Source: Sneathiella aquimaris
Lineage (GTDB): Bacteria; Pseudomonadota; Alphaproteobacteria; Sneathiellales; Sneathiellaceae
Direction of reading: 5' to 3'
NCBI RefSeq assembly: GCF_026409565.1
Contig: NZ_CP112881.1
Location: 3,541,501-3,605,500 of the forward strand
Length of the DNA stretch: 64,000 nt
Part shown: positions 1 to 64,000 of the stretch, piece by piece
Layout: every line of letters begins with the position of its first letter
Position numbering within the stretch: position 1 is the first letter of the stretch
Notes under the pieces: generated by a model
What the model was told of the DNA's origin: nothing
Database searches by the model: none
The model's input: only the letters and a program-made list of their open reading frames with translations
Position numbers and translations under genes: made by a program

Positions 1-2
1 CC

Positions 3-830
3 GTATCCCGTCATGCCGAAGAGATTGCACCGCTTTTAAGGTCTGGCAAGCTGGTCGGGTGTACCGCCCTTACGGAACCCTCGGCCGGAAGTGACTTCGC
101 AGCCATTCAGACTTCCGCCACGAAAACAGCGGGAGGCTGGATATTGAACGGCGAGAAGGCCTGGATTACCAATGCCGCCCATGCGGATATTATCATGCTC
201 TATGCCCAGACAGATCCGGAAAAAGGCTGGCGCGGCATTGCCTCTTTCCTGATAGATGCCAGAAACCCGGGCTTTAAGCGGGGAGACTGTCATGACATTT
301 TGGGCGGCCATTCAATCGGTGCTGGCGGTTTTTCCCTTACGGATTATTTTGCGCCGGATGAAGACAGGCTCGCCGCGCCAGGAGACGCTTTTAAATATGC
401 CATGACAAGCATTAATGGTGCCCGCACATACGTTGCGGCCATGTGTGCCGGGATGCTTCGAAATGCATTGGATCAGGCCATCACTTACGGAAAAGAAAGA
501 ACCAGTTTCGGGCAACCCTTATTGCAGCATCAGGGATTAAAATGGACTTTGGCAGATCTTGCGACGGAACGGGAATGCCTTGATCTTTTAACCGCAAAAG
601 CCGCGCACCACATCCACACCGGTGCCGATGCGGTTTTAAGTGCAGCCTATGCCAAAAAATATGCAGGAGAAATTACAGTGCCCGGCGTTACAGCCTGCAT
701 TCAGGCAATGGGGGCCAATGGATTAAAGGCAGATACGTTACTTGGACATCATCTAGCCTGCGCAAAAATTGCCGCCTACACAGATGGCTCGACCGAAATG
801 ATGAAAGAAAGAATTGCCGCTTTCTTTTGA
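3..830 (+). CDS. acyl-CoA dehydrogenase, C-terminal part (5' end outside window)
   Basis: The frame is open from the left edge, so the start lies upstream; 275 codons are visible. It should oxidise an acyl-CoA to the 2-enoyl-CoA using FAD. The middle-domain signature ALTEPSAGSD is followed by NGEKAWITNA, as in the ACAD family. The C-terminal helical domain carries RTSFGQPLLQHQGLKWTLAD, the second family signature, and a final segment MGANG...TDGSTEMMKERIAA matching the usual end of these enzymes. The normal YEGT-like segment reads YTDGSTEMM here. The acyl chain preference cannot be told from this part. The family is secure; the substrate is not. Confidence 0.93.
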   Translation, partial: VSRHAEEIAPLLRSGKLVGCTALTEPSAGSDFAAIQTSATKTAGGWILNGEKAWITNAAHADIIMLYAQTDPEKGWRGIASFLIDARNPGFKRGDCHDILGGHSIGAGGFSLTDYFAPDEDRLAAPGDAFKYAMTSINGARTYVAAMCAGMLRNALDQAITYGKERTSFGQPLLQHQGLKWTLADLATERECLDLLTAKAAHHIHTGADAVLSAAYAKKYAGEITVPGVTACIQAMGANGLKADTLLGHHLACAKIAAYTDGSTEMMKERIAAFF

Positions 831-850
831 TCGCGGCAATTCTGGAAGGT

Positions 851-1774
851 TTACTCTTTCATTTGAGCAACAACTGTTGTTGCAATACCAAGTGCAATCA
901 CGGCCGCCCCAACCCAGGTTAGAAACGCATAGCTCTCGCCCAACAAGAGGGTCGCGGCAATCAATCCAACCGCAGCAGCAACATACCCTAACTGGCTCAG
1001 AAGAACCGGCCCCCCTTTTTGCTGCAATCTGAAAAACACGGGAAATGTCAAACCACCGACAACAAGCTGGGCGAAAGCCGCCCAAGGCGACAGCGCCAGT
1101 TCGTCAACGGAAACAGTCCCATCAACCGCAACCATTAACACAAGAAACACGACCACTGAAAAGAGGTGGCTCCAAAACGCCAATGTGTCAGGCAGTGCCC
1201 CGTCTGGCCAGTCCATAGTTCTATAAATATTGCCGCACGCCAAAGTCATCGGAATGGCCAGCGCTGCCAGAAGCCACATTACAGGTGGCGCTTCGGGTGC
1301 AGATCCTCGTGTAACGCTTACGATTGAGGCCCCGACAAGGCCTACGGCAATACCCATCAATCCGATTTTTCCCGGTGTTCTTAACCGAAAGACCGTTGCC
1401 AGCGAAAGTGTAAAAACGGGAGACAGGGCAAACATCAAACCCGTATAGCCTGATCCAGCATGCGGGATCACACTAAACAGCAGAAGATTGGGGATAATGA
1501 AAGAAATCACCGCTGAAATCACCACATAACGGATCATCCGACCCCGCGGCCAGGCAAGACGTTTCTTAAGACCCAGTACAGGAAACAGGATAAGGCAAAC
1601 GCCAAGAGATACCAGCATTGCCCAGAGCATGGGGGATACCCCTGCCTCCCCTCCGATTTTACCCAATGGAAAGTTTAGACCAACCAATATCCCGGTAACC
1701 AAAAGCAGGATCGCCGGGTTTTCTGAAATTAACTTTGAGCCTGAATGGGCGGCGTCTGGCGAGTTAGCTGTCAT
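851..1774 (-). CDS. EamA/DMT-family transporter
   Basis: This 307-residue hydrophobic protein has about ten membrane segments arranged as two EamA-like halves, as in drug/metabolite exporters of the inner membrane. The segment NPAILLLVTGILVGLNFPLGK starts the first half and the SQLGYVAAAVGLIAATLLLGE part lies near the end. The start MTANSPD is preferred over a longer frame because the extra residues are encoded inside the nitroreductase gene. The ATG overlaps the nitroreductase stop by 11 bp, so the two are probably co-transcribed and translationally coupled. With the divergent MarR regulator, export of a small toxic compound is plausible, but the substrate is unknown. Confidence 0.88.
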   Translation of the reverse strand: MTANSPDAAHSGSKLISENPAILLLVTGILVGLNFPLGKIGGEAGVSPMLWAMLVSLGVCLILFPVLGLKKRLAWPRGRMIRYVVISAVISFIIPNLLLFSVIPHAGSGYTGLMFALSPVFTLSLATVFRLRTPGKIGLMGIAVGLVGASIVSVTRGSAPEAPPVMWLLAALAIPMTLACGNIYRTMDWPDGALPDTLAFWSHLFSVVVFLVLMVAVDGTVSVDELALSPWAAFAQLVVGGLTFPVFFRLQQKGGPVLLSQLGYVAAAVGLIAATLLLGESYAFLTWVGAAVIALGIATTVVAQMKE

Positions 1775-2357
1775 CGGAATATAGTCCTTCAAAAGCAAGT
1801 TCCTGTACAGGCATTCTTGAACTGGGCATCTCGCGTTCCTGCAAAAATTCTGGCAATAGGGAAACCGACGCTCGTTTTCCAATTGCAACAACGGCCTCCA
1901 GCTGCAACCTGTCTGGTAAATTCAGTGTCCGAACCGCTGTTTCTAAATTCTGAATGGCCATCGCATGGGCAGAATATCCTGAAACGGTTGCCTGTAATGC
2001 CAGCTGTGCCCATGCTGCACCTGTATCAAAACTATGGGTTTGCGACGGCTTATCATCGGCGTCGGCACGGGTGATCATCCGATCAGAAGCGATATAAATC
2101 AATGCAGAAGCGTTTTTCGCCCATCCTTTATTAAAATCATCCAGAATATCCAGATGCCCTTGCCAATGGACATCATTTCGCCGGGAATAAAAGAAACGCC
2201 AAGGCTGGATATTGTAGGCAGATGGCGCCCACCGGGCTGCCTCAAGCATTGTTAGCAAGTCAGACTGAGGGATCTCAGCCTGATCAAAAGAACGAGGAGA
2301 CCAACGGTTCATGAAAACAGGATCAATGGGATATTCAGAAACACGGGACTGGAACAT
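1764..2357 (-). CDS. nitroreductase-family protein
   Basis: This 197-residue protein resembles FMN-dependent nitroreductases. The N-terminal RWSPRSFDQAEIP and the following LLTMLEAARWAPSAYNIQPWRF are the typical flavin-binding start of the family, and SFDTGAAWAQLALQATVSGYSAHAM matches the usual central helix. The ATG at 2357 is chosen because GGAG lies just upstream and the residues before it are low-complexity AT-rich sequence. It is the first gene of a two-gene unit with the DMT transporter and is divergent from a MarR regulator. Likely substrates are nitroaromatics or quinones, but this is a family inference. Confidence 0.9.
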   Translation of the reverse strand: MFQSRVSEYPIDPVFMNRWSPRSFDQAEIPQSDLLTMLEAARWAPSAYNIQPWRFFYSRRNDVHWQGHLDILDDFNKGWAKNASALIYIASDRMITRADADDKPSQTHSFDTGAAWAQLALQATVSGYSAHAMAIQNLETAVRTLNLPDRLQLEAVVAIGKRASVSLLPEFLQEREMPSSRMPVQELAFEGLYSDDS

Positions 2358-2423
2358 GATAAACTCCTTCACTTTCACAAATAATTTGATTAGTTTGAAA
2401 TAAGATAATTTGACAACAAATAT

Positions 2424-2450
2424 TTTGATATCAAATAATTTGATATCGAA
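2424..2450. promoter_or_regulatory. tandem palindromes, probable MarR operator
   Basis: In the 114-bp gap between the divergent nitroreductase and marR genes there is a perfect 12-bp palindrome TTTGATATCAAA (2424-2435) followed at 15-bp spacing by TTTGATATCGAA (2439-2450), palindromic except for one pair. Related ATAATTTGA stretches lie further left, near 2380 and 2405. The position between divergent genes and the twofold symmetry fit a binding site for the adjacent MarR dimer. Confidence 0.6.
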
Positions 2451-2471
2451 CCATATGGAAAATACCCCACG

Positions 2472-2987
2472 ATGAGTCAAGAGCAAAAAAACCGGACGCC
2501 TGCAAAAAAACAGGAAGGTTCAACAACTGAGAGCATCGTCACACAATGGAATAGGGAGAGACCGGACCTTGATGCGTCCCCAATGGCGGTGTGCGGGGAT
2601 ATATGGCGGGCCGGCATTCGCCTGAACCAGGCAGTAATTGAAAATGCCTCCCAATATGGTCTCGATTTCGCTGGCATGGACGTGTTGCTTACTCTCCGCC
2701 GGCAGGGAAAGGGCGAAACCTTAACCCCCAAAGACCTTGCGAAAGATATGATGCTGTCAACCGCAGCAATGACAAACAGACTGGACCGACTGGAAAAACG
2801 GGGCCTTATTGTTCGAAACAGCGATCCTCAGGACCGACGAAGCCTCAAAGTCTCGCTCACGGACGAAGGGTTTGATATGGCAGATGAGCTGGTCACGACC
2901 CACACAGCCAGAGAAGCAGAATTGATAAAAAATTTAAGCAAAGAAGAACAACAGCTTCTGCAACAGCTTCTTTCAAAAGTTGGATAA
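2472..2987 (+). CDS. MarR-family transcriptional regulator
   Basis: A 171-residue winged-helix regulator. The recognition part LTPKDLAKDMMLSTAAMTNR is followed by LDRLEKRGLIVRNSDPQDRRS, the standard MarR helix-turn-helix and wing with the DxRxxxV-like basic turn. The first 45 residues are charged and probably disordered. The end, about 20 residues of Lys/Glu/Gln helix, would join the dimer interface. It is divergent from the nitroreductase/transporter pair and separated from it by palindromes, so it most likely represses them in response to a small aromatic ligand. The ligand is unknown. Confidence 0.93.
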   Translation: MSQEQKNRTPAKKQEGSTTESIVTQWNRERPDLDASPMAVCGDIWRAGIRLNQAVIENASQYGLDFAGMDVLLTLRRQGKGETLTPKDLAKDMMLSTAAMTNRLDRLEKRGLIVRNSDPQDRRSLKVSLTDEGFDMADELVTTHTAREAELIKNLSKEEQQLLQQLLSKVG

Positions 2988-3438
2988 ACAAATGGGCAGA
3001 ATCACCTCTTCATCTATTCATTGCGGACGGTCATTGCCGCACTGTCTTCGATTTTCAGGTCATCTTCTTAGCCCGGTGTTTTTTGCCGCAAACTATCCGG
3101 GTCATTTTATCGGCCTGTATAGGCTGCCTTAAACCATCCAAGTATTGGCATAATAAATAACAGAAAAAATAATAATTTTCTTTTTAAAACAAATAAACAA
3201 AAATATAAATTTCTACAAATACTTTAAAGATCTAATTTATAAATAAACCTACATGTATAAATCAACCTTTTACCTCTTACTTGTCAGTAATTACCAGAAC
3301 CCGACAAATTTTCTGTGATACTATTTGATTTTTTCCCTCTGATCGATATCATTACGGACAAGCCTTTCCACTATAATCGTTCTTTTTCTTGTTCGTTATT
3401 TAGAAACGAAGCAAGAGACATGAAATTGGGAGATACAA
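2988..3438. other. 451-bp gap without a gene
   Basis: No supported coding region. Bases 3150-3270 are strongly AT-rich. The right end holds the ribosome binding site GGGAG for the betaine-binding protein gene. No convincing sigma-70 or sigma-54 promoter was found by eye. Confidence 0.6.
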
Positions 3439-4440
3439 ATGAAACGCGTACTGGGCGCCGCCCTTTTAGCCGTAGGTTTTATGGCATCGACAGAAGCAAG
3501 TGCAGCCTGCGGTAAAATTACGATTGCCGATATGAACTGGAACTCCGCCAGCCTTATCGCCAATGTCGACAAATTCATCCTGACCCATGGTTACGGATGC
3601 GAAGCGGAGCTCGTCCCTGGCGACACCATGCCAACAGGCACGTCCATGATGGAAAAAGGCGAACCTGACATCGCTCCGGAGCTATGGAGTAACTCCATGA
3701 AGGAAGCGCTGGATAAGGCTGTCGCTGAAAAAACCCTTCGCATTGCAGGTAAATCGCTGTCCGACGGTGGTGAAGAGGGTTTCTGGGTCCCTGAATATAT
3801 GGTCAAAAAAGACCCAAGCCTTGCAACAATCGAAGGTGTTTTGAAAAACGCTAAAATGTTCAAGCATCCAGAAGACCCTGATAAAGCGGCCTTTGTGGGC
3901 TGTCCTGCCGGCTGGAACTGCCAGATCAGCTCTGGCAATCTTTTCCGCGCCATGAAAATGGCGGATGCCGGCTTTGAACTGATTGATCCGGGCTCAAGTG
4001 CAGGTCTGTCCGGCTCTATCGCAAAAGCATACGAGCGCGGCGAAGGCTGGTTCGGATATTATTGGGCGCCAACGGCGGTTCTTGGTAAATACAAAATGGT
4101 AAAAGTCGATTTCGGCTCAGGTGTTGATTTCGAGCATTTCACCAATTGCACAACCCAAAATGACTGCGCCGATCCAAAACCAACGATGTATCCACCGTCA
4201 CCTGTTCACACAGTGACAACGGAAGCGTTTGCGGACAAAGCTCCTGAAGCTTACGCCTACCTTTCTCGTCGCTCTTTCAAAAATGCCCAAATGAACAGTT
4301 TGCTGGCATGGATGGAAGACAACCAGGCGGAAGGCGATGTTGTCATGGAAGAATTCCTGAAAAACTACGAAGAAACCTGGACACCATGGGTGTCTGCTGA
4401 AGTTGCTGCAAAAGTTAAGAAAGCACTCTCCGAGCTTTAA
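3439..4440 (+). CDS. glycine betaine/proline-type ABC transporter substrate-binding protein
   Basis: A 333-residue periplasmic binding protein of the OpuAC/ProX type. Residues 1-23 form a signal peptide (MKRVLGAALLAVGFMAS, then AxA before mature ACGKITI). The segment IADMNWNSASLIANVDKFIL is typical of the N-lobe start, and GEGWFGYYWAPTAVLGKYKM matches the aromatic-rich segment that contributes to the quaternary-ammonium cage. GGGAG precedes the ATG. It is followed by a permease and an ATPase, forming a complete importer for glycine betaine, proline betaine or choline. The exact ligand cannot be read from the sequence. Confidence 0.92.
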   Translation: MKRVLGAALLAVGFMASTEASAACGKITIADMNWNSASLIANVDKFILTHGYGCEAELVPGDTMPTGTSMMEKGEPDIAPELWSNSMKEALDKAVAEKTLRIAGKSLSDGGEEGFWVPEYMVKKDPSLATIEGVLKNAKMFKHPEDPDKAAFVGCPAGWNCQISSGNLFRAMKMADAGFELIDPGSSAGLSGSIAKAYERGEGWFGYYWAPTAVLGKYKMVKVDFGSGVDFEHFTNCTTQNDCADPKPTMYPPSPVHTVTTEAFADKAPEAYAYLSRRSFKNAQMNSLLAWMEDNQAEGDVVMEEFLKNYEETWTPWVSAEVAAKVKKALSEL

Positions 4441-4449
4441 CAACGTCAA

Positions 4450-4473
4450 GCCCCTGATCTTCGGATCAGGGGC
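4450..4473 (+). terminator. intercistronic hairpin after the betaine-binding protein gene
   Basis: GCCCCTGATC and GATCAGGGGC form a perfect 10-bp stem closed by a TTCG tetraloop, 9 nt after the stop codon. The T-run behind it is weak, so it more likely causes partial termination or stabilises the upstream mRNA, giving more binding protein than permease. Confidence 0.75.
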
Positions 4474-4513
4474 CATTCAAATATTTTTGAAATAATATCG
4501 GACCCCCCCTCAC

Positions 4514-5413
4514 ATGGCAGATGCTTCTTGGCTGACTGAATTTCCAGCAATGGACCGACGCGACCTGACAGCAATCAAAAAAACACTGGATGGCGCTTAT
4601 CGAGAATTTTCCCGCAGCTACGGGGATATTATCGAAACCTTTTTTGACCCCCTCCTCTATTTTCTGGTCTGGTTTGAAAAACTCCTCATCAACACCCCGT
4701 GGTGGCTGATGATCATTATTGTAACAGGCATTGTGCATCTCTCCGCACGATCGTGGAAACTGTCTGTCGGTGTTGTCGTGGCTTTTTCCCTGATCGGATA
4801 TTTCGGTATGTGGGACAACACGATGCGTACAATGAGCATCATTTTTGTCTGCACGTTGCTCTCCATTGTTCTTGGTATTCCGATTGGAATTGCCATGGCC
4901 CGTTCCAACCGGGTACAGGCTGTGGTGACACCTATTTTGGACGTCATGCAAACGATGCCCGCCTTCGTTTATCTCATTCCTGTGGTCATGCTGCTTGGAA
5001 TTGGTAAAATTCCCGGCGTTATCGCCGTTGTCATTTATGCGATCCCCCCTGTAATCCGTCTGACCAATCTGGGTATACGACTGGTTGACAAAGAAGTACT
5101 GGAAGCCGCGACAGCTTATGGCGCCAATTCGTCGCAACGCCTTTGGAGCGTTCAGATGCCGCTGGCCATGCCAACAATCATGGCCGGCATCAACCAGACA
5201 ATCATGATGGCCCTTGCCATGGTGGTGGTTGCGTCGATGATTGGTGTAAAAGGCTTGGGCCAACCCGTTCTGAAATCGATTACAAACCAGTATTTTACCT
5301 TGGGCCTCTTTAACGGGCTTGCCATTGTTGCATTGGCGATCATTTTTGACCGCGTATCGCAAGCCTATGCCAAGAGAACCCAGAAACATATGGAGGGCAT
5401 GCATAGTGACTGA
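4514..5413 (+). CDS. glycine betaine/proline-type ABC transporter permease
   Basis: A 299-residue inner-membrane permease of the ProW/OpuAB type. After about 60 soluble residues there are roughly six membrane helices, starting near WLMIIIVTGIVHLS. The cytoplasmic coupling loop EAATAYGANSSQRLWSVQMP is the EAA motif that docks on the ATPase. It lies 40 bp beyond the hairpin after the binding-protein gene, and its stop overlaps the GTG start of the ATPase gene by 8 bp. No clear Shine-Dalgarno sequence is visible. Confidence 0.92.
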   Translation: MADASWLTEFPAMDRRDLTAIKKTLDGAYREFSRSYGDIIETFFDPLLYFLVWFEKLLINTPWWLMIIIVTGIVHLSARSWKLSVGVVVAFSLIGYFGMWDNTMRTMSIIFVCTLLSIVLGIPIGIAMARSNRVQAVVTPILDVMQTMPAFVYLIPVVMLLGIGKIPGVIAVVIYAIPPVIRLTNLGIRLVDKEVLEAATAYGANSSQRLWSVQMPLAMPTIMAGINQTIMMALAMVVVASMIGVKGLGQPVLKSITNQYFTLGLFNGLAIVALAIIFDRVSQAYAKRTQKHMEGMHSD

Positions 5414-6617
5414 GCCACTGATAAAAATTGAAAACCTGTATAAGGTTTTTGGTTCAGATCCTAAATCTGTAATGCCCCGCGTTCTTGAAGGGCAGTCAAA
5501 GGATGATATTCTGGCCGCAACCGGTCATACGGTGGGCCTTAAAGACATCAACCTGACCATTGGGCAGGGCCAGATCTATGTGATCATGGGCCTGTCCGGC
5601 TCCGGAAAATCCACTTTAATCCGGCATTTAAACCGGTTGATTGATCCTACGGAAGGGAAAATCCTGGTCGGTGATGTTGACGTCATGAAACTTGGCAAAA
5701 AAGAATTGCAGGATTTCCGCCGTCATAAAATGTCCATGGTGTTCCAGCGATTTGGGCTCATGCCCCACCGTACCGTTCTTCAAAATGTAGCCTATGGTCT
5801 GAAAATTCAGGGCATCGACAAAAAAGATCGGGAAGAAAAAGCGTCAACCTGGCTGAATACTGTTGGTTTGGAAGGATATGGTCAACAATATCCCTCCCAG
5901 CTTTCAGGGGGCCAGCAACAACGTGTCGGTCTGGCACGGGCACTTTGTACAGATGCTGAAATCCTGTTAATGGATGAAGCCTTTTCGGCACTCGATCCGT
6001 TGATCCGCAGCGAAATGCAGGATCAATTGATCTCCTTGCAGGAAGAACTGCACAAAACCATCGTCTTCATTACCCATGATTTGGACGAAGCGTTGCGGAT
6101 CGGAGACCGGATCGCCATCTTGAAAGACGGCGAACTGGTTCAGGAAGGACCGCCTGAAGAAATTCTCCTGCATCCCGCGACCGATTATGTCGAGGCATTT
6201 GTAAAAGACGTTAATCGCGCCCGCGCCCTGACCGTGGAAAATGTGATGAAACCACCCGGGTCACGCATTACGTCCTCGACGATCGATATCGCCTTGAAGC
6301 AGATGTTGAAGTTTAAGGACGACTACGGCTATTACGTGAACGAGGATGGCTATCAGGGCGTTGTTTTGCAAAAGACACTGGAAGACGCGCTCAAGGATGG
6401 AAATGCTACTCAAATCAGCAATGGAATGCTGGAAGAAGTTCCGCTGATCTCACCCGATTCCGCGTTGGAAGAAATTATTCCGGAAACCCTGAACGCAGAT
6501 TATCCCTTACCTGTGGTCAGTGAAGAAGGAGAGCTTCAAGGGCGTTTATCCCGGAATTCACTTGCAGAGGTTTTAGGCGGCGATCAGCACAGCGAGAACA
6601 CGCAAGACAAGTCCTAA
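5406..6617 (+). CDS. glycine betaine/proline-type ABC transporter ATP-binding protein with CBS pair
   Basis: A 403-residue ATPase of the ProV/OpuAA type. The GTG at 5406 (VTEPLIKIENLYKVFG) is chosen because longer versions would run deep into the permease gene. Walker A GLSGSGKST is at about 62-70, then the Q-loop QRFGLMPHRT, signature LSGGQQQRVGLARAL and Walker B ILLMDEAFSALDP. Residues from about 275 onward form a CBS-domain pair (ENVMKPPGSRITSST...), which in this family senses ionic strength and gates transport. The stop overlaps the convergent gene at 6614 by 4 bp. Confidence 0.94.
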   Translation: MTEPLIKIENLYKVFGSDPKSVMPRVLEGQSKDDILAATGHTVGLKDINLTIGQGQIYVIMGLSGSGKSTLIRHLNRLIDPTEGKILVGDVDVMKLGKKELQDFRRHKMSMVFQRFGLMPHRTVLQNVAYGLKIQGIDKKDREEKASTWLNTVGLEGYGQQYPSQLSGGQQQRVGLARALCTDAEILLMDEAFSALDPLIRSEMQDQLISLQEELHKTIVFITHDLDEALRIGDRIAILKDGELVQEGPPEEILLHPATDYVEAFVKDVNRARALTVENVMKPPGSRITSSTIDIALKQMLKFKDDYGYYVNEDGYQGVVLQKTLEDALKDGNATQISNGMLEEVPLISPDSALEEIIPETLNADYPLPVVSEEGELQGRLSRNSLAEVLGGDQHSENTQDKS

Positions 6618-7465
6618 CGCAACGGTTTTTTCTTTTCAAAAAGCCGGCGCAAACGATGACGGATTTTATGCCGCTTTAACGGATTGGCTTTGGACGGTTT
6701 TCCCGTCCAGGCCAAGTCGTAAAGATACTCCCTAGTCCAGTTATCGCCTTGCTCATAGGCTTGTGTGCGGTTGTCGCGCACAAGCAGCCCCTCTTGATTT
6801 TTACTCCGGTAAACACGACTTTTTGGCCAGTCTTCTTCTGCCCAGACCCCACCTTTGTTATCGGCAAGATACAGCTTTTTCCCCATCCCTTTTATTTGCC
6901 GGGAAAGGCCGTCTGCACCGGACTCAACCGCCCGCGCTGTGTCTTTATCATACACATCAATAAATTTGACTTTCGCCATTAAAGACGCAGGGATCAGGAA
7001 CGCATTTGTCCGAATATGGGGATTTGGGAAAGGTGGATCCGTCTCAGAGGAGCTTTCCCAACTTCCTGTCGCACCCACTATTCCTGCATCTGAGAATTGC
7101 TCGAAACCGGACAGCAAAATAGAAAGCCATCCGTCACAGGCGATTTGACTAAAAGAATTGAGGAAACAGAAATAGGAGTAAGAAAGGGTGCGGCTTACCT
7201 TTATGTATGGATCCAGATCGAGTCCACCGTCGCCACCATAATCAAACCGGACAAATTGTGTATCTTCAAGAATTGCCAGATATGGCGCATCGTCACCCAG
7301 TTCGAAATCCTTGAAAATCAGCACCAGATCGTGTGCATATGGTTCAGGATGCTGATGGTAGGATTGCAAAAAGGCCTGAAACGGTTTCAGGCCATTTTTC
7401 TTGCGGATCAGATGTACGACAGCCACTGATGGGTTTTCTTCATTCTTCATCATACGGGCCGCCAT
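6614..7465 (-). CDS. glycosyltransferase-like protein of the sugar cluster, not assigned to a family
   Basis: A 283-residue soluble protein I cannot place with certainty. DLVLIFKDFE...AILEDTQFVRFDYGGDGGLDLD followed by SYFCFLNSFSQIACDGWLS and GIVGATGSWES has the rhythm of a GT-A type glycosyltransferase core, where an acidic motif follows the NDP-sugar site and a FLNS-type strand holds the metal region. The C-terminal 20 residues are very basic (LKRHKIRHRLRRLFEKKKP), which could bind the membrane surface. It is the last gene of the minus-strand sugar cluster, 18 bp after the methyltransferase. The start at 7465 has no good ribosome binding site; Met codons a few residues in are alternatives. 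Confidence 0.75.
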   Translation of the reverse strand: MAARMMKNEENPSVAVVHLIRKKNGLKPFQAFLQSYHQHPEPYAHDLVLIFKDFELGDDAPYLAILEDTQFVRFDYGGDGGLDLDPYIKVSRTLSYSYFCFLNSFSQIACDGWLSILLSGFEQFSDAGIVGATGSWESSSETDPPFPNPHIRTNAFLIPASLMAKVKFIDVYDKDTARAVESGADGLSRQIKGMGKKLYLADNKGGVWAEEDWPKSRVYRSKNQEGLLVRDNRTQAYEQGDNWTREYLYDLAWTGKPSKANPLKRHKIRHRLRRLFEKKKPLR

Positions 7466-7483
7466 ACAAACGATCTGAATTAA

Positions 7484-8149
7484 TCAGGAGAACAGGTTCG
7501 CCACCTTTTTGCGCCAGCCCGTTTTAGGACCATTGACCGCGGTATATTTCCATACAGAAATACCAAAGCGGGTATCAAAATTGGCCAGCATTTCGAAATC
7601 CGGGTCTTTTTGAAGTTCTTTGAACACGCGAACGCAATCTGGAACAGCACCAGTGTCATGGAAAACGAAGGTGCATCCATCCTTCACAATTTCCTTGGCA
7701 AGTTCAATATCCTGCATCAATCCTTTATAGCTGTGATCACCATCAATAAAGGTGAAGTCGATCTGCCCCTGATAGGGAAGAAGCGCCTTTCGGGCTTCTT
7801 TGATGTGAGAATCCATGATCAGTTCAAGCACAAGGTTTGTTTTAACCATTGGCTTGATGCGTTCCCAATGAACAAACGCTTCATGCTCGCCGATATCAAG
7901 AACGATTGTTTTTTCAACCGGATAATAATCGCGGAGAAATTTCGTTTGGCCGCCTGATGCGATACCAATATCCAGACTGAATTTGGCTGGAGGCATTTTA
8001 GTTGCCATAAAATGTACGAAATCAGCATATTCATCTGGATCTTGCTGCAGGTACAACCCATCCTTCTTTTCAGGAAAATGGAAAAAGGCTTCATCTGAAG
8101 ACCCTGCATCAATGATAGCCTGCTTAATTTGATCGCGTGATATGTCCAC
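7484..8149 (-). CDS. class I SAM-dependent methyltransferase
   Basis: A 221-residue methyltransferase of the Methyltransf_24/CmcI-like type. Motif I is LDIGIASGGQTKFL, the acidic end of the second strand is in IVLDIGEHE, and IDFTFIDGDHSYKGLMQDI is the typical DGDHxY segment of this group. FVFHDTGAV follows. Its place among glycosyltransferases suggests O-methylation of a sugar or glycan in the cluster, which is inference. About 100 bp separate it from the upstream glycosyltransferase, so a separate promoter is possible. Confidence 0.88.
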   Translation of the reverse strand: MDISRDQIKQAIIDAGSSDEAFFHFPEKKDGLYLQQDPDEYADFVHFMATKMPPAKFSLDIGIASGGQTKFLRDYYPVEKTIVLDIGEHEAFVHWERIKPMVKTNLVLELIMDSHIKEARKALLPYQGQIDFTFIDGDHSYKGLMQDIELAKEIVKDGCTFVFHDTGAVPDCVRVFKELQKDPDFEMLANFDTRFGISVWKYTAVNGPKTGWRKKVANLFS

Positions 8150-8250
8150 TTTTCAATGCCCGTCCGACTGTATATGTCAATAATTTACTCTAGAATTGAT
8201 GTTCACCTATAAACAAACAATCCCTTATTTGCAATGATCTTGCCTTGTTT

Positions 8251-9102
8251 TTAGGGTTTGCGTAAACGCAATAAAATTCGAAGCGTTCGAGAGAATTTTT
8301 CCGTTCGGCTGCTGGTAAATTTCAATAGGTAAACCGACATCCAAAGGGTTTGGAAAAAACCAATTTCACAAAGCCTTAACTGCCGTTGGCAAAATCTGTA
8401 AAAATCATTTGCCAGTCTGATTTGAGCCCCTGCTGTTTTGGGACGAAAAACACTACTGGAAATGCCGGTTTCCCGCTGGAAAAAAGTGGTCGAATAATCC
8501 GTCGTAATCGTGCCCTTCAGGGCAAACGGAAACAAGACAAGATAATCCCACGCCCAGACATGCGGATATGTATCCAGCACCGCATCAATCGCTGTTTTGA
8601 CAGCATTCCGCCGAAACAGGCCGTACATCCAACTGGCATGAGATGATTTAAGCAAATACATTCGTGTGAGCAGGCGACCATCAAAGCCGTCATAATCAAG
8701 TTCATGCCCGGCTATTCGCTGCCGAGTGCCATTGTCTTGAACCAGCCTTGCAACGGCCAGTTCCGCATCCGTATTTTTATCCAGTGCCGATGACAGCCGT
8801 TCCAGGTAGTGATCGTCAGACCAATCATCATAAGAGCGCCAAAGAAAATACTCTCCTTGCGCCTGATGAAGGACAAATTGAAAATTTCGCAAAGGACCCA
8901 GATTTTCTGACTGTTTGAAAATTTTAATCCGATCATCTTTTTCCGCAAAGCTGGCAACAATCTCTTGTGTTCGGTCTGTTGAGCCATTGTCAGAGATAAT
9001 GATCTCGAAATCAGTATGCGTCTGTTTCAGCAAGCTGCCCAGCGCTTCTGCAACATATTTTTCCGCATTATAAAGCGGCATACCAATCGAGATCAGGGAC
9101 AC
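8251..9102 (-). CDS. family 2 glycosyltransferase
   Basis: A 283-residue GT-A enzyme. The start SLISIGMPLYNAEKYVAEAL is followed by LLKQTHTDFEIIISDNGSTD, the nucleotide-sugar binding half of GT2 enzymes. YFLWRSYDDWSDDHYLERL supplies the acidic metal-binding motif, in the form YDDW rather than DAD. It would transfer a sugar, probably one made by this cluster, to a growing LPS or polysaccharide chain on the cytoplasmic face. The donor and acceptor are unknown. It lies 32 bp after the epimerase/reductase gene, consistent with one operon. Confidence 0.92.
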   Translation of the reverse strand: MSLISIGMPLYNAEKYVAEALGSLLKQTHTDFEIIISDNGSTDRTQEIVASFAEKDDRIKIFKQSENLGPLRNFQFVLHQAQGEYFLWRSYDDWSDDHYLERLSSALDKNTDAELAVARLVQDNGTRQRIAGHELDYDGFDGRLLTRMYLLKSSHASWMYGLFRRNAVKTAIDAVLDTYPHVWAWDYLVLFPFALKGTITTDYSTTFFQRETGISSSVFRPKTAGAQIRLANDFYRFCQRQLRLCEIGFFQTLWMSVYLLKFTSSRTEKFSRTLRILLRLRKP

Positions 9103-9134
9103 AGTTCAGCACTCATTTTTGAATTTGTCATAGG

Positions 9135-10028
9135 TTAGCGGCTTTCCAGATAGGATTTAAGCCCCTGCTCAAAAGACCGAATGTCAGTGTCTTTTAAAAC
9201 AGATTTCAACCGGTGTGTATCGCCCATAACGGATACCGATGCTGTTGTCTCGGAAGCGCGTTTCTGCAAAGCAGTTATTAGATCCTGCTTACCCAATAAA
9301 GAGGCACAGATAAGCGCAATTTCGTCTGGGAGCATGGCAACGCCTGAGCCAATATTAACGGCCCCTTCCAAGTCGCTTGCCAGCACGCGATTAAATGCAG
9401 CGGCAACATCTGCAACATGAACGAGATCAATCGCTCTGTCTGGTGTTTGAAACGTCGGGAGTTCATCATTTTTAATGGTGGAATAGATATGCGAGACCAG
9501 CTTTGCCGCCGCTTCATCCGGCCCATAGGGGAAAAAGATCCGTCCCCAGACCACCGAAATATCTTTCGCGATCACCTGGGCCATATCGTGAAACGCGCAT
9601 TTAGAGACGGAATAATAGGTTGTGGGATGACGGGGAGTACGGGTCTCGTGAAGAGGCTCATTTCCCCATTTATATTCGGCGCAGCTCCCAGCAAGCATAG
9701 CCCGCTCACCGCCCGCTTCTACAAAATTCTTCAAAAGATGCGAGCTGGCTGAGACCCAGTTAAAATTATCGGGTGAATGCCAGAATTTTCCGGGTGTCGC
9801 CTCCCAGGCCAGATGAACTAAATAACTGGGTTTATGGGTCGAGAGGAATTCAGAAACGGCGTCTGTGTCCTGCAGATCCAGCTCAAAATATGTCAGACCG
9901 TTCTGCTCCAAAAACTGCGGCGCAGCAGAACGCCCAACGGCCAGCACCTCATAGCCATCGCCGAGCAGACTGCTTATCACATGGCGTCCCAGATAACCTG
10001 TTGCACCGGTAATCAGACATTTCTTCAA
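9135..10028 (-). CDS. NAD-dependent epimerase/dehydratase-family sugar reductase
   Basis: A 297-residue extended SDR protein. The cofactor motif GATGYLGRHV is at residues 7-16, and the catalytic YSVSK (Tyr-x-x-x-Lys) lies in the middle with MLAGSCAEYKWG before it. In a cluster that makes CDP-4-keto-6-deoxyglucose and has a C-methyltransferase and a 3,5-epimerase homologue, it is well placed to reduce the 4-keto group as the last step. The substrate is inferred from context only. The gene starts 37 bp after the epimerase stop. Confidence 0.88.
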   Translation of the reverse strand: MKKCLITGATGYLGRHVISSLLGDGYEVLAVGRSAAPQFLEQNGLTYFELDLQDTDAVSEFLSTHKPSYLVHLAWEATPGKFWHSPDNFNWVSASSHLLKNFVEAGGERAMLAGSCAEYKWGNEPLHETRTPRHPTTYYSVSKCAFHDMAQVIAKDISVVWGRIFFPYGPDEAAAKLVSHIYSTIKNDELPTFQTPDRAIDLVHVADVAAAFNRVLASDLEGAVNIGSGVAMLPDEIALICASLLGKQDLITALQKRASETTASVSVMGDTHRLKSVLKDTDIRSFEQGLKSYLESR

Positions 10029-10065
10029 GGACGTTTCCCTTCAGCAGGCATTTGAACGGTTCACA

Positions 10066-10593
10066 TTATACCAGAAACGGCAAGGCCTGATCTTTTTCAG
10101 AAATCACGCGAGGTGTCGCGGGCCATTGAATATTAATCGACGGATCATCCCAGCGAATACCCATATCATGCCCGGGTTCAAACTCAGGGCTCATCTGGTA
10201 ACTCACCTCGGTATGTTCTTGCAGCGTCAAAAACCCGTGGGCGCACCCGGCTGGAATAAAAAAACCGCGACCATTTTCCCGGCTAAGCTCTATTCCAAAC
10301 CACTGTCCATACGCCGGTGACTGAGGCCGTAAATCAACCGCCACGTCGAACACTCGCCCAGACGTACAGCGAACCAGCTTTGTTTCTTCAAACGGTGCGG
10401 CATGGAAATGCAACCCCCGCAATGTCAGGCGTTCCCTGTTATAGGAAATGTTACTTTGAACAGGTGAAAAATCCAGCCCGTGATCCAAAAACTCCTGACG
10501 GCAGAACGTGCGGGTAAAATACCCTCGTTCATCTTCATGCCGTTGCGATTCTAAAAGCCACGCACCCGGAATTTTTGTTTCAGTAAAGATCAT
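10066..10593 (-). CDS. dTDP-4-dehydrorhamnose 3,5-epimerase-like protein
   Basis: A 175-residue cupin of the RmlC family. RHEDERGYFTRTF and LRGLHFH (with the conserved catalytic His) are followed by VFDVAVDLRPQSPAYGQW and GRGFFIPAGCAHGF, the family order. The ATG at 10593 is chosen because it overlaps the stop of the upstream methyltransferase as ATGA, a normal coupled junction. In this setting the substrate is probably a CDP-4-keto sugar, not the dTDP form, since the cluster has rfbF/rfbG and no rmlA/rmlB. It could epimerise C3, C5 or both. Confidence 0.9.
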   Translation of the reverse strand: MIFTETKIPGAWLLESQRHEDERGYFTRTFCRQEFLDHGLDFSPVQSNISYNRERLTLRGLHFHAAPFEETKLVRCTSGRVFDVAVDLRPQSPAYGQWFGIELSRENGRGFFIPAGCAHGFLTLQEHTEVSYQMSPEFEPGHDMGIRWDDPSINIQWPATPRVISEKDQALPFLV

Positions 10594-11828
10594 GGCAATA
10601 AATGCAAGGTGGGAACGGGGATTGCAAACCGGCCGCCCCATTCTGAAATATGGCGCATATCCGCAGATATTTCTGCCGCCAGGTTCCACGGCAGGATTAA
10701 GACGTAATCCGGTTTTTCTTGCGCGATATGCTCAGGCGCAAAAACGGGAATATGGCTACCCGGCAACAACGTATTCTGTTTTTCCGGATTCCGGTCCACC
10801 ACAAAGGAAATCAGATCCGTCCCCACATTACAGTAGTTCAGCAATGTGTTCCCCTTCGCTGCCGCCCCGTAGGCCGCAACTTTTTTACCTTTTGCTTTGG
10901 CGTCCTTCAAGAAGGCCAACACAGACCGCCTTGTCTCTTCGACTTTGGGGGTGAAACCTGCATAGGCATCCAGTGTCGCCATACCGGCCGCGGCTTCTTT
11001 TTTGCGAACAGACCGCAGGCCTTCCCCATCCGGATAAACAGAACAGTCAGACTTGCAGGCGTAAATTCTAAGCGAGCCACCATGAGTGGGAAGCTCTTCA
11101 ACATCAAAGACCTTCAGACCATGCGCTGCCAATATTTTTTCAACCGTGACCAATGACAGATAGGAATAATGCTCGTGATAGATTGTGTCGAACTGGACTT
11201 TGTCGATTAAATTCAGCAAATGCGGGAATTCAATCGTCAAAACACCCTTGTCTGCCAGCAGAATGTTAAACCCTGAAATGAAGTCATTGATATCGGGCAC
11301 ATGGGCCATAACATTGTTTGCCGCCATCAGATCCGCTCGCAGACCTTGCGCCGCCAACCGGTCCGCCGTTTCCTTACCGAAAAAAGCCACCTCGGTCTTC
11401 ACACCAGATTTTTCTGCCGTTTTGGCCACATTCGCTGCCGGCTCAATGCCAAGGACCTGCACCCCTTGCGCCACAAAATGCTTCAGAAGGTAGCCATCGT
11501 TACTGGCGACTTCCATGACCATGGAGGCATCCGTCAGGCCGAGCATATCTGTCAGTTTCACTGAATATTGACGAGCATGCTCAACCCAACTGTCTGAAAA
11601 GGATGAAAAATACGCATAGTCAGAGAAGATATCTTCTGCCGGGACCGCATCTTCAACCTGCACAAGAAAGCAATTGCCGCAAACCCGTGCATGTAACGGA
11701 TAGGATTTTTCGCCGGCAATCGCCTCTTCATTTTTCAGATAGCTATTGGCCAGAGGCGTGTTGCCCAAATCTACAAATGTCTGCGTCAGGGCGCTATCAC
11801 AAAACCGGCACTGCAATCCATCACTCAT
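10590..11828 (-). CDS. sugar C-methyltransferase with N-terminal zinc site
   Basis: A 412-residue enzyme with the layout of NDP-hexose C-methyltransferases such as TylC3/NovU. The N-terminal Cys-rich domain (CRFCDSAL...CGNCFLVQ) binds zinc, the central SAM fold starts at VMEVASNDGYLLKHF, and the C-terminal domain contains VAAYGAAAKGNTLLNY. The substrate-binding YHEHYSYLS segment typical of the family is present. The neighbours suggest methylation of a carbon of CDP-4-keto-6-deoxyhexose, giving a branched sugar. It shares 4-bp ATGA overlaps with rfbG upstream and with the epimerase gene downstream. Confidence 0.92.
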   Translation of the reverse strand: MSDGLQCRFCDSALTQTFVDLGNTPLANSYLKNEEAIAGEKSYPLHARVCGNCFLVQVEDAVPAEDIFSDYAYFSSFSDSWVEHARQYSVKLTDMLGLTDASMVMEVASNDGYLLKHFVAQGVQVLGIEPAANVAKTAEKSGVKTEVAFFGKETADRLAAQGLRADLMAANNVMAHVPDINDFISGFNILLADKGVLTIEFPHLLNLIDKVQFDTIYHEHYSYLSLVTVEKILAAHGLKVFDVEELPTHGGSLRIYACKSDCSVYPDGEGLRSVRKKEAAAGMATLDAYAGFTPKVEETRRSVLAFLKDAKAKGKKVAAYGAAAKGNTLLNYCNVGTDLISFVVDRNPEKQNTLLPGSHIPVFAPEHIAQEKPDYVLILPWNLAAEISADMRHISEWGGRFAIPVPTLHLLP

Positions 11829-12901
11829 GTCTTTTGGCTTTCATAGTCTTCAATTTGCGACAGGGTCATCTGAGACATATCCTGACCGCCCGTATAGGCT
11901 GCATACCATGCAACTGTTTTTTCCAAAGTCTGTTCGGGCTTCCACCGCGATTGCCATCCTAGAGTAGCTTTCGCCAACGAAACATCCAGGGCCAGATAGG
12001 ATTTTTCTGGTGGTTGTTTCGTTTGGTCAAGATTCCAGTCTGAATTTATACCAAAAGCGGCCTGAACTTCGGCTGCAATTTTTCCAACCGTAATCACCTC
12101 GCCGCCGCGCGGCCCGAAATTTAACGCGGCAGGCAACCGGTCCGCATCGTCGAACCATAATTGCTGTAAATAGGTAAGATATCCAGACACGGATTCCAGG
12201 ACATGCTGCCAAGGCCGCGTTGCTTCCGGAAAGCGCAAGGTAACCGCCTGTCCCTGTTCAGCGGCCCGCCAGATATCCGGAATTAACCGGTCTTCCGAGA
12301 AATCTCCGCCGCCAATCACATTCCCGGCGCGGCCCGTTGCAATCTTTACAGGCCGTTCGGCAAACAGGCTTTTGGCAAGAGACGCCGTGGCAATCTCACA
12401 GGCCGCCTTGGAGGAAGAATAAGGGTCATCACCGCCCAACTGATCCTCTTCAGTAAAGGCATGCCCGTCATCGTTATTCTGATAGACTTTATCACTGGTC
12501 ACAATAAGAACGGCCTTCACGGCCTCACAGGGCACAAGGGCGTGCAATAAATTGACTGTCCCCATGACATTGGTTTCATAGGTCTCGACCGGCTCCTTGT
12601 AGGAACGGCGCACCAGCGCCTGAGCCGCCATATGAAGAACGATTTCCGGATCCGCGTCTTTCACCACTTTTGCCAACGCCTCGCGGTCCCGGATATCCAG
12701 AATATGAGACGTGATCGGTAACGGTTTTACAACCGTATCGAATAGTGAATGATCCCCTTCAGGCGGCAAGGAAATACCCGTTACCTCTGCGCCCATCCGG
12801 TTCAACCAAACGGCGGCCCACCCGCCTTTAAAACCAGTATGGCCGGTCAGTAAAACCCGCTTACCCTTCCAGAATGTCGGATCCACCAACCTGTCAGTCA
12901 T
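11825..12901 (-). CDS. rfbG: CDP-glucose 4,6-dehydratase
   Basis: A 358-residue extended SDR enzyme that converts CDP-glucose to CDP-4-keto-6-deoxyglucose with bound NAD. The cofactor motif GHTGFKGGWAA is characteristic of RfbG, and YSSSKAACE provides the Tyr-x-x-x-Lys pair. TSDKVYQNNDDGHAFTEEDQLGG is the usual active-site segment. MTDRLVDP at 12901 is chosen as start because its A is shared with the stop TGA of rfbF; six more residues upstream are possible. No rfbH-type C3 dehydrase is present, so the product is not heading to a 3,6-dideoxyhexose. Confidence 0.95.
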   Translation of the reverse strand: MTDRLVDPTFWKGKRVLLTGHTGFKGGWAAVWLNRMGAEVTGISLPPEGDHSLFDTVVKPLPITSHILDIRDREALAKVVKDADPEIVLHMAAQALVRRSYKEPVETYETNVMGTVNLLHALVPCEAVKAVLIVTSDKVYQNNDDGHAFTEEDQLGGDDPYSSSKAACEIATASLAKSLFAERPVKIATGRAGNVIGGGDFSEDRLIPDIWRAAEQGQAVTLRFPEATRPWQHVLESVSGYLTYLQQLWFDDADRLPAALNFGPRGGEVITVGKIAAEVQAAFGINSDWNLDQTKQPPEKSYLALDVSLAKATLGWQSRWKPEQTLEKTVAWYAAYTGGQDMSQMTLSQIEDYESQKT

Positions 12902-13674
12902 CAGGACCAGATCCGCCAAGGGGCCTTACCGGACGCCCACAGCTCTTCCAAATGATTACGATCCCGCAACGTGTCCATCGGTTGCCAAAAACCGCCATGA
13001 TGAAAAGCTGACAACTGCCCGTCCGCGGCAAGTCCCGACAAGGGAGCATCCTCAAACGGCATGGCATCGCCCTCGATACGATCGATAACAGAAGGCTCGA
13101 GGACAAAGAAGCCACCATTTATCAGACCATTGTCGCCTTTTGGCTTTTCGACAAATTCCGTGACTGCGCCGTCCTTAATAATTGTCGCACCGAACCGACC
13201 GGGCGGCGCAACCGCCGTCAGTGTCGCTTCGCGGCCCTGCTCCTTATGAAAGGCAATACTGGCGCCAATATCCACATCGGAAACGCCATCCCCATATGTC
13301 ATGCAGAATGTCTCACCCGGTTCCAGATGATGGGCGACCCGCTTCAGGCGCCCTCCCGTCATCGTATTGGCACCGGTTTCCACCAGTGTCACCTTCCATG
13401 GCTCTGCTTTGGCATTATGATATGTGATTTGATTTGCCTGTAGATCAAACGTAACATCGGATCGGTGAAGCACATAATTGGCGAAATATTCTTTCACCAC
13501 ATAGCTTCGGTATCCCAGACAGATAATAAAATCAGTAACACCGTGATGCGCATAGATTTTCATGATATGCCAAAGAATAGGATTGCCCCCGATCTCAATC
13601 ATCGGCTTTGGCTTCAGGTGGGATTCTTCAGAAATCCGAGTTCCTAATCCACCTGCAAGAATTACTGCTTTCAA
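12901..13674 (-). CDS. rfbF: glucose-1-phosphate cytidylyltransferase
   Basis: A 257-residue nucleotidyltransferase that joins CTP and glucose-1-phosphate to CDP-glucose, the entry step of this cluster. The start KAVILAGGLGTRISEESHLK carries the nucleotide loop; KPKPMIEIGG follows as in RfbF. MTYGDGVSDVD contains the metal-binding aspartates, and FVEKPKGDNGLINGGFFVLE holds the sugar-phosphate contacts. Length and motif order are those of the family. Its stop overlaps the rfbG start by one base. Confidence 0.96.
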   Translation of the reverse strand: MKAVILAGGLGTRISEESHLKPKPMIEIGGNPILWHIMKIYAHHGVTDFIICLGYRSYVVKEYFANYVLHRSDVTFDLQANQITYHNAKAEPWKVTLVETGANTMTGGRLKRVAHHLEPGETFCMTYGDGVSDVDIGASIAFHKEQGREATLTAVAPPGRFGATIIKDGAVTEFVEKPKGDNGLINGGFFVLEPSVIDRIEGDAMPFEDAPLSGLAADGQLSAFHHGGFWQPMDTLRDRNHLEELWASGKAPWRIWS

Positions 13675-13742
13675 CGATGCCCCTCCAAAAATGCGTCATC
13701 AGCTTTGGTCATTTCTAACCATTCTCCAACAAAATATCCACC

Positions 13743-14555
13743 TCAGATTCCAGCGTTGGAGCTCTTTGCGTCCTTGCGGGACATAAGCCAGTAATGAAAA
13801 CGCTTTCCAAGGCCATTTTCACACTTAAACCAAAACCGGAATAATGGAAAAACCAGACGGGTCAGGCCGGTTACAGTTGCCTTCTTTTCAAAACGGCCTT
13901 CACCAATGGTTGATGGCACATCGAAATCCGCAGCAACGGGCGAAGGCTTGGTCACCAGAACGTTCAGGCCGGTTTGCCATCCACGCCCCTGCAAAGAGTC
14001 AATTGGCAGCCAGTTCCGTTCCGTATGGCGGACCATCTCTTCCGCGGCGTGGCGGGTTAGCAGATACGCATAAGCACCGCCCGGCGTCGCCTGTATGCGG
14101 GCCAGTTCATAGCCGGAATTAAGAGGTCCAAGCACCCGGTGCGCCCCTCTGAAAATCTTATCCCAGTTCAAAAACCGGATCATGTCCCATGGCACATCAG
14201 TTGCGAGAAGACTTTCAAGAACCTGAGGGAAATCAGGCTTGAAAAAGGTGTCATCTTCCAACACCAATGCCAGCGGAATATCTTCCGCTACCATTTTTTG
14301 ACAAACGCCACGATGCGAAAGCAGACACCCGATCTCACCGGATGAAAGATCGCGACCAAAATGCAGGCGTCTTTTCCGACCATCATATTCAGGCGCCTCA
14401 TGGGCGTTAAATGAATGACCGTCAACGGCCTCAAAAAACTCATGACGCAGTCCGAGGGCATTTAGCCTTTCGGTCATCACCTGACGTCGGTCCACATCCT
14501 TCGCACGATTAATTACAATGACCCGGATTTTGTCTGAAAGCGCGTTGTTCATCAT
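13743..14555 (-). CDS. family 25 glycosyltransferase (LPS/LOS type)
   Basis: A 270-residue protein of the GT25 family. IRVIVINRAKDVDRRQVMTE is the typical start, followed by SSGEIGCLLSHRGVCQKMV and LALVLEDDTFF with the EDD metal motif. GGAYAYLLTRHAAEEMV is also conserved. Members add galactose or related sugars to lipooligosaccharide cores. It is the first gene of the minus-strand sugar cluster, 68 bp before rfbF. The sugar transferred is unknown. Confidence 0.9.
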   Translation of the reverse strand: MMNNALSDKIRVIVINRAKDVDRRQVMTERLNALGLRHEFFEAVDGHSFNAHEAPEYDGRKRRLHFGRDLSSGEIGCLLSHRGVCQKMVAEDIPLALVLEDDTFFKPDFPQVLESLLATDVPWDMIRFLNWDKIFRGAHRVLGPLNSGYELARIQATPGGAYAYLLTRHAAEEMVRHTERNWLPIDSLQGRGWQTGLNVLVTKPSPVAADFDVPSTIGEGRFEKKATVTGLTRLVFPLFRFWFKCENGLGKRFHYWLMSRKDAKSSNAGI

Positions 14556-14614
14556 GGGCCTTTTATAGGGAAGTGCATCACCCAGAACAACAACAATACC
14601 CGCTTTGGTGCCTG

Positions 14615-14902
14615 TCAGGCACCTTCGACGATGACGATTTCGGCAATCCCGGCATCTTTACGATGGGCTTTTGCACGCTGATAATCTTCCGAATGATAGC
14701 AGGCAAGCGCCTGCTCCATACTGTCAAATTCAATCACGACATTCCGTGGGCGCCCCTCCCCTTCCAGCTGCTCCGCCGGACCGCCACGGGCGAGCACACG
14801 GGCATTAAATTTCTTAAAGGCTTCGGACGCACCAGTTGCATATAATTGATAAGGGTCCGGGTCAGTGACTGTGACATGTGCGATCCAATAAGCTTTTGGC
14901 AT
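14615..14902 (-). CDS. DUF1330 family protein
   Basis: A 95-residue protein with the ferredoxin-like dimeric alpha/beta pattern of DUF1330: AYWIAHVTVTDPDPYQLYAT at the start, FNARVLARGG in the middle and VVIEFDSMEQALACYHSEDY near the end. The function of the family is not established. AGGA precedes the ATG at a somewhat long distance. It lies 59 bp before the sugar cluster on the same strand and is divergent from the M20 peptidase gene; a link to sugar synthesis is not implied by the sequence. Confidence 0.9.
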   Translation of the reverse strand: MPKAYWIAHVTVTDPDPYQLYATGASEAFKKFNARVLARGGPAEQLEGEGRPRNVVIEFDSMEQALACYHSEDYQRAKAHRKDAGIAEIVIVEGA

Positions 14903-15044
14903 AAAATTTTTCCTGTATTACTGCTCTGCAATTTCTGAGCTGCCAGTATCGGGCCAAAGGCCACGTTTGGCAAACCGCAAAAAATCTGTTTTACTCTTAA
15001 AAAACAGCGCCCCCATTGGCCAGCAAAAAAGAGGCATGATCGAT

Positions 15045-16361
15045 ATGATCCCCACAGAAACCAAGAAAAAAATCATTACAGCCGTCGACAGCCTCTTTGA
15101 CCAGCAGATTGATTTTCTGCAAGACCTTACCCGGCACCCTTCAACCCGTGGCAACGAACAATCTGCTCAACATTTCATGGCAGACACCCTGCGAGCCCGA
15201 GGGTATGAAATAGATCAGTGGAATGTAAATGTTGACGATATCGCTCATCTTCCCGGCTTCTCACCGGTGATCGGAGATTATGAAGACGCCATCAATGTTG
15301 TGGCCACCCATCATTCTCGCGAAAAAACCGGCAAATCACTTATTCTGAATGGCCATATTGACGTCGTTCCTGTTGGTCCGCTCGATATGTGGGACCGCCC
15401 TCCGTTTGATCCTTACATTAAGAACGGCTGGATGTACGGCCGCGGGGTTGCGGATATGAAAGCAGGCATCGCTTCAAATCTTTTTGCTCTGGACGCTCTC
15501 ACTTCACTTGGTCTCGCTCCCGCCGCAGACGTCTATTTTCAAACAGTTGTTGAAGAAGAATGCACAGGCAATGGCGCGCTTGCCTGCCTCCAACGCGGCT
15601 ACACGGCAGATGCGGCACTCATTCCAGAGCCACTAGGGGAAACACTTACCAGCGCCCAGATCGGCGTTATCTGGCTTCAGGTCCATCTCAAAGGACGCCC
15701 CGTCCACGTTCTGGAAGCAGGGTCAGGCGCCAATGCAATCGAAGCTGCGATCCCCCTCATTTCTGCGTTGCACCGATTGGAAGAACGCTGGAACCGGGCT
15801 GAAAACAGACATCCAGCCTATGCCGCCCACAATCATCCTCTTAATCTGAATATTGGGAAAATTGAAGGCGGTGACTGGGCAAGCTCTGTGCCCGCATGGT
15901 GTGTCTTCGATGTTCGCATGGCTATCTTCCCGGGCCAGGATATCGAGCGTGCCAAAAAAGACCTTGAAGAGACCCTATTGTCGGCGGCGAACGAAAGTGA
16001 TTTTCTTAAAAAGAACAAACCCGACATAATTTATCACGGGTTTCAGGCAGAAGGATACTCGCTGGCTGATCACGACAACGAAAATACCCCTCTTGCCATA
16101 TCCGCGCTTGAAAACGCTCATCAATTTGTGACTGGAAAAGAACTTCCTTTTGTACCAACAACAGCAACAACAGATGCCCGCTTTTTTGGCCTCTATGCGG
16201 ATACACCTGCCCTTGTCTACGGCCCGAACAGTGATGCCATCCACGGCTTCAACGAACGGGTGGAGCTGGAAAGCATGCGACGCATTACGCAGTCGACAGC
16301 GTTGTTTATTGCCGACTGGTGCGGACTGGAAGAAACCGACCCGACTTTGCCAAAATTTTGA
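15045..16361 (+). CDS. M20-family deacylase (ArgE/DapE type)
   Basis: A 438-residue zinc hydrolase of the ArgE/DapE/ACY1 family, acting on an amide bond of an N-acylated amino acid or similar compound. Metal and catalytic motifs are LNGHIDVVP, GRGVADMKAG, the EEE in TVVEEECTGNG, and the late His in DAIHGFNE. The lid/dimerisation domain lies between. The ATG at 15045 is favoured since GAGG is 10 bases upstream; ATG 15036 is too close to it, and a TTG at 14967 would add residues without family support. The substrate is not known. The gene stands alone. Confidence 0.92.
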   Translation: MIPTETKKKIITAVDSLFDQQIDFLQDLTRHPSTRGNEQSAQHFMADTLRARGYEIDQWNVNVDDIAHLPGFSPVIGDYEDAINVVATHHSREKTGKSLILNGHIDVVPVGPLDMWDRPPFDPYIKNGWMYGRGVADMKAGIASNLFALDALTSLGLAPAADVYFQTVVEEECTGNGALACLQRGYTADAALIPEPLGETLTSAQIGVIWLQVHLKGRPVHVLEAGSGANAIEAAIPLISALHRLEERWNRAENRHPAYAAHNHPLNLNIGKIEGGDWASSVPAWCVFDVRMAIFPGQDIERAKKDLEETLLSAANESDFLKKNKPDIIYHGFQAEGYSLADHDNENTPLAISALENAHQFVTGKELPFVPTTATTDARFFGLYADTPALVYGPNSDAIHGFNERVELESMRRITQSTALFIADWCGLEETDPTLPKF

Positions 16362-16514
16362 TCGCACAATTTTTAATCATGGCTAAAAATTAATCAATCG
16401 TGCTTAAAAATGCACCGAAACGCTTTATACAAATTTTATAATATTCTAATTAAAGAACGATATTTTTATATTTTATTACAACACCTTAGAACAAATTAAC
16501 AAATAATAAATATT

Positions 16515-16531
16515 TTGGCACAGCTTTTGCG
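16515..16531 (+). promoter_or_regulatory. sigma-54 promoter of the urea operon
   Basis: TTGGCACAGCTTTTGCG fits the -24/-12 consensus TGGCAC-N5-TTGC exactly, with GG at 16517-16518 and GC at 16529-16530. It lies 37 bp before the GTG of urtA, so transcription should start about 25 bp before the gene. This ties urea uptake and urease to RpoN, normally with NtrC as activator. No clear NtrC dyad was seen upstream. Confidence 0.85.
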
Positions 16532-16567
16532 GATTACTCCTCATTACAACAGAAATGGAGAAATCAC

Positions 16568-17863
16568 GTGTCATTCAAACTGTCTCGCTTCGCGACAACC
16601 CTAGCAATCGGCGCTAGCCTGCTCACAGCTACTGTGGCCAAAGCCGACGATGAAACTATCAAGGTCGGCGTCCTCCATTCTTTGTCCGGGACCATGGCCA
16701 TCTCAGAAACCACGCTAAAAGATGCCATGCTGATGCTCATCGAAGAGCAGAACAAAAAAGGCGGCGTTTTAGGCAAGAAACTGGAACCTGTTGTTGTCGA
16801 TCCGGCTTCCAACTGGCCACTTTTTGCAGAGAAGGCGCGTGAACTTATCGATGTGAATAAAGTATCTGCCGTCTTCGGTGCCTGGACTTCTGTATCCAGA
16901 AAATCAGTTCTTCCAGTTTTTGAAGAATTAAACTCCATTCTGTTTTACCCTGTACAATACGAGGGTGAAGAATCTCAACGCAATGTGTTCTACACAGGCG
17001 CGGCGCCTAACCAGCAGGCAATCCCAGCTGTTGATTACCTGATGAAAGAAGAAGCTGTAGAACGGTGGGTACTGGCCGGTACAGACTATGTCTATCCAAG
17101 AACGACCAACAAAATCCTCGAAGCCTATCTACAGGCCAAAGGAGTCGCAAAAGAAGACATTATGATCAGCTATACACCGTTTGGTCATTCAGATTGGCAG
17201 ACAATTGTATCTGACATCAAATCATTCGGTTCTGCTGGCAAGAAAACGGCTGTCGTTTCAACCATCAACGGGGACGCCAACGTTCCTTTCTATAAAGAAC
17301 TTGGAAACCAGGGCATTAAAGCAGAAGACATTCCGGTTGTTGCGTTTTCGGTAGGTGAAGAAGAGCTTGCCGGTCTGGACACAAGCCCACTGGTCGGTCA
17401 TCTGGCAGCCTGGAACTATTTCCAGTCAGTGGACGCCGATATCAACGCAGAATTCGTAACAGCCTGGAGAGCCTACACGAAAAATCCACAGCGGGTTACA
17501 AATGATCCAATGGAAGCCCATTTCATCGGCTTCAATATGTGGGTAAAAGCGGTTGAGAAAGCCGGCACAACAGATGCGGACGCTGTCATCGACGCCATGA
17601 TCGGCATTGCGGTTCCAAATCTGTCCGGTGGTTATTCTGCCATGATGCCAAATCACCACATCACGAAACCCGTCCTGATCGGCGAAATCCAGGAAGATGG
17701 ACAGTTTGAAATTGTCTACGAAACTCCTGGTCTGGTTCCTGGCGATGCATGGTCCGATTTTCTACCAGACTCAGCCAAGCTGATTTCAGACTGGCGCGCA
17801 CCAATGTCTTGCGGAAACTTCAATACAGAAACCAAACTTTGCGGCGGTAAAGGGACTAACTAA
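16568..17863 (+). CDS. urtA: urea ABC transporter substrate-binding protein
   Basis: A 431-residue periplasmic urea-binding protein. It starts at GTG with GGAG eight bases upstream and has a signal peptide ending near VAKADD (about residue 26). IKVGVLHSLSGTMAISETTL is the classic start of the mature UrtA; NVFYTGAAPNQQAIPAVDYL and the C-terminal SCGNFNTETKLCGGKGTN with its Cys pair are also typical. It is the first gene after a sigma-54 promoter and heads a 12-gene urea uptake and urease operon. Confidence 0.96.
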   Translation: MSFKLSRFATTLAIGASLLTATVAKADDETIKVGVLHSLSGTMAISETTLKDAMLMLIEEQNKKGGVLGKKLEPVVVDPASNWPLFAEKARELIDVNKVSAVFGAWTSVSRKSVLPVFEELNSILFYPVQYEGEESQRNVFYTGAAPNQQAIPAVDYLMKEEAVERWVLAGTDYVYPRTTNKILEAYLQAKGVAKEDIMISYTPFGHSDWQTIVSDIKSFGSAGKKTAVVSTINGDANVPFYKELGNQGIKAEDIPVVAFSVGEEELAGLDTSPLVGHLAAWNYFQSVDADINAEFVTAWRAYTKNPQRVTNDPMEAHFIGFNMWVKAVEKAGTTDADAVIDAMIGIAVPNLSGGYSAMMPNHHITKPVLIGEIQEDGQFEIVYETPGLVPGDAWSDFLPDSAKLISDWRAPMSCGNFNTETKLCGGKGTN

Positions 17864-17884
17864 TCCCATCGACGTCAAGACTTT

Positions 17885-17906
17885 CCTGGCGGCTGCGGCC
17901 GCCAGG
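17885..17906 (+). terminator. intercistronic hairpin after urtA
   Basis: CCTGGCGGC and GCCGCCAGG form a perfect 9-bp GC-rich stem with a 4-nt loop, 21 nt after the urtA stop and followed by CTTTCTC. It probably lowers readthrough or protects the urtA end of the mRNA so that binding protein exceeds permease. Confidence 0.72.
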
Positions 17907-17938
17907 CTTTCTCATCCCAAAACGAATGCGAATTGATT

Positions 17939-19552
17939 ATGTTGAACCTGCGCATCCTGATTGTGGCCATTGCACTGACTTTTTGTTCATCGATATCCGC
18001 CATCGCCCATCATGACGACCTGAACGCTCACATCACCGCTTTAGCGAAAGGCGGATTGAAAGATCGGGCCAAACAGGTGGATCATCTTCTCAAAACCGGT
18101 GACCCGAAAATCATCCCGGTCCTTGAGCATTTGGCCGACGGCACACTTTTCATGCAAAAGGCAGATCGCGCGGTTGTCCTGACCGAAAAAAACGGCAAAA
18201 AATACACGACAACTGATCCGCTGACAGGTGAACGCAAAACCGATATAACCAAAGGGGCCCTCAAGAAAATCAAGACGAATAACAGCCTGCGCCGCAAGAT
18301 CAACGAAGGGTTGAACCTGTTTTCGCTCTCTAGCGCAGACCCGGCGGTTCGTTTGGATGCGGCCCAATCTCTTTTAAAAACACGAACCGAAACGGCACTG
18401 GCTTTTATTAATGTCAGCGTCGAAAAAGAAACAGTCGAAGAAGTAAAAACGGCGATGGAAAACGTTCAGGCGGTACTGCGACTGTCGATCGGTAAAGACA
18501 CCGCTGAACGCCTTGCAGCCCTTGAAACAATTGCACAAATGGGCGGGCGCGAAGCACTGCCAATTCTGGCACAGATTTCTGATGACCCCAATCCGTACAT
18601 TGTCGCCCGCGCCGCCAAAATCGAAGCCACCATCTTAAAAGAACTCAAACTTTGGGACAGCCTGCAAAATGTTTGGTATGGCCTGTCGCTGGGCTCGGTC
18701 CTGCTTCTCGCCTCCATCGGCCTTGCCATTACCTTTGGCGTCATGGGCGTTATCAATATGGCTCATGGTGAAATGGTCATGATCGGGGCGTATTCAGCCT
18801 ATGTCGCCCAACAGGTGGTTCTTGCCCTTTCTCCCACTCTGGTCGGTTACTCACTTGTTCTGGCATTACCGCTGGCATTTCTGACGGCAGGGACCATCGG
18901 TTTCGTCATGGAACGCGGCATTATCCGTTTTCTTTACGGACGCCCGCTGGAAACCCTGCTCGCTACCTGGGGGGTCTCCTTGTTTCTTCAGCAAACCGTC
19001 AGAACCGTATTTGGACCAACCAATCAGGAGGTCGCCAATCCCGACTGGATGTCTGGTGCGCTTGCGGTGGGCGAAATCTCACTGACCTGGAACAGGATCT
19101 GGATCCTGCTCTTTGCCGCGGCTGTTTTTGCTTTTCTGTTTTTCCTTCTCAAAAAGACCCGAATGGGGCTTCAGATGCGCGCCGTTACCCAAAACCGCAG
19201 CATGGCCTCCTCGATGGGAATTAAAACACCGTGGGTGGACGCCTTCACCTTTGCACTGGGCTCCGGTATTGCCGGCATTGCAGGCGTCGCCTTATCGCAG
19301 ATCGGAAATGTGTCCCCCAACCTTGGGCAAACCTACATCATCGACAGTTTCATGGTTGTTGTTTTTGGAGGCGTCGGAAACCTTTGGGGAACTTTAATCG
19401 GCGCCCTATCCCTCGGCATTGCCAATAAATTCATCGAACCATTTTCCGGCGCAGTCCTTGCAAAAATCATGGTTCTGACATTCATCATCTTATTTATCCA
19501 AAAACGTCCTCGCGGATTGTTTGCGCTTAAAGGGCGGGCGGTAGAACAATGA
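17939..19552 (+). CDS. urtB: urea ABC transporter permease UrtB
   Basis: A 537-residue permease with the long N-terminal extension found in proteobacterial UrtB. Residues 1-22 look like a signal sequence (LRILIVAIALTFCSSISAIA), followed by about 200 residues with HEAT-like alpha repeats (DPAVRLDAAQSLL, GGREALPILAQISDDPNPYI) that should sit in the periplasm. The LivH-type membrane domain starts near GLSLGSVLLLASIGLAITFG and includes GVINMAHGEMVMIGAY. The start is the ATG at 17939; a TTG six bases earlier is possible. Its stop overlaps urtC by 4 bp. Confidence 0.95.
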   Translation: MLNLRILIVAIALTFCSSISAIAHHDDLNAHITALAKGGLKDRAKQVDHLLKTGDPKIIPVLEHLADGTLFMQKADRAVVLTEKNGKKYTTTDPLTGERKTDITKGALKKIKTNNSLRRKINEGLNLFSLSSADPAVRLDAAQSLLKTRTETALAFINVSVEKETVEEVKTAMENVQAVLRLSIGKDTAERLAALETIAQMGGREALPILAQISDDPNPYIVARAAKIEATILKELKLWDSLQNVWYGLSLGSVLLLASIGLAITFGVMGVINMAHGEMVMIGAYSAYVAQQVVLALSPTLVGYSLVLALPLAFLTAGTIGFVMERGIIRFLYGRPLETLLATWGVSLFLQQTVRTVFGPTNQEVANPDWMSGALAVGEISLTWNRIWILLFAAAVFAFLFFLLKKTRMGLQMRAVTQNRSMASSMGIKTPWVDAFTFALGSGIAGIAGVALSQIGNVSPNLGQTYIIDSFMVVVFGGVGNLWGTLIGALSLGIANKFIEPFSGAVLAKIMVLTFIILFIQKRPRGLFALKGRAVEQ

Positions 19553-20712
19553 TTTCTGGTTTTCTTTTCCGTAAAATGGATCAGCGCATTATCTGGGTCG
19601 CCAGCATTCTCGGCTTGCTGGCCATTCTGGCCCCTGTCCTGAACCTGATGACCGACCCGCAGAGCCTGTGGCACCTGCCTGATTACATGATTTCCCTTGC
19701 CGGAAAGTACCTGACCTATGCTCTGCTGGCACTCGCCCTCGATCTTGTTTGGGGTTATTGCGGTATTCTCTCGCTTGGGCATGGCGCTTTCTTTGCCCTT
19801 GGCGGATATGCCATGGGTATGTATCTGATGCGTCAAATCGGAACCCGGGGTGTTTACGGCGATCCTATCCTTCCTGACTTTATGGTATTTCTAAACTGGT
19901 CAGAATTACCTTGGTACTGGTACGGATTTGATCAGTTCTGGTTTGCTGGTCTTATGGTGTTTGCCGTTCCGGGATTGCTGGCATTTGTTTTCGGCTGGTT
20001 TGCCTTTCGCTCTCGCGTTACCGGTGTTTATCTATCAATCATTACACAAGCCCTGACCTATGCGCTTCTGCTGGCCTTTTTCAGAAATGATATGGGGTTT
20101 GGCGGCAATAACGGCCTGACAGATTTTAAAGATATTCTTGGATTCACCTTGCAAAATTCCGGCACCCGTGCGGCCCTGTTCTCCGCGTCTGCAATCGCCC
20201 TGTCGCTTTGCCTTCTTTTATGTTCAGCGATCATTCGTTCGCGATTTGGAAAGGTCCTGATCGCCGTACGCGATGCGGAATCCCGAACGCGGTTTTTGGG
20301 CTATCGGGTCGAAAATGTGAAACTGTTCGTCTTTGTGCTCTCTGCCATGATGGCGGGACTGGCAGGGGCGCTTTACGTCCCGCAAGTCGGCATCATTAAT
20401 CCCGGCGAGTTCGCTCCCGCCAACTCAATTGAAGTTGTAATCTGGACGGCGATCGGCGGCCGCGGAACCCTTATTGGTCCCATCCTTGGGGCGATAACCG
20501 TTAATTTAGGCAAAAGCTGGTTTACCGCCGCCCTGCCTGATTACTGGCTATTTGTCCTTGGGGCGCTTTTTATTGCCGTCACTCTTTTCCTACCTAAAGG
20601 CCTTATGGGGCTCTTCAACAAGATTTCAACAATGATACGGCAAAACACCTTTACCAACACCCACCCTTTGATACCCGCCCCTTCTGAACAGGGAGGAGAG
20701 AAAACAAAATGA
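19549..20712 (+). CDS. urtC: urea ABC transporter permease UrtC
   Basis: A 387-residue LivM-type permease that pairs with UrtB in the inner membrane. LDLVWGYCGILSLGHGAFFALGG is the family hallmark segment, and FRSRVTGVYLSIITQALTYA plus YVPQVGIINPGEFAPANSIE follow in the expected order. It overlaps urtB by ATGA and overlaps urtD by 4 bp as well. The last 30 residues are hydrophilic and Pro/Thr-rich, beyond the usual end of the membrane domain. Confidence 0.95.
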   Translation: MISGFLFRKMDQRIIWVASILGLLAILAPVLNLMTDPQSLWHLPDYMISLAGKYLTYALLALALDLVWGYCGILSLGHGAFFALGGYAMGMYLMRQIGTRGVYGDPILPDFMVFLNWSELPWYWYGFDQFWFAGLMVFAVPGLLAFVFGWFAFRSRVTGVYLSIITQALTYALLLAFFRNDMGFGGNNGLTDFKDILGFTLQNSGTRAALFSASAIALSLCLLLCSAIIRSRFGKVLIAVRDAESRTRFLGYRVENVKLFVFVLSAMMAGLAGALYVPQVGIINPGEFAPANSIEVVIWTAIGGRGTLIGPILGAITVNLGKSWFTAALPDYWLFVLGALFIAVTLFLPKGLMGLFNKISTMIRQNTFTNTHPLIPAPSEQGGEKTK

Positions 20713-21458
20713 CTTCTGTTTCTTCAAGCCTGCTCTATCTGGATGATGTTCATGTGGCCTTCGATGGGTTCAAGGCGATTAACGGCTTATCGCTGGTGAT
20801 CGAACCCGGTGAAATGCGGGCGATCATTGGCCCCAACGGTGCAGGCAAAACCACCATGCTGGATATCATCACCGGAAAAACCCGCCCTGACACCGGCGAC
20901 GTTTTATTCGAGGGTGAAATCGACCTGACAGAGAAAGACGAAACCGAAATCGCACAGGCGGGGATCGGCCGAAAATTTCAGAAACCGACAGTTTTCGAAG
21001 GTCAAACTGTGCGCGAAAACCTGGAATTGTCCCTCGCTGGCAACCGAAATATTCTGGCCTCAATTCTCTATCAGGAAAATACAGAAGATCATGATCGGGT
21101 GACCAGCATTCTGGAAACAATCCGCTTGCTTGAGCGCCAAAACGATCTTGCCGCCGACCTTTCTCATGGCCAGAAACAATGGCTTGAAATTGGCATGTTG
21201 CTAGCTCAGGACCCCAAGCTTCTACTGGTCGATGAGCCGGTCGCCGGGATGACAGACGCCGAAACGGTCGAAACCGCGAAACTTCTCAGAAATATTGCCA
21301 AAACACGATCTGTCATTGTTGTCGAGCACGATATGGGCTTCATTCGCGATCTGGGTGTCAAAGTGACAGTTCTCGCGGAAGGATCCGTTCTGGCAGAAGG
21401 ATCCCTGGATCATGTCAGTGCCCATCCTGCCGTCATTGAAAGTTACCTAGGAAGATAA
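20709..21458 (+). CDS. urtD: urea ABC transporter ATP-binding protein UrtD
   Basis: A 249-residue LivG-type ATPase. Walker A is GPNGAGKTT, the Q-loop region FQKPTVFEGQTVRENLELSL is typical of UrtD, the signature is LSHGQKQWLEIGM instead of LSGGQ, as is usual in this subfamily, and Walker B is LLLVDEPVAGMTD. GAGGAG lies upstream of the ATG. It works with UrtE to power the UrtBC channel and is one base away from the urtE start. Confidence 0.96.
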   Translation: MTSVSSSLLYLDDVHVAFDGFKAINGLSLVIEPGEMRAIIGPNGAGKTTMLDIITGKTRPDTGDVLFEGEIDLTEKDETEIAQAGIGRKFQKPTVFEGQTVRENLELSLAGNRNILASILYQENTEDHDRVTSILETIRLLERQNDLAADLSHGQKQWLEIGMLLAQDPKLLLVDEPVAGMTDAETVETAKLLRNIAKTRSVIVVEHDMGFIRDLGVKVTVLAEGSVLAEGSLDHVSAHPAVIESYLGR

Positions 21459-21459
21459 A

Positions 21460-22161
21460 ATGAGCGCCTTGTCAATTGAAGCGGTAGATTTGCACTACGG
21501 TGCGGCACAGGTCCTTCGGAACATTTCCTTTTCGGCAGAAGCTGCCAGAATCACCTGTATCCTTGGACGCAATGGTGTTGGAAAAACATCGTTGCTAAGA
21601 GCCATTACCGGTCAGCATCCTGTTTCCAAGGGAGACATTCGAATTCAAGGGGATATTGTGACCAAAACGGCCCCTTATAATCGGGCAAAAAAAGGAATTG
21701 CCTATGTCCCGCAGGGCCGCGAAATCTTCCCGCAATTGACCGTCCGGGAAAATCTGGAAACAGCTTTTGCCCAGCTGGCCCGACGCGATCGGTTTATCGA
21801 CGAAGAGGTCTATCATCTTTTCCCTGTTCTCAAGGATATGCTGAGCCGAAGGGGAGGCGACTTATCGGGCGGGCAACAACAACAGCTTGCCATCGCCCGG
21901 GCGATGACAACCCGTCCGTCAATCCTGGTTCTGGACGAGCCGACGGAAGGCATTCAGCCCTCGATCATCAAGGATATTGGCCGCGCCATCCAGTATCTAA
22001 GAGATGAGAAGGGAATGGCAATATTGTTGGTCGAACAGTATCTTGATTTTTGCCGGGAACTGGCTGACACTGTGCATATTATGGACCGCGGGGAAATCAC
22101 TCATTCGGGTCCCTCAACAGATCTGGATCGGGACGATGTACGCCGCTATCTCACCGTCTGA
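21460..22161 (+). CDS. urtE: urea ABC transporter ATP-binding protein UrtE
   Basis: A 233-residue LivF-type ATPase. Walker A is GRNGVGKTS, IAYVPQGREIFPQLTVRENL is the UrtE/LivF Q-loop segment, LSGGQQQQLAIARAM the signature, and LVLDEPTEGIQPSI the Walker B with its following switch. It completes the transporter. The ureD start lies inside its last 26 bp, so transport and urease genes are physically fused into one operon. Confidence 0.96.
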   Translation: MSALSIEAVDLHYGAAQVLRNISFSAEAARITCILGRNGVGKTSLLRAITGQHPVSKGDIRIQGDIVTKTAPYNRAKKGIAYVPQGREIFPQLTVRENLETAFAQLARRDRFIDEEVYHLFPVLKDMLSRRGGDLSGGQQQQLAIARAMTTRPSILVLDEPTEGIQPSIIKDIGRAIQYLRDEKGMAILLVEQYLDFCRELADTVHIMDRGEITHSGPSTDLDRDDVRRYLTV

Positions 22162-22990
22162 TAGACTAAGAACGCCCCACCAGCGGACAGATGGTTCCGG
22201 TCGGATACGGTTTAAAATATCGCCTTCGGGTAAAACCGTTCTCGATCACCTGTATCAACGCGGCGCGGCCAAAATCAGACTACCCAAGACCTACACCAAG
22301 CACAGCAAAGAAGCCGTATTGATTAACAGTTCCGGTGGGTTGACCGGCGGTGATCTACTTGACTGGCAGATAAGCGCCGGAGAAGACTGTTATGGTGTCA
22401 TTTCAAGTCAGGCCTGCGAGAAAATTTATAAATCGACCGGTGATACCGCCGTCGTCAAAACCACAATTTCGGTTGCTGAAAATGCGCGCGTTGACTGGTT
22501 GCCACAAGAAACAATCCTTTTTGATCGGGCGAAACTAAGCCGTGATCTGATTGTCGATCTTGCAACGAACGCACGCTTTCTTGGCGTGGAAGCATCTGTC
22601 CTTGGGCGCGCCGCGATGGGCGAGCAGGTCCGGTCACTTTCATTTGGCGATCAATGGCGCCTTTATCGAGAGGGTGTGCTGGTCCACGCCGACAATGTCC
22701 GCCTTTCAGGCGACATGACCGTTCATGTTAAAAACCCCGCTGTTCTTGGCGGTGACCGATGTTTTGCAACACTTGTTTATTGCGGGCCGGAGGATTTGGA
22801 TCAATTAAAGCATCTGGCATCAGAGATCCGGGACAGCAGTACCGCTCAAAGTTTCGGTGTCAGCGCTTTTAACGGCAAAATTGTTGCGCGCCTAACTGCA
22901 CCAGACAGCCTGTTGCTCCGCCGCGCCCTCATTCCGATCCTTCAAATATTAAGACCCTCGGAGGCACTTCCAAGGGTCTGGACGACATAA
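22136..22990 (+). CDS. ureD: urease accessory protein UreD
   Basis: A 284-residue accessory protein that binds apo-urease and, with UreF and UreG, opens the active site for nickel loading. [19 protein letters not shown] and [11 protein letters not shown] are family motifs, followed by [18 protein letters not shown]. The ATG at 22136 ([11 protein letters not shown]) is the last start that keeps the complete domain, though it overlaps urtE by 26 bp; upstream residues of this frame are antistructure of urtE. Overlap suggests translational coupling between uptake and enzyme assembly. Confidence 0.92.
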
Positions 22991-23007
22991 GAATAAAGGG
23001 AAACGTC

Positions 23008-23310
23008 ATGAACCTGACACCAAGAGAGAAAGACAAGCTTCTCATTGCCATGGCTGCAAATGTTGCGCGGCGCCGATTGGAACGCGGGGTAATTCTCAAC
23101 CATCCAGAGGCAATTGCCCTGATCTCGGACTTTATCGTTGAAGGTGCCAGAGATGGGAAAACGGTTGCCGAGCTTATGGAAGAAGGGGCCCATATCCTGA
23201 CCCGTGATCAGGTGATGGAGGGGATCCCTGAAATGATCCACGACATTCAAGTCGAGGCGACATTTCCAGATGGGGTGAAACTTGTCACTGTCCATGAACC
23301 CATTCGATAG
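23008..23310 (+). CDS. ureA: urease subunit gamma
   Basis: A 100-residue structural subunit. [20 protein letters not shown] is the conserved start, and [20 protein letters not shown] and [20 protein letters not shown] follow as in other UreA proteins. AAGGGAAACG precedes the ATG. It is a separate gene from ureB, the arrangement of most bacteria, unlike the fused form of Helicobacter. Confidence 0.97.
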
Positions 23311-23321
23311 AGGAACACACT

Positions 23322-23627
23322 ATGATCCCCGGCGAAATAATTACCAAAGACGGCAATATCGAATTGAATGCCGGTCTGGACGTTACAGAAATTTCTGTCT
23401 CAAATACAGGCGACCGCCCCATTCAAGTGGGCTCGCATTATCATTTTTACGAAACCAACCCCGCGCTTGAATTCGATCGCCCGAACGCTCGCGGAAAACG
23501 GCTTGATATTGCAGCGGGCACGGCGGTTCGTTTCGAACCGGGACAAACCCGACTTGTGACACTCATTCCCCTGTCCGGCAATCGTGTTATTCATGGTTTT
23601 CGCGGCGAAGTTGAAGGGAAACTCTAA
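23322..23627 (+). CDS. ureB: urease subunit beta
   Basis: A 101-residue structural subunit. [18 protein letters not shown] is the typical start, [20 protein letters not shown] the most conserved segment, and [20 protein letters not shown] the C-terminal part. Its TAA stop shares its last A with the ureC ATG (TAATG), so the two subunits are translationally coupled. Confidence 0.97.
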
Positions 23628-25339
23628 TGGCAAATTCAATTTCACGGGCAAGCTATGCGGACATGTTCGGACCGACCACCGGCGACAAGATCCGGCTTGC
23701 CGATACAGAACTCTTCATTGAAGTTGAAAAAGACTACACTCGATATGGCGAAGAAGTAAAATTTGGCGGCGGAAAAGTTATTCGGGACGGCATGGGGCAA
23801 AGTCAGGTTTCCCGGGCAGACGGTGCTGTGGATACTGTCATTACAAACGCTCTTGTTGTCGATCACACTGGTATCTTTAAAGCCGATATCGGGCTGAAAG
23901 ACGGTCTGATCAAAGCCATTGGCAAAGCCGGAAACCCCGACACCCAATCCGGCGTTGATATCATCATTGGGCCCGGAACTGAGGTCATCGCAGGCGAAGG
24001 GAAAATCCTGACCGCCGGTGGCATGGACGCGCATATTCACTTTATTTGTCCCCAGCAAATAGAAGAAGCCCTGATGTCTGGAATTACTACCATGTTAGGC
24101 GGCGGCACCGGCCCCGCCCATGGTACTCTTGCGACAACCTGCACACCCGGTCCCTGGCATATTGCCCGCATGATAGAAGCCGCGGACGCCTTTCCCATGA
24201 ACCTGGCATTTGCCGGCAAAGGAAATGCCACACGGCCGGAAGCCCTTGTGGAAATGCTGAAAGGCGGGGCCGCAGCCCTTAAATTGCATGAAGATTGGGG
24301 GACAACACCCGCGGCCATTAACAACTGTCTTGCGGTTGCCGATGAACATGATGTTCAAGTCATGATCCATACCGATACGCTGAACGAGTCCGGTTTTGTG
24401 GAAAGCACCGTAAAAGCATTTGATAATCGGACCATCCACGCCTTTCACACCGAAGGGGCAGGCGGCGGTCACGCACCGGACATCATCAAGATCTGCGGCA
24501 TGCCCAATGTGATCCCATCCTCGACAAACCCGACCCGCCCTTACACGGCCAATACGGTTGCCGAGCATCTGGATATGCTGATGGTGTGCCATCATCTGGA
24601 TTCCAATATTCCCGAAGACATAGCCTTTGCTGAAAGCCGGATCAGAAAAGAAACCATTGCAGCAGAAGACATTCTGCATGACATCGGGGCATTTTCGATC
24701 ATTTCATCTGACAGTCAGGCAATGGGCCGGGTTGGTGAAGTTCTTATTCGAACCTGGCAAACGGCCGATAAAATGAAACGGCAACGAGGGCCCCTTGCCG
24801 AAGAAACCGGCGACAACGATAATTTCAGGGTCAGGCGGTATATCTCCAAATATACGATCAATCCGGCAATTGCACAGGGTCTGTCGGCTCATATCGGCTC
24901 CATTGAAGTTGGGAAACGGGCGGATCTTGTGCTTTGGAACCCTGCATTTTTTGGCGTAAAACCAGATATGATTTTGCTTGGCGGAACGATTGCGGCGGCC
25001 CCTATGGGGGACCCGAACGCCTCAATCCCAACACCGCAGCCTGTTCACTACCGGCCAATGTTTGGCTCATTTGGTAGATCGCTGACCAACAGTTCCGTAA
25101 CTTTCGTATCGAAAGCCGCCTTGGAAGATGGATTGCACGGAAAGCTGGGAACACAAAAGGCGATGCTCGCCGTTGAAAATACCCGCTCCGGTATTTCCAA
25201 GGCCAGCATGATCCATAATGACGCAACCCCGGACATCACGGTTGACCCTGAAACCTATGAAGTGACCGCCGACGGAGAAATCCTGACCTGTGAACCTGCA
25301 GAAACGGTCCCTATGTCCCAACGCTATTTCCTATTTTAA
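23627..25339 (+). CDS. ureC: urease subunit alpha (catalytic)
   Basis: A 570-residue nickel enzyme that hydrolyses urea to ammonia and carbamate. Nickel ligands can be read: the HxH pair in [14 protein letters not shown], the carbamylated Lys in ALKLHEDWG, His in MIHTDTLNE, His in [13 protein letters not shown], and Asp in [12 protein letters not shown]. The mobile flap Cys and His are in [20 protein letters not shown]. All catalytic residues are present, so the enzyme should be active. Length is normal. Confidence 0.98.
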
Positions 25340-25354
25340 GGCAGGATAAAAAAG

Positions 25355-25798
25355 ATGATTATCGCGTATAAAGTTCTCAAAGAAGAAAAATGGCCCGGAA
25401 TTCCCGAGGATCAGATTACTTTGGAAGAAGAAGACCGCCATCGCCGTCGCCTTCTGCTAAAAAGCGATGCAGGGCTGGAATTTTTGTTGTCGCTTGAACA
25501 TGCAGAACGCCTGGACCATGGCGATGGTCTGCTTTTGGACAACGGGCAAATAATTGAAGTCCTGGCGAAACCAGAGCCTTTATATGAAGTCCGAGCGAAA
25601 GACCCCTTGTCCCTGATGAAGCTTGCCTGGCATCTTGGAAACCGGCATCAGCAAACAGAGATCATGATCGATCATTTCAGAATTCGGCAGGATCATGTCA
25701 TTGCTGATATGCTAAAAGGGTTGGGCGCAGACGTTACCGAAATTGAGGCGCCATTTTCTCCAGTTATTGGGGCCTATGCCAAAAAACATGAACACTGA
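25355..25798 (+). CDS. ureE: urease accessory protein UreE
   Basis: A 147-residue nickel chaperone. LEFLLSLEHAERLDHGDGLLL and KAWHLGNRH-like LAWHLGNRHQQTEIM are the family segments, the latter with the His used for nickel at the dimer interface. The C-terminal tail is short (AKKHEH) and has only two His, unlike the His-rich tail of Klebsiella UreE, so storage of extra nickel is unlikely. The ureF start lies within its last codons. Confidence 0.94.
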   Translation: MIIAYKVLKEEKWPGIPEDQITLEEEDRHRRRLLLKSDAGLEFLLSLEHAERLDHGDGLLLDNGQIIEVLAKPEPLYEVRAKDPLSLMKLAWHLGNRHQQTEIMIDHFRIRQDHVIADMLKGLGADVTEIEAPFSPVIGAYAKKHEH

Positions 25799-26483
25799 AC
25801 ATGACCTTAAGGACAGCCGAGCGTTAATCCGACTTTTAACCTGGATGTCGCCGGCATTTCCTTTAGGCAGCTTTAGTTATAGCCACGGTTTGGAAACAGT
25901 TATTCAGGATGGCCGCTGTCACTCTGCCGCCACCCTGCAAAACTGGTTGGAAACACTTTTACGCGAAGGCGGAGCGTGGAGTGATGCGGTCTTTCTCTGT
26001 CATGCGTGGCAAATAAAAAGCAACCGATTTCAAAACCTCAAAGAATTAAATGACCTTGCACTGGCATTCGCACCGTCCCATGAGCGTTACGTGGAAACCG
26101 TGCAGCAGGGGAACGCCTTTTTTACAGCCAGTAAAGCTTGGCCCCGCCCCTTGCATGAAACATTGGAAAGACAGGGTTTAAAAGAACTCGCCTTTCCCGT
26201 CGCCGTTGGCGCCATTGCGAAAAGCAATCACATCGACCAACAATCGATCCTGCTTGCCTATTTGCACGCTTTTGTTGCCAATTTATGCTCAGTCGCGATG
26301 CGCCTTGTTCCTTTGGGGCAAAGTGATGGACTTGCCGTTCAGGCAGCCCTCGAAGGCGTTCTTCTCGATGTTGCTGATACAGCAAAAACAGCCTCTCTTG
26401 ACGCATTAGGAGGCTCTGCAATTCACTCTGATATAGCGGCCATGCGCCATGAAAATCTAACAACCAGGATATTCAGATCATGA
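25788..26483 (+). CDS. ureF: urease accessory protein UreF
   Basis: A 231-residue all-helical GTPase-activating partner of Ure[22 protein letters not shown] is the well-known N-terminal signature, and [20 protein letters not shown] and [17 protein letters not shown] follow. The ATG at 25788 (MNTEHDLKD) overlaps the ureE stop by 11 bp; the ATG at 25776 (MPKNMNT) is an alternative. Its stop overlaps the ureG start as ATGA. Confidence 0.94.
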
Positions 26484-27133
26484 CTTCCCCCTCGCCTGCC
26501 AAATCATCCTCTGCCCAACCAAACGGTCCAATGCGTATTGGTATTGGTGGCCCTGTTGGCGTTGGAAAAACAACATTAACTGAAAAACTCTGCCTTGCTC
26601 TGCGGGATCATTTTTCCGTCGGTGTCGTGACCAATGATATCTATACCCAGGAAGACGCAATGGCCCTTGTTCGCCGGCAGGCTTTAACCGAAGATCGGAT
26701 TGTCGGTATTGAAACCGGGGGCTGCCCCCATACGGCCATTCGCGAAGATGCAACCATCAACCTGCAAGCCATCGATACGCTGAATGAGCGGCATCCAGAT
26801 CTGGATATCATTTTCATTGAATCCGGCGGTGATAATCTGGCAGCCACTTTTTCGCCAGATCTTGCCGATTTGACACTTTATGTCATTTCAGTCTGTCAGG
26901 GTGATGACATCCCCCGTAAAGGCGGACCTGCGATTACGCGATCTGACCTTCTGATCATCAATAAAACTGATCTTGCCCCCTATGTTGGTGCAGATCTGGA
27001 TCGCATGAAAGACGATGCGGCGAAACTGCGTCAATCCAAACCTCATCTTTTTACTGACCTGTCCCGTAATCAGGGGACTGACGAAATTCGGGATTTTATT
27101 TGCAAGATGTCGGGTTTACCCATGATCAACTGA
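26480..27133 (+). CDS. ureG: urease accessory GTPase UreG
   Basis: A 217-residue SIMIBI-class GTPase that delivers nickel to the UreDF-urease complex. The P-loop [11 protein letters not shown], the metal CPH motif in [31 protein letters not shown] and the guanine motif [11 protein letters not shown] are all present. The first 15 residues are Pro/Ser-rich and not His-rich. It is the last gene of the operon; no clear terminator follows. Confidence 0.97.
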
Positions 27134-27273
27134 TCGCAATTTGAAAGGCGTTGGTTGGTGAAAGCCTTGCTTCACAAATCAGAATATGTGTAAAGACATG
27201 CGAACCTTGGCATAAACATTGCGTAATGTTACGCACTCTGTTTTTCACGACACCCAAAAGGCCTGTAATTAAA

Positions 27274-28068
27274 ATGACCGCGTTTCAGAATGTTCGCTTT
27301 ATTCTTACCGATGTAGACGACACCCTAACCTATGAAAGTTCTCTGCCTGCGGAAACGTTTCAGGCTCTCCATAATCTGAGGGAGGCTGGTTATATTGTCA
27401 TCCCGGTGACGGGAGGGTGCGCAGGATGGTGTGATCAAATGGCACGGATCTGGCCGGTAGAAGCGGTCATTGGTGAAAACGGGGCCTTTTATTTACGCAA
27501 AGACGAACAGGGCCATGTTCATTATTGCCATTGGGAGGATGCTGCGAAGCAGAAGCAACTCCAGCAAAAGCTGCTGTCTTTGGCGGCCGACGCCCTGCAA
27601 CTGGTTCCAAAGGCACGATTAGCCAAAGATCAGGCTTACCGTCTGGCTGATGCGGCCATTGATTACAATCAGGATGTCTCAGGTATAACGAAAGAAGAAG
27701 TCGCAAAAATCGTTTCCGTGTTTGAAACGGCAGGGGCAAATGCACGTCCAAGCTCAATTCATGTAAACGCCTGGTTCGGGTCCTATAACAAGAAGATGAT
27801 GGCCTTGAAATTACTGAAGGACTGTTTTGATCTGGACGCGGAAAAAGCCAAAGAACAAGTTCTTTACATTGGTGATGCGCCGAATGACGAGCCAATGTTC
27901 GAGTATTTTCCGATTAGCTTCGGTGTTGCCAACATCCGCAAGGTCTGGGACAGTTTACATCATCGCCCTCGCTGGGTGACCCAATCCAGTGGTGGATATG
28001 GCTTTGCTGAAATGGCCGACGGTTTATTGTCCACGGATATGGCCTCTGCCAAATTCAGCCTAGCTTAA
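27274..28068 (+). CDS. HAD-IIB family hydrolase
   Basis: A 264-residue phosphatase of the HAD superfamily, Cof/sugar-phosphatase type. Motif I is LTDVDDTLTYE (nucleophile Asp and acid Asp), motif II the Thr in IPVTGGCAGW, motif III probably the Lys in SYNKKMMALKLL, and motif IV GDAPNDEPMFE. Family members act on sugar phosphates or mannosyl-phosphoglycerate. No Shine-Dalgarno is seen at 27274, and an ATG at 27226 is an alternative start. It is not part of the urease cluster by function. Its end overlaps the convergent regulator by 9 bp. Confidence 0.9.
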   Translation: MTAFQNVRFILTDVDDTLTYESSLPAETFQALHNLREAGYIVIPVTGGCAGWCDQMARIWPVEAVIGENGAFYLRKDEQGHVHYCHWEDAAKQKQLQQKLLSLAADALQLVPKARLAKDQAYRLADAAIDYNQDVSGITKEEVAKIVSVFETAGANARPSSIHVNAWFGSYNKKMMALKLLKDCFDLDAEKAKEQVLYIGDAPNDEPMFEYFPISFGVANIRKVWDSLHHRPRWVTQSSGGYGFAEMADGLLSTDMASAKFSLA

Positions 28069-29427
28069 CTCCTTTTTATCAATCCCGTATTTGCGCAACC
28101 GAAGATAAAGCGTTTTATACGGGATTCCCAAACTGTCTGCTGTGCGTTGCATGGAGCCTTCTGTTTCAGCAAGAGTTTTCATGATTATCGCCTTTTCATA
28201 GGCTTCCAGACGGGCTTTCAACTCAGTACTCTCTTCCTGCGGCAGTCCTTCGTCATGTGGCATGCGAACTGCCGGTAGACCAAGAACATGCCGTTCCGCT
28301 GCGCTGATCAGTTCCCGTACATTACCGGGCCACGCATATTCAATAATTTCCAGATCTTTCAAACTGCTAATCGGGGGAGGGGTTTTGCCAAGACGCCGCG
28401 CAGCCTTTTCAACAAAAAAGCGAAACAGCAGCGGAATGTCTTCTTTACGATCGCGAAGCGGCGGGATGCTGAGTTCAGCGACATGGAGGCGATAATACAA
28501 ATCAGCCCGAAAGGTTCCCTCCTGAGCCAGCTGATAAAGATCAGCCTTAGCCGCAGCAACAACCCTGATATCCAGTGGCACACTTCTGTTCCCGCCAATT
28601 GGCTCAACAACCCGGTCTTGTAATACCCGCAAAAACCTGACCTGGATATCCATGGGCATTGATTCAACTTCATCCAAAAACAACGTCCCGCCATTGGCGT
28701 GCTCAAGACGGCCGACCCTCCGATTTTGCGCCCCGGTAAACGCCCCCTTCTCATGCCCGAACAACTCGCTCTCTATAATGCTCAACGGCATTGCCCCGCA
28801 ATTCAAAGCGACAAAATTCCGGTCTTTGCGTGGACCACTGTCATGTAACCGCCGGGCAACGGCTTCTTTCCCCGCCCCCGTTTCCCCGCGAATCAACACA
28901 TTGGCATCGACCTGAGCCAAGTTTTTAATCGCGTCTTTCAGCGCCACCATCGACGGAGCATTGCCGATCAGCCCCCCATACAAAATGCCATTCTGTTCAA
29001 TCTCCTGCACTTCCCGATGTAAGGATCGGTTCTCCAGGACTACCTCTCGATGCAGAACAGCTCGTTTGACAGACTCAATCAATCGCGACGGTTGAAGAGG
29101 TTTTTGCAGGAAATCCCAGGCGCCCATCCGCATGGCACCAACAGCCAGTTCAACATCGCCGTGCCCCGTCAACAGAATGACCGGCAATTCAGGATCAAAG
29201 TCAACAGCCTGTTTTAAAAGCGCCAATCCGTCCATTTCAGGCATACGAATGTCACTGACGATAATTGCCGGGCAGTTTTCCTGTAAATTTCCGAGCGCCT
29301 GTGCGGCCCGGTTAAAGGTTCTTACAGGAAATCCGGCAAGTTGCAGGCTTTGTGCACAGCTGCTTAAAATTGCCTGATCATCGTCAACCAAATAAACACC
29401 TACTGGCATTTCGTGTCCAGCGCTCAT
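28060..29427 (-). CDS. sigma-54-dependent response regulator (NtrC/DctD type)
   Basis: A 455-residue activator. The receiver domain (about 8-125) has the acidic pair VDDD and the phospho-acceptor Asp59 in VSDIRMPEMDG, with the switch T/K pair in LLTGHGD and LQKPLQ. The AAA+ domain has Walker A GETGAGKEA and the loop GAFTGA that contacts sigma-54, plus the arginine-finger region FRADLYYRL. The C-terminus is a Fis-type helix-turn-helix (RTADSLGIPYKTLYLRLRKYG). The start at 29427 shares a base with the kinase stop (TAATG). It most likely activates the phnD promoter at 32065. Confidence 0.95.
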   Translation of the reverse strand: MSAGHEMPVGVYLVDDDQAILSSCAQSLQLAGFPVRTFNRAAQALGNLQENCPAIIVSDIRMPEMDGLALLKQAVDFDPELPVILLTGHGDVELAVGAMRMGAWDFLQKPLQPSRLIESVKRAVLHREVVLENRSLHREVQEIEQNGILYGGLIGNAPSMVALKDAIKNLAQVDANVLIRGETGAGKEAVARRLHDSGPRKDRNFVALNCGAMPLSIIESELFGHEKGAFTGAQNRRVGRLEHANGGTLFLDEVESMPMDIQVRFLRVLQDRVVEPIGGNRSVPLDIRVVAAAKADLYQLAQEGTFRADLYYRLHVAELSIPPLRDRKEDIPLLFRFFVEKAARRLGKTPPPISSLKDLEIIEYAWPGNVRELISAAERHVLGLPAVRMPHDEGLPQEESTELKARLEAYEKAIIMKTLAETEGSMQRTADSLGIPYKTLYLRLRKYGIDKKELS

Positions 29428-31823
29428 TACCAAATTTCCTCTGCTTGTAATGGAAGATTTGCGGCCTTTGTATTCTTCGGTAAAATCAGGGTAAAGCACG
29501 CGCCGCCTTCCGCACGATTGCTAACTGTCAGGCTTCCGCCCAGTGTCCGCACAATATTGTAGGAAATTGACAATCCCAGCCCCATTCCCTTACCAACCTC
29601 TTTAGTTGTGTAGAAGGGATCGAACACATTTTTCAGCGTCTCTTCTGGAATTCCGGGACCATTATCATAGACTGAAATGGCAACCTGACCTTCCTGATGC
29701 TCTTGTAGATCGAGGCTTAAATGTTTGTCATTTTGCCGGGACGTTGCATCCAGTGCGTTGGCAATCAGGTTGATAAAAACCTGCTCCAGACGCAGACCAT
29801 CCGTGGTCACAAATATCCCGTCAAGAATATGGGAATTGTGAATAACAGCACCTTCCTGCGCGATCCGAACCTGAAACAAAGAGAGCGCCCGACCCAAAAC
29901 ATGACCAAGATCGGTTGGCGAAAAATTCAGGACCGGTTGTCTGGCCAATGTCTGAAGATGGGATGCAAGTTCAATCATGCGCTCCACCTGGGTTTGAATA
30001 TTTCGCAATGCTTCTCCAGCGTCTGTATAGTCACCTCGTTCCAAAAGCAGATTCACATTATGAAGCCACGATGCGACCGCCATCAGGGGTTGGTTAAACT
30101 CGTGTGAAATACCAGATGCCATTTTACCCAACGCAGCCAGTTTACTGGCCTGTATCAGTTCCTCCTTTGTGCTTCGCAGAGCACTTTCCGTACGTATCCT
30201 TGTCTCATTTTCATGGCGGAGTTCCTCGTTGGCCCGACGTAACTCGGTGGTTCTGTCCGCGACTGTTTGTTCCAGATTTTCTTGTGCCTGTTTGCGATCT
30301 GTAACGTCATAAATCGTGAAAATAAACTTTTGTCCACTACGCTGCTGAATACCGCGAACCGCCACATCACTGGGGAAATTGCTTCCATCTCGCCTGCAGG
30401 CCTTAAACTCCCGAACCACAGGCGTCGGCGTTGCCTGTTCTTCCCGGTCAAGTTCAGTGCGACTTTCCTCCAGCATCTTCAATACAGCTGTCCCTTCGGC
30501 TGGCGCCACCAGCGCTGTAATATCAAGGTCCGGGGTTGGTCCCTGCCTTGCATAGGCATATCCAAACAATGTACGCGCGGTATGACTGAGAAACTCGATT
30601 TTGCCCCTGGCATCCGTCATCACAAGACCTGCAACAGAACTTTCAATAATGGCACGAGTTTGCTGTTCCTCCACTTCCCGTGCTGTCGTTCTAAAGACTT
30701 CCAATGCTTCGGCCATGTGCGAAATTTCATCGGTCCCGCTCGTATCAATCATCGTATCCAGCTCGCCCGCAGCGATACGGTTCATCTTATCCCCCAACTG
30801 GGTCAGCCGACGAACAATCGACCGTCGCACAAAAATCAAACTGGCGATAAATGAAAGAACGAAAACAATACCGACAGACAGGGCCAATTGTGTTGTTCTT
30901 AGTGAAATAAGCTTTCGGGCTTCTTTCGAGGATTGCGCAATTGCGTTCTGGGTCGCCTTCATATTCAGCGCCAGGATCAGGCGGATCTGAACAATTTTAA
31001 CCCGTGTTTTTTCCAGACTTCGATCAATATTAAGCGCCGTTTTCAATTGCTCCCGACGTAAAAAAAGAAGGTTACCATCCCCTTCCAGATGCTTGATCAG
31101 TTGCCGGGCGGGTCTTGTCAGGAAAGGCGTCTGCCTTTCAGAGGCTGCAATATCAGCAAGCAATTCCTGTCCCTTAGCCGCCAGCGCGGCGGAAACCACC
31201 TCCAGCCTTTCCAGCGATTTAACGTCCGTCAGATAATACAAATCATCATAAAAATCGCGGGCCAAACGTTCAATTTGCAAGATTTCTAATGGCAGAACCT
31301 TAGATTCCTGTGCGCTGACAATCTTGAAAACCGTATCTTGAAACTGACGGTAGCTTTTTTTCAAGCGCTGTAACGCCTCATCTTGAGAGGCCTCTAACCG
31401 CAATCGGTATTGTGCAGTTCCGTTCAGGAGTGCCAAACTTGTATGCAGATTTTCAATCAGCGCCTCAATACGTTCGCGATTTCCCTGTTCCTCATGTTCG
31501 ATATTCTGCAGCTCGTTCAGTTTACTCAGGCGGTCCAGATAATCGGTCATGCGGGCTGAGATCGCCTGCCGTTCGCTTTCTGATCTCGCCTCTGCCAGAT
31601 CGGGTCCAACATCCAGAAAATCGTCGGCAATACTGAACAGATTAATGGTTTTTGATAACGAGGGAACGCGGACTTCGTTAATCTCATTGATTTGACCGCC
31701 CAGCTCTTCAAAGGCAAGCCAGGAGAGCAGCATGACGACGAGCATGATCGCGCTGATAGCGGCAAATACAAGATTTACACGAGCCCCAATTCCAGAGAAC
31801 GAGCGCGGCGAAAGTGTTTTCAT
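29427..31823 (-). CDS. membrane sensor histidine kinase
   Basis: A 798-residue kinase. One membrane helix at about 16-38, a helical periplasmic sensor domain of some 270 residues, a second helix at about 312-332, HAMP (333-385), a PAS domain (390-515), a coiled coil, the phosphorylated His574 in GISHEFNQPL, and an ATPase domain with N-box NLIANALDA (about 685), DNGPG and GMGLG. The large periplasmic region suggests direct sensing or contact with a binding protein. It is divergent from phnD, so it probably responds to the ligand of that transporter, which is inference. It forms a TAATG-coupled pair with the regulator. Confidence 0.95.
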   Translation of the reverse strand: MKTLSPRSFSGIGARVNLVFAAISAIMLVVMLLSWLAFEELGGQINEINEVRVPSLSKTINLFSIADDFLDVGPDLAEARSESERQAISARMTDYLDRLSKLNELQNIEHEEQGNRERIEALIENLHTSLALLNGTAQYRLRLEASQDEALQRLKKSYRQFQDTVFKIVSAQESKVLPLEILQIERLARDFYDDLYYLTDVKSLERLEVVSAALAAKGQELLADIAASERQTPFLTRPARQLIKHLEGDGNLLFLRREQLKTALNIDRSLEKTRVKIVQIRLILALNMKATQNAIAQSSKEARKLISLRTTQLALSVGIVFVLSFIASLIFVRRSIVRRLTQLGDKMNRIAAGELDTMIDTSGTDEISHMAEALEVFRTTAREVEEQQTRAIIESSVAGLVMTDARGKIEFLSHTARTLFGYAYARQGPTPDLDITALVAPAEGTAVLKMLEESRTELDREEQATPTPVVREFKACRRDGSNFPSDVAVRGIQQRSGQKFIFTIYDVTDRKQAQENLEQTVADRTTELRRANEELRHENETRIRTESALRSTKEELIQASKLAALGKMASGISHEFNQPLMAVASWLHNVNLLLERGDYTDAGEALRNIQTQVERMIELASHLQTLARQPVLNFSPTDLGHVLGRALSLFQVRIAQEGAVIHNSHILDGIFVTTDGLRLEQVFINLIANALDATSRQNDKHLSLDLQEHQEGQVAISVYDNGPGIPEETLKNVFDPFYTTKEVGKGMGLGLSISYNIVRTLGGSLTVSNRAEGGACFTLILPKNTKAANLPLQAEEIW

Positions 31824-31956
31824 CGGTTAATCCGAGCAATCCATCAGCGGGGTCCAATTCATATCGCCTAAGGGAGAAGAGGTTCAGCAAACAGGAAACT
31901 GCAGCCGGCGTCCATCTTCAGATATATTCCATTGTGGCGCAGAATTAGTCAATCTG

Positions 31957-32001
31957 TCAAAATTGTCAGATCAGCGGACTGTCTATCTGACAATTTTGAC
32001 T
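31957..32001. promoter_or_regulatory. perfect 16-bp inverted repeat, probable activator site
   Basis: GTCAAAATTGTCAGAT (31957-31972) and ATCTGACAATTTTGAC (31986-32001) are exact inverse complements around a 13-bp spacer. The centre is about 88 bp upstream of the -24 element of the phnD promoter, a normal distance for an enhancer bound by a sigma-54 activator. No T-run follows in either direction, so a terminator is unlikely. Confidence 0.75.
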
Positions 32002-32064
32002 GAACTTGAAAAGTTTTCTGACTTAAGGCCGTCCGAAATATCTGTTTTTCAGCGTTTTTAAAAG

Positions 32065-32081
32065 TTGGCCCGACGTTTGCG
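32065..32081 (+). promoter_or_regulatory. sigma-54 promoter upstream of phnD
   Basis: TTGGCCCGACGTTTGCG matches TGGCACG-N4-TTGC with one change (C for A). GG is at 32067-32068 and GC at 32079-32080, in correct spacing. The start of transcription should be near 32092, leaving a leader of about 78 nt before phnD. The adjacent sigma-54 activator gene supports the call. Confidence 0.82.
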
Positions 32082-32169
32082 TAAATAAAGTGCATCACTC
32101 CTGAACCAAAAAACAAAAATCAAGAGTTGATGAAACAAAATATTAAAAGCTGATGGGAGGCTTATTAAA

Positions 32170-33186
32170 ATGCGCTCTAAATTATTACTCTGCTCGGCAT
32201 TGCTGGGTGGCTTCCTGGTTTCAGGTATGACCACTCCCGCACATGCTGATTGTGCTCGTGGCTCACTTGATGAGAAATTTTGCGACGTTGATGGCGATCT
32301 GGTTGCGGATCCGCCAATGGACGAGTCAAAATGGAAGGACCCAAGCACTCTGGTGTTCACCTATACACCGGTTGAAGATCCTGCTGTGTATCGCGATGCG
32401 TTCGCTGATTTTCAGGAATATCTAAGCAAAGCAACAGGTAAAAAAGTTATTTATTACACTGTGCAGTCAAACTCTGCTGAAATTGAAGCCATGCGTTCTG
32501 GCCGTTTGCACATTGCCGGCTTTTCAACAGGACCAACAGGCTTTGCTGTAAATCTTGCCGGTGCCGTCCCGATTGCGGTTAAAGGTGGCCCGGATGGTTT
32601 CCAGGGTTACAACCTGATCCTGATTACCCGCAAAGACAGTGGTATCAAGTCACTGGCTGACCTGAAGGGCAAGAAAGTCGCGCACACGTCTCCATCGTCA
32701 AACTCCGGTAATCTTGCGCCACGTGCCTTGTTGCCAGATGAAGGCATTACACCGGACAAAGACTATACTGTTGCCTTCTCAGGCAAGCATGACCAGTCCA
32801 TCCTGGGTGTTGTCTCTGGTGACTATGATGCGGCCCCTGTGGCCTCTGACGTTTATGAGCGTATGGTTGCTCGTGGTGTTGTCAATGCAGACGAGATTGA
32901 AATTCTATATCGCAGTCCAAAATTCCCAACTTCGTCATTTGCATATGCACATGATCTGAAGCCGGAACTGGTTCATAAAATTGTGGGTGCATTCCATACT
33001 TACCGTTTCCCTGAATCCATGCAAAAAGCCTTTAAAGGGGCTGATCGGTTCTATCCGATTACCTATAAAGCTGACTGGGAAGTGATCCGGACAATTGCCA
33101 ATGCAACCGGCGCCTCATACGACCGTAAAGGGTTGAGTGCAATGGCCCAGAAAGAAGCGGCTAAACGCGCGAAGAAAAAACAATAG
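32170..33186 (+). CDS. phnD: phosphonate-type ABC transporter substrate-binding protein
   Basis: A 338-residue periplasmic protein of the PhnD group. The signal peptide ends near TPAHADC (about residue 26). FTYTPVEDPAVYRDAFADF starts the binding fold, QSNSAEIEAMRSGRLHIAGF and KKVAHTSPSSNSGNLAPRAL are the conserved anion-binding segments, and the last 20 residues are basic. GGAGG lies close upstream. The ligand could be phosphonate, phosphite or a phosphate ester; no C-P lyase or phosphonatase gene is in the window, so it is left open. Confidence 0.92.
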   Translation: MRSKLLLCSALLGGFLVSGMTTPAHADCARGSLDEKFCDVDGDLVADPPMDESKWKDPSTLVFTYTPVEDPAVYRDAFADFQEYLSKATGKKVIYYTVQSNSAEIEAMRSGRLHIAGFSTGPTGFAVNLAGAVPIAVKGGPDGFQGYNLILITRKDSGIKSLADLKGKKVAHTSPSSNSGNLAPRALLPDEGITPDKDYTVAFSGKHDQSILGVVSGDYDAAPVASDVYERMVARGVVNADEIEILYRSPKFPTSSFAYAHDLKPELVHKIVGAFHTYRFPESMQKAFKGADRFYPITYKADWEVIRTIANATGASYDRKGLSAMAQKEAAKRAKKKQ

Positions 33187-33239
33187 AAACGAGGAAATTC
33201 CTCCTAGATTGTTGAGCTAACCGCTCAGCTTTCGAACTG

Positions 33240-33276
33240 CTGGATTGCCTGGACGCCGAATATCCTTGCAATCCAG
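33240..33276 (+). terminator. intercistronic hairpin after phnD
   Basis: CTGGATTGC and GCAATCCAG form a 9-bp stem around a 19-nt loop, followed by CTTTCGTTTT. It sits 54 nt after the phnD stop inside the 185-bp gap before phnC, and could give partial termination so that phnD is made in excess. Confidence 0.65.
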
Positions 33277-33371
33277 CTTTCGTTTTAACAATACGACAAC
33301 TGCCACCGATTGCCGTGGAAAGTCAAAGAGACGCGCTTCGAAGAACGTCTGATGGATAGGATAGTAAGATT

Positions 33372-34175
33372 ATGGCCGAACCCGCAAGCCACACCCATGA
33401 GTCCCCGACGGCGGTGTCCGACCGCCAACTTGTCATCAAAGAACTGACCAAAGAATACAAACCCGGTTCGCCCGTATTGAAGGGCATCTCCCTCACATTG
33501 GATGCGAACGGGATTACCGCCATTATTGGGCCCAGCGGAACGGGTAAAAGTACTTTAATCCGCTGCATCAATCGCCTGATTGACCCCTCTTCCGGAGAAA
33601 TCCTGTTTCAGGGCAAAGATCTTGCCAAATTGCGCGGCTCAAGCCTCAGGCAGGCGCGCTGCAATATCGGGATGGTTTTTCAGGAATATAATCTTGTGGA
33701 ACGCCTGAGTGTCATGGAAAATGTCCTTAGTGGGCGTTTGGGATATGTCTCTGCTTGGCGCGCCTGGCTGCGTAAGTTTTCTGCGGCCGATGTCCAAACA
33801 GCTTTTGATCTTCTCGATCAGGTCGGGATGTCTGATTTTGCCGACCAGCGCGCAGATGCTCTTTCGGGAGGCCAAAGGCAGCGCGTCTCGATTGCCCGCG
33901 CGCTGATGCAATCACCTGCGATTATTCTGGCGGATGAGCCAACCTCCTCTCTTGATCCGAAGACATCTGTCGAAATTCTCGAACTTATGACCGAGCAGGC
34001 GCGGAACCGCGAGATCCCTGTTATCATTAACATTCATGATGTTTCCCTCGCCAAACGGTTCGCCGATCGAATTGTCGGGATGTCAAATGGGCATGTGGTC
34101 TTTGACGGGAAACCTGAAGACCTTCAGGACGAGCATCTAAAAGCCATCTATGGCGGTGAGGATTGGTTGTCATGA
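33372..34175 (+). CDS. phnC: phosphonate-type ABC transporter ATP-binding protein
   Basis: A 267-residue ATPase. Walker A is GPSGTGKST, the Q-loop [20 protein letters not shown] carries the RLS...VLSGRLG segment typical of PhnC, the signature is [15 protein letters not shown] and Walker [14 protein letters not shown]. The first 20 residues are an uncharacteristic Pro/Ser-rich extension. Its stop overlaps the first phnE gene as ATGA. Confidence 0.95.
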
Positions 34176-34966
34176 GCCAGATATCAACCACAGGAAAACG
34201 CAAATATGTCCCAAAGCGGAATTGGCTTGCGACCATAAGCTGGGTCGTTCTTGCGCTTTATGTGATGTATGTTTTCAGCCTGTTTGAACTTAGCGGCGAG
34301 CGGTTTGTTGCAGGTCTGGGCAACGGCGCCGATTTTATTGGCCGTATGTTCCCTCCCAATTTTGAGCGGTATAACCTTCTGATCGAAGGGCTGCTGGAAA
34401 GTTTACAAATTGGAATTATCGCGACAACTGCGGGTGTCCTGTTTTCGTTGCCGCTTGGTTTTCTGGCGGCCCGAAACCTGATGCCCTCCTGGATTACCTG
34501 GATCGCCCGCGGTATTATTGTCGCTTGTCGGTCTTTCCATCCGGTGATTGTCGCAATCCTGTTTGTTAAAGCGGTTGGTTTTGGTGCACTAGCTGGTGTG
34601 TTGGCACTGATTGTTGCGTCAATTGGCTTTATCGCAAAACTGTTTGCCGAAGCCATCGAAGAAATTTCACTGAAACAGATTGAAGCCATCCGGGCGACGG
34701 GTGCTTCGTTCCCAAACATCATTTTGTTTGGCGTTCTGCCGCAAGTCATGGGCCGCTTTATCGGTTTTGTCTCCTATCAACTGGATTCAAACTTGCGGAA
34801 TTCGACCATGGTCGGATTGGTCGGCGCAGGCGGCATTGGCGGCACTCTTTTCGCAGCCTTCCAGCGCTTTGATTACGATTTCGTCGCAGCCATTCTAATT
34901 TCAATCATCGCCGTTATCATGGCCGGTGAAGGCATCAACAATATTATGAGGAAACTGTATCGATGA
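34172..34966 (+). CDS. phnE: phosphonate-type ABC transporter permease, first copy
   Basis: A 264-residue inner-membrane permease. About six helices are visible, with [20 protein letters not shown] after a periplasmic loop and the coupling motif [35 protein letters not shown] is the conserved end segment of PhnE. ATG at 34172 is chosen for the 4-bp overlap with phnC; three further codons upstream are possible. It likely forms a heterodimer with the next permease. Confidence 0.94.
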
Positions 34967-35790
34967 CAGACACAACGACTGTTTCCCAAAAGGGCAACCT
35001 TGAAAAGCGTCAATGGACCCGCTTCACACCCTTCGAACGGACCGCCCGCTTTCTGTTTTATATCCTTGTCGTCTCGGCCATTGTCCTCTCTTTGCGGACA
35101 ATCGAAATCATCCCGGAATTCCTGTATGATGCACCGGAACAAATTGCGGATATGTTTAATCGGATGTGGCCGCCAGATCAGAGTTACTATCCGGACACCA
35201 TCCATGCTGCATTGATGGAAACGCTTCATATCGCGACGCTCGGCACTCTTTTTGCTGTCCTCTTTGCGATCCCAGTGGGCGTGATGGTGGCCGAAAATGT
35301 CACCCCGTATAAACCGCTGAACTGGCTGGCCCGATTTATTCTCGTGTCCTCGCGCAGTATTAACTCATTGGTCTGGGCGTTGTTATTTGTTGCGATTTTC
35401 GGCCCCGGCCCGCTAGCGGGTGCGTTGGCCATTGCCTTTCGTTCCATTGGCTTTATCGGAAAACTGTTCGGTGAAGCGCTGGAAGAAAGCAACAGAGGCC
35501 CGATTGAGGCGCTTCAGGCAACGGGCGCGTCGAAACTCAGCATCATGTTCATGGGCTACTGGCCGCAGGTTCTGCCAACCTTCTGGTCTATTCTGCTGTT
35601 CCGCTGGGACATCAATATCCGGGAATCTGCGGTTCTTGGGCTTGTTGGTGCGGGCGGTATTGGCGTTGCCTTAAGTACAGCCCTGGAACTGTTCTATTGG
35701 GACAGGGTTGCCATGGTCCTGATCAGTATGTTGGTCGTGGTCGCCGCCGTAGAACTTCTGGTCACCCAAATTCGGAAACGAATTATCTGA
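34963..35790 (+). CDS. phnE: phosphonate-type ABC transporter permease, second copy
   Basis: A 275-residue permease similar in plan to the previous gene. EALQATGASKLSIMFMGYWPQ is the coupling loop, and [18 protein letters not shown] the conserved end. The N-terminus is longer and basic before the first helix at about residue 30. It overlaps the first copy as ATGA. Two tandem phnE genes are common in these transporters and probably give a heterodimeric channel. Confidence 0.94.
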   Translation: MTDTTTVSQKGNLEKRQWTRFTPFERTARFLFYILVVSAIVLSLRTIEIIPEFLYDAPEQIADMFNRMWPPDQSYYPDTIHAALMETLHIATLGTLFAVLFAIPVGVMVAENVTPYKPLNWLARFILVSSRSINSLVWALLFVAIFGPGPLAGALAIAFRSIGFIGKLFGEALEESNRGPIEALQATGASKLSIMFMGYWPQVLPTFWSILLFRWDINIRESAVLGLVGAGGIGVALSTALELFYWDRVAMVLISMLVVVAAVELLVTQIRKRII

Positions 35791-35812
35791 TCAGGATCTT
35801 AAAATTTTTTTT

Positions 35813-35851
35813 AAAGGGCGGTGTCCCGACTTCGTCTGCGGCCCGCCCTTT
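35813..35851. terminator. hairpin between phnE and the photolyase gene
   Basis: AAAGGGCGG and CCGCCCTTT form a 9-bp stem with a 21-nt loop between two convergent genes. A T-rich run lies on the left side only (TTTTTTTT at about 35804), so it is not a textbook terminator for either strand; function as a weak bidirectional stop is possible. Confidence 0.5.
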
Positions 35852-35873
35852 ACTTGGACCTTTCCCACCCGTA

Positions 35874-37289
35874 TCACCCCTTTATTGTCTGATAGGCTTC
35901 CAAAGCCCTGTTTCTTGATTTCTTCAGGTCAACAATAGGCGCCGGATAGGTTTGTCCAAGAACCACATCTGCGTCCGCCAACGCCTCCTTAGGCGCGTCC
36001 CAAGGGCTAAACAGGTATTTATTCTGAAGATCCGCGAGTTCCGGCACATAGCGGCGAATATAATCCCCATTCTCGTCAAATTTCTGGGCCTGCATGACCG
36101 GATTAAAGATCCGAAAATATGGTGCCGCATCAGCGCCACAGCCGGCAATCCATTGCCAGCCCGCACTATTATTGGCCAAATCAGCATCCACCAGACAATC
36201 CCAGAACCAACGCTCTCCTTCCCGCCAATCCACCAACAGGTTTTTCACCAGAAAAGAGCCGACCACCATTCGAACACGATTATGCATATACCCGGTCTGC
36301 CACAACTCCCGCAGCCCCGCATCCACCAGCGGTATACCGGTTTGGCCTTTTTTCCACGCCTCCAACCCGTCAGGGTTCTTGTCCCAGGGGAAAGCGTCAA
36401 ATTTCGATTGAAGGTTTTTGCGCGGCAGTTCCTTATTATAATAAAGCAGACTATAGGAAAATTCCCGCCACCCTAGCTCACGACAGAAATGATCGACTTG
36501 ATCGCTTTCTTCCAGCGCCCGCGCCGCATACCAGGCCTGATTGGGTGACAGCTCGCCGAAATGCAAATGGGGCGAAATTCGCGACACGTAAGGCAGCGAA
36601 GGATGATCACGGCCTTTTTTATAATGCATCACACCATTATCCAGAAAATCAGCCAGCCGGACCTGTGCCGCTTTTTCGCCAATGGACCAGTCAGAAAGCA
36701 TTGCCTGATCCCATTTAACATCCGGCAGCAAAGACAGCGCATCAAGGGTGCATCCTTTGTCCTTCGGGACACCATAATTGGCGTTTTCCGGGGCTTCAAG
36801 AGGTCGCCTCGGGGGCTCAGTCGCCAAACAGCCTTTCGTGTAGAAGGGTGTAAAAACCCGATAGGGCGTGCCGTCTTTCTTTGAAATCGTCCAAGGTTCC
36901 CACAACAATGATCCGTTAAAACTGCTCACAGTAATCCCGCCCTGTGTCAGTATCTCCTTCAGGGCCCCATCTCTGGATATCTGCCAAGGTTCATAACAGC
37001 GGTTCCAGAAAACTGCCTCAACGCCGTTCTGTTCACAAAGCGCCGGCAATATAGAGAGGGGATCTCCTTTGTAAAAAGAAAGATGACCATCAAACTGTTC
37101 CTTTAGTACGGCCAGCGACCGGTGCAACCAAGCCCGGCTGGCCGCGCCCAATGCGCATTCTCCGGCATTTTCATCATCCAGAATATACACCGGCAGCACG
37201 CGCCCTTGCTGAACCGCATGATGGAGCGCCGGATTATCAGACACCCTTAAATCCTGACGGAGCCAATAAATAACGGGAGAAGAAGACAT
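35874..37289 (-). CDS. phrB: deoxyribodipyrimidine photolyase
   Basis: A 471-residue CPD photolyase that repairs UV pyrimidine dimers with blue light. The N-terminal antenna domain starts YWLRQDLRVSDNPALHHAV; the C-terminal FAD domain contains PHLHFGELSPNQAWYA, GIPLVDAGLRELWQTGYMHN and RMVVGSFLVKNLLVDW, then WQWIAGCGADAAPYFRIFNP, all conserved for class I enzymes. The length is normal. It stands alone and is convergent with the phn operon. Confidence 0.96.
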   Translation of the reverse strand: MSSSPVIYWLRQDLRVSDNPALHHAVQQGRVLPVYILDDENAGECALGAASRAWLHRSLAVLKEQFDGHLSFYKGDPLSILPALCEQNGVEAVFWNRCYEPWQISRDGALKEILTQGGITVSSFNGSLLWEPWTISKKDGTPYRVFTPFYTKGCLATEPPRRPLEAPENANYGVPKDKGCTLDALSLLPDVKWDQAMLSDWSIGEKAAQVRLADFLDNGVMHYKKGRDHPSLPYVSRISPHLHFGELSPNQAWYAARALEESDQVDHFCRELGWREFSYSLLYYNKELPRKNLQSKFDAFPWDKNPDGLEAWKKGQTGIPLVDAGLRELWQTGYMHNRVRMVVGSFLVKNLLVDWREGERWFWDCLVDADLANNSAGWQWIAGCGADAAPYFRIFNPVMQAQKFDENGDYIRRYVPELADLQNKYLFSPWDAPKEALADADVVLGQTYPAPIVDLKKSRNRALEAYQTIKG

Positions 37290-38683
37290 AAAGGCAAAAC
37301 TTCCTGTTTACTAATCTGACAGATTTAAATGTATTTAAGTGTACGCTGCAAACTGACAATCGGATCAAACCATAATCAAATCAAGAACCTGCCGATACGA
37401 TACGCACAACCCGCCCTTCTCCCTGCACAGCCTGTAACCCCAATGATTTTTTTTACGATTGGAATGGTACATTTCCTGCCAATAAAGACTGGTTTGTCCG
37501 CATTGAACAAACAAAATCTACAGTATTCCCACAGGATCGGACAGCGTCACAAAAACGCTCAACAACAACCAACCCACACAGAAAATCCACAATTCCATGA
37601 AATTACTGAGAATTTTCAGTAACGAACAGGCGCCTGCCAATAACTTGCGTAACACCTTATGCGACATGACCAACAAACTAATGAATAGCCCGATGTTTTG
37701 CAGACACCCTGCGGGTTCAGCCTGTACTGTTTTTCGGCATCTTAAATCACCATGCACGGTGTGCCGTTGCAGGGGAAACATGACATAGACCCTCAACAAT
37801 TCGGCCTTTATTCAGCAAACTAAGTGAAACACTCAGTTTGACAGACCCGCCCGGACAGGGTGCACTGCAAATCCTTTTCATCTTTTCAGAGTCATTAAAA
37901 AATGGTCGAAAAAAACGGTATCAGTAAGATGGCCTGTGAGTGTCCTTAATTTGAAAAGCGTTTATGGGAAGGTCTCCTTGGGAGTCCGCGGTTTTATGAT
38001 GATTTAATTTCATCGATAATAACGCCACTGATGGATTCACGTATGAACGCGGAAACATCCCTCAGTCATACAAGGAAAATTCGGTCACTCTCTTGATATC
38101 TATTGAAGTTCCCTCAAGTGTATATTTCAATACTCAAATATCCGCTCGAATACAGAGTGCTTTACCTGTTGGTCATTTACCATACGCAACTTAAATATTA
38201 ACTGATATTAAGCGTCGCGCTGATAAAAATTCCGTCGATCATTGTAATATCTCCGTTCGCCATTGGTTTCAGCATGCCTGATACAAGCACTTGAACAGAT
38301 AATCCCAAACTGTTCCTGAAGAGCTAATCCGCCTGGCCGTAAAAAGTAGAAACGCATGCCCAAAGGCTCTGGAGGAAATATCAGATTTTATTTCGCCTGA
38401 AGTATATTTGGAACCTGTACTTCTATTGAAAAAAAGCGAACCATCTAAGCGGTTCGACTCGATACATTAAAACGGATATAGAAAACAAAATCTGGCAAAA
38501 ATGAAAAATCAACATATCGCAAACCTCTTGAATAAGATCCAAGACGCGGCTCCGGTGCCTGAAGAAAGCGAAGAGTTTCAAAGGCTCTTATGAAATGTAA
38601 CTTACCACAAGCCCTGGGACCTAATGTGGGTCTGATCCTCATTTTCTGATTTTCATAAATGGAAATCAAATCGATAAGAAGAA
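37290..38683. other. 1.4-kb gap without a supported gene
   Basis: Only short open frames of 60-97 codons occur, on both strands, with no family signal, no good start context and unlike composition. The stretch abuts the left end of the integrative element. It may be decayed DNA from an older insertion. A membrane-like frame at 37518-37799 (minus) and a frame at 38445-38729 (minus) were considered and not accepted. Confidence 0.6.
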
Positions 38684-38701
38684 ATAATGGCGGAGGGAGG
38701 G
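38684..38701 (+). repeat. attL core (direct repeat of the tRNA-Ser 3' end)
   Basis: ATAATGGCGGAGGGAGGG, identical to 44363-44380. The flanking bases differ on both sides, so the identity stops at 18 bp. It marks the end of the element away from the integrase gene. Confidence 0.87.
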
Positions 38702-38750
38702 TCCGCCTGCATTTACTAAATTCCAACAAATTCTGACAATATTTTAACTC

Positions 38751-38770
38751 TACCCATACTTCTACCCATA
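38751..38770 (+). repeat. paired TACCCATA repeats near attL
   Basis: TACCCATA at 38751-38758 and 38763-38770, 12 bp apart start to start. The same pair with the same spacing and orientation occurs at 44223 and 44235 by the integrase start. This suits arm-type integrase binding sites. Confidence 0.65.
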
Positions 38771-38850
38771 TTTAAAATCGACGTACAACCTATTCCGCTA
38801 CTAAGGAAGCGCGTTCAATATCTGTTCCTTTCTACTATAGATAAACGCAG

Positions 38851-38923
38851 GCCCGCAGCTCAGTTGGTAGAGCAACTGACTTTTAATCATTGGGTCAAGG
38901 TTCAAGCCCGAGTGAGGGCACCA
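38851..38923 (+). pseudogene. degenerate tRNA-Lys(TTT)
   Basis: The D-arm GCTCAGTTGGTAGAGC, the anticodon loop CTTTTAA and a 3' CCA are clear, but the sequence is 73 nt instead of 76. The acceptor strands GCCCGCA/TGAGGGC pair only if bases 8 and 9 are missing and leave one mismatch; the anticodon stem has a C-T mismatch and the T stem (CAAGG/CCGAG) has two. It is probably non-functional, or a strongly diverged tRNA carried by the element. Confidence 0.65.
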
Positions 38924-39220
38924 AAATAGATTTCCCTCGCGCGTGCGCACGTACTGGTCCGAAAATCAATTAAGCTTTCGGCAATATGTAAGTAACATTG
39001 AGTGAGACACTTTTTTAGTGACCCCAAAAACTCCACACACTGGAATTTAAAAACCTAGCATTTAAGAAAACCATAAGTTCAACATCTATAGTTTTCCCTA
39101 ATTGATTGGGCTTGTTCAACTTCAAGTTTTTTGAAGTTTTATCTTACCTAGATGTGAGGTTTTGTGAGGCTTCATTAACTGAAAGTAGTATTGATTAAAG
39201 CTCGCCAAGAATACCTCAGG
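38924..39220. other. 297-bp gap without a gene
   Basis: AT-rich, no coding frame with support. It separates the tRNA-Lys remnant from the lipoprotein gene within the integrative element. Confidence 0.55.
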
Positions 39221-39496
39221 CTATTTTACCGTTTTCTCACAAATTCGAAGCTCACCATATCCTTTCTTGTACTCACAATTAAGGCCACATTCATAGTCTC
39301 CTTTTTGAAGAGAACTAATTTGATTGAGCAAGCTAATTGAATTAACTCTGCATTCGTCTAGTGTCGCGAAGACACCAACAAATTTATGAACCGTTAGATT
39401 ACTCCGGTCCGGATAAGCGTAACCTTCCCATTTATCATCGTCGCAACCAGTAAGGACAAACAATGAAATTGCAGCCCAAAATATTACATTGTTCAT
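39221..39496 (-). CDS. small predicted lipoprotein of the element
   Basis: A 91-residue protein with a lipoprotein signal: a hydrophobic start NNVIFWAAISLFVL ending in the lipobox LTGC at about residue 18, then acidic DDDKWEG. The mature part has five further Cys residues or pairs (DECRVNS, YECGLNCEYK, RICEK), so disulfides in the periplasm are likely. I do not recognise the family. It stands at the edge of the element away from the integrase and has its own upstream gap. No good ribosome binding site was noted. Confidence 0.65.
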   Translation of the reverse strand: MNNVIFWAAISLFVLTGCDDDKWEGYAYPDRSNLTVHKFVGVFATLDECRVNSISLLNQISSLQKGDYECGLNCEYKKGYGELRICEKTVK

Positions 39497-39776
39497 GGTT
39501 ACTCTCTCTAGAGTTAAAAATATTATTAAACCGATAGTTATCTTGCATGAAAGTTCACAAATCCTTATATTTATTTTTAAGCGCCTTCGGGGGTTACCAG
39601 CTTGCTGGTTTCGGTGTAGGGAATTGGACCTGACGTGCCGTTCGTACTCCGAAGCGCTTCCCTATTTCATAACCTTCTGAGTTAAATTTTAAGCTCTAGT
39701 TTCCCCTGTGCTGTTCCACTGCATACGAACGTTGCGGCAAGCAAAGTAATTAAAACGTTTGAGTAATTTTTTAGAA

Positions 39777-40388
39777 CTACCAGCCAAAATAGGCAGCCGC
39801 TGCCAAGTTACTTCTCTGTGCCGCTCGCTCAGATTTATCTTTCAATTTCCTATAGGTTTTCCAATGCATTCCCTTGGGCTTTGCAGGGAATGGGTCGCCC
39901 GTGTAGGTGCTGCCACCCAAACGCTGGCGGATGTCCTGAGCGGTCGTTAAGTGCCGATACATTGGGGTTTCATGCTGGCTTTGATAAGCAAGGTTATAGG
40001 CTTTACGACTTGCGAAGATATCACCGTTGGGGGGAGCATATAGTTTTGCAACCCGAGTACCATTGGACGGACATAGAAACCACCAGCGTAAGCCACCGTA
40101 ATTAGGGCGCGTGGTTGTTAGGTGGACTCGATAATCTATAGGCTTTCCCTTGTGGCTGTAATGCAGTCGCATCCAAGCGGTATCCGGGGTAATCAGGTTT
40201 GCTTCATATCCAATGCTGGCGACTTTTTCTCCATCGCTCACCCTGTTCCAAATGAGGGGACCAGAAACATGCTTACCAGGTACAACGAGTTTTTGACGTA
40301 TCAATTTGCATAGATCGATTGTTAGTCCATCTTCAATAGTCGTTTTTGTATTCCATCTATACCAACTACCAGAACCGCTACCGCCCAT
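39777..40388 (-). CDS. MGGSGSG-type element protein with lost zinc-ribbon cysteines
   Basis: A 203-residue protein of a type common in phages and integrative elements, recognised by its MGGSGSGSWYRW start, the middle GYEANLITPDTAWMRLHYSH and NYGGLRWWFLCPSNGTRVAKLY. As I recall the family, a CPxCG ... CRxC zinc ribbon usually sits in the last segment; here it reads CPSNG and ASRKAYNLAY, so three of four cysteines are missing. The start at 40388 has AAAGGCG upstream; ten extra residues are possible. The C-terminus is basic. The function is unknown. Confidence 0.75.
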   Translation of the reverse strand: MGGSGSGSWYRWNTKTTIEDGLTIDLCKLIRQKLVVPGKHVSGPLIWNRVSDGEKVASIGYEANLITPDTAWMRLHYSHKGKPIDYRVHLTTTRPNYGGLRWWFLCPSNGTRVAKLYAPPNGDIFASRKAYNLAYQSQHETPMYRHLTTAQDIRQRLGGSTYTGDPFPAKPKGMHWKTYRKLKDKSERAAQRSNLAAAAYFGW

Positions 40389-40530
40389 TTGTACGCCTTT
40401 CTTTATTATCGAAATCAATAGGAAAAATAGTGCCTAGTGCCTTCAAGGGGTTTCTGTTTTATGAGATATGATTTCACCCCCTTATAAAACTCACTTTCGT
40501 CTTTCCCCATGGGTATATGGTTATTATATA

Positions 40531-40548
40531 CGTTCCCGAAATAGGACC
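40531..40548 (+). repeat. CGTTCC-N4-ATAGGACC repeat, copy 1
   Basis: CGTTCC-CGAA-ATAGGACC, matching 40606-40623 (CGTTCC-TTAG-ATAGGACC) at all but the four middle bases. The two copies are 75 bp apart in the same orientation around a strong hairpin. Confidence 0.5.
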
Positions 40549-40578
40549 ATGAGGACCCCTCAAAAAGGCCCTCACGGT
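40546..40578 (-). terminator. strong hairpin between two element genes
   Basis: ACCATGAGGACC (40546-40557) and GGCCCTCACGGT (40567-40578) form a 12-bp stem; on the minus strand the two differences are G-T wobble pairs, so the structure suits a transcript from the gene ending at 40602. The T-run is inside the loop rather than behind the stem, so it may be a pause or processing site. Confidence 0.5.
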
Positions 40579-40601
40579 TCCTGAAACAAGACAGTAGAAA
40601 A

Positions 40602-41066
40602 TTAGCGTTCCTTAGATAGGACCGTTAGAGGGTCGAGGTGGCTCATTTCGGGACCTATCTCTGTTTTTCGAAAGCACATTCCTGGCTTCCAATTTCGCCA
40701 ATCGTTTGTTGCCTGCTTCCCATTGCAGCCTTGATCCGTGATACGCCACAAAGTCGCCTTCCGACCCATCATGTGACCAATCTTCATAAGCTCAATAAAT
40801 CCTCTCTCTTCCAGCTCATAGAAAGCTGTCTGCACGCTGCTTCTGCCCACGCCAAGGCACTTGGCAGCCTGCCTGTAAGAAAGATGGACCTCGCCATTGT
40901 TAAAACCATTAAAACGGCTCCTCAATTCAAGCCACACTTTCACAGATACGGGTTTCAAACTCCTAAAAGCTTCACTCTGAGCCATTGAATAAGGAACCGG
41001 AATGAATTGTGGATTAGCATTCCGGCCCTTGGCATTTACCTTGGCTTTACTGCGCCTTCGCGTCAT
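40602..41066 (-). CDS. winged-helix protein of the element
   Basis: A 154-residue basic protein. After a Lys/Arg-rich start (TRRRSKAKVNAKGRN), FIPVPYSMAQSEAFRSLKPV precedes SYRQAAKCLGVGRSSVQTAFYELEERGFIEL, a clear winged helix-turn-helix of the kind seen in phage and plasmid regulators and replication proteins. The ATG at 41066 overlaps the previous gene by 20 bp. Repeats around its end may be its binding sites. Whether it regulates or initiates replication is not determined. Confidence 0.78.
   Translation of the reverse strand: MTRRRSKAKVNAKGRNANPQFIPVPYSMAQSEAFRSLKPVSVKVWLELRSRFNGFNNGEVHLSYRQAAKCLGVGRSSVQTAFYELEERGFIELMKIGHMMGRKATLWRITDQGCNGKQATNDWRNWKPGMCFRKTEIGPEMSHLDPLTVLSKER
40606..40623 (+). 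repeat. CGTTCC-N4-ATAGGACC repeat, copy 2
   Basis: Same-orientation partner of 40531-40548. It overlaps the last codons of the winged-helix gene, and a near-inverse copy of the half site (GGACCTATC) occurs at 40651-40659. Confidence 0.5.
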
Positions 41067-41349
41067 CAAACTCTCGCTCAAGCAACCTGACATTCGACCT
41101 AAGGACATAACGTGCATGCCTACCCGGAAACTGGCCTGTATGCGACTCATTAATCGTTTGGATATCTATATGATACTCGTGCCTCAAATTATGCACATAA
41201 GCGCTCCAGCGTGGCCCTGGCGTATCAATGGGGCTACATCCCCTCTTACCTGCCTCAATCATAGACTTCAGAGCCCAGGCATTGCGGCCACTAAGCGTGA
41301 TAATCTGAGACTCACTCAGACACCTTTCAATGGAGAATGTCAATTTCAT
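41047..41349 (-). CDS. small winged-helix domain protein
   Basis: A 100-residue protein. RCLSESQIITLSGRNAWALKSMI then GCSPIDTPGPRWSAYVHNLRHEYHIDIQTI and GRHARYVLRSNVRLLE form a pattern I know from alphaproteobacterial phage and island genes annotated as winged helix domain proteins. It starts with ATGA over the stop of the upstream small gene. A role in element gene control or DNA replication is inferred from this setting only. Confidence 0.78.
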   Translation of the reverse strand: MKLTFSIERCLSESQIITLSGRNAWALKSMIEAGKRGCSPIDTPGPRWSAYVHNLRHEYHIDIQTINESHTGQFPGRHARYVLRSNVRLLEREFDDAKAQ

Positions 41350-41519
41350 TTGACACCTCCAAACTTCATTAGCTCTGCGTAAAAAGCGGCTTGTGTAACT
41401 GGCAGGCCATGTTGGTGGGCGAGTCGTTTAACCTGCCACCTTTGCCGGGAATCTCGCACCATCGTTGACTTTGGTATTGGTGAATTGAAATTGAATGATA
41501 ATTGGGGTAGGCTACGCAT
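41346..41519 (-). CDS. 57-residue element protein
   Basis: A small basic protein ending RQRWQVKRLAHQHGLPVTQAAFYAELMKFGGVK-like (read in two parts: RQRWQVKRLAHQHGLPV and TQAAFYAELMKF), a helix-turn-helix-like pattern often found just before the small winged-helix gene in such islands. The ATG at 41519 is preferred because AGGA lies nine bases upstream; a TTG at 41600 would give 84 residues. No function is known. Confidence 0.6.
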   Translation of the reverse strand: MRSLPQLSFNFNSPIPKSTMVRDSRQRWQVKRLAHQHGLPVTQAAFYAELMKFGGVK

Positions 41520-41596
41520 GTTTTTCGTTCCTAATGAAAAATAAAGTTTCAAGGCCCCCATGCGTTGCAGCGCGTGGGGGTTTCTCCACGAATATC

Positions 41597-41806
41597 TCAA
41601 GAGTTTGCTCCCTTTAATTCAGGAAGGCTCTCGAGCCATTTCTCCAATTCTGATGTGGGAATTAGGGTACGCCGACCTGATTTACGGGCGACAATACGCC
41701 CAGCAGCGATTTCCTGATAAAGTTTGGTTCTTCCAATACCAGCCTCGGCACAAAACTCAGATACAGAAAGAACAGTTCGTTTAACTAGATGAGTTGATAG
41801 GTTCAA
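41597..41806 (-). CDS. AlpA/excisionase-like DNA-binding protein
   Basis: A 69-residue MerR-like single-domain protein. VLSVSEFCAEAGIGRTKLYQ is the helix-turn-helix, and IAAGRIVARKSGRRTLIPTSELEKWLE the wing and terminal helix of the excisionase family. The start is TTG, with AAGGA six bases upstream. In P4-like islands this protein switches integrase expression or excision. It is the first gene of the small-gene run and follows an inverted repeat at 41878. Confidence 0.85.
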   Translation of the reverse strand: MNLSTHLVKRTVLSVSEFCAEAGIGRTKLYQEIAAGRIVARKSGRRTLIPTSELEKWLESLPELKGANS

Positions 41807-41877
41807 AATGTTTCCTTTCTAAACAATCTCATAACGGACATTTAGAAAGATAAACGAACAGAATGGAGTCAAGTAGT

Positions 41878-41901
41878 CTCTAAGGTTAAGCAACCTTAGA
41901 G
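41878..41901. promoter_or_regulatory. perfect 10-bp inverted repeat upstream of the AlpA-like gene
   Basis: CTCTAAGGTT and AACCTTAGAG around a 4-bp centre AAGC. It lies between the end of the 349-residue gene and the AlpA-like gene, close to a TTGACT on the minus strand (41867-41872). No T-run follows. An operator for the AlpA-like protein fits best; a hairpin for the upstream transcript is the alternative. Confidence 0.5.
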
Positions 41902-41932
41902 AGGTTTGCCGTAAGCGGGAGAAAACTAGGCC

Positions 41933-42982
41933 CTAAAATTCACCGCCATGCATATTGTGAAGTATAAACTTGTATTGGTACTCAAAAACCATTTTGGAAA
42001 AGTAATTTTGATTCATTAGATTCTTCGCATCTAACCAAGATAATTCTGATACGTTTTGGAGTTTATTCACCGATGGTGGGCATCCATGATTCATGTAATA
42101 CATTGCGTAAAACGATACGGCTTTTTCAATTTTGTTAAAATGCTCAAACTGTCTATTTGCATCTATCACACCCAACAACTCCAAAGCCAAGTATGTTCCA
42201 ACCAAAATTTCCGAAGGTTGTTCATGCATATACTCAGGCTTACTCGCCGCTTCCATGTAATTCAGCATTCTTAAGGCTTTTCCATTTTTAACGCTTGCTG
42301 TCGGGTTGCCAGGAATCGCTGCAATTAGGTCAACTAATTCAATTGGAGGCGCTTCATTATTGTCGCTGCACGTTTTAAGCAGAAATACGCCTAGCCTATG
42401 CAACCAACTATTTCCAATTTTAGCTTGAGAAGAACAAGCAGGGTCTCCATGCACAGTTACTATATGCACATATCGCGATGCGACTATCGATAATAAAAAG
42501 GTCCAATCACCGGAATAGGGAGATCTGCGTATCAACCATGCCAACGCCCTCAGTTTACAAGCATAGCATGGATTTATCAGAAACTTCGTGATTGCTATCA
42601 ACGCCTCTAAATCTTGATATATCTTATATTTTTTGCTGTAGAACTCTTCGTCATTCGATTTGATAGTTATAAACTCGGTACAATCAACCATAAGCATACT
42701 CAGCTCTTGATAAATGTTACTCAAGGACTCGCCTTTATTATTTGGGCTGCGATTTATCTCAATTTCTAATATTTGCTGAACTGCTTCCGTAGACTCCTTC
42801 GAATAACAACTATGCTGCGCTATTGTTCCAATAAATTCCAGAGTAACAAAAACACGCTTGTTTACCGTCTCTTCTAAATCATCTTCACTTGTCCATTCTA
42901 AACAGTAGTCCTCCAGCTCGATAATGGCGTGGTACAATTTCTCTTCTTCTTTCAAGGAGTCTATTCCTGATTTGCTTGACAT
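41933..42982 (-). CDS. uncharacterised 349-residue protein coupled to the integrase
   Basis: I do not recognise this protein. It is intact, soluble, mostly helical by residue pattern and acidic at the start (KEEEKLYHAIIELEDYCLEW), with a CxxC in INPCYACKLRALAWLIRRS, more Cys in DPACSSQAKIGNSWLHRLG and LLKTCSDNN, and HNMHGGEF at the end. No P-loop, nuclease, kinase or membrane motif is visible. The ATG comes 3 bp after the integrase stop with no ribosome site, so it is probably translated by reinitiation. Codon use is AT-rich like the integrase. Cargo at this position is often defence- or fitness-related, which is inference. Confidence 0.75.
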   Translation of the reverse strand: MSSKSGIDSLKEEEKLYHAIIELEDYCLEWTSEDDLEETVNKRVFVTLEFIGTIAQHSCYSKESTEAVQQILEIEINRSPNNKGESLSNIYQELSMLMVDCTEFITIKSNDEEFYSKKYKIYQDLEALIAITKFLINPCYACKLRALAWLIRRSPYSGDWTFLLSIVASRYVHIVTVHGDPACSSQAKIGNSWLHRLGVFLLKTCSDNNEAPPIELVDLIAAIPGNPTASVKNGKALRMLNYMEAASKPEYMHEQPSEILVGTYLALELLGVIDANRQFEHFNKIEKAVSFYAMYYMNHGCPPSVNKLQNVSELSWLDAKNLMNQNYFSKMVFEYQYKFILHNMHGGEF

Positions 42983-42985
42983 AAT

Positions 42986-44221
42986 CTAACTGGAACCAGC
43001 TTCAAACTTAACAATTTCACACTTTCCTGACGCAGAGAGTACAAACAAACTCCAATCCCTCATGAGCCAGACACGCTTCTGAAATAAGTCCCCACGCCTA
43101 TATGCAGCCTCGACTTGAGAACCTACCGCATGGGCCAATGCCATCTCGGAAACCTCGTTAGGATAATTTGTGCTTTCAGAAACCCAGTCTTTGAAGGTTG
43201 ACCGGAAGCCATGAACCGTTAAACCTTTCCGCTTCATACGCTTAAGCAGATTTAGAAATGCCATATTAGAGAGATGACCTCTCCCTCCTTGCCCTGGTAA
43301 AATGTATTTTGATTGCCTTACTTCTTCCAGATTCTGCAGAACCTCCAGCGCACTCTCAGACAGGGGAACACGGTGTTCTTTTCCACTCTTCATTCTTTCG
43401 GCAGGAACAACCCACAAGGCTTTTTCTTTATCAATTTCTGACCATTCGGCTTCAATGACTTCACTTGTTCTCGCGGCTGTTAAAATCAGAAACTGGAGAC
43501 CCAGAGAGGCAATCCCATCTTGCTCCTTCAACTCTATCATGAGTTCTGCTATTTCAGAATATGGAAGGGCTTGATGATGCTTTACTTTCTGCACTCTGTT
43601 TCTTGCAGGCAGGAGGGTTTTCAGATTTCCTTTCCAGCGCGCTGGATTCTCGCCCTCCCTATATTTCCGAACGGAGGCCCAATCAAGTATGGATTCTATA
43701 CGACCCCTAACACGACTAGCTGTCTCGGGTTTGCTAGTCCAAATGGGTTCTAATATTTTCAGGATAAGCCCAATATCAACATCCGCAACAGACAACACCC
43801 CAATATGGGGATACACATAGGTGTCAAGCGTATTCGTCCACTGCTGAGCATGCTTAACACTTTTCCAAGAGATGCTATGGCTAGAAATGTATTTCTCAGC
43901 ACACTCCTTGAATGTAACTGTTTTGAGGGTTTCCGCATTAAGAGCCAGCTTATCTGCCTTCCTCTTTTCTATAGGGTCTACCCCTTCTCTCACTAGGTCA
44001 CGAGATTTATGAGCCTCGTCCCTTGCCCTAGCTAGGGAAATGTCTGGATATGGCCCTAACCCCATGTCTCTTTTCCGCTTATTCAAGGTGAAGCGAAATA
44101 TCCAGGACTTAGTATTATAGCTACTAACCTGTAGATAAAGCCCCCCTCCATCAGAATAGAGTCCTTTTTTGTTCTCCGATTTAATGCCTATTGCATTCAG
44201 TTTATGAAGTTGTCTCGCCAC
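42986..44221 (-). CDS. P4-type tyrosine recombinase integrase
   Basis: A 411-residue integrase. The N-terminal DUF4102 arm-binding domain (LYSDGGGLYLQVSSYNTKSW, KRDMGLGPYPDISLARARDE) is followed by the SAM-like core-binding domain and the catalytic domain with Arg in LTAARTSEVIEAEWSEID, the His-x-x-Arg of HGFRSTFKDW, His in LAHAVG and the nucleophile Tyr in EAAYRRGD. All catalytic residues are present, so the element may still excise. It lies beside tRNA-Ser, its target. Starts at ATG 44221, directly next to the paired TACCCAT repeats. Confidence 0.95.
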   Translation of the reverse strand: MARQLHKLNAIGIKSENKKGLYSDGGGLYLQVSSYNTKSWIFRFTLNKRKRDMGLGPYPDISLARARDEAHKSRDLVREGVDPIEKRKADKLALNAETLKTVTFKECAEKYISSHSISWKSVKHAQQWTNTLDTYVYPHIGVLSVADVDIGLILKILEPIWTSKPETASRVRGRIESILDWASVRKYREGENPARWKGNLKTLLPARNRVQKVKHHQALPYSEIAELMIELKEQDGIASLGLQFLILTAARTSEVIEAEWSEIDKEKALWVVPAERMKSGKEHRVPLSESALEVLQNLEEVRQSKYILPGQGGRGHLSNMAFLNLLKRMKRKGLTVHGFRSTFKDWVSESTNYPNEVSEMALAHAVGSQVEAAYRRGDLFQKRVWLMRDWSLFVLSASGKCEIVKFEAGSS

Positions 44222-44222
44222 C

Positions 44223-44242
44223 TACCCATCCTCCTACCCATA
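44223..44242 (+). repeat. paired TACCCAT repeats upstream of the integrase
   Basis: TACCCATC at 44223-44230 and TACCCATA at 44235-44242, 12 bp apart, as near attL. The right copy continues as TACCCATACTTTAAA, similar to the TACCCATATTTAAAA near attL. They lie directly before the integrase ATG, so binding could both aid recombination and repress int. Confidence 0.65.
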
Positions 44243-44362
44243 CTTTAAAGAAGGATGTAAGCACACATTAGAAATTATCAATGAACAGAAGCGAATTAAA
44301 GGCCTTTTATAAACTGCTCTTTAGTGGATGCTGGTGAAAGTAGTTGGATGTAGAAAATCAGG

Positions 44363-44380
44363 ATAATGGCGGAGGGAGGG
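44363..44380 (+). repeat. attR core within the tRNA-Ser 3' end
   Basis: ATAATGGCGGAGGGAGGG, identical to 38684-38701. TGG at 44367-44369 is the CCA of the tRNA on the minus strand. Confidence 0.87.
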
Positions 44381-44457
44381 GGATTCGAACCCCCGATACG
44401 GTGTTGCCGTATACACACTTTCCAGGCGTGCGCCTTCAGCCACTCGGCCACCCCTCC
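44367..44457 (-). tRNA. tRNA-Ser(GGA)
   Basis: A 91-nt class II tRNA with encoded CCA. The acceptor GGAGGGG pairs with TCCCTCC (one G-T), the D-arm is GCCGAGTGGCTGAAGGC, the anticodon stem-loop CACGC-CTGGAAA-GTGTG gives anticodon GGA, a long variable arm follows (TATACGGCAACACCGTAT), and the T-arm is GGGGG-TTCGAAT-CCCCC. It is intact and serves as the attachment site of the integrative element. Confidence 0.96.
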
Positions 44458-44640
44458 GCAGGGTCCCATAAAGGTTTGGGACCGGGGGAATATACCCAAC
44501 AAAACGAAGAAAGCAAGCCCGCATCACAGCTTTTAAGGAAAATCATTGTGTGGCGACGGGGTTTGGCGTTAGTCTGCTGCCTTGAACAGGGGGTTAGGCT
44601 GACCTTCAGCCTGTAATCAATAAGTGTATTGGGGTTTATT

Positions 44641-44961
44641 GTGATAGTTGGACGCGTTATCGCCTGGATCTTGGTGATCATTGGCTTGTTGCTTGGCGGA
44701 GGAGAATTGGTTTCTTCATTGCAGGCTGGCGAATGGGCGCCGCAACTATTAGGCCAGCTTTGGTTTGAGTTTGATTCTGAAAGTCTTAACCTGACACAGG
44801 CCATTGTTCAGCGATACCTGCACCCGTTCTTATGGGATCCGATCATCATTACCCTGCTTTTATGGCCGGCCTGGATCGTCTTCTTTGTCCCGGGTATCCT
44901 CTTATTGATCCTGTTCAGAAAACGGGAAAACCCCTACGCTCCCAAACGATTTCTGGACTAA
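44641..44961 (+). CDS. small membrane protein
   Basis: A 106-residue protein with a hydrophobic helix at the start (VGRVIAWILVIIGLLLGGGE), a loop of about 40 residues, and a second pair of hydrophobic stretches (PIIITLLLWPAWIVFFVPGI and ILLLILF) before a basic end KRENPYAPKRF. No family is recognised. GTG at 44641 is preferred because GGGG lies some eight bases upstream; a TTG at 44629 is the alternative. It is two bases before the next gene on the same strand. Confidence 0.7.
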   Translation: MIVGRVIAWILVIIGLLLGGGELVSSLQAGEWAPQLLGQLWFEFDSESLNLTQAIVQRYLHPFLWDPIIITLLLWPAWIVFFVPGILLLILFRKRENPYAPKRFLD

Positions 44962-44963
44962 TT

Positions 44964-45332
44964 ATGAGCCTGAGCGGAAGTTGCCATTGCGGCACTGTCA
45001 AATTTCATCTTGAAGCCTTGCCAAACTGGCTGACCGCCTGCAATTGTTCGATCTGTCGGCGGCTTGGTGCATTGTGGATCCATTCAGAATATCAGCAGAT
45101 TACCCTTGAATGCCAGCCCTCAGACACACTGGGATACAGCTTCGGGCCCAGAAACCGGGCCTTTCATTCCTGTATTTTATGTGGATGCACCACCCACTGG
45201 GAAGGCCTGACGGAAGAGACCGAAACCAGGATTGCGGTAAACGGCCTGTTACTTCCATCCGCAGTGATCGAACCCTTGAAAATCCGGCGTTTTGACGGCG
45301 CGGAAACCTGCCAGTATCTGGATGAGGCTTAG
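44964..45332 (+). CDS. GFA family zinc protein
   Basis: A 122-residue protein of the GFA/Mss4-like fold. Zinc-binding Cys are seen in [26 protein letters not shown] and [14 protein letters not shown]. The family is named for glutathione-dependent formaldehyde-activating enzyme, but most members have no proven activity. Its stop overlaps the convergent lepA gene by 4 bp. The ATG at 44964 follows the stop of the membrane-protein gene closely, so the two are probably co-transcribed. Confidence 0.9.
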
Positions 45333-47131
45333 TCGTCGCCCATTTTAAGGGCTGCGAGGAAAGCTTCTTGCGGAATGTCAACATTTCCGACTGACCGCAT
45401 CCGCTTCTTACCCTTTTTCTGTTTTTCCAGAAGTTTCTTCTTACGGGTTATATCGCCCCCGTAACATTTCGCGGTCACATCTTTGCGCATGGCGCTAATG
45501 GTTTCACGAGCAATCACCTTACCCCCAATCGCCGCCTGAAGCGCAATCTTGAACAATTGGCGCGGGATCAGGGTTTTAAGGCGCTCACACAGATGACGGC
45601 CACGGGCTTCAGACTGGGATCTGTGAACCAGCATGGCCAACGCGTCAACCGGCTCCGCATTCACAAGAATACTGAGCTTCACAAGATCACTTTCTTCATA
45701 AGCATACATTTCGTAATCGAAACTGGCATAGCCGCGACTGACGGATTTCAAACGGTCATAGAAATCGAAAACCACTTCGTTCAGGGGCAACTTGTAAACA
45801 ACCATGGCCCGATTTCCAGAATAAGTAAGGTCCAGCTGAACGCCGCGTTTTTCTTCACACAGTTTCAGAACCTGCCCGAGATATTCATCAGGCACCATGA
45901 TCGTCGCCTTGATCCAGGGCTCCTCGATACGGTCTACCTGCATGATGTCCGGCATATCTGCCGGGTTATGCAGGGCCATCATCTCGCCGTTCCTCATATA
46001 CAGATGATAGACAACCGACGGAGCCGTGGTAATCAGATCCAGATCAAATTCCCGTTCAAGACGTTCCTGAATGATTTCAAGATGCAACAACCCCAGAAAA
46101 CCACAGCGAAAACCAAACCCGAGAGCCGCAGATGTTTCTGCTTCAAACGAGAAGCTGGCATCGTTCAGGCGCAACTTTCCAAGGCTTGCTTTCAATTCAG
46201 TAAATTCGGCTGAGTCAACCGGGAAAAGGCCGCAGAACACAACCGGTTGATTTGGCTTAAATCCGGGAAGCGGTTCACTTGCGGGCTTTTTCTCGTCCGT
46301 AATGGTATCACCGACTTTTGTATCCGCAACTTCCTTGATCGCCGCTGTCATGAAACCAATTTCGCCCGGCCCCAACTCATCGACAACAAGCCCTTTTGGT
46401 GTAAAAACACCCACCCGGTCCACAAGATAGGAGGCTCCGGTTTCCATCATCCGGATTTTCTGACCTTTACGAATGGTCCCTTCGCGCACCCGGAACAAAA
46501 CCACGACCCCCAGATAGGCGTCATACCAGCTATCAATCAACAAAGCCTGCAAAGGTTTGTGTCGGTCACCGGTCGGCGCCGGCATCTGTTTGACAACAGC
46601 TTCCAGAACCTCGGCGATCCCCAATCCTGTTTTCGCGGACACCGCAATTGCCCCGCTTGCATCAATCCCGATCACTTCTTCGATTTGCTCGGAAACACGG
46701 TTGATATCTGCCGCGGGCAAATCGACTTTGTTCAGAACCGGAACAATTTCATGATTGACTTCAATGGCCTGATAGACATTTGCCAGAGTTTGCGCCTCGA
46801 CACCCTGGCTAGCATCAACGACCAGCAAAGACCCTTCACAGGCCGACAAAGAGCGGTTCACCTCATAGGCAAAATCCACGTGACCCGGTGTATCAATGAG
46901 ATTAAGCGTGTAAGTCTCGCCGTCCTCAGCCTTGTAGAGAAGGCGAACAGTCTGGGACTTGATCGTAATTCCCCGTTCTCGCTCGATATCCATGCTATCG
47001 AGAACCTGCTGCTGCATTTCCCGTTTGTCTAATCCCCCGCAATCCTGAATAAGGCGGTCAGCGAGTGTCGACTTGCCGTGATCGATATGGGCAATGATCG
47101 AGAAATTTCTGATTTTGTTAAGATCTGTCAT
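45329..47131 (-). CDS. lepA: elongation factor 4 (LepA)
   Basis: A 600-residue ribosomal GTPase that back-translocates or assists 30S biogenesis. [17 protein letters not shown] is the P-loop, the switch regions include [14 protein letters not shown] and [12 protein letters not shown], and [11 protein letters not shown] gives guanine specificity. The LepA-specific C-terminal domain ends [19 protein letters not shown] and [17 protein letters not shown], which is diagnostic. Normal length. Confidence 0.97.
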
Positions 47132-47193
47132 CTTTGTACTTTATCCGAAGCAGGAACAGGGCTGATACGCCTAATCCGGTCCTTATACTATGC

Positions 47194-47643
47194 CTAGCCG
47201 CGCGATGGCAGGACAATATCTTTAAATTGCCCATTATCACCCGGAATTTTCATAATTCCTGTGCCACTGAAAACATTTTCGCCATCCGCGGTCAGAATAC
47301 AGGTTGCAAAAATCGTTTTTCGCGTCTGTTTAATAACCGTTGTACGCCCCTCAAGCCAGGCACCGTTAGGGGCTGGAGAAACAAAATCGCAACTCATGTG
47401 AACAGTTGGCAGGAATTTACCAATTTTATTGGCCACCTGCGAGCCGATCCCCAATTGCATATCTGCAAATGTCATCAGCATGCCGCCGTGACAGATATTG
47501 GCTATGTTGCAATGTTTATCCTGGATGCGCAGACCACAATAGGCCTGCCCCCCTTCATATTTTACATAAAGGGGGCCGGTTGTTTCCACAAACCCGACAA
47601 TCCCATTAAACAGCTCAAATCCTTCGGGAACAGAAGTTTCCAT
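47194..47643 (-). CDS. PaaI-type hotdog thioesterase
   Basis: A 149-residue hotdog-fold protein. IANICHGGMLMTFADMQLGI is the PaaI active-site helix with HGG and the acidic residue, and FLPTVHMSCDFVSPAPNGAWLEG the following strands. It should hydrolyse an acyl-CoA thioester, possibly an aryl one. It lies between lepA and pheT on the same strand but is 62 bp from lepA, so co-transcription is uncertain. Confidence 0.9.
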   Translation of the reverse strand: METSVPEGFELFNGIVGFVETTGPLYVKYEGGQAYCGLRIQDKHCNIANICHGGMLMTFADMQLGIGSQVANKIGKFLPTVHMSCDFVSPAPNGAWLEGRTTVIKQTRKTIFATCILTADGENVFSGTGIMKIPGDNGQFKDIVLPSRG

Positions 47644-47667
47644 TTATCGTCTCTCCTGACAAAGTTG

Positions 47668-47688
47668 AAGGGGCGCATTGCGCCCCTT
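47668..47688. terminator. hairpin between pheT and the thioesterase gene
   Basis: AAGGGGCGC and GCGCCCCTT with a 3-nt loop, 20 bp beyond the pheT stop on the minus strand. The T-run is better on the plus side (TTTCCTTGTTTCTTG) than on the minus side, so termination efficiency is uncertain. Confidence 0.6.
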
Positions 47689-47707
47689 TCCTTGTTTCTT
47701 GTTTGTC

Positions 47708-50113
47708 CTAGCGACGGAGAATGCCGCCACTCGTTTTTTCAACATTCTGAACGACCTTCTGCGAGACCGCTTCAATCAGTTCGTCGGTCAATGTTCCGTC
47801 CATTGGTTCAAGACGAATGGAAAGAGCCACTGACTTCTTACCTTCCGCAACTTTATCACCTTCGTAAATGTCAAAGATCGTTGCCTCGGCAATAAGTTTC
47901 TTATCTGCGCCCTTGGCCGCCTTCAAAACTTTATCGGCAGAAACGCCTACATCCATCAAGAATGCAAAATCCCGGTCAACCGCCTGATAGTCAGACACTT
48001 TAAGCGGCTCTTTCGCTGTTTTCGCAACCCCTTTTGGCTTAGGAATAGCATCGAGATACAATTCAAAACCAACCACAGGACCTTTCACCTTCATGGCTTC
48101 CAGCACGGCTGGGTGAAGTTCACCAAAAACAGCCAGTCGGTTCTTGGGCCCTAATTGAAGAACCCCGGAACGACCAGGGTGATACCATTCAGGCGCACCC
48201 GTCACCACTTGGGCCGTCGCAGCCGGACCACCAACAGCATCTAACAGAGCAAGAACATCTGCTTTGGCATCGAACACGTCATAATCCCGGCCATTTCCGG
48301 CCCAGTGACGTTCACTGGTGCCACCAACCCGAATACCGCCGGCTACAGTCTGTTGTCCATCAGGCTTATCCGAATGATATTCGCCCGCTACTTCAAACAA
48401 GCTGATATTCGTAAAGCCACGGGACTGATTCCGTCCAGCCGCAGCAATCAGATTGGGCAGCAGGGACGGCCGCATGGCATCCAGATCAGAACTGATCGGG
48501 TTATCCAGAACAATGCTGTCATCAACGCCGCCAAACAGGTCCGCATGAGCCCTCGGCAGGAAGGAATAAGTGACCGCTTCGATCATGCCCCGGCTGGCCA
48601 ATGCCCGGCGGGCAGTGCGCACACGCCGCTGAGTAAAGCTAAGAGACGGCGTTGCAACAGCGGTTGCCCGTGGCAAGGGCACCGTTGGGATGGCATCATA
48701 GCCATGCATTCGCATGACCTCTTCCACCAGATCCGCTTCACCATCAATATCCATCCGCCAAGACGGTACATCTGTCTCGATGGTCTCGCCGTTATCAACA
48801 GGCTTGAAACCCAAACGGTCAAGAATGATCATCATCTCGTCAGAGGGAACATCCACGCCGCCCAACTGCAAAACCCGTGCTTTGCGAAGTGATACTTTCT
48901 TCTGCCAGTCCGGACCAGCACCATCAGAAACAACATGACTTGGTTCGCCGCCGCAAAGATCGATGACCAGACGGGTCGCAATCTCCATGCCGCTTTCAAC
49001 AAAATCCGGATCGACGCCCCGTTCAAAACGATACCGCGCATCAGATTCGATGCCCAGTTTGCGGCCTGTCGTTGCAACACAAATTGGATCAAAAAGCGCT
49101 GCTTCGATAAAGACATTGGTTGTCTCTTCTGTGCAGCCGCTTAATTCGCCGCCCATGATACCGCCAATACCTTGCGGGGCCGCATCATCGGCAATAACGC
49201 AATCTTCGCTGCCCAATGTGTATTCTTCACCGTCCAGTGCAAGCAGGGTTTCCCCGTCCTTGGCCAACCGCGGTTGAATATTTCCGGTCAATTTGTCTGC
49301 ATCGAAAACGTGAAGCGGACGGCCCAGATCAAAGGTCACAAAGTTTGTGATATCCACCAAGGCAGAAATAGGCCGCAGTCCAATGGACATCAAACGGTCC
49401 TGCATCCATTTAGGACTTGGACCGTTCTTAACACCTTTCACATACCGACCCAGAAATTTAGAGCATGGCAGCGGGCTTTCATCATTGAATTTCAACTCAA
49501 CCTTGATGGGGCTGTCGAAATGCCCCGGAACCGCTGATACATCCAGATTTTTAAGCGTTCCGAAACCGGAGGCTGCCAGATCCCGGGCAATACCGTACAC
49601 ACCCAAGGCATCCTGATGGTTTGGTGTGATCGCAATTTCGATCACAGGATCATCAAGACCCGCCAAAACCGCATATTGGACGCCGATCTCTGTTTCCGCA
49701 GGCATTTCAATAATGCCATTATGTTCGTCAGAAACACCCATTTCACGCTCTGATACGAGCATGCCGTTGCTTTCAACACCGCGAATTTTTGACGGCTTCA
49801 ACAGCAAATCAGTACCGGGGACATAAACACCGGAAGGCGCGAAAACCCCTTTCATTCCTGATTTGGCGTTAGGGGCACCACAAACAACCTGGACCACTTC
49901 GCTGCCGGTATCCACCTGACAAACCCGCAAACGATCTGCATCGGGATGCTGTTCAGCCTTGATCACGTGACAGACCCGGAAGGCTTCCAGTTCTTTGGCG
50001 CGATCTGTAATTTCTTCGACTTCCAACCCGATAGCGGTCAGTTTTTCTGACAATGCCTCGAGCGTTGCATCAAAATCCAGATGTTCTCTTAACCACGAAA
50101 CAGTGAATTTCAT
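47708..50113 (-). CDS. pheT: phenylalanine-tRNA ligase beta subunit
   Basis: An 801-residue subunit that charges tRNA-Phe together with Phe[22 protein letters not shown] starts domain B1, the tRNA-binding (EMAP-like) domain holds [20 protein letters not shown], the B3/B4 and B5 domains follow, and the C-terminal FDX-ACB anticodon-binding domain ends [18 protein letters not shown]-like ([19 protein letters not shown]) and [16 protein letters not shown]. Its start overlaps the pheS stop by 4 bp, normal for the pheST operon. Confidence 0.97.
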
Positions 50114-51186
50114 CGGGACAACCCTCCCCCTAGTGTTGGGACATCCAGCGGAACAAATCCGTAATGTTTTAACCAGCGTAAATCTGAATCAAAGAAAGCC
50201 CGCAAATCTGGGATGCCATATTTCAGCATGGCAATCCGGTCGATTCCCATGCCCCAGGCGAAGCCCTGATACTCGGATGAATCCAGCCCGCAATGTTCCA
50301 GAACCTTAGGATTGACCATGCCGCAGCCCAGAATCTCCATCCAGTCATCGCCTTCCCCGATCTTGATATGATCACCGGCAAAAGTGCACCGAATGTCCAT
50401 TTCTGCAGAAGGTTCAGTGAACGGGAAATAAGACGGGCGGAACCGCATTTCCACATCATCGACCTCAAAAAAGGCTCGACAGAATTCTTTCAAAACACCT
50501 TTCAAGTGCCCCATATGGCTTGTTTTATCAATCACCAAGCCTTCGATCTGATTAAACATTGGCGTATGGGTCTGATCTGAATCGCTGCGATAGGTACGAC
50601 CCGGCACTACAATACGATGCGGCGGCTCGACAGTTTCCATTGTTCTGATCTGAACAGAAGATGTGTGGGTCCGCAAAAGCTGACGGCTACCATCTTCCTT
50701 CTCAGGCAGGTAAAACGTGTCGTGCATCTGACGGGCAGGATGTTCTGGCGGGATATTCAGGGCGGTGAAGTTATGGAAATCGTCTTCGATGTCCGGGCCT
50801 TCCGCAATGGTGAACCCCATATCCGCGAAAATTTCTGTAATTTCATCCGTCACCTGACTGATCGGATGAATGCGGCCCTGTGTTTCATGACGAACAGGCA
50901 GTGTCACATCGACACTTTCTGTTGCAAGCCGTGCTTCCATAGCAGCCCTGTTCAAGCCTTCTTTGGCCTGATCAATTGCGTCCAGCAGCGTTTGCTTCAT
51001 CTTGTTCAGTTTCGGTGCGACAACCTGGCGTTCCTCTGGTGCCATTTGGCCCAGTCCGCGCATCATCAAGCTGACCTCACCCTTTTTTCCAAGGGCTGCA
51101 ATCCGAATGGCTTCCAGCGCATCCAGATCCTGTGCGGCGCTGATTTTTGTCAGTAACTCGCTTTCAAGCGTTTCAATATCCTGCAT
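50110..51186 (-). CDS. pheS: phenylalanine-tRNA ligase alpha subunit
   Basis: A 358-residue class II synthetase subunit. The ATG at 51186 ([12 protein letters not shown]) gives the usual length and domain start; an in-frame ATG at 51240 would read through a hairpin. Motif 2 is [16 protein letters not shown], motif 3 [20 protein letters not shown], and [13 protein letters not shown] lies before, as in all bacterial PheS. It is preceded by a terminator-like hairpin only 10 bp from the ATG, which suggests attenuation of pheST. Confidence 0.97.
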
Positions 51187-51195
51187 AATCACTCG

Positions 51196-51237
51196 CAATA
51201 AAAAAAAGGGGACCCGAAATAAACCGGGCCCCCTTTT
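51196..51237 (-). terminator. terminator/attenuator directly before pheS
   Basis: On the minus strand AAGGGGGCCCG pairs with CGGGTCCCCTT (one mismatch) and is followed by eight T, a classical intrinsic terminator, between rplT and pheS. Because the T-run ends just 10 bp before the pheS ATG, regulated readthrough (attenuation) of pheST is likely. No Phe-rich leader with its own stop was found; the only frame is in phase with pheS. Confidence 0.75.
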
Positions 51238-51301
51238 CATAAAGTGGTCGTCGAATAAATTCAGTACGCTAACAGCGCTTGAATTCGAGGGCCCGACAAA
51301 A

Positions 51302-51664
51302 TCAGGCTTTGGCAGATGCCTTTTCAGCAGCTTCAACCAATGCCTTGAAGGCCTCAGGCTCGCGGACGGCAATGTCAGCCAGAACCTTACGGTCCAGGTC
51401 GATGCCAGCCAGCTTGAGGCCGTGCATAAAGTTGCCGTAAGTCATTCCAAGCTCACGAGACGCTGCGTTGATACGCTGAATCCAAAGGGCCCGGAAGTTA
51501 CGCTTCTTGACGCGACGGTCGCGGTAAGCGTACTGGCCGGCTTTTTCAACAGCCTGAACGGCAATGCGGAAAGTGTTTTTACGGCGACCGTAATAACCTT
51601 TTGCTGCCTTAATAACTTTTCTGTGGCGGGCGTGAGTAGTCACACCGCGTTTAACACGTGCCAT
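51302..51664 (-). CDS. rplT: 50S ribosomal protein L20
   Basis: A 120-residue ribosomal protein essential for early 50S assembly. [20 protein letters not shown] is the standard start, [22 protein letters not shown] and [21 protein letters not shown] the conserved core. It is 12 bp after rpmI. In many bacteria L20 represses its own operon by binding mRNA; no such site was identified here. Confidence 0.98.
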
Positions 51665-51676
51665 GGTCTACTCTCC

Positions 51677-51874
51677 TTAGCCGTAAGGTAAAAACTTTTT
51701 GACGATCCGTGCATCCTGATCAGAGAGAACTGTTGTTCCCCGCAGGTTACGGATCTGTTTGTTGGTGCGCTTGATCATACCGTGCTGTTTACCAGCCTGG
51801 TTGGCGCGGACCTTGCCTTTGGCCGTCAGAGAGAAGCGTTTTTTGACACCGCTCTTGGTTTTCAATTTGGGCAT
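51677..51874 (-). CDS. rpmI: 50S ribosomal protein L35
   Basis: A 65-residue basic protein. [20 protein letters not shown] and [20 protein letters not shown] are conserved. The ATG at 51874 is chosen over an upstream one because the mature L35 begins with [13 protein letters not shown] is upstream. In many bacteria infC stands directly upstream; here two unrelated genes lie between. Confidence 0.97.
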
Positions 51875-52098
51875 TTTGGCTTCCTTTAAATTACCGTTGA
51901 AGCGAATGAGCAAACTCGGCAGCCCTTCTTGGCCGGAATGCTCGACGAAGCGAGGGTTATAACCGCGGCCCGATCAGAATACAAGCCCTGATTTACACGG
52001 CAACGATCGTCATAAAAATTTCGCGGAAAACAAGGTATAGCCGTCCTTAAATTATGATTATATCCTTCAAACAGGCAACATATGCGTGGAGACAGACA

Positions 52099-53103
52099 AT
52101 GAAAGCCGGTCGTTTAAACACTCTGTTGGTAAAAACCTTCCTTTTATCAAGTATGATTCTTATGCCCTTCACTCAGGCAACTGCAGATTCGGATGCTTCC
52201 TTTCAATTCTACGCGATATCCGATTTCCCCTATTCTGCAGATCAGGAAATCCTGCTGACTGAGGAAATAACGCCTGCAATACGGCGCGCCAGGAGCCCTT
52301 TTGTAGTTCATATGGGCGACTTGAAATCTGGGGGTGCTTCATGCAATACGGAGTTACTGCAAAAACGTGCGGCACAAATCCATAAACTTCATGATACCGC
52401 CGTTTTCTACACCCCCGGCGATAACGAGTGGACGGATTGCGACCGCGACAAGCTGACCAACCCGGCATCAGAACTTGAAAAGCTGGAAGAAATCCGAACC
52501 CTGTTTTTTCATAACAGGCCCCCTTTTCCAAACCATCTTTCGGTGATGCAGCAGCCCCTCTATCCCGAAAATAAAATCTGGCATTACAACAGAACGATGT
52601 TTGCGACCCTGCATATGGTTGGCACGAATAATGGCCGCGCCCAGATCCTTCTGGACAATGTGAACTTCGCCTTAAGTCAGGTCAAAGCCAGAGATGTAGC
52701 CAACCGATTTTGGTTAGAAACAGTGTTTACACAGGCAAATTCACAGAACGCCGATGCCATCGTCATTGCCTTTCAAGCCGATATCAGCAAGGCGCGCCAT
52801 TCCGGAAAATGCACGGACGAAGAGCCTATTGCCTGTGATGGCCACGCCGGTTTTAAAGAGCAAGTCAGATCTCTTGCTGCCGACTATGCTAAACCCGTTC
52901 TGCTGCTGCACGGGGATACATCCGACTATTGCATGGACAAAGAGTTTGGCGGCAATCGGGCCCCCAAACTATGGCGCTTCAACAGTGCGGGGGATTTCAA
53001 GATACTGGATGGCGTTAAAATCACGGTCCAGCCAGACAACCCGGCTGAACCTTTCACCATGTCAACAATCCTGGGGGACCTTCGGCCAGACGATGGCTGC
53101 TAG
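52099..53103 (+). CDS. secreted metallophosphoesterase-like protein
   Basis: A 334-residue protein with a signal peptide (about residues 1-30, hydrophobic LLVKTFLLSSMILMPF, ending QATADSD). Parts resemble calcineurin-type phosphoesterases: FVVHMGDLKSGG, YTPGDNEWTDC and LLHGDTSDYC, but the usual first D-x-H metal motif is YAISDFPYS here, so one metal ligand may differ. The Cys pairs fit a periplasmic location. GGAGA precedes the ATG. It is on the opposite strand to its translation-gene neighbours and splits the infC-rpmI pair. Enzyme activity is unproven. Confidence 0.78.
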   Translation: MKAGRLNTLLVKTFLLSSMILMPFTQATADSDASFQFYAISDFPYSADQEILLTEEITPAIRRARSPFVVHMGDLKSGGASCNTELLQKRAAQIHKLHDTAVFYTPGDNEWTDCDRDKLTNPASELEKLEEIRTLFFHNRPPFPNHLSVMQQPLYPENKIWHYNRTMFATLHMVGTNNGRAQILLDNVNFALSQVKARDVANRFWLETVFTQANSQNADAIVIAFQADISKARHSGKCTDEEPIACDGHAGFKEQVRSLAADYAKPVLLLHGDTSDYCMDKEFGGNRAPKLWRFNSAGDFKILDGVKITVQPDNPAEPFTMSTILGDLRPDDGC

Positions 53104-53146
53104 CCTCCAGCCATGTTGACGGGGTCGGCTGATAAGGGGCCAGTCT

Positions 53147-54007
53147 TTACGACCAGCCTGGTTCCTGATCCCAATCGAACCCTGCGGGCGCACCATCGGA
53201 AACCTTATCCGTAAATTCCGGTGTGCGCTTTTCAAGAAAAGACTGAACCCCCTCTTTTCCATCCCGCATGCTGGAATGCAGCATGGTCCGACTTTCAATT
53301 TTGTGTGCTTCCATTGGATGCTCTGCTCCCATCATCCGCCAAAGGAGCTGACGGTTGGCAGCGACAGACATTGCACTGGTGCCTTCGGTGAAACTTCTGG
53401 CGATTTCCTGCGCGCGATCCAGCAGGGCATCGGGGGCCAGAATTTCACTGATCAAACCACCTGCCAAAGCGTCCTCTGCGCCAAACACCTTCCCTGTGTA
53501 AGACCATTCCAATGCCTTTGGAAGACCAACCAGGCGCGGCAAGAACCAACTTGCGCAACTTTCCAATGTCACACCCCGCTGGGAAAAAACAAACCCAAAC
53601 TTTGCTTTCTCGCTGGCAATACGAACATCCATCGGAAGCTGCATTGTCGACCCCACGCCAACAGAGGCACCGTTGATAGCGCCAATCAACGGCTTTTTCA
53701 TTCGAAACATGCGCAGGGTAAGAATACCGCCGACATCCCTGTTTTTCACCATATCCGCAGAATTTGGGTCAACGCTTTCATCCAGTCCAAACACATTCCC
53801 GTCACTTGATAAATCCATGCCTGCACAAAAGGCCCGCCCGTTGCCCGTAAAAATAATCGCACGAACAGCATCATTTGCATCCGCCTGATCCAGCATTTCA
53901 ATGAGGGCTTCGCCCATCTCGATTGTAAAGGCGTTCATCTGATCGGGGCGATTCAACCGAACGGTTAGAATTCCGCTTTCAAGACTTGATTGAAGTGTGT
54001 CTGTCAT
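53147..54007 (-). CDS. enoyl-CoA hydratase/isomerase family protein
   Basis: A 286-residue crotonase-fold protein. GILTVRLNRPDQMNAFTIEM is the start, NGRAFCAGMDLSSDGNVF the first oxyanion-hole loop, and IGAINGASVGVGSTMQLPMD the second. RGVTLESCASWFLPRLVGLP includes the Glu at the usual catalytic site. The substrate is uncertain, since the family covers hydratases, isomerases and others. It lies between infC and rpmI on the same strand. Start 54007 is preferred; 14 extra residues are possible. Confidence 0.9.
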   Translation of the reverse strand: MTDTLQSSLESGILTVRLNRPDQMNAFTIEMGEALIEMLDQADANDAVRAIIFTGNGRAFCAGMDLSSDGNVFGLDESVDPNSADMVKNRDVGGILTLRMFRMKKPLIGAINGASVGVGSTMQLPMDVRIASEKAKFGFVFSQRGVTLESCASWFLPRLVGLPKALEWSYTGKVFGAEDALAGGLISEILAPDALLDRAQEIARSFTEGTSAMSVAANRQLLWRMMGAEHPMEAHKIESRTMLHSSMRDGKEGVQSFLEKRTPEFTDKVSDGAPAGFDWDQEPGWS

Positions 54008-54073
54008 TTTCGTTTCTTTCTTTTGAGCCCGTTTGTACGCACATATCAAAAGGGCTGGTTTTCACAAGACAAA

Positions 54074-54108
54074 GAAAAAGCCCTCTGAAAAAACAGAGAG
54101 CTTTTTTA
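54074..54108 (-). terminator. terminator after infC
   Basis: On the minus strand GCTCTCTG pairs with CAGAGGGC (one G-T wobble) around a T-rich loop and is followed by TTTTTCTTT, 24 bp past the infC stop. On the plus strand the stem also ends in a T-run. It explains why infC is not co-transcribed with the following crotonase gene. Confidence 0.72.
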
Positions 54109-54131
54109 TTCGGATCAATAAGGAGCGGGCC

Positions 54132-54674
54132 TTATTTTGCCTGCACTGGCGCGATAACCATTGTCATCTGGCGGCCTTCCATTTTTGGATGCTGCTCCAC
54201 CTTTGCAAGTTCTTCAGTTTCAGCTTTCACCTTATTCAGCAGGTTCATACCCAGTTCCTGATGGGTCATTTCACGCCCACGGAACCGCATGGTCAGCTTT
54301 ACCTTGTCTCCAGCAGTCAGGAATTTATTCACGGCGCGCATTTTGACTTCATAGTCATGCTGGTCAATGCCAGGGCGCATCTTGATTTCCTTGATCTCTA
54401 CTGTTTTTTGTTTTTTACGGGCTTTCGCTGCCTTTTTCTGCGCCTCGAACTTGGCACGGCCATGGTCCATGATTTTACACACGGGGATCTGTCCCGGAGA
54501 TACTTCCACGACATCCAGACCAACTTCGTCCGCAAGACCGGTCGCAGCAGTTAATTTCACCAATCCAATATTCACACCGTCTTCCGTGATCAGGCGAACT
54601 TCAGGATTATCGATATCTTCATTCGTACGGGGGCCTTCCTTGACCGGTACCGTATTTCTCTGTGGACGAGCTAT
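54132..54674 (-). CDS. infC: translation initiation factor IF-3, ATA start
   Basis: A 180-residue protein, the same length as E. coli IF3, if translation begins at the ATA at 54674. The frame has TAA directly before ATA, and AAGGAG sits seven bases upstream, so no other start gives the conserved N-terminus GPRTNEDIDNPEVRLITEDG. SPGQIPVCKIMDHGRAKFE and MRFRGREMTHQELGMNLL are typical IF3. The non-canonical start matches the known autoregulation: IF3 itself discriminates against AUU/AUA starts and so limits its own synthesis. Confidence 0.92.
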   Translation of the reverse strand: MARPQRNTVPVKEGPRTNEDIDNPEVRLITEDGVNIGLVKLTAATGLADEVGLDVVEVSPGQIPVCKIMDHGRAKFEAQKKAAKARKKQKTVEIKEIKMRPGIDQHDYEVKMRAVNKFLTAGDKVKLTMRFRGREMTHQELGMNLLNKVKAETEELAKVEQHPKMEGRQMTMVIAPVQAK

Positions 54675-54794
54675 TTACTTTCTCCTTAGCAGTTCAAATA
54701 AGGTAGGGGCTTGTGTAACACATTTACCCCTACCACTATTTTACAGTTTTACCGGAAGAGTTCCAATATTTTCGTAACTTCCTGACAACGAACG

Positions 54795-56735
54795 TCAAGA
54801 AACTCTGGAACCCGGCACTTTTGCTTCTTCAGCCAAGGCGTCCAGCGCTTCTTCCAGACCCATGACTTTCTGATGTTTTTCCCCAAGTCGGCGAACAGAA
54901 ATTGTATTTTCTTCTGCCTCACGTTTACCTGCAACCAGCAAAGCAGGAACCTTGGCCAGACTGTGTTCGCGAACCTTATAGTTGATTTTTTCATTCCGCA
55001 GATCAAGAATCGCCCGCAAGCCCCGCTTTTCAGCAGCTGCAATAACGGCACGCGCATAATCGTCGGCTTCATCTGTAATGGTGGCGACGGCAACCTGAAC
55101 CGGTGACAGCCATAATGGGAAACGGCCCGCATATTCCTCAATCAGAATACCGATAAACCGCTCCATTGAGCCAAAAATCGCCCGGTGCAACATGACTGGA
55201 CGGTGTTTTGCACCATCTTCACCAATATAATTGGCGTTCAGGCGCTCCGGCAAAACAAAGTCCACCTGCAAAGTACCGCACTGCCAGTCCCGACCGATCG
55301 CATCCGTCAGCACAAATTCAAGCTTCGGACCATAAAAGGCGCCTTCACCAGGATTAAGACTATAGGACAAACCAGTTGCTTCGACGGCATCCTTCAAGGA
55401 CCCTTCGGCCTTATCCCAGATACTATCATCCCCCGCCCGTGTTTCCGGACGATCGGAGAATTTGACCTTTACCTCTGTAAAGCCAAAGTCTTTGTAGATA
55501 TCAAGCAGCAATTCACAGAAAATCTCTGTTTCAGAAGTAATCTGGTCTTCCGTGCAGAAGATATGCGCATCATCCTGTGTAAACCCGCGCACCCTCATGA
55601 TCCCATGAAGGGCACCAGAAGGTTCATACCGATGGCATGATCCAAATTCGGCCATACGAAGCGGAAGCTCCCGATAGCTTGTAATGCCCTGATTGAAAAT
55701 CTGAACATGGCAGGGACAATTCATCGGTTTCAACGCAAAAGTGCGTTCTTCTGATTCCGTTGTGTACATATTCTCGCGGAATTTATCCCAATGGCCGGAA
55801 TCTTCCCACAACTTGCGATCAACCAGCTGAGGTGTCTTGACCTCTTCATAGCCAGCGATTTCAAGCTTGTTGCGAATATAGCTTTCCAGTGTCCGGTATA
55901 ATGTCCATCCCTTATTGTGCCAAAAGACCATACCGACGGCTTCTTCCTGCATGTGGAAGAGATCCATTTCCTTGCCAAGCTTACGGTGATCGCGGCGCTC
56001 CGCTTCTTCCAGCCGGTGCAAATAGGCCTTTAGTTCTTTTTCGGTCCGCCACGCAGTGCCATAGATCCGCTGCAGCATTTCATTTTTTGAATCGCCGCGC
56101 CAATATGCACCCGCAAGCTTCATCAGCTTAAACGCGTGGCCCAGTTTTTTCGTGTTGGGTAAATGCGGTCCCCGGCAAAGATCCTGAAAGTTTCCCTGCC
56201 GATAAATACCGATCGGTTGATCTGCCGGAATTGAGGCAATGATTTCCGCTTTATATTTTTCGCCCTGATCTTCAAAGAATTTGACCGCTTCGTCCCGATC
56301 CCATTCTTCACGATCAATGGATTCGTTCCGATCAACGATGTCGTGCATCCGTTTCTCGATCTTATCCAGATCTTCCGGTGTAAACGGTTTTTCACGCGCG
56401 AAATCGTAATAGAACCCGTCATCAATCGCAGGCCCGATTGTCACTTGGGTTTCCGGGTATAATTCTTTAACAGCTTCTGCCAGTACGTGAGCGGCATCAT
56501 GGCGGATCAATTCCAGAACCTCATCGCTCTCTTCTTTTGACGTCACAATTTCGACGGTCGTGTCTGTATCAAGGGTCGTTTTAAGATCTTTCATCTCACC
56601 CTGAATTCGCAAAGCCAATGCTGCTTTCGCAAGACCAGGTCCAATATCCGCTGCTAATGCTTCGCCAGAGATCGGGCCTTCAAAGACACGCACACTTCCA
56701 TCAGGAAGAGTGATGTTTACATTTCCGTTTTCCAA
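54795..56735 (-). CDS. thrS: threonine-tRNA ligase
   Basis: A 646-residue class II synthetase. The N-terminal TGS domain ([18 protein letters not shown]) and the editing domain ([28 protein letters not shown]) precede the core with [35 protein letters not shown] (motif 2) and [21 protein letters not shown] (motif 3). The anticodon-binding domain is at the end. It sits upstream of infC in the usual order. Confidence 0.97.
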
Positions 56736-56884
56736 AATTTACCGCCAATATGTTGGGTTCCGAACAATACCCTGAACTGAACCATGAGTTTCGAGAAACG
56801 TGACTGTAGAAATCTACTACCGTATGTCAAGGGATTGCAGGCTCTGCTGAAATTTTTTGTGCTTAAAATCCAGTAGAATGTCTT

Positions 56885-57826
56885 TTAGGCCTCACCCTTT
56901 TCAATTTTAAGGCTTTCAAGCACGGTTTCAAGCGCCAGATTCTCAAGATTGTCTTCCTGCAAGACAGTAACAGCCCGACCGCGCGGTCGGGCGCGCACCG
57001 GATTGGACGCATTTGAAAAAAGAACTGTGACAAAACAGCCGACAGCCGCGATCAAATGCAGCGGCCCTGTATCATTTCCGACCGCTAACGCCGCCCGCGT
57101 TCCAAGAGTGGCCAGATCCTCAAGTTGTGTGCGGCTCGATAAATCAACGGCCTCCGGGCAGTGCGCCTGAATAAGGGTAATTGCCTCTGCCTCAGCCGCC
57201 CCGCCGATCAAAACTGGCGTCATTCCCTTTTCTGTCAGCGCAACAGCAAGCGCCGCATATCGATCCGCAGGCCAGCGTTTCTCCGGTCGGTGCGCTGATC
57301 CCCCCGGAACCAAAAGTGCAAAATTCTCTGGCAGATCAAAACCGGTCAGATCGGAGTTTGCCCAAGAGAAATCAGGCGCAGGCACCTGTTCAATACCGGC
57401 TTGCCTCAATTGTTCTTTTTGTCGTTCAATCGTATGGATGACCTTGCGCTGCGGATTGTTATCAAAATGAGAACATCCTTTTGCGATACCGGACCATTCT
57501 GGCCTGCTGCCTGCGGGGAAAAGCTTAAAATACGAACTGGAACGCGAAGATGTCTGCAAATCGTAAACGCGGGTAAATTGCCCTTCCCGCAGATTTTTCC
57601 GTAAAGCCGTCAGCCGTCCCAACTGCCATAATTTTGGTTTTTCATCGACCCAGATCTCGTCAAACAGGCCCGACCTTTCCAGGAACGGTTTGAACATGGC
57701 GGTTGTCAGCAACGTGATTTTTGCATTCGGGTGGTGGGCCCGAATAGCCTGAAACGGCGATTGCGCCAGAACCACATCCCCAAGCGCCCCATGCTTGATA
57801 ACAAGAATATTTTCTCGCGCCCCCAT
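56885..57826 (-). CDS. family 9 glycosyltransferase (heptosyltransferase type)
   Basis: A 313-residue GT-B enzyme. ILVIKHGALGDVVLAQSPFQAIR is the WaaC/WaaF start, LVPGGSAHRPEKRWPADRYAA the donor-side loop and VGNDTGPLHLIAAVGC the C-terminal nucleotide-sugar motif. Such enzymes add heptose or related sugars to lipid A core. It starts four bases after the stop of the next glycosyltransferase, so the two probably act in the same LPS step. Confidence 0.92.
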   Translation of the reverse strand: MGARENILVIKHGALGDVVLAQSPFQAIRAHHPNAKITLLTTAMFKPFLERSGLFDEIWVDEKPKLWQLGRLTALRKNLREGQFTRVYDLQTSSRSSSYFKLFPAGSRPEWSGIAKGCSHFDNNPQRKVIHTIERQKEQLRQAGIEQVPAPDFSWANSDLTGFDLPENFALLVPGGSAHRPEKRWPADRYAALAVALTEKGMTPVLIGGAAEAEAITLIQAHCPEAVDLSSRTQLEDLATLGTRAALAVGNDTGPLHLIAAVGCFVTVLFSNASNPVRARPRGRAVTVLQEDNLENLALETVLESLKIEKGEA

Positions 57827-57829
57827 CTG

Positions 57830-59002
57830 CTACTCTCCGGTCAACAGATCTTGATATACAGCGAGCGTCGATTGGCACATTTTTTCGATTGTAAAATTCT
57901 CAACAACATGTTGACGCGTCCGGGCAGCAACAATCTCCCGCTCTGACGATGTCATTCCCAATGCCAGATCCAGCGCCTCGGCCAGCGCGGTTTCATCTGT
58001 CACAGGCACCAGCCAACCGGTCTCTCCGTCCAGAACAGTCTCTAGTGAACCACCATGTCCCGTTGCAATCACCGGACGGCCCATCGCCTGGGCCTCCACG
58101 GAAACCCGGCCAAACCCTTCAGGTACTTGTGTTGCAGACACGACCACATCGGCCAGCATCAGCGCCGCTGGCATATCACTACAGTAATCCTTGATTTGAA
58201 CCTTGCCCTCCAGATGCAGACTTTTGACAAGTTCATTTAATTCTGTGCGATAGGCTTCTCGCCCTTCACCAGCCCCAACAAACAGGGCCAGAACATTCTT
58301 GTTCTGCATCGCCGCCAGCGCCCTGATCAACATTTCATGCCCTTTGAGACGTGTCAGCCTTCCGGGTAACATCACCACAGAAACACCGTCGGGCAAGCGC
58401 CAGTCTGACGCCATTTTAATGATCCGTTCTGCACTGACAGCCGCTGGATTAAACTTTCTGCTGTCAACACCTCGCGGAATAGTAACAATCCGATCCGCGT
58501 CGATGGTGTAATTTTCAGCAATATGCCGCGCGATAAAGTCGGAAATAGCGATCACCTTTTCGCCCCGGGCCATCACACTGTTATAGGTATTCTTGAAAAA
58601 TCCCCCGCGGGTATAGGCGGCATGAAAAGTGGTCACGAAATGAACGCCGGATTTACGAGCCGCCGCCATAGCACTCCAGGCTGGAGCTCGACTGCGGGCA
58701 TGCACGATATTCACGTCATACTCTTCTATGACCTTCATCAGGCGTTTGACATTCCGGCGCATAACAAGCGGGTTCTTCGAGGCAACGGGCAATGTGACAT
58801 GCGGAACGCCCAACTTTTCGAGCTCATACACCATTGTCCCCCCGGCAGAGACCACAACGCTCTTCCAACCAGCCGCTTTCATTGCAGACGCCATCTCGAT
58901 GGTTCCGCGTTCAACGCCACCGCCGTTTAAGTTTGGTAAAACTTGCAAAACTGTTCCAGGAGAGCGTTCCCTGTCCTGATCAGGAATGGTAGAGTGTGTC
59001 AC
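57830..59002 (-). CDS. family 4 glycosyltransferase
   Basis: A 390-residue GT-B enzyme. VLQVLPNLNGGGVERGTIEM is the start, FVTTFHAAYTRGGFFKNTYN and SVVMLPGRLTRLKGHEMLIRAL the donor-binding region, and VVSATQVPEGFGRVSVEAQAMGRPV includes the EGFG-type acidic motif of GT4. The GTG at 59002 has AAGAAG upstream and is preferred; ATG 59044 would overlap the divergent hydrolase start. It is coupled with the GT9 gene and is probably for LPS core or O-antigen. Confidence 0.9.
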   Translation of the reverse strand: MTHSTIPDQDRERSPGTVLQVLPNLNGGGVERGTIEMASAMKAAGWKSVVVSAGGTMVYELEKLGVPHVTLPVASKNPLVMRRNVKRLMKVIEEYDVNIVHARSRAPAWSAMAAARKSGVHFVTTFHAAYTRGGFFKNTYNSVMARGEKVIAISDFIARHIAENYTIDADRIVTIPRGVDSRKFNPAAVSAERIIKMASDWRLPDGVSVVMLPGRLTRLKGHEMLIRALAAMQNKNVLALFVGAGEGREAYRTELNELVKSLHLEGKVQIKDYCSDMPAALMLADVVVSATQVPEGFGRVSVEAQAMGRPVIATGHGGSLETVLDGETGWLVPVTDETALAEALDLALGMTSSEREIVAARTRQHVVENFTIEKMCQSTLAVYQDLLTGE

Positions 59003-59035
59003 AACATTCTTCTTAAACGGCAAACTGATAATTCC

Positions 59036-59803
59036 ATGACCCATCCAAATACGCCAGATATGCTCCAGCGTCCAGACGGACAATCCATAGCCTACCATCA
59101 CACACCAGGTGACGCACCTGGCGTTCTTTTTTGCTCCGGCTTTATGTCCGATATGGATGGCACGAAAGCAACAGCACTTGAACAGGCGATGAAAGACCTT
59201 GGCCGAAGCTATACACGTTTCGACTATCTAGGGCACGGACAATCGACAGGGCTTTTCACGGATGGGACAATCAGTCGCTGGACAGATGATGCCTTGGCCG
59301 TTCTGGATGAATGTACAGCGGGACCACAGGTTGTTGTCGGTTCTTCCATGGGAGGCTGGATCGGCCTTCGCATGGCACTGTTGCGCCCGGACAGAATAGC
59401 CGGATTTGTCGGCATTGCAGCCGCCCCGGATTTCACCGCGCGCATGAAAAAGGATCTGCCCCCTGAAGGGCATGCGGATCTGGAAAGACAGGGATATTGG
59501 GAAGAGCCTTCTGAATATTCAGATGAACCTTACATCATTACAAAAAAGCTGCTGGATGATGGCCAGCGTAATTTCGTGATGACGGGACCGATCGACATCA
59601 CATGCCCCGTCCATCTGTTACAAGGCATGAAAGATGACAGCGTCCCATGGGAAACCGCCCTTGATATTCAAAAGGCTCTGGTCACGGATAATGTGGTCGT
59701 TTCGCTGATTAAGAACGGCGACCACCGTCTGTCCGAAACGGAAGACCTAAATCGATTGGTGTTAGCGACAGAACGGATTTGCAGCCAAATCGAGTATAGC
59801 TGA
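59036..59803 (+). CDS. alpha/beta hydrolase
   Basis: A 255-residue hydrolase. VLFCSGFMSDMDGTKATALE holds the oxyanion region, RFDYLGHGQSTG a conserved strand-loop, VVGSSMGGWIGLRMALL the nucleophile elbow GSSMGG, and the Asp and His are likely in LLQGMKDDSVPW and KNGDHRLSETED. It resembles serine esterases of the ABHD10 type. The ATG at 59036 has a weak ribosome site and overlaps an alternative start of the divergent glycosyltransferase gene. Confidence 0.9.
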   Translation: MTHPNTPDMLQRPDGQSIAYHHTPGDAPGVLFCSGFMSDMDGTKATALEQAMKDLGRSYTRFDYLGHGQSTGLFTDGTISRWTDDALAVLDECTAGPQVVVGSSMGGWIGLRMALLRPDRIAGFVGIAAAPDFTARMKKDLPPEGHADLERQGYWEEPSEYSDEPYIITKKLLDDGQRNFVMTGPIDITCPVHLLQGMKDDSVPWETALDIQKALVTDNVVVSLIKNGDHRLSETEDLNRLVLATERICSQIEYS

Positions 59804-59964
59804 TGGTTCTCTCTCGTTCTTAACGAATTTCGCGACGAAACTCACAGATTCTTGACCTTAACGGCTGGAAAACAGTTTTTCCGAACCCTATATCAGTAGA
59901 ACAGATGACTTCTAAAATCTTTTGCTGATCAGTGAGAAACTCCCCTCTCCCACTGAATGGCAAC

Positions 59965-60005
59965 AAAGCCGGGTCGACTCCCCCCTCTCGATCCGGCTTT
60001 TTTTT
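59965..60005 (+). terminator. intrinsic terminator downstream of the hydrolase gene
   Basis: AAAGCCGGGTCGA pairs with TCGATCCGGCTTT (one G-T wobble) with a 10-nt loop and eight T behind it, a strong plus-strand terminator 160 bp after the hydrolase stop. The distance leaves room for a short RNA, but no clear promoter was found. Confidence 0.85.
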
Positions 60006-60011
60006 GTAAAA

Positions 60012-60212
60012 TTACTCTGGATCCTTTGGTTGCATCCAGGCAATAATTTTCATGGCCGGGAAGATCCACATAATACCGATAACCGGATAGTAAATCAGTT
60101 CTGCCCACTTGCTATCCGGCAGCAGATGGATCGCCATCAACATTCCGGCAAAGGAATAAACGACAACCAATAATAACAGCAGCATCAAACCTGCCAATTT
60201 ACGCCCGTTCAT
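60012..60212 (-). CDS. DUF2842 small membrane protein
   Basis: A 66-residue protein with two membrane helices (LAGLMLLLLLVVVYSFAGM and LIYYPVIGIMWIFPAMKI) joined by AIHLLPDSKWAE. This pattern fits DUF2842, found almost only in Alphaproteobacteria, and no function is known. The start MNGRKLAGLML at 60212 is preferred; an earlier ATG at 60254 would add 14 residues. Confidence 0.82.
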   Translation of the reverse strand: MNGRKLAGLMLLLLLVVVYSFAGMLMAIHLLPDSKWAELIYYPVIGIMWIFPAMKIIAWMQPKDPE

Positions 60213-60394
60213 ATTCGACCTCACTTTTCCAGACGCTTTTACGCATAGAAACACGGCTTGGAAAGTCCCGTCATCACGCTTGCCACAAAAAAACCAAAAA
60301 TTTGCCCCGTTTATTTCCTCAACTCGCCTTTTTAATCCTGTCTACTCTTCTATATCGACAACCGATCAGGAACATATTTAACAGGAGAGACGCG

Positions 60395-60979
60395 GTGTTT
60401 AACAAAAAAAGAACCGACGATAATAACGAAACCAATCCAAAGCAGACCACAACAGAAGCCGCGAACCCAACCAGCCGGGTAAAACCGCTCTCCTCACCGT
60501 CACAGGCGGCTCCTGTTCCGGCCTCGACCAAATCCCCTTTTCCGCTTGCCAAAGAGCCTGAAAATACAAAACCCGAAGAGAAAGGCAGCCGCCTGCATGT
60601 GGGAAAAGACATTCACCTGAAGGGCGAAATCACCGCCTGCGATCGGTTGATCGTTGAAGGAAAAGTCGAAGCCTCAATGAATTCGAACGAAATCGAAATC
60701 ACGCAAAGTGGTATTTTTAATGGTGAGGTAATTATCGACACAGCGGATATTTCCGGTGAATTCGAAGGAACACTGACTGCACGGACAAAATTGATTATCC
60801 GTAAGACCGGACGGGTCAGCGGATCCATCGAATATGGCGAGATCGAAATTGAGCCGGGCGGAGAAATTTCTGGTCATCTGTGCAAAACCGGAACCGCAAA
60901 ATCAGACCTCAGTCTCAGCAAAAAAGTGATCGCAAATAAAATGAAAGAGCCGCAAACCGCTCCAACAGCGCATCATTAA
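60395..60979 (+). CDS. bactofilin (polymer-forming cytoskeletal protein)
   Basis: A 194-residue protein. The first 60 residues are Pro/Thr-rich and disordered; the bactofilin beta-helix begins LHVGKDIHLKGEITACDRLI and repeats through EGKVEASMNSNEIEITQSG and LTARTKLIIRKTGRVSGSIE to GEIEIEPGGEISGHL. Bactofilins polymerise and localise cell-wall enzymes. The start is GTG with GGAGA upstream. A terminator follows at 61026. Confidence 0.93.
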   Translation: MFNKKRTDDNNETNPKQTTTEAANPTSRVKPLSSPSQAAPVPASTKSPFPLAKEPENTKPEEKGSRLHVGKDIHLKGEITACDRLIVEGKVEASMNSNEIEITQSGIFNGEVIIDTADISGEFEGTLTARTKLIIRKTGRVSGSIEYGEIEIEPGGEISGHLCKTGTAKSDLSLSKKVIANKMKEPQTAPTAHH

Positions 60980-61025
60980 TCCAGACCAACTTCAGTTCCC
61001 CAAAGTATCTCCGGATACTTTCCCC

Positions 61026-61060
61026 AAGGACGGCCTCGCCATAGGGCCGTCCTTTTTTTT
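61026..61060 (+). terminator. intrinsic terminator after the bactofilin gene
   Basis: AAGGACGGCC pairs with GGGCCGTCCTT around CTCGCCATA, followed by eight T. It ends the bactofilin transcript, so the sigma factor gene must have its own promoter, which would have to lie within the terminator region or the next 80 bp. Confidence 0.88.
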
Positions 61061-61141
61061 ATGAAACAGCGACGGATTTCCCAACCGTCTGCGTTATACT
61101 CATACAACCGGTCGGAAAGTTTCGCCGAACCCTTGAATCGA

Positions 61142-61720
61142 ATGCCTATGCCAGCAAAATCGCTGATAGAACAAGATGCTGAACTGATGAGCAGAGTAGC
61201 AAGCGGCGATCAAACCGCCTGCCGCGTGCTTGCGGGTGCGCATTTGGACAGTATTTACCGAATGGCTTTTCGTATTCTGGGGGATACAGGTCATGCTGAA
61301 GATATCGCGCAGGAAGCGTTCTTGAGGCTGTGGAAAGCGGCGGGAGGATGGGAAGCCAAAGCACAGGTAAAAACATGGCTTCATCGCGTGACCCATAATT
61401 TATGCATCGACAGGTTACGCAAGGAAAACAGGTATAGCACCAGCGAAGTTCCGGACATAGAGGATCCGTCAAAGGGACCATGGACAGCAAGAGAAGATCA
61501 GCAGATGAAAGATCAGATTACACATGCCTTGCAGGAGTTGCCGCCGCGGCAGAGGATTGCTGTAACATTGGTTCATCTTGAGGAATGCGGTAATAAGGAA
61601 GCAGCTGAAATCATGCAAATCTCTATAGAGGCTCTGGAATCTTTGCTTTCAAGGGGGCGCCGGAAACTTCGGGCGCTTCTTGGCCCCGCTCGAGAATTAC
61701 TTGGAAGGGAAGCAGGATGA
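61142..61720 (+). CDS. ECF-type RNA polymerase sigma factor
   Basis: A 192-residue sigma-70 family factor of group 4. Region 2 spans about 15-85, with GHAEDIAQEAFLRLWKAA and KTWLHRVTHNLCIDRLRKE (the DNA-opening helix); region 4 has LPPRQRIAVTLVHLEECGNK then EAAEIMQISIEALESLLSRG. The start is uncertain: ATG 61142 or 61148 fit family length, while ATG 61061 would start in the terminator T-run. It is followed by an anti-sigma-like gene overlapping by ATGA. Confidence 0.9.
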   Translation: MPMPAKSLIEQDAELMSRVASGDQTACRVLAGAHLDSIYRMAFRILGDTGHAEDIAQEAFLRLWKAAGGWEAKAQVKTWLHRVTHNLCIDRLRKENRYSTSEVPDIEDPSKGPWTAREDQQMKDQITHALQELPPRQRIAVTLVHLEECGNKEAAEIMQISIEALESLLSRGRRKLRALLGPARELLGREAG

Positions 61721-62166
61721 GCATAAAGACAAAAATGACAGACACCCGGCTTGCTGAAATCCTCGACGCTTACGGAGCCCGCACGACACAGTGGCCAGCG
61801 GAAGAGGTCAGCGCCGCGCAGGAACTTCTTCAGCAGTCTTCCGACGCCCGGAAGATGCTTCAGAACGCGGAAACCCTTGATCGCCTGATCGACGACCAAA
61901 CCGCGCCGGTCTCTGCTTCTGGTGCACTTTTAGGACAGATCCTTGAACAAGCCGATCTTCAGAGAAAAACACCCGCCCCCCTATGGCATGGTCTTATCAG
62001 TAGTTTCTTGAAACCCGCCGCGGGACTTTTTCTGGCGACCTGCCTTGGGATTACAGTCGGAATTATAAGGCCCGATCTGATCGACACTTCAGACGAAATC
62101 AATTTTGAAGAACTGTCCGTCACAGACCCCCTTCTGGAATGGGAGAATATAAATGACAACGGTTAA
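61717..62166 (+). CDS. putative anti-sigma membrane protein
   Basis: A 149-residue protein with a cytosolic first half (TRLAEILDAYGARTTQWPAE, ARKMLQNAETLDRLIDDQ) and one membrane helix at about 95-113 (FLKPAAGLFLATCLGITVGI), then a short acidic periplasmic tail. The position after the sigma factor and the coupled start suggest it inhibits that factor, but no anti-sigma zinc motif (HxxxCxxC) is present. The sequence is otherwise not recognised. Confidence 0.7.
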   Translation: MSIKTKMTDTRLAEILDAYGARTTQWPAEEVSAAQELLQQSSDARKMLQNAETLDRLIDDQTAPVSASGALLGQILEQADLQRKTPAPLWHGLISSFLKPAAGLFLATCLGITVGIIRPDLIDTSDEINFEELSVTDPLLEWENINDNG

Positions 62167-62629
62167 ATCACGGTGGCTTGTCATTGCCCTCGTCCTTTCA
62201 TTGGGCATCAATCTGGCGATTGGCGGCTTCTTTTTCAGTCGCACGTTCTGGCACAATTACAAATCTCATTCTCATGCGTCTTTTTCATTTGATCGCCGTG
62301 CTGCACTCAATCAGCTGGATAATGAAAACAGAAATAAAATCAAACAATTATGGCGGGATCAACGCCCGGCCATGCGGGATGATTTTAGATCCTATCGCCG
62401 TGTAAAACAACAGGTCGCCAATTTAATGGGTGAGGACCCGCTGGATCTGGTGGCCATTGAAAATGCTCAAAAAGAATTGGTGAAACGAAAAAGCAGGATC
62501 GAACAATCCGTCTATGCTACTCTTTTTCTAACAGCGAAAGCCCTGCCTGCGGATCAACGGAAACGTTTCTTTGAAGAAGGCTTTAACCCCCTCAACAAAA
62601 CGCAGGATAAGGCAAAGCGAAAAGAATAA
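62153..62629 (+). CDS. periplasmic CpxP/CnrX-like sensor protein
   Basis: A 158-residue protein with an N-terminal membrane anchor (WLVIALVLSLGINLAIGGFF) and a helical periplasmic part (LRRAALN-type FDRRAALNQLDNENRNKIKQ, LWRDQRPAMRDDFRSYRRVK) like heavy-metal sensor proteins. It overlaps the previous gene by 14 bp. With the sigma and anti-sigma-like genes it forms a compact envelope-stress or metal-sensing unit of the CnrH/CnrY/CnrX kind; this reading is inference. Confidence 0.8.
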   Translation: MTTVKSRWLVIALVLSLGINLAIGGFFFSRTFWHNYKSHSHASFSFDRRAALNQLDNENRNKIKQLWRDQRPAMRDDFRSYRRVKQQVANLMGEDPLDLVAIENAQKELVKRKSRIEQSVYATLFLTAKALPADQRKRFFEEGFNPLNKTQDKAKRKE

Positions 62630-62644
62630 GAGAGACCCCATACG

Positions 62645-63271
62645 ATGACAGAAGACAAACGCCGTTTCGCTCCGGCAACAGAGCGGAACCGAACTGCAAT
62701 ATTGGAACAATTACACACCTATCTTCCCAATAAAGGAACTGTTCTGGAAATTGCCAGCGGTACAGGTGAGCATAGCCACTTTTTCGCGCCTCATTTTCCA
62801 GAACTGCTTTGGCAGCCATCAGATTATGATCCTGAAAATTTGCAGAGTATTGAAGCCTGGCAGGCTTTTCAAAGTCATCACAACCTGCTTTCACCGCTTC
62901 ATCTGGACGCCGCGGCGTCTGAATGGGCGGTTGAAAAAACCGACTACCCTTTCGGGCCCATCCATACAATCTTCAACGCCAATATGATTCATATCTCCCC
63001 CTGGATTGTCGCTAAAGGATTGATGAAAGGGGCCGGACGGGTTCTTTCATCCGGTGGGCAGCTTTTATTATATGGCCCCTTTAAAATTAAGGGGCAGCAT
63101 ACCGCGCCAAGCAACGCTGATTTCGAAACATGGCTCTTAGAAAAAAACAGAGAGTTTGGTGTCCGCGACATTGCCGATGTTGCGCAAGAAGCTCTCGAAA
63201 ACGGGTTAATCCATACGAACAGCCTTCCCATGCCCGCCAATAACTTTCTGCAAATTTTTATCAAGCAATAA
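62645..63271 (+). CDS. DUF938 SAM-dependent methyltransferase-like protein
   Basis: A 208-residue protein of the DUF938 family. RRFAPATERNRTAILEQL is the start, VLEIASGTGEHSHFFAPHFP the SAM-binding motif I, and NANMIHISPWIVAKGLMKGA the conserved central segment. The methyl acceptor is unknown. It follows the sensor gene by 15 bp and a bidirectional terminator follows it, so it may belong to the same transcript. Confidence 0.92.
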   Translation: MTEDKRRFAPATERNRTAILEQLHTYLPNKGTVLEIASGTGEHSHFFAPHFPELLWQPSDYDPENLQSIEAWQAFQSHHNLLSPLHLDAAASEWAVEKTDYPFGPIHTIFNANMIHISPWIVAKGLMKGAGRVLSSGGQLLLYGPFKIKGQHTAPSNADFETWLLEKNREFGVRDIADVAQEALENGLIHTNSLPMPANNFLQIFIKQ

Positions 63272-63274
63272 AAA

Positions 63275-63305
63275 AAGGCTGCGAATTTCTTCGCAGCCTT
63301 CTTTT
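63275..63305. terminator. bidirectional terminator between DUF938 gene and groL
   Basis: AAGGCTGCGAA and TTCGCAGCCTT form an 11-bp perfect stem with a 4-nt loop; CTTTTT follows on the plus side and a run of seven T on the minus side. It separates two convergent genes. Confidence 0.9.
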
Positions 63306-63324
63306 TCGTAATGGGTTGGGTTTC

Positions 63325-64000
63325 TTAGAAGCCCATACCACCCATGCCGCCCATGCCGCCCATGTCAGGCATTGCAGGAGCGCCACCGCCGGCACCTTCT
63401 TTAGAAGGAGCTTCTGTGACAGTTGCTTCTGTTGTAATCAACAGGCCAGCAATCGAAGACGCATCTTCAAGAGCAGTACGAACAACTTTAGCCGGATCAA
63501 CAACACCGTCTGTCAGCAGATTGCCGTAAATGCCGGTCTGAGCATTAAAGCCGAACTTGATGTCGTCCTGCTCAAGCAATTTACCTGCGATAACCGCGCC
63601 GTCTTCACCCGCATTTTCAGCGATCTGACGAACAGGTGCCTGCAGAGCACGGGCGATGATTTTAACACCAACGCTCTGATCAGCATTTGCACCTTCAAGA
63701 CCTTCAAGGGCACGTGACGCATAAAGAAGAGCCGTTCCGCCACCAGGGACGATGCCTTCTTCAACCGCTGCACGTGTTGCATGCAGGGCGTCATCAACAC
63801 GGTCTTTGCGTTCTTTCACTTCAACTTCAGTTGCGCCGCCAACTTTAATCAGGGCAACACCGCCGGCCAGTTTAGCAAGACGTTCCTGCAGTTTTTCACG
63901 ATCATAGTCGGAAGAAGTTTCTTCGACCTGAGCGCGGATCTGACCACAACGTGCTTCGATATCATCTTTAGAACCAGCACCATCAACGATGGTAGTTTCT
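63325..64000 (-). CDS. groL: 60-kDa chaperonin GroEL, C-terminal part (5' end outside window)
   Basis: About 225 C-terminal residues of GroEL, still open at the right edge. [41 protein letters not shown] and [21 protein letters not shown] match the equatorial domain with the ATP loop [11 protein letters not shown]. The end [11 protein letters not shown] is the flexible GGM tail. The rest of the gene, and groS, should lie further right on the same strand. Confidence 0.97.

Follow-up and report, generated by a model that had tools for sequence, protein, structure and literature searches.

A GpxB-like transporter operon in Sneathiella aquimaris with a probable private two-component, sigma-54-type switch for glycerol-phosphate uptake

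The window, a 64,000-nucleotide stretch of the 3.94-Mb Sneathiella aquimaris genome (G000:C1:3541501-3605500), holds two divergent gene groups parted by a gap at 31824-32169: genes for a sensor histidine kinase and a response regulator run leftward, and a transporter operon (32170-35790) runs rightward in the order binding protein, ATPase and two permeases, that is, phnDCEE (Table 1). A HAD-IIB hydrolase gene stands tail to tail with the regulator gene. The regulator has an NtrC-type architecture, with PF00072, PF00158 and PF02954 all above cut-off, and falls below the NCBIfam equivalog cut-offs for NtrC (395.8/558.6), AtoC (368.5/714) and PgtA (289/650); the GAFTGA loop ascribed to it in a preliminary description made from the sequence is present as HEKGAFTGAQ. 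RpoN is encoded by a single copy in the genome, and a GlpD-like gene is present elsewhere in it. Beyond the operon, positions 36000-44457 have a lower G+C content (44-45%) and include an integrase-like ORF, recognised by eye at 42986-44221, beside a tRNA-Ser (44367-44457); this segment is a possible genomic island.

Table 1 Features of the locus, in window coordinates
Feature	Position	Strand	Basis or remark
HAD-IIB hydrolase, candidate phosphatase	27274..28068	+	start codon chosen by us within ORF 27151-28068
Sigma-54-dependent response regulator	28060..29499	-	receiver, AAA+ with GAFTGA, Fis-type HTH
Sensor histidine kinase	29427..31823	-	HAMP, PAS, HisKA, HATPase; TorS-like helical periplasmic domain as modelled
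UAS dyad 1 TCTGTCAAAATTGTCAGA, predicted regulator-binding site	31953..31970	.	repeat and dyad-pair searches, conservation
UAS dyad 2 TCTGACAATTTTGACTGA, predicted regulator-binding site	31986..32003	.	centre 33 bp from dyad 1 centre
Sigma-54 (-24/-12) promoter-like site TGGCCCGACGTTTGCG	32066..32081	+	10 of 12 scored positions
GpxB-like substrate-binding protein, PhnD family	32170..33186	+	profile, sequence and pocket comparison
ABC ATPase, PhnC family	33372..34175	+	TIGR02315 above cut-off
ABC permease 1, PhnE family	34163..34966	+	TIGR01097 above cut-off
ABC permease 2, PhnE family	34963..35790	+	TIGR01097 above cut-off

For comparison we used 59 loci, namely the window and 58 stretches longer than 5 kb that hold a phnD-like gene. 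The kinase/regulator pair is present in 13 of these: the window and L031-L034, which we call Sneathiella type; L043, from Bisbaumannia pacifica (Halomonadaceae); L105-L109 (family f155); and L110-L111 (family f167). Families f155 and f167 are presumably Gammaproteobacteria, judging from the shared phylum and their place beside Bisbaumannia on the sequence tree. For the other 46 loci, absence of the pair refers to the fetched stretch, which in L047 and L067 ends less than 400 bp upstream of phnD; L037, L041 and L121 have a kinase-like stretch without a regulator match. The pair looks orthologous between groups, because in searches of the window's genome the L105 regulator finds the window regulator best (380 bits, versus 270 for the next) and the L111 kinase finds the window kinase best (188.5 versus 95.5 bits). 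Among 142 relatives, with at most 13 candidates scored per genome, the sensor domain occurs at E<1e-80 in five, precisely those in which phnD identity reaches 85%, and always beside phnD; G001, G017 and G024, whose phnD is about 75% identical, gave no kinase match at E 1e-12. The window's own genome encodes another kinase (G000:C1:1297885-1299114) with a weakly similar sensor region (25%). The literal GAFTGA loop occurs in 6/13 pair regulators; that of L111 reads GSFTGA, and the L032 regulator is cut off by a contig end.

The best PDB match of the binding protein is GpxB (9lf9, E 7.6e-84), followed by PtxB (8e-28). GpxB binds glycerol-1- and glycerol-3-phosphate, and in Phaeobacter it is induced on both of these carbon sources relative to glycerol (PNAS 2025; PMC12718374). 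The window protein is 48% identical to the tested GpxB, and of the nine GpxB ligand residues that we compared (T111, G112, Y138, S168, N169, S170, H199, R223 and T247 in 9LF9 numbering) the first eight are identical in it, while T247 is replaced by Ser255. The resulting pocket string, TGYSNSHRS, is found in all 13 kinase-pair loci; PtxB (5o2j) keeps 4/9 of these residues. In the tree, however, the window protein falls in a different clade from 9lf9 (the two large clades have bootstraps of 90 and 87), and this position, together with the 48% identity, means that specificity may have shifted. An AlphaFold model of the binding protein matches the fold of 9lf9; the model is poor (pLDDT 65.5), so the match adds little beyond sequence. 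Two loci depart from the common pocket, both possibly with a shifted ligand: L048 has tandem phnD-like genes, of which one encodes an altered pocket (AGYSNSHRQ), and L121 has the lone variant PGMSNSHHD.

Genes linked to glycerol phosphate accompany the transporter in 18/59 loci (at least one such gene, with queries picked after looking), and none of the genes searched for was seen in 41/59. In L105-L108 a glycerophosphodiesterase (GDPD) gene separates the regulator gene from the transporter genes, and every copy has a sigma-54 site to itself (9-11 of 12) together with a single GACA-N4-TGACCC dyad. In L109, which lacks this gene, a remnant resembling the GDPD start of its relatives was seen by eye approximately 300 bp upstream of phnD, as if the gene had been deleted. 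Just upstream of the GpxB-like transporter of two Desulfobulbaceae (L037:4424-5764 and L041:4397-5728) is a glycerol-1-phosphate dehydrogenase-like gene, above the Fe-ADH_2 cut-off and below that of the equivalog, an arrangement that suggests bacterial use of the archaeal lipid backbone. In a relative (G099:C17:30130-32060), the glycerol-1-phosphate dehydrogenase-like gene adjoins the HAD-IIB hydrolase gene. GlpD scores above cut-off in L113 and has an 86% homologue in L115, and DeoR/GlpR-like genes are present in L113, L115 and L118. HAD-IIB genes occur in 9/59 loci, the window and loci of other lineages with homologous transporters included, and histidine phosphatase genes in 4/59. The window's own HAD hydrolase is found in 13/142 genomes and near this transporter in the window's genome only; other genomes with a window-like phnD carry it on another contig. 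It is weakly similar, below cut-offs, to mannosyl-3-phosphoglycerate and phosphoglycolate phosphatases, and to call it a phosphatase is a guess.

These data also bear on whether the ligand is a related ester (a glycerophosphodiester, glycerol-2-phosphate, phosphoglycerate or a sugar phosphate) rather than glycerol-1- or glycerol-3-phosphate, with the switch otherwise as described below. The separate clade, the serine in place of Thr247 in all 13 pair loci, the faint likeness of the HAD-IIB hydrolase to phosphatases of other esters and the PgtA-like regulator and PgtB-like kinase, both below cut-off, would fit such a ligand; eight of nine identical contact residues and the glycerol-1-phosphate dehydrogenase-like and GDPD neighbours indicate glycerol phosphate instead, and we regard a related ester as unlikely. 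That the transporter takes up a phosphonate such as 2-aminoethylphosphonate to supply nitrogen or carbon, with the sigma-54 switch unchanged, we consider improbable: the Pfam Phosphonate-bd and TIGR01098 models and the PhnC and PhnE models are all above cut-off, but the binding protein scores 151.7 bits against a cut-off of 261.1 for the PhnD equivalog TIGR03431, the GpxB pocket is kept with its arginine, the C-P lyase protein PhnJ (PF06007) has no match in the window's own genome although the E. coli control was positive, and no phosphonate-degrading gene was recognised by eye in ORF lists covering part of the loci. A phosphonate ligand is weakened by the PhnD equivalog score, the kept pocket and the lack of PhnJ, and the phosphonate label of the transporter is probably wrong. 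The preliminary description had allowed for a nitrogen source, a carbon source or a ligand other than a phosphonate; the last of these fits best, given the GpxB match, the kept pocket, the glycerol-phosphate neighbours and the lack of PhnJ, and a nitrogen source has become less likely. Glycerol phosphate, on which membrane lipids are built, is likely to serve as a source of carbon (and phosphorus).

The promoter-like site in the gap departs from the sigma-54 consensus at two scored positions, having C for A in TGGCAC and G at the last position (12 positions scored, GG and GC required, threshold at least 9). Across the window, eight sequences come within one mismatch of the -24/-12 pattern against 6.15 expected in 64 kb; such a match alone is not rarer than chance, so the weight rests on position and conservation. 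Within the window's upstream stretch the site has p=0.020 (500 dinucleotide shuffles). A site scoring at least 9/12 lies at about -41 to -117 upstream of phnD in 13/13 kinase-pair loci (the start being extrapolated, these positions are approximate) and in 0/46 loci without the pair, of which 15 reach 8 and 4 reach 9 only at or past the start codon. This contrast has a Fisher p of about 2e-13 for loci that are not independent; since the kinase-pair loci form two groups on the binding-protein tree, their effective number is small. In the f155 regulators (L105-L109) the loop reads GSFTSA for GAFTGA in 5/5, yet the promoters of these loci score 9-11 of 12.

NtrC sites are spaced by three helical turns. 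Upstream of the -24/-12 site, in the gap between the kinase gene and phnD, a perfect 16-bp inverted repeat had been described; we confirmed it and found that it extends to 19 bp with one mismatch (arms 31953-31971 and 31985-32003, 95% complementary and 13 nt apart). Both arms are nearly palindromic in themselves, so that the feature consists of two 18-bp dyads rather than one repeat, and it is better read, from its sequence, as two palindromic sites (TCTGACA-N4-TGTCAGA) resembling paired NtrC-type enhancers. The GG of the sigma-54-like site follows the dyad centres at distances of 106 and 73 bp. An equally good pair arose in 0/200 mononucleotide shuffles of the window's 330-bp upstream stretch. 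Across the window's genome, 12 distinct places have 0-1 mismatch to the dyad pattern, and only at this locus do two stand side by side; with up to 2 mismatches there are 231 matches versus 104 for the reversed pattern, a palindrome counting on both strands.

In an unguided search for dyad pairs at offsets of 22-60, covering the 13 pair loci and 45 others (L047 was too short and was dropped), scores of at least 21 were reached in 7/13 kinase-pair loci versus 0/45 others; six of the seven pairs are spaced by 33-34 bp and that of L110 by 43 bp. The top-scoring pair was offset by 33-34 in 8/13 kinase-pair loci versus 5/45 others, and the scores of L032, L033, L043, L105, L109 and L111 fall within the range of the other loci. 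By eye, and post hoc, we could make out two dyads with a spacing of 32-34 bp in 11/13 kinase-pair loci; a clear pair at 33-34 bp is absent from L043 and L110, both by eye and in the pair search. Dyads of the Sneathiella type read TCTGACA-N4-TGTCAGA and those of L105-L109 TGGGACA-N4-TGACCCA, with the core GACA-N4-TG(T/A)C in common. We think it improbable that the dyads are instead the site of another factor or a terminator- or attenuator-like hairpin in the divergent gap: the repeat could fold as a hairpin and, read on the opposite strand, precedes the kinase start by about 130 bp. However, two dyads at 32-33 bp persist in L031-L034, the four further loci of the Sneathiella type, even though L031 and L032 have a shortened version of the long inverted repeat and in L033 and L034 no such repeat was found; L105-L109 keep two dyads at 34 bp within a different outer sequence, and pair scores of at least 21 occur with the kinase pair only.

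A -24/-12 element and upstream activator-like sites are thus both present, as judged from sequence and conservation. The preliminary description had proposed a private two-component, sigma-54 switch and had named lack of conservation of repeat or promoter near homologues as evidence against it; with the promoter-like site in 13/13 and the dyads in 11/13 pair loci, the comparison speaks for such a switch instead. Pho control was also considered as a contrast. Scored against the Pho-box consensus, the best candidate upstream of the window's phnD reaches 14 of 22 (p 0.82, 300 shuffles). Scores of at least 18 occur in 10/45 loci without the pair versus 1/13 with it (L032); with a Fisher p of 0.43, there is no significant Pho contrast between the two sets. 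Four relatives, L051, L054, L057 and L068, do look Pho-controlled.

How the kinase might sense its signal was approached through its periplasmic domain. A PDB sequence search with the sensor gave weak matches only, led by chemoreceptors that align over HAMP. An AlphaFold model built from 6 sequences (pLDDT 79.2) most resembles the TorS sensor domain (3i9y; Z 20.9, rmsd 2.2 A over 226 residues), with complexes of TorS and TorT also among the top fold matches. McpS-type domains follow at Z 17, about level with a designed helical bundle (6egc, 16.8), so that only the TorS matches stand clear. TorS is activated through a binding protein (PMC6321045), and McpS structures are listed in complex with malate and succinate; both sensing routes, through the GpxB-like protein and direct, are therefore compatible with the fold, and on the model sensing through the binding protein is plausible. 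Going further, gene order and sensor fold allow the tentative suggestion that the loaded GpxB-like protein docks on the TorS-like kinase and so switches on its own sigma-54 operon and, in f155, the glycerophosphodiesterase gene as well.

Together, these observations are best accommodated by a dedicated glycerol-phosphate uptake switch comprising the GpxB-like protein, the kinase, the regulator, the two dyads, the -24/-12 site and import, to which we give a probability of roughly 0.7; its regulation we infer from sequence, and its ligand from homology and neighbouring genes. Periplasmic glycerol phosphate (sn-glycerol-1- and/or -3-phosphate) would be bound by the GpxB-like protein. The TorS-like periplasmic domain of the kinase would detect the ligand, whether by direct contact or through the loaded binding protein, and the kinase would phosphorylate the regulator; this would bind both dyads, which stand about three helical turns from each other in front of phnD, and from there drive sigma-54 RNA polymerase at the -24/-12 site, yielding more transporter. 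The imported ester could then be dephosphorylated, perhaps by the HAD hydrolase, or oxidised by the GlpD-like protein that the genome encodes outside this locus, and so yield carbon and phosphate.

A paper of December 2025 reported that GpxB transports glycerol-1-phosphate, the archaeal lipid backbone, and asks for study of how this transport is regulated; its main text has 0 occurrences of 'two-component' or 'histidine kinase' and describes no regulator (PMC12718374). Among the open-access literature matches listed, one paper deals with GpxB and none with a sigma-54 system for it. In Ruegeria grown with an alga, a phosphonate transporter and glpD were both raised, and the account, as far as available, draws no link between them (PMC9870897). 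The present locus names a specific kinase, a regulator, predicted enhancer sites and a promoter as candidates for GpxB-type regulation. A clade of 'phosphonate' transporters, from alphaproteobacteria, Halomonadaceae and relatives, and sulfate reducers, can be re-labelled as likely glycerol-phosphate importers, which may be governed by their substrate rather than by phosphate starvation. If the binding protein does act as receptor for the kinase, a PhnD-family protein would both feed an ABC transporter and signal.

The locus resembles several known systems in part. Like the GpxB transporters of Phaeobacter and Marinobacter (PMC12718374; PDB 9LF9, 9LFB), it joins a PhnD-family binding protein to ABC partners; unlike them as published, its binding protein adjoins a kinase and a sigma-54 regulator, belongs to a separate clade and has Ser for Thr247. 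In AioXSR arsenic sensing (also ArxXSR and ArrXSR), a PhnD-family periplasmic protein, a histidine kinase and an RpoN-linked regulator are likewise encoded together, and a 2018 paper describes AioX orthologues as the only signalling members of a family whose others are ABC transporter parts (PMC5908839, PMC7533571). AioX and ArrX structures are indeed among the sequence matches of the window's binding protein and among the fold matches of its low-confidence model; unlike in AioXSR, however, this protein heads a complete transporter operon and has the ligand residues of GpxB. Salmonella PgtABC-PgtP also devotes a kinase and a sigma-54-interacting regulator to the uptake of three-carbon phosphates, independently of PhoB, and has in addition a separate sensor protein (PMC11077982, PMC10715179). 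Its transporter, PgtP, is an antiporter, whereas that of the window is of the ABC type, and the window pair stays below the NCBIfam cut-offs for PgtA (289 of 650) and PgtB (161.6 of 1000). Finally, the modelled sensor domain of the window kinase appears to share its fold with the TorS of TorS/TorT TMAO sensing (PDB 3I9Y, 3O1H), from which it differs in sequence, with about 12% identity and 159.4 bits against the TorS equivalog cut-off of 676.5.
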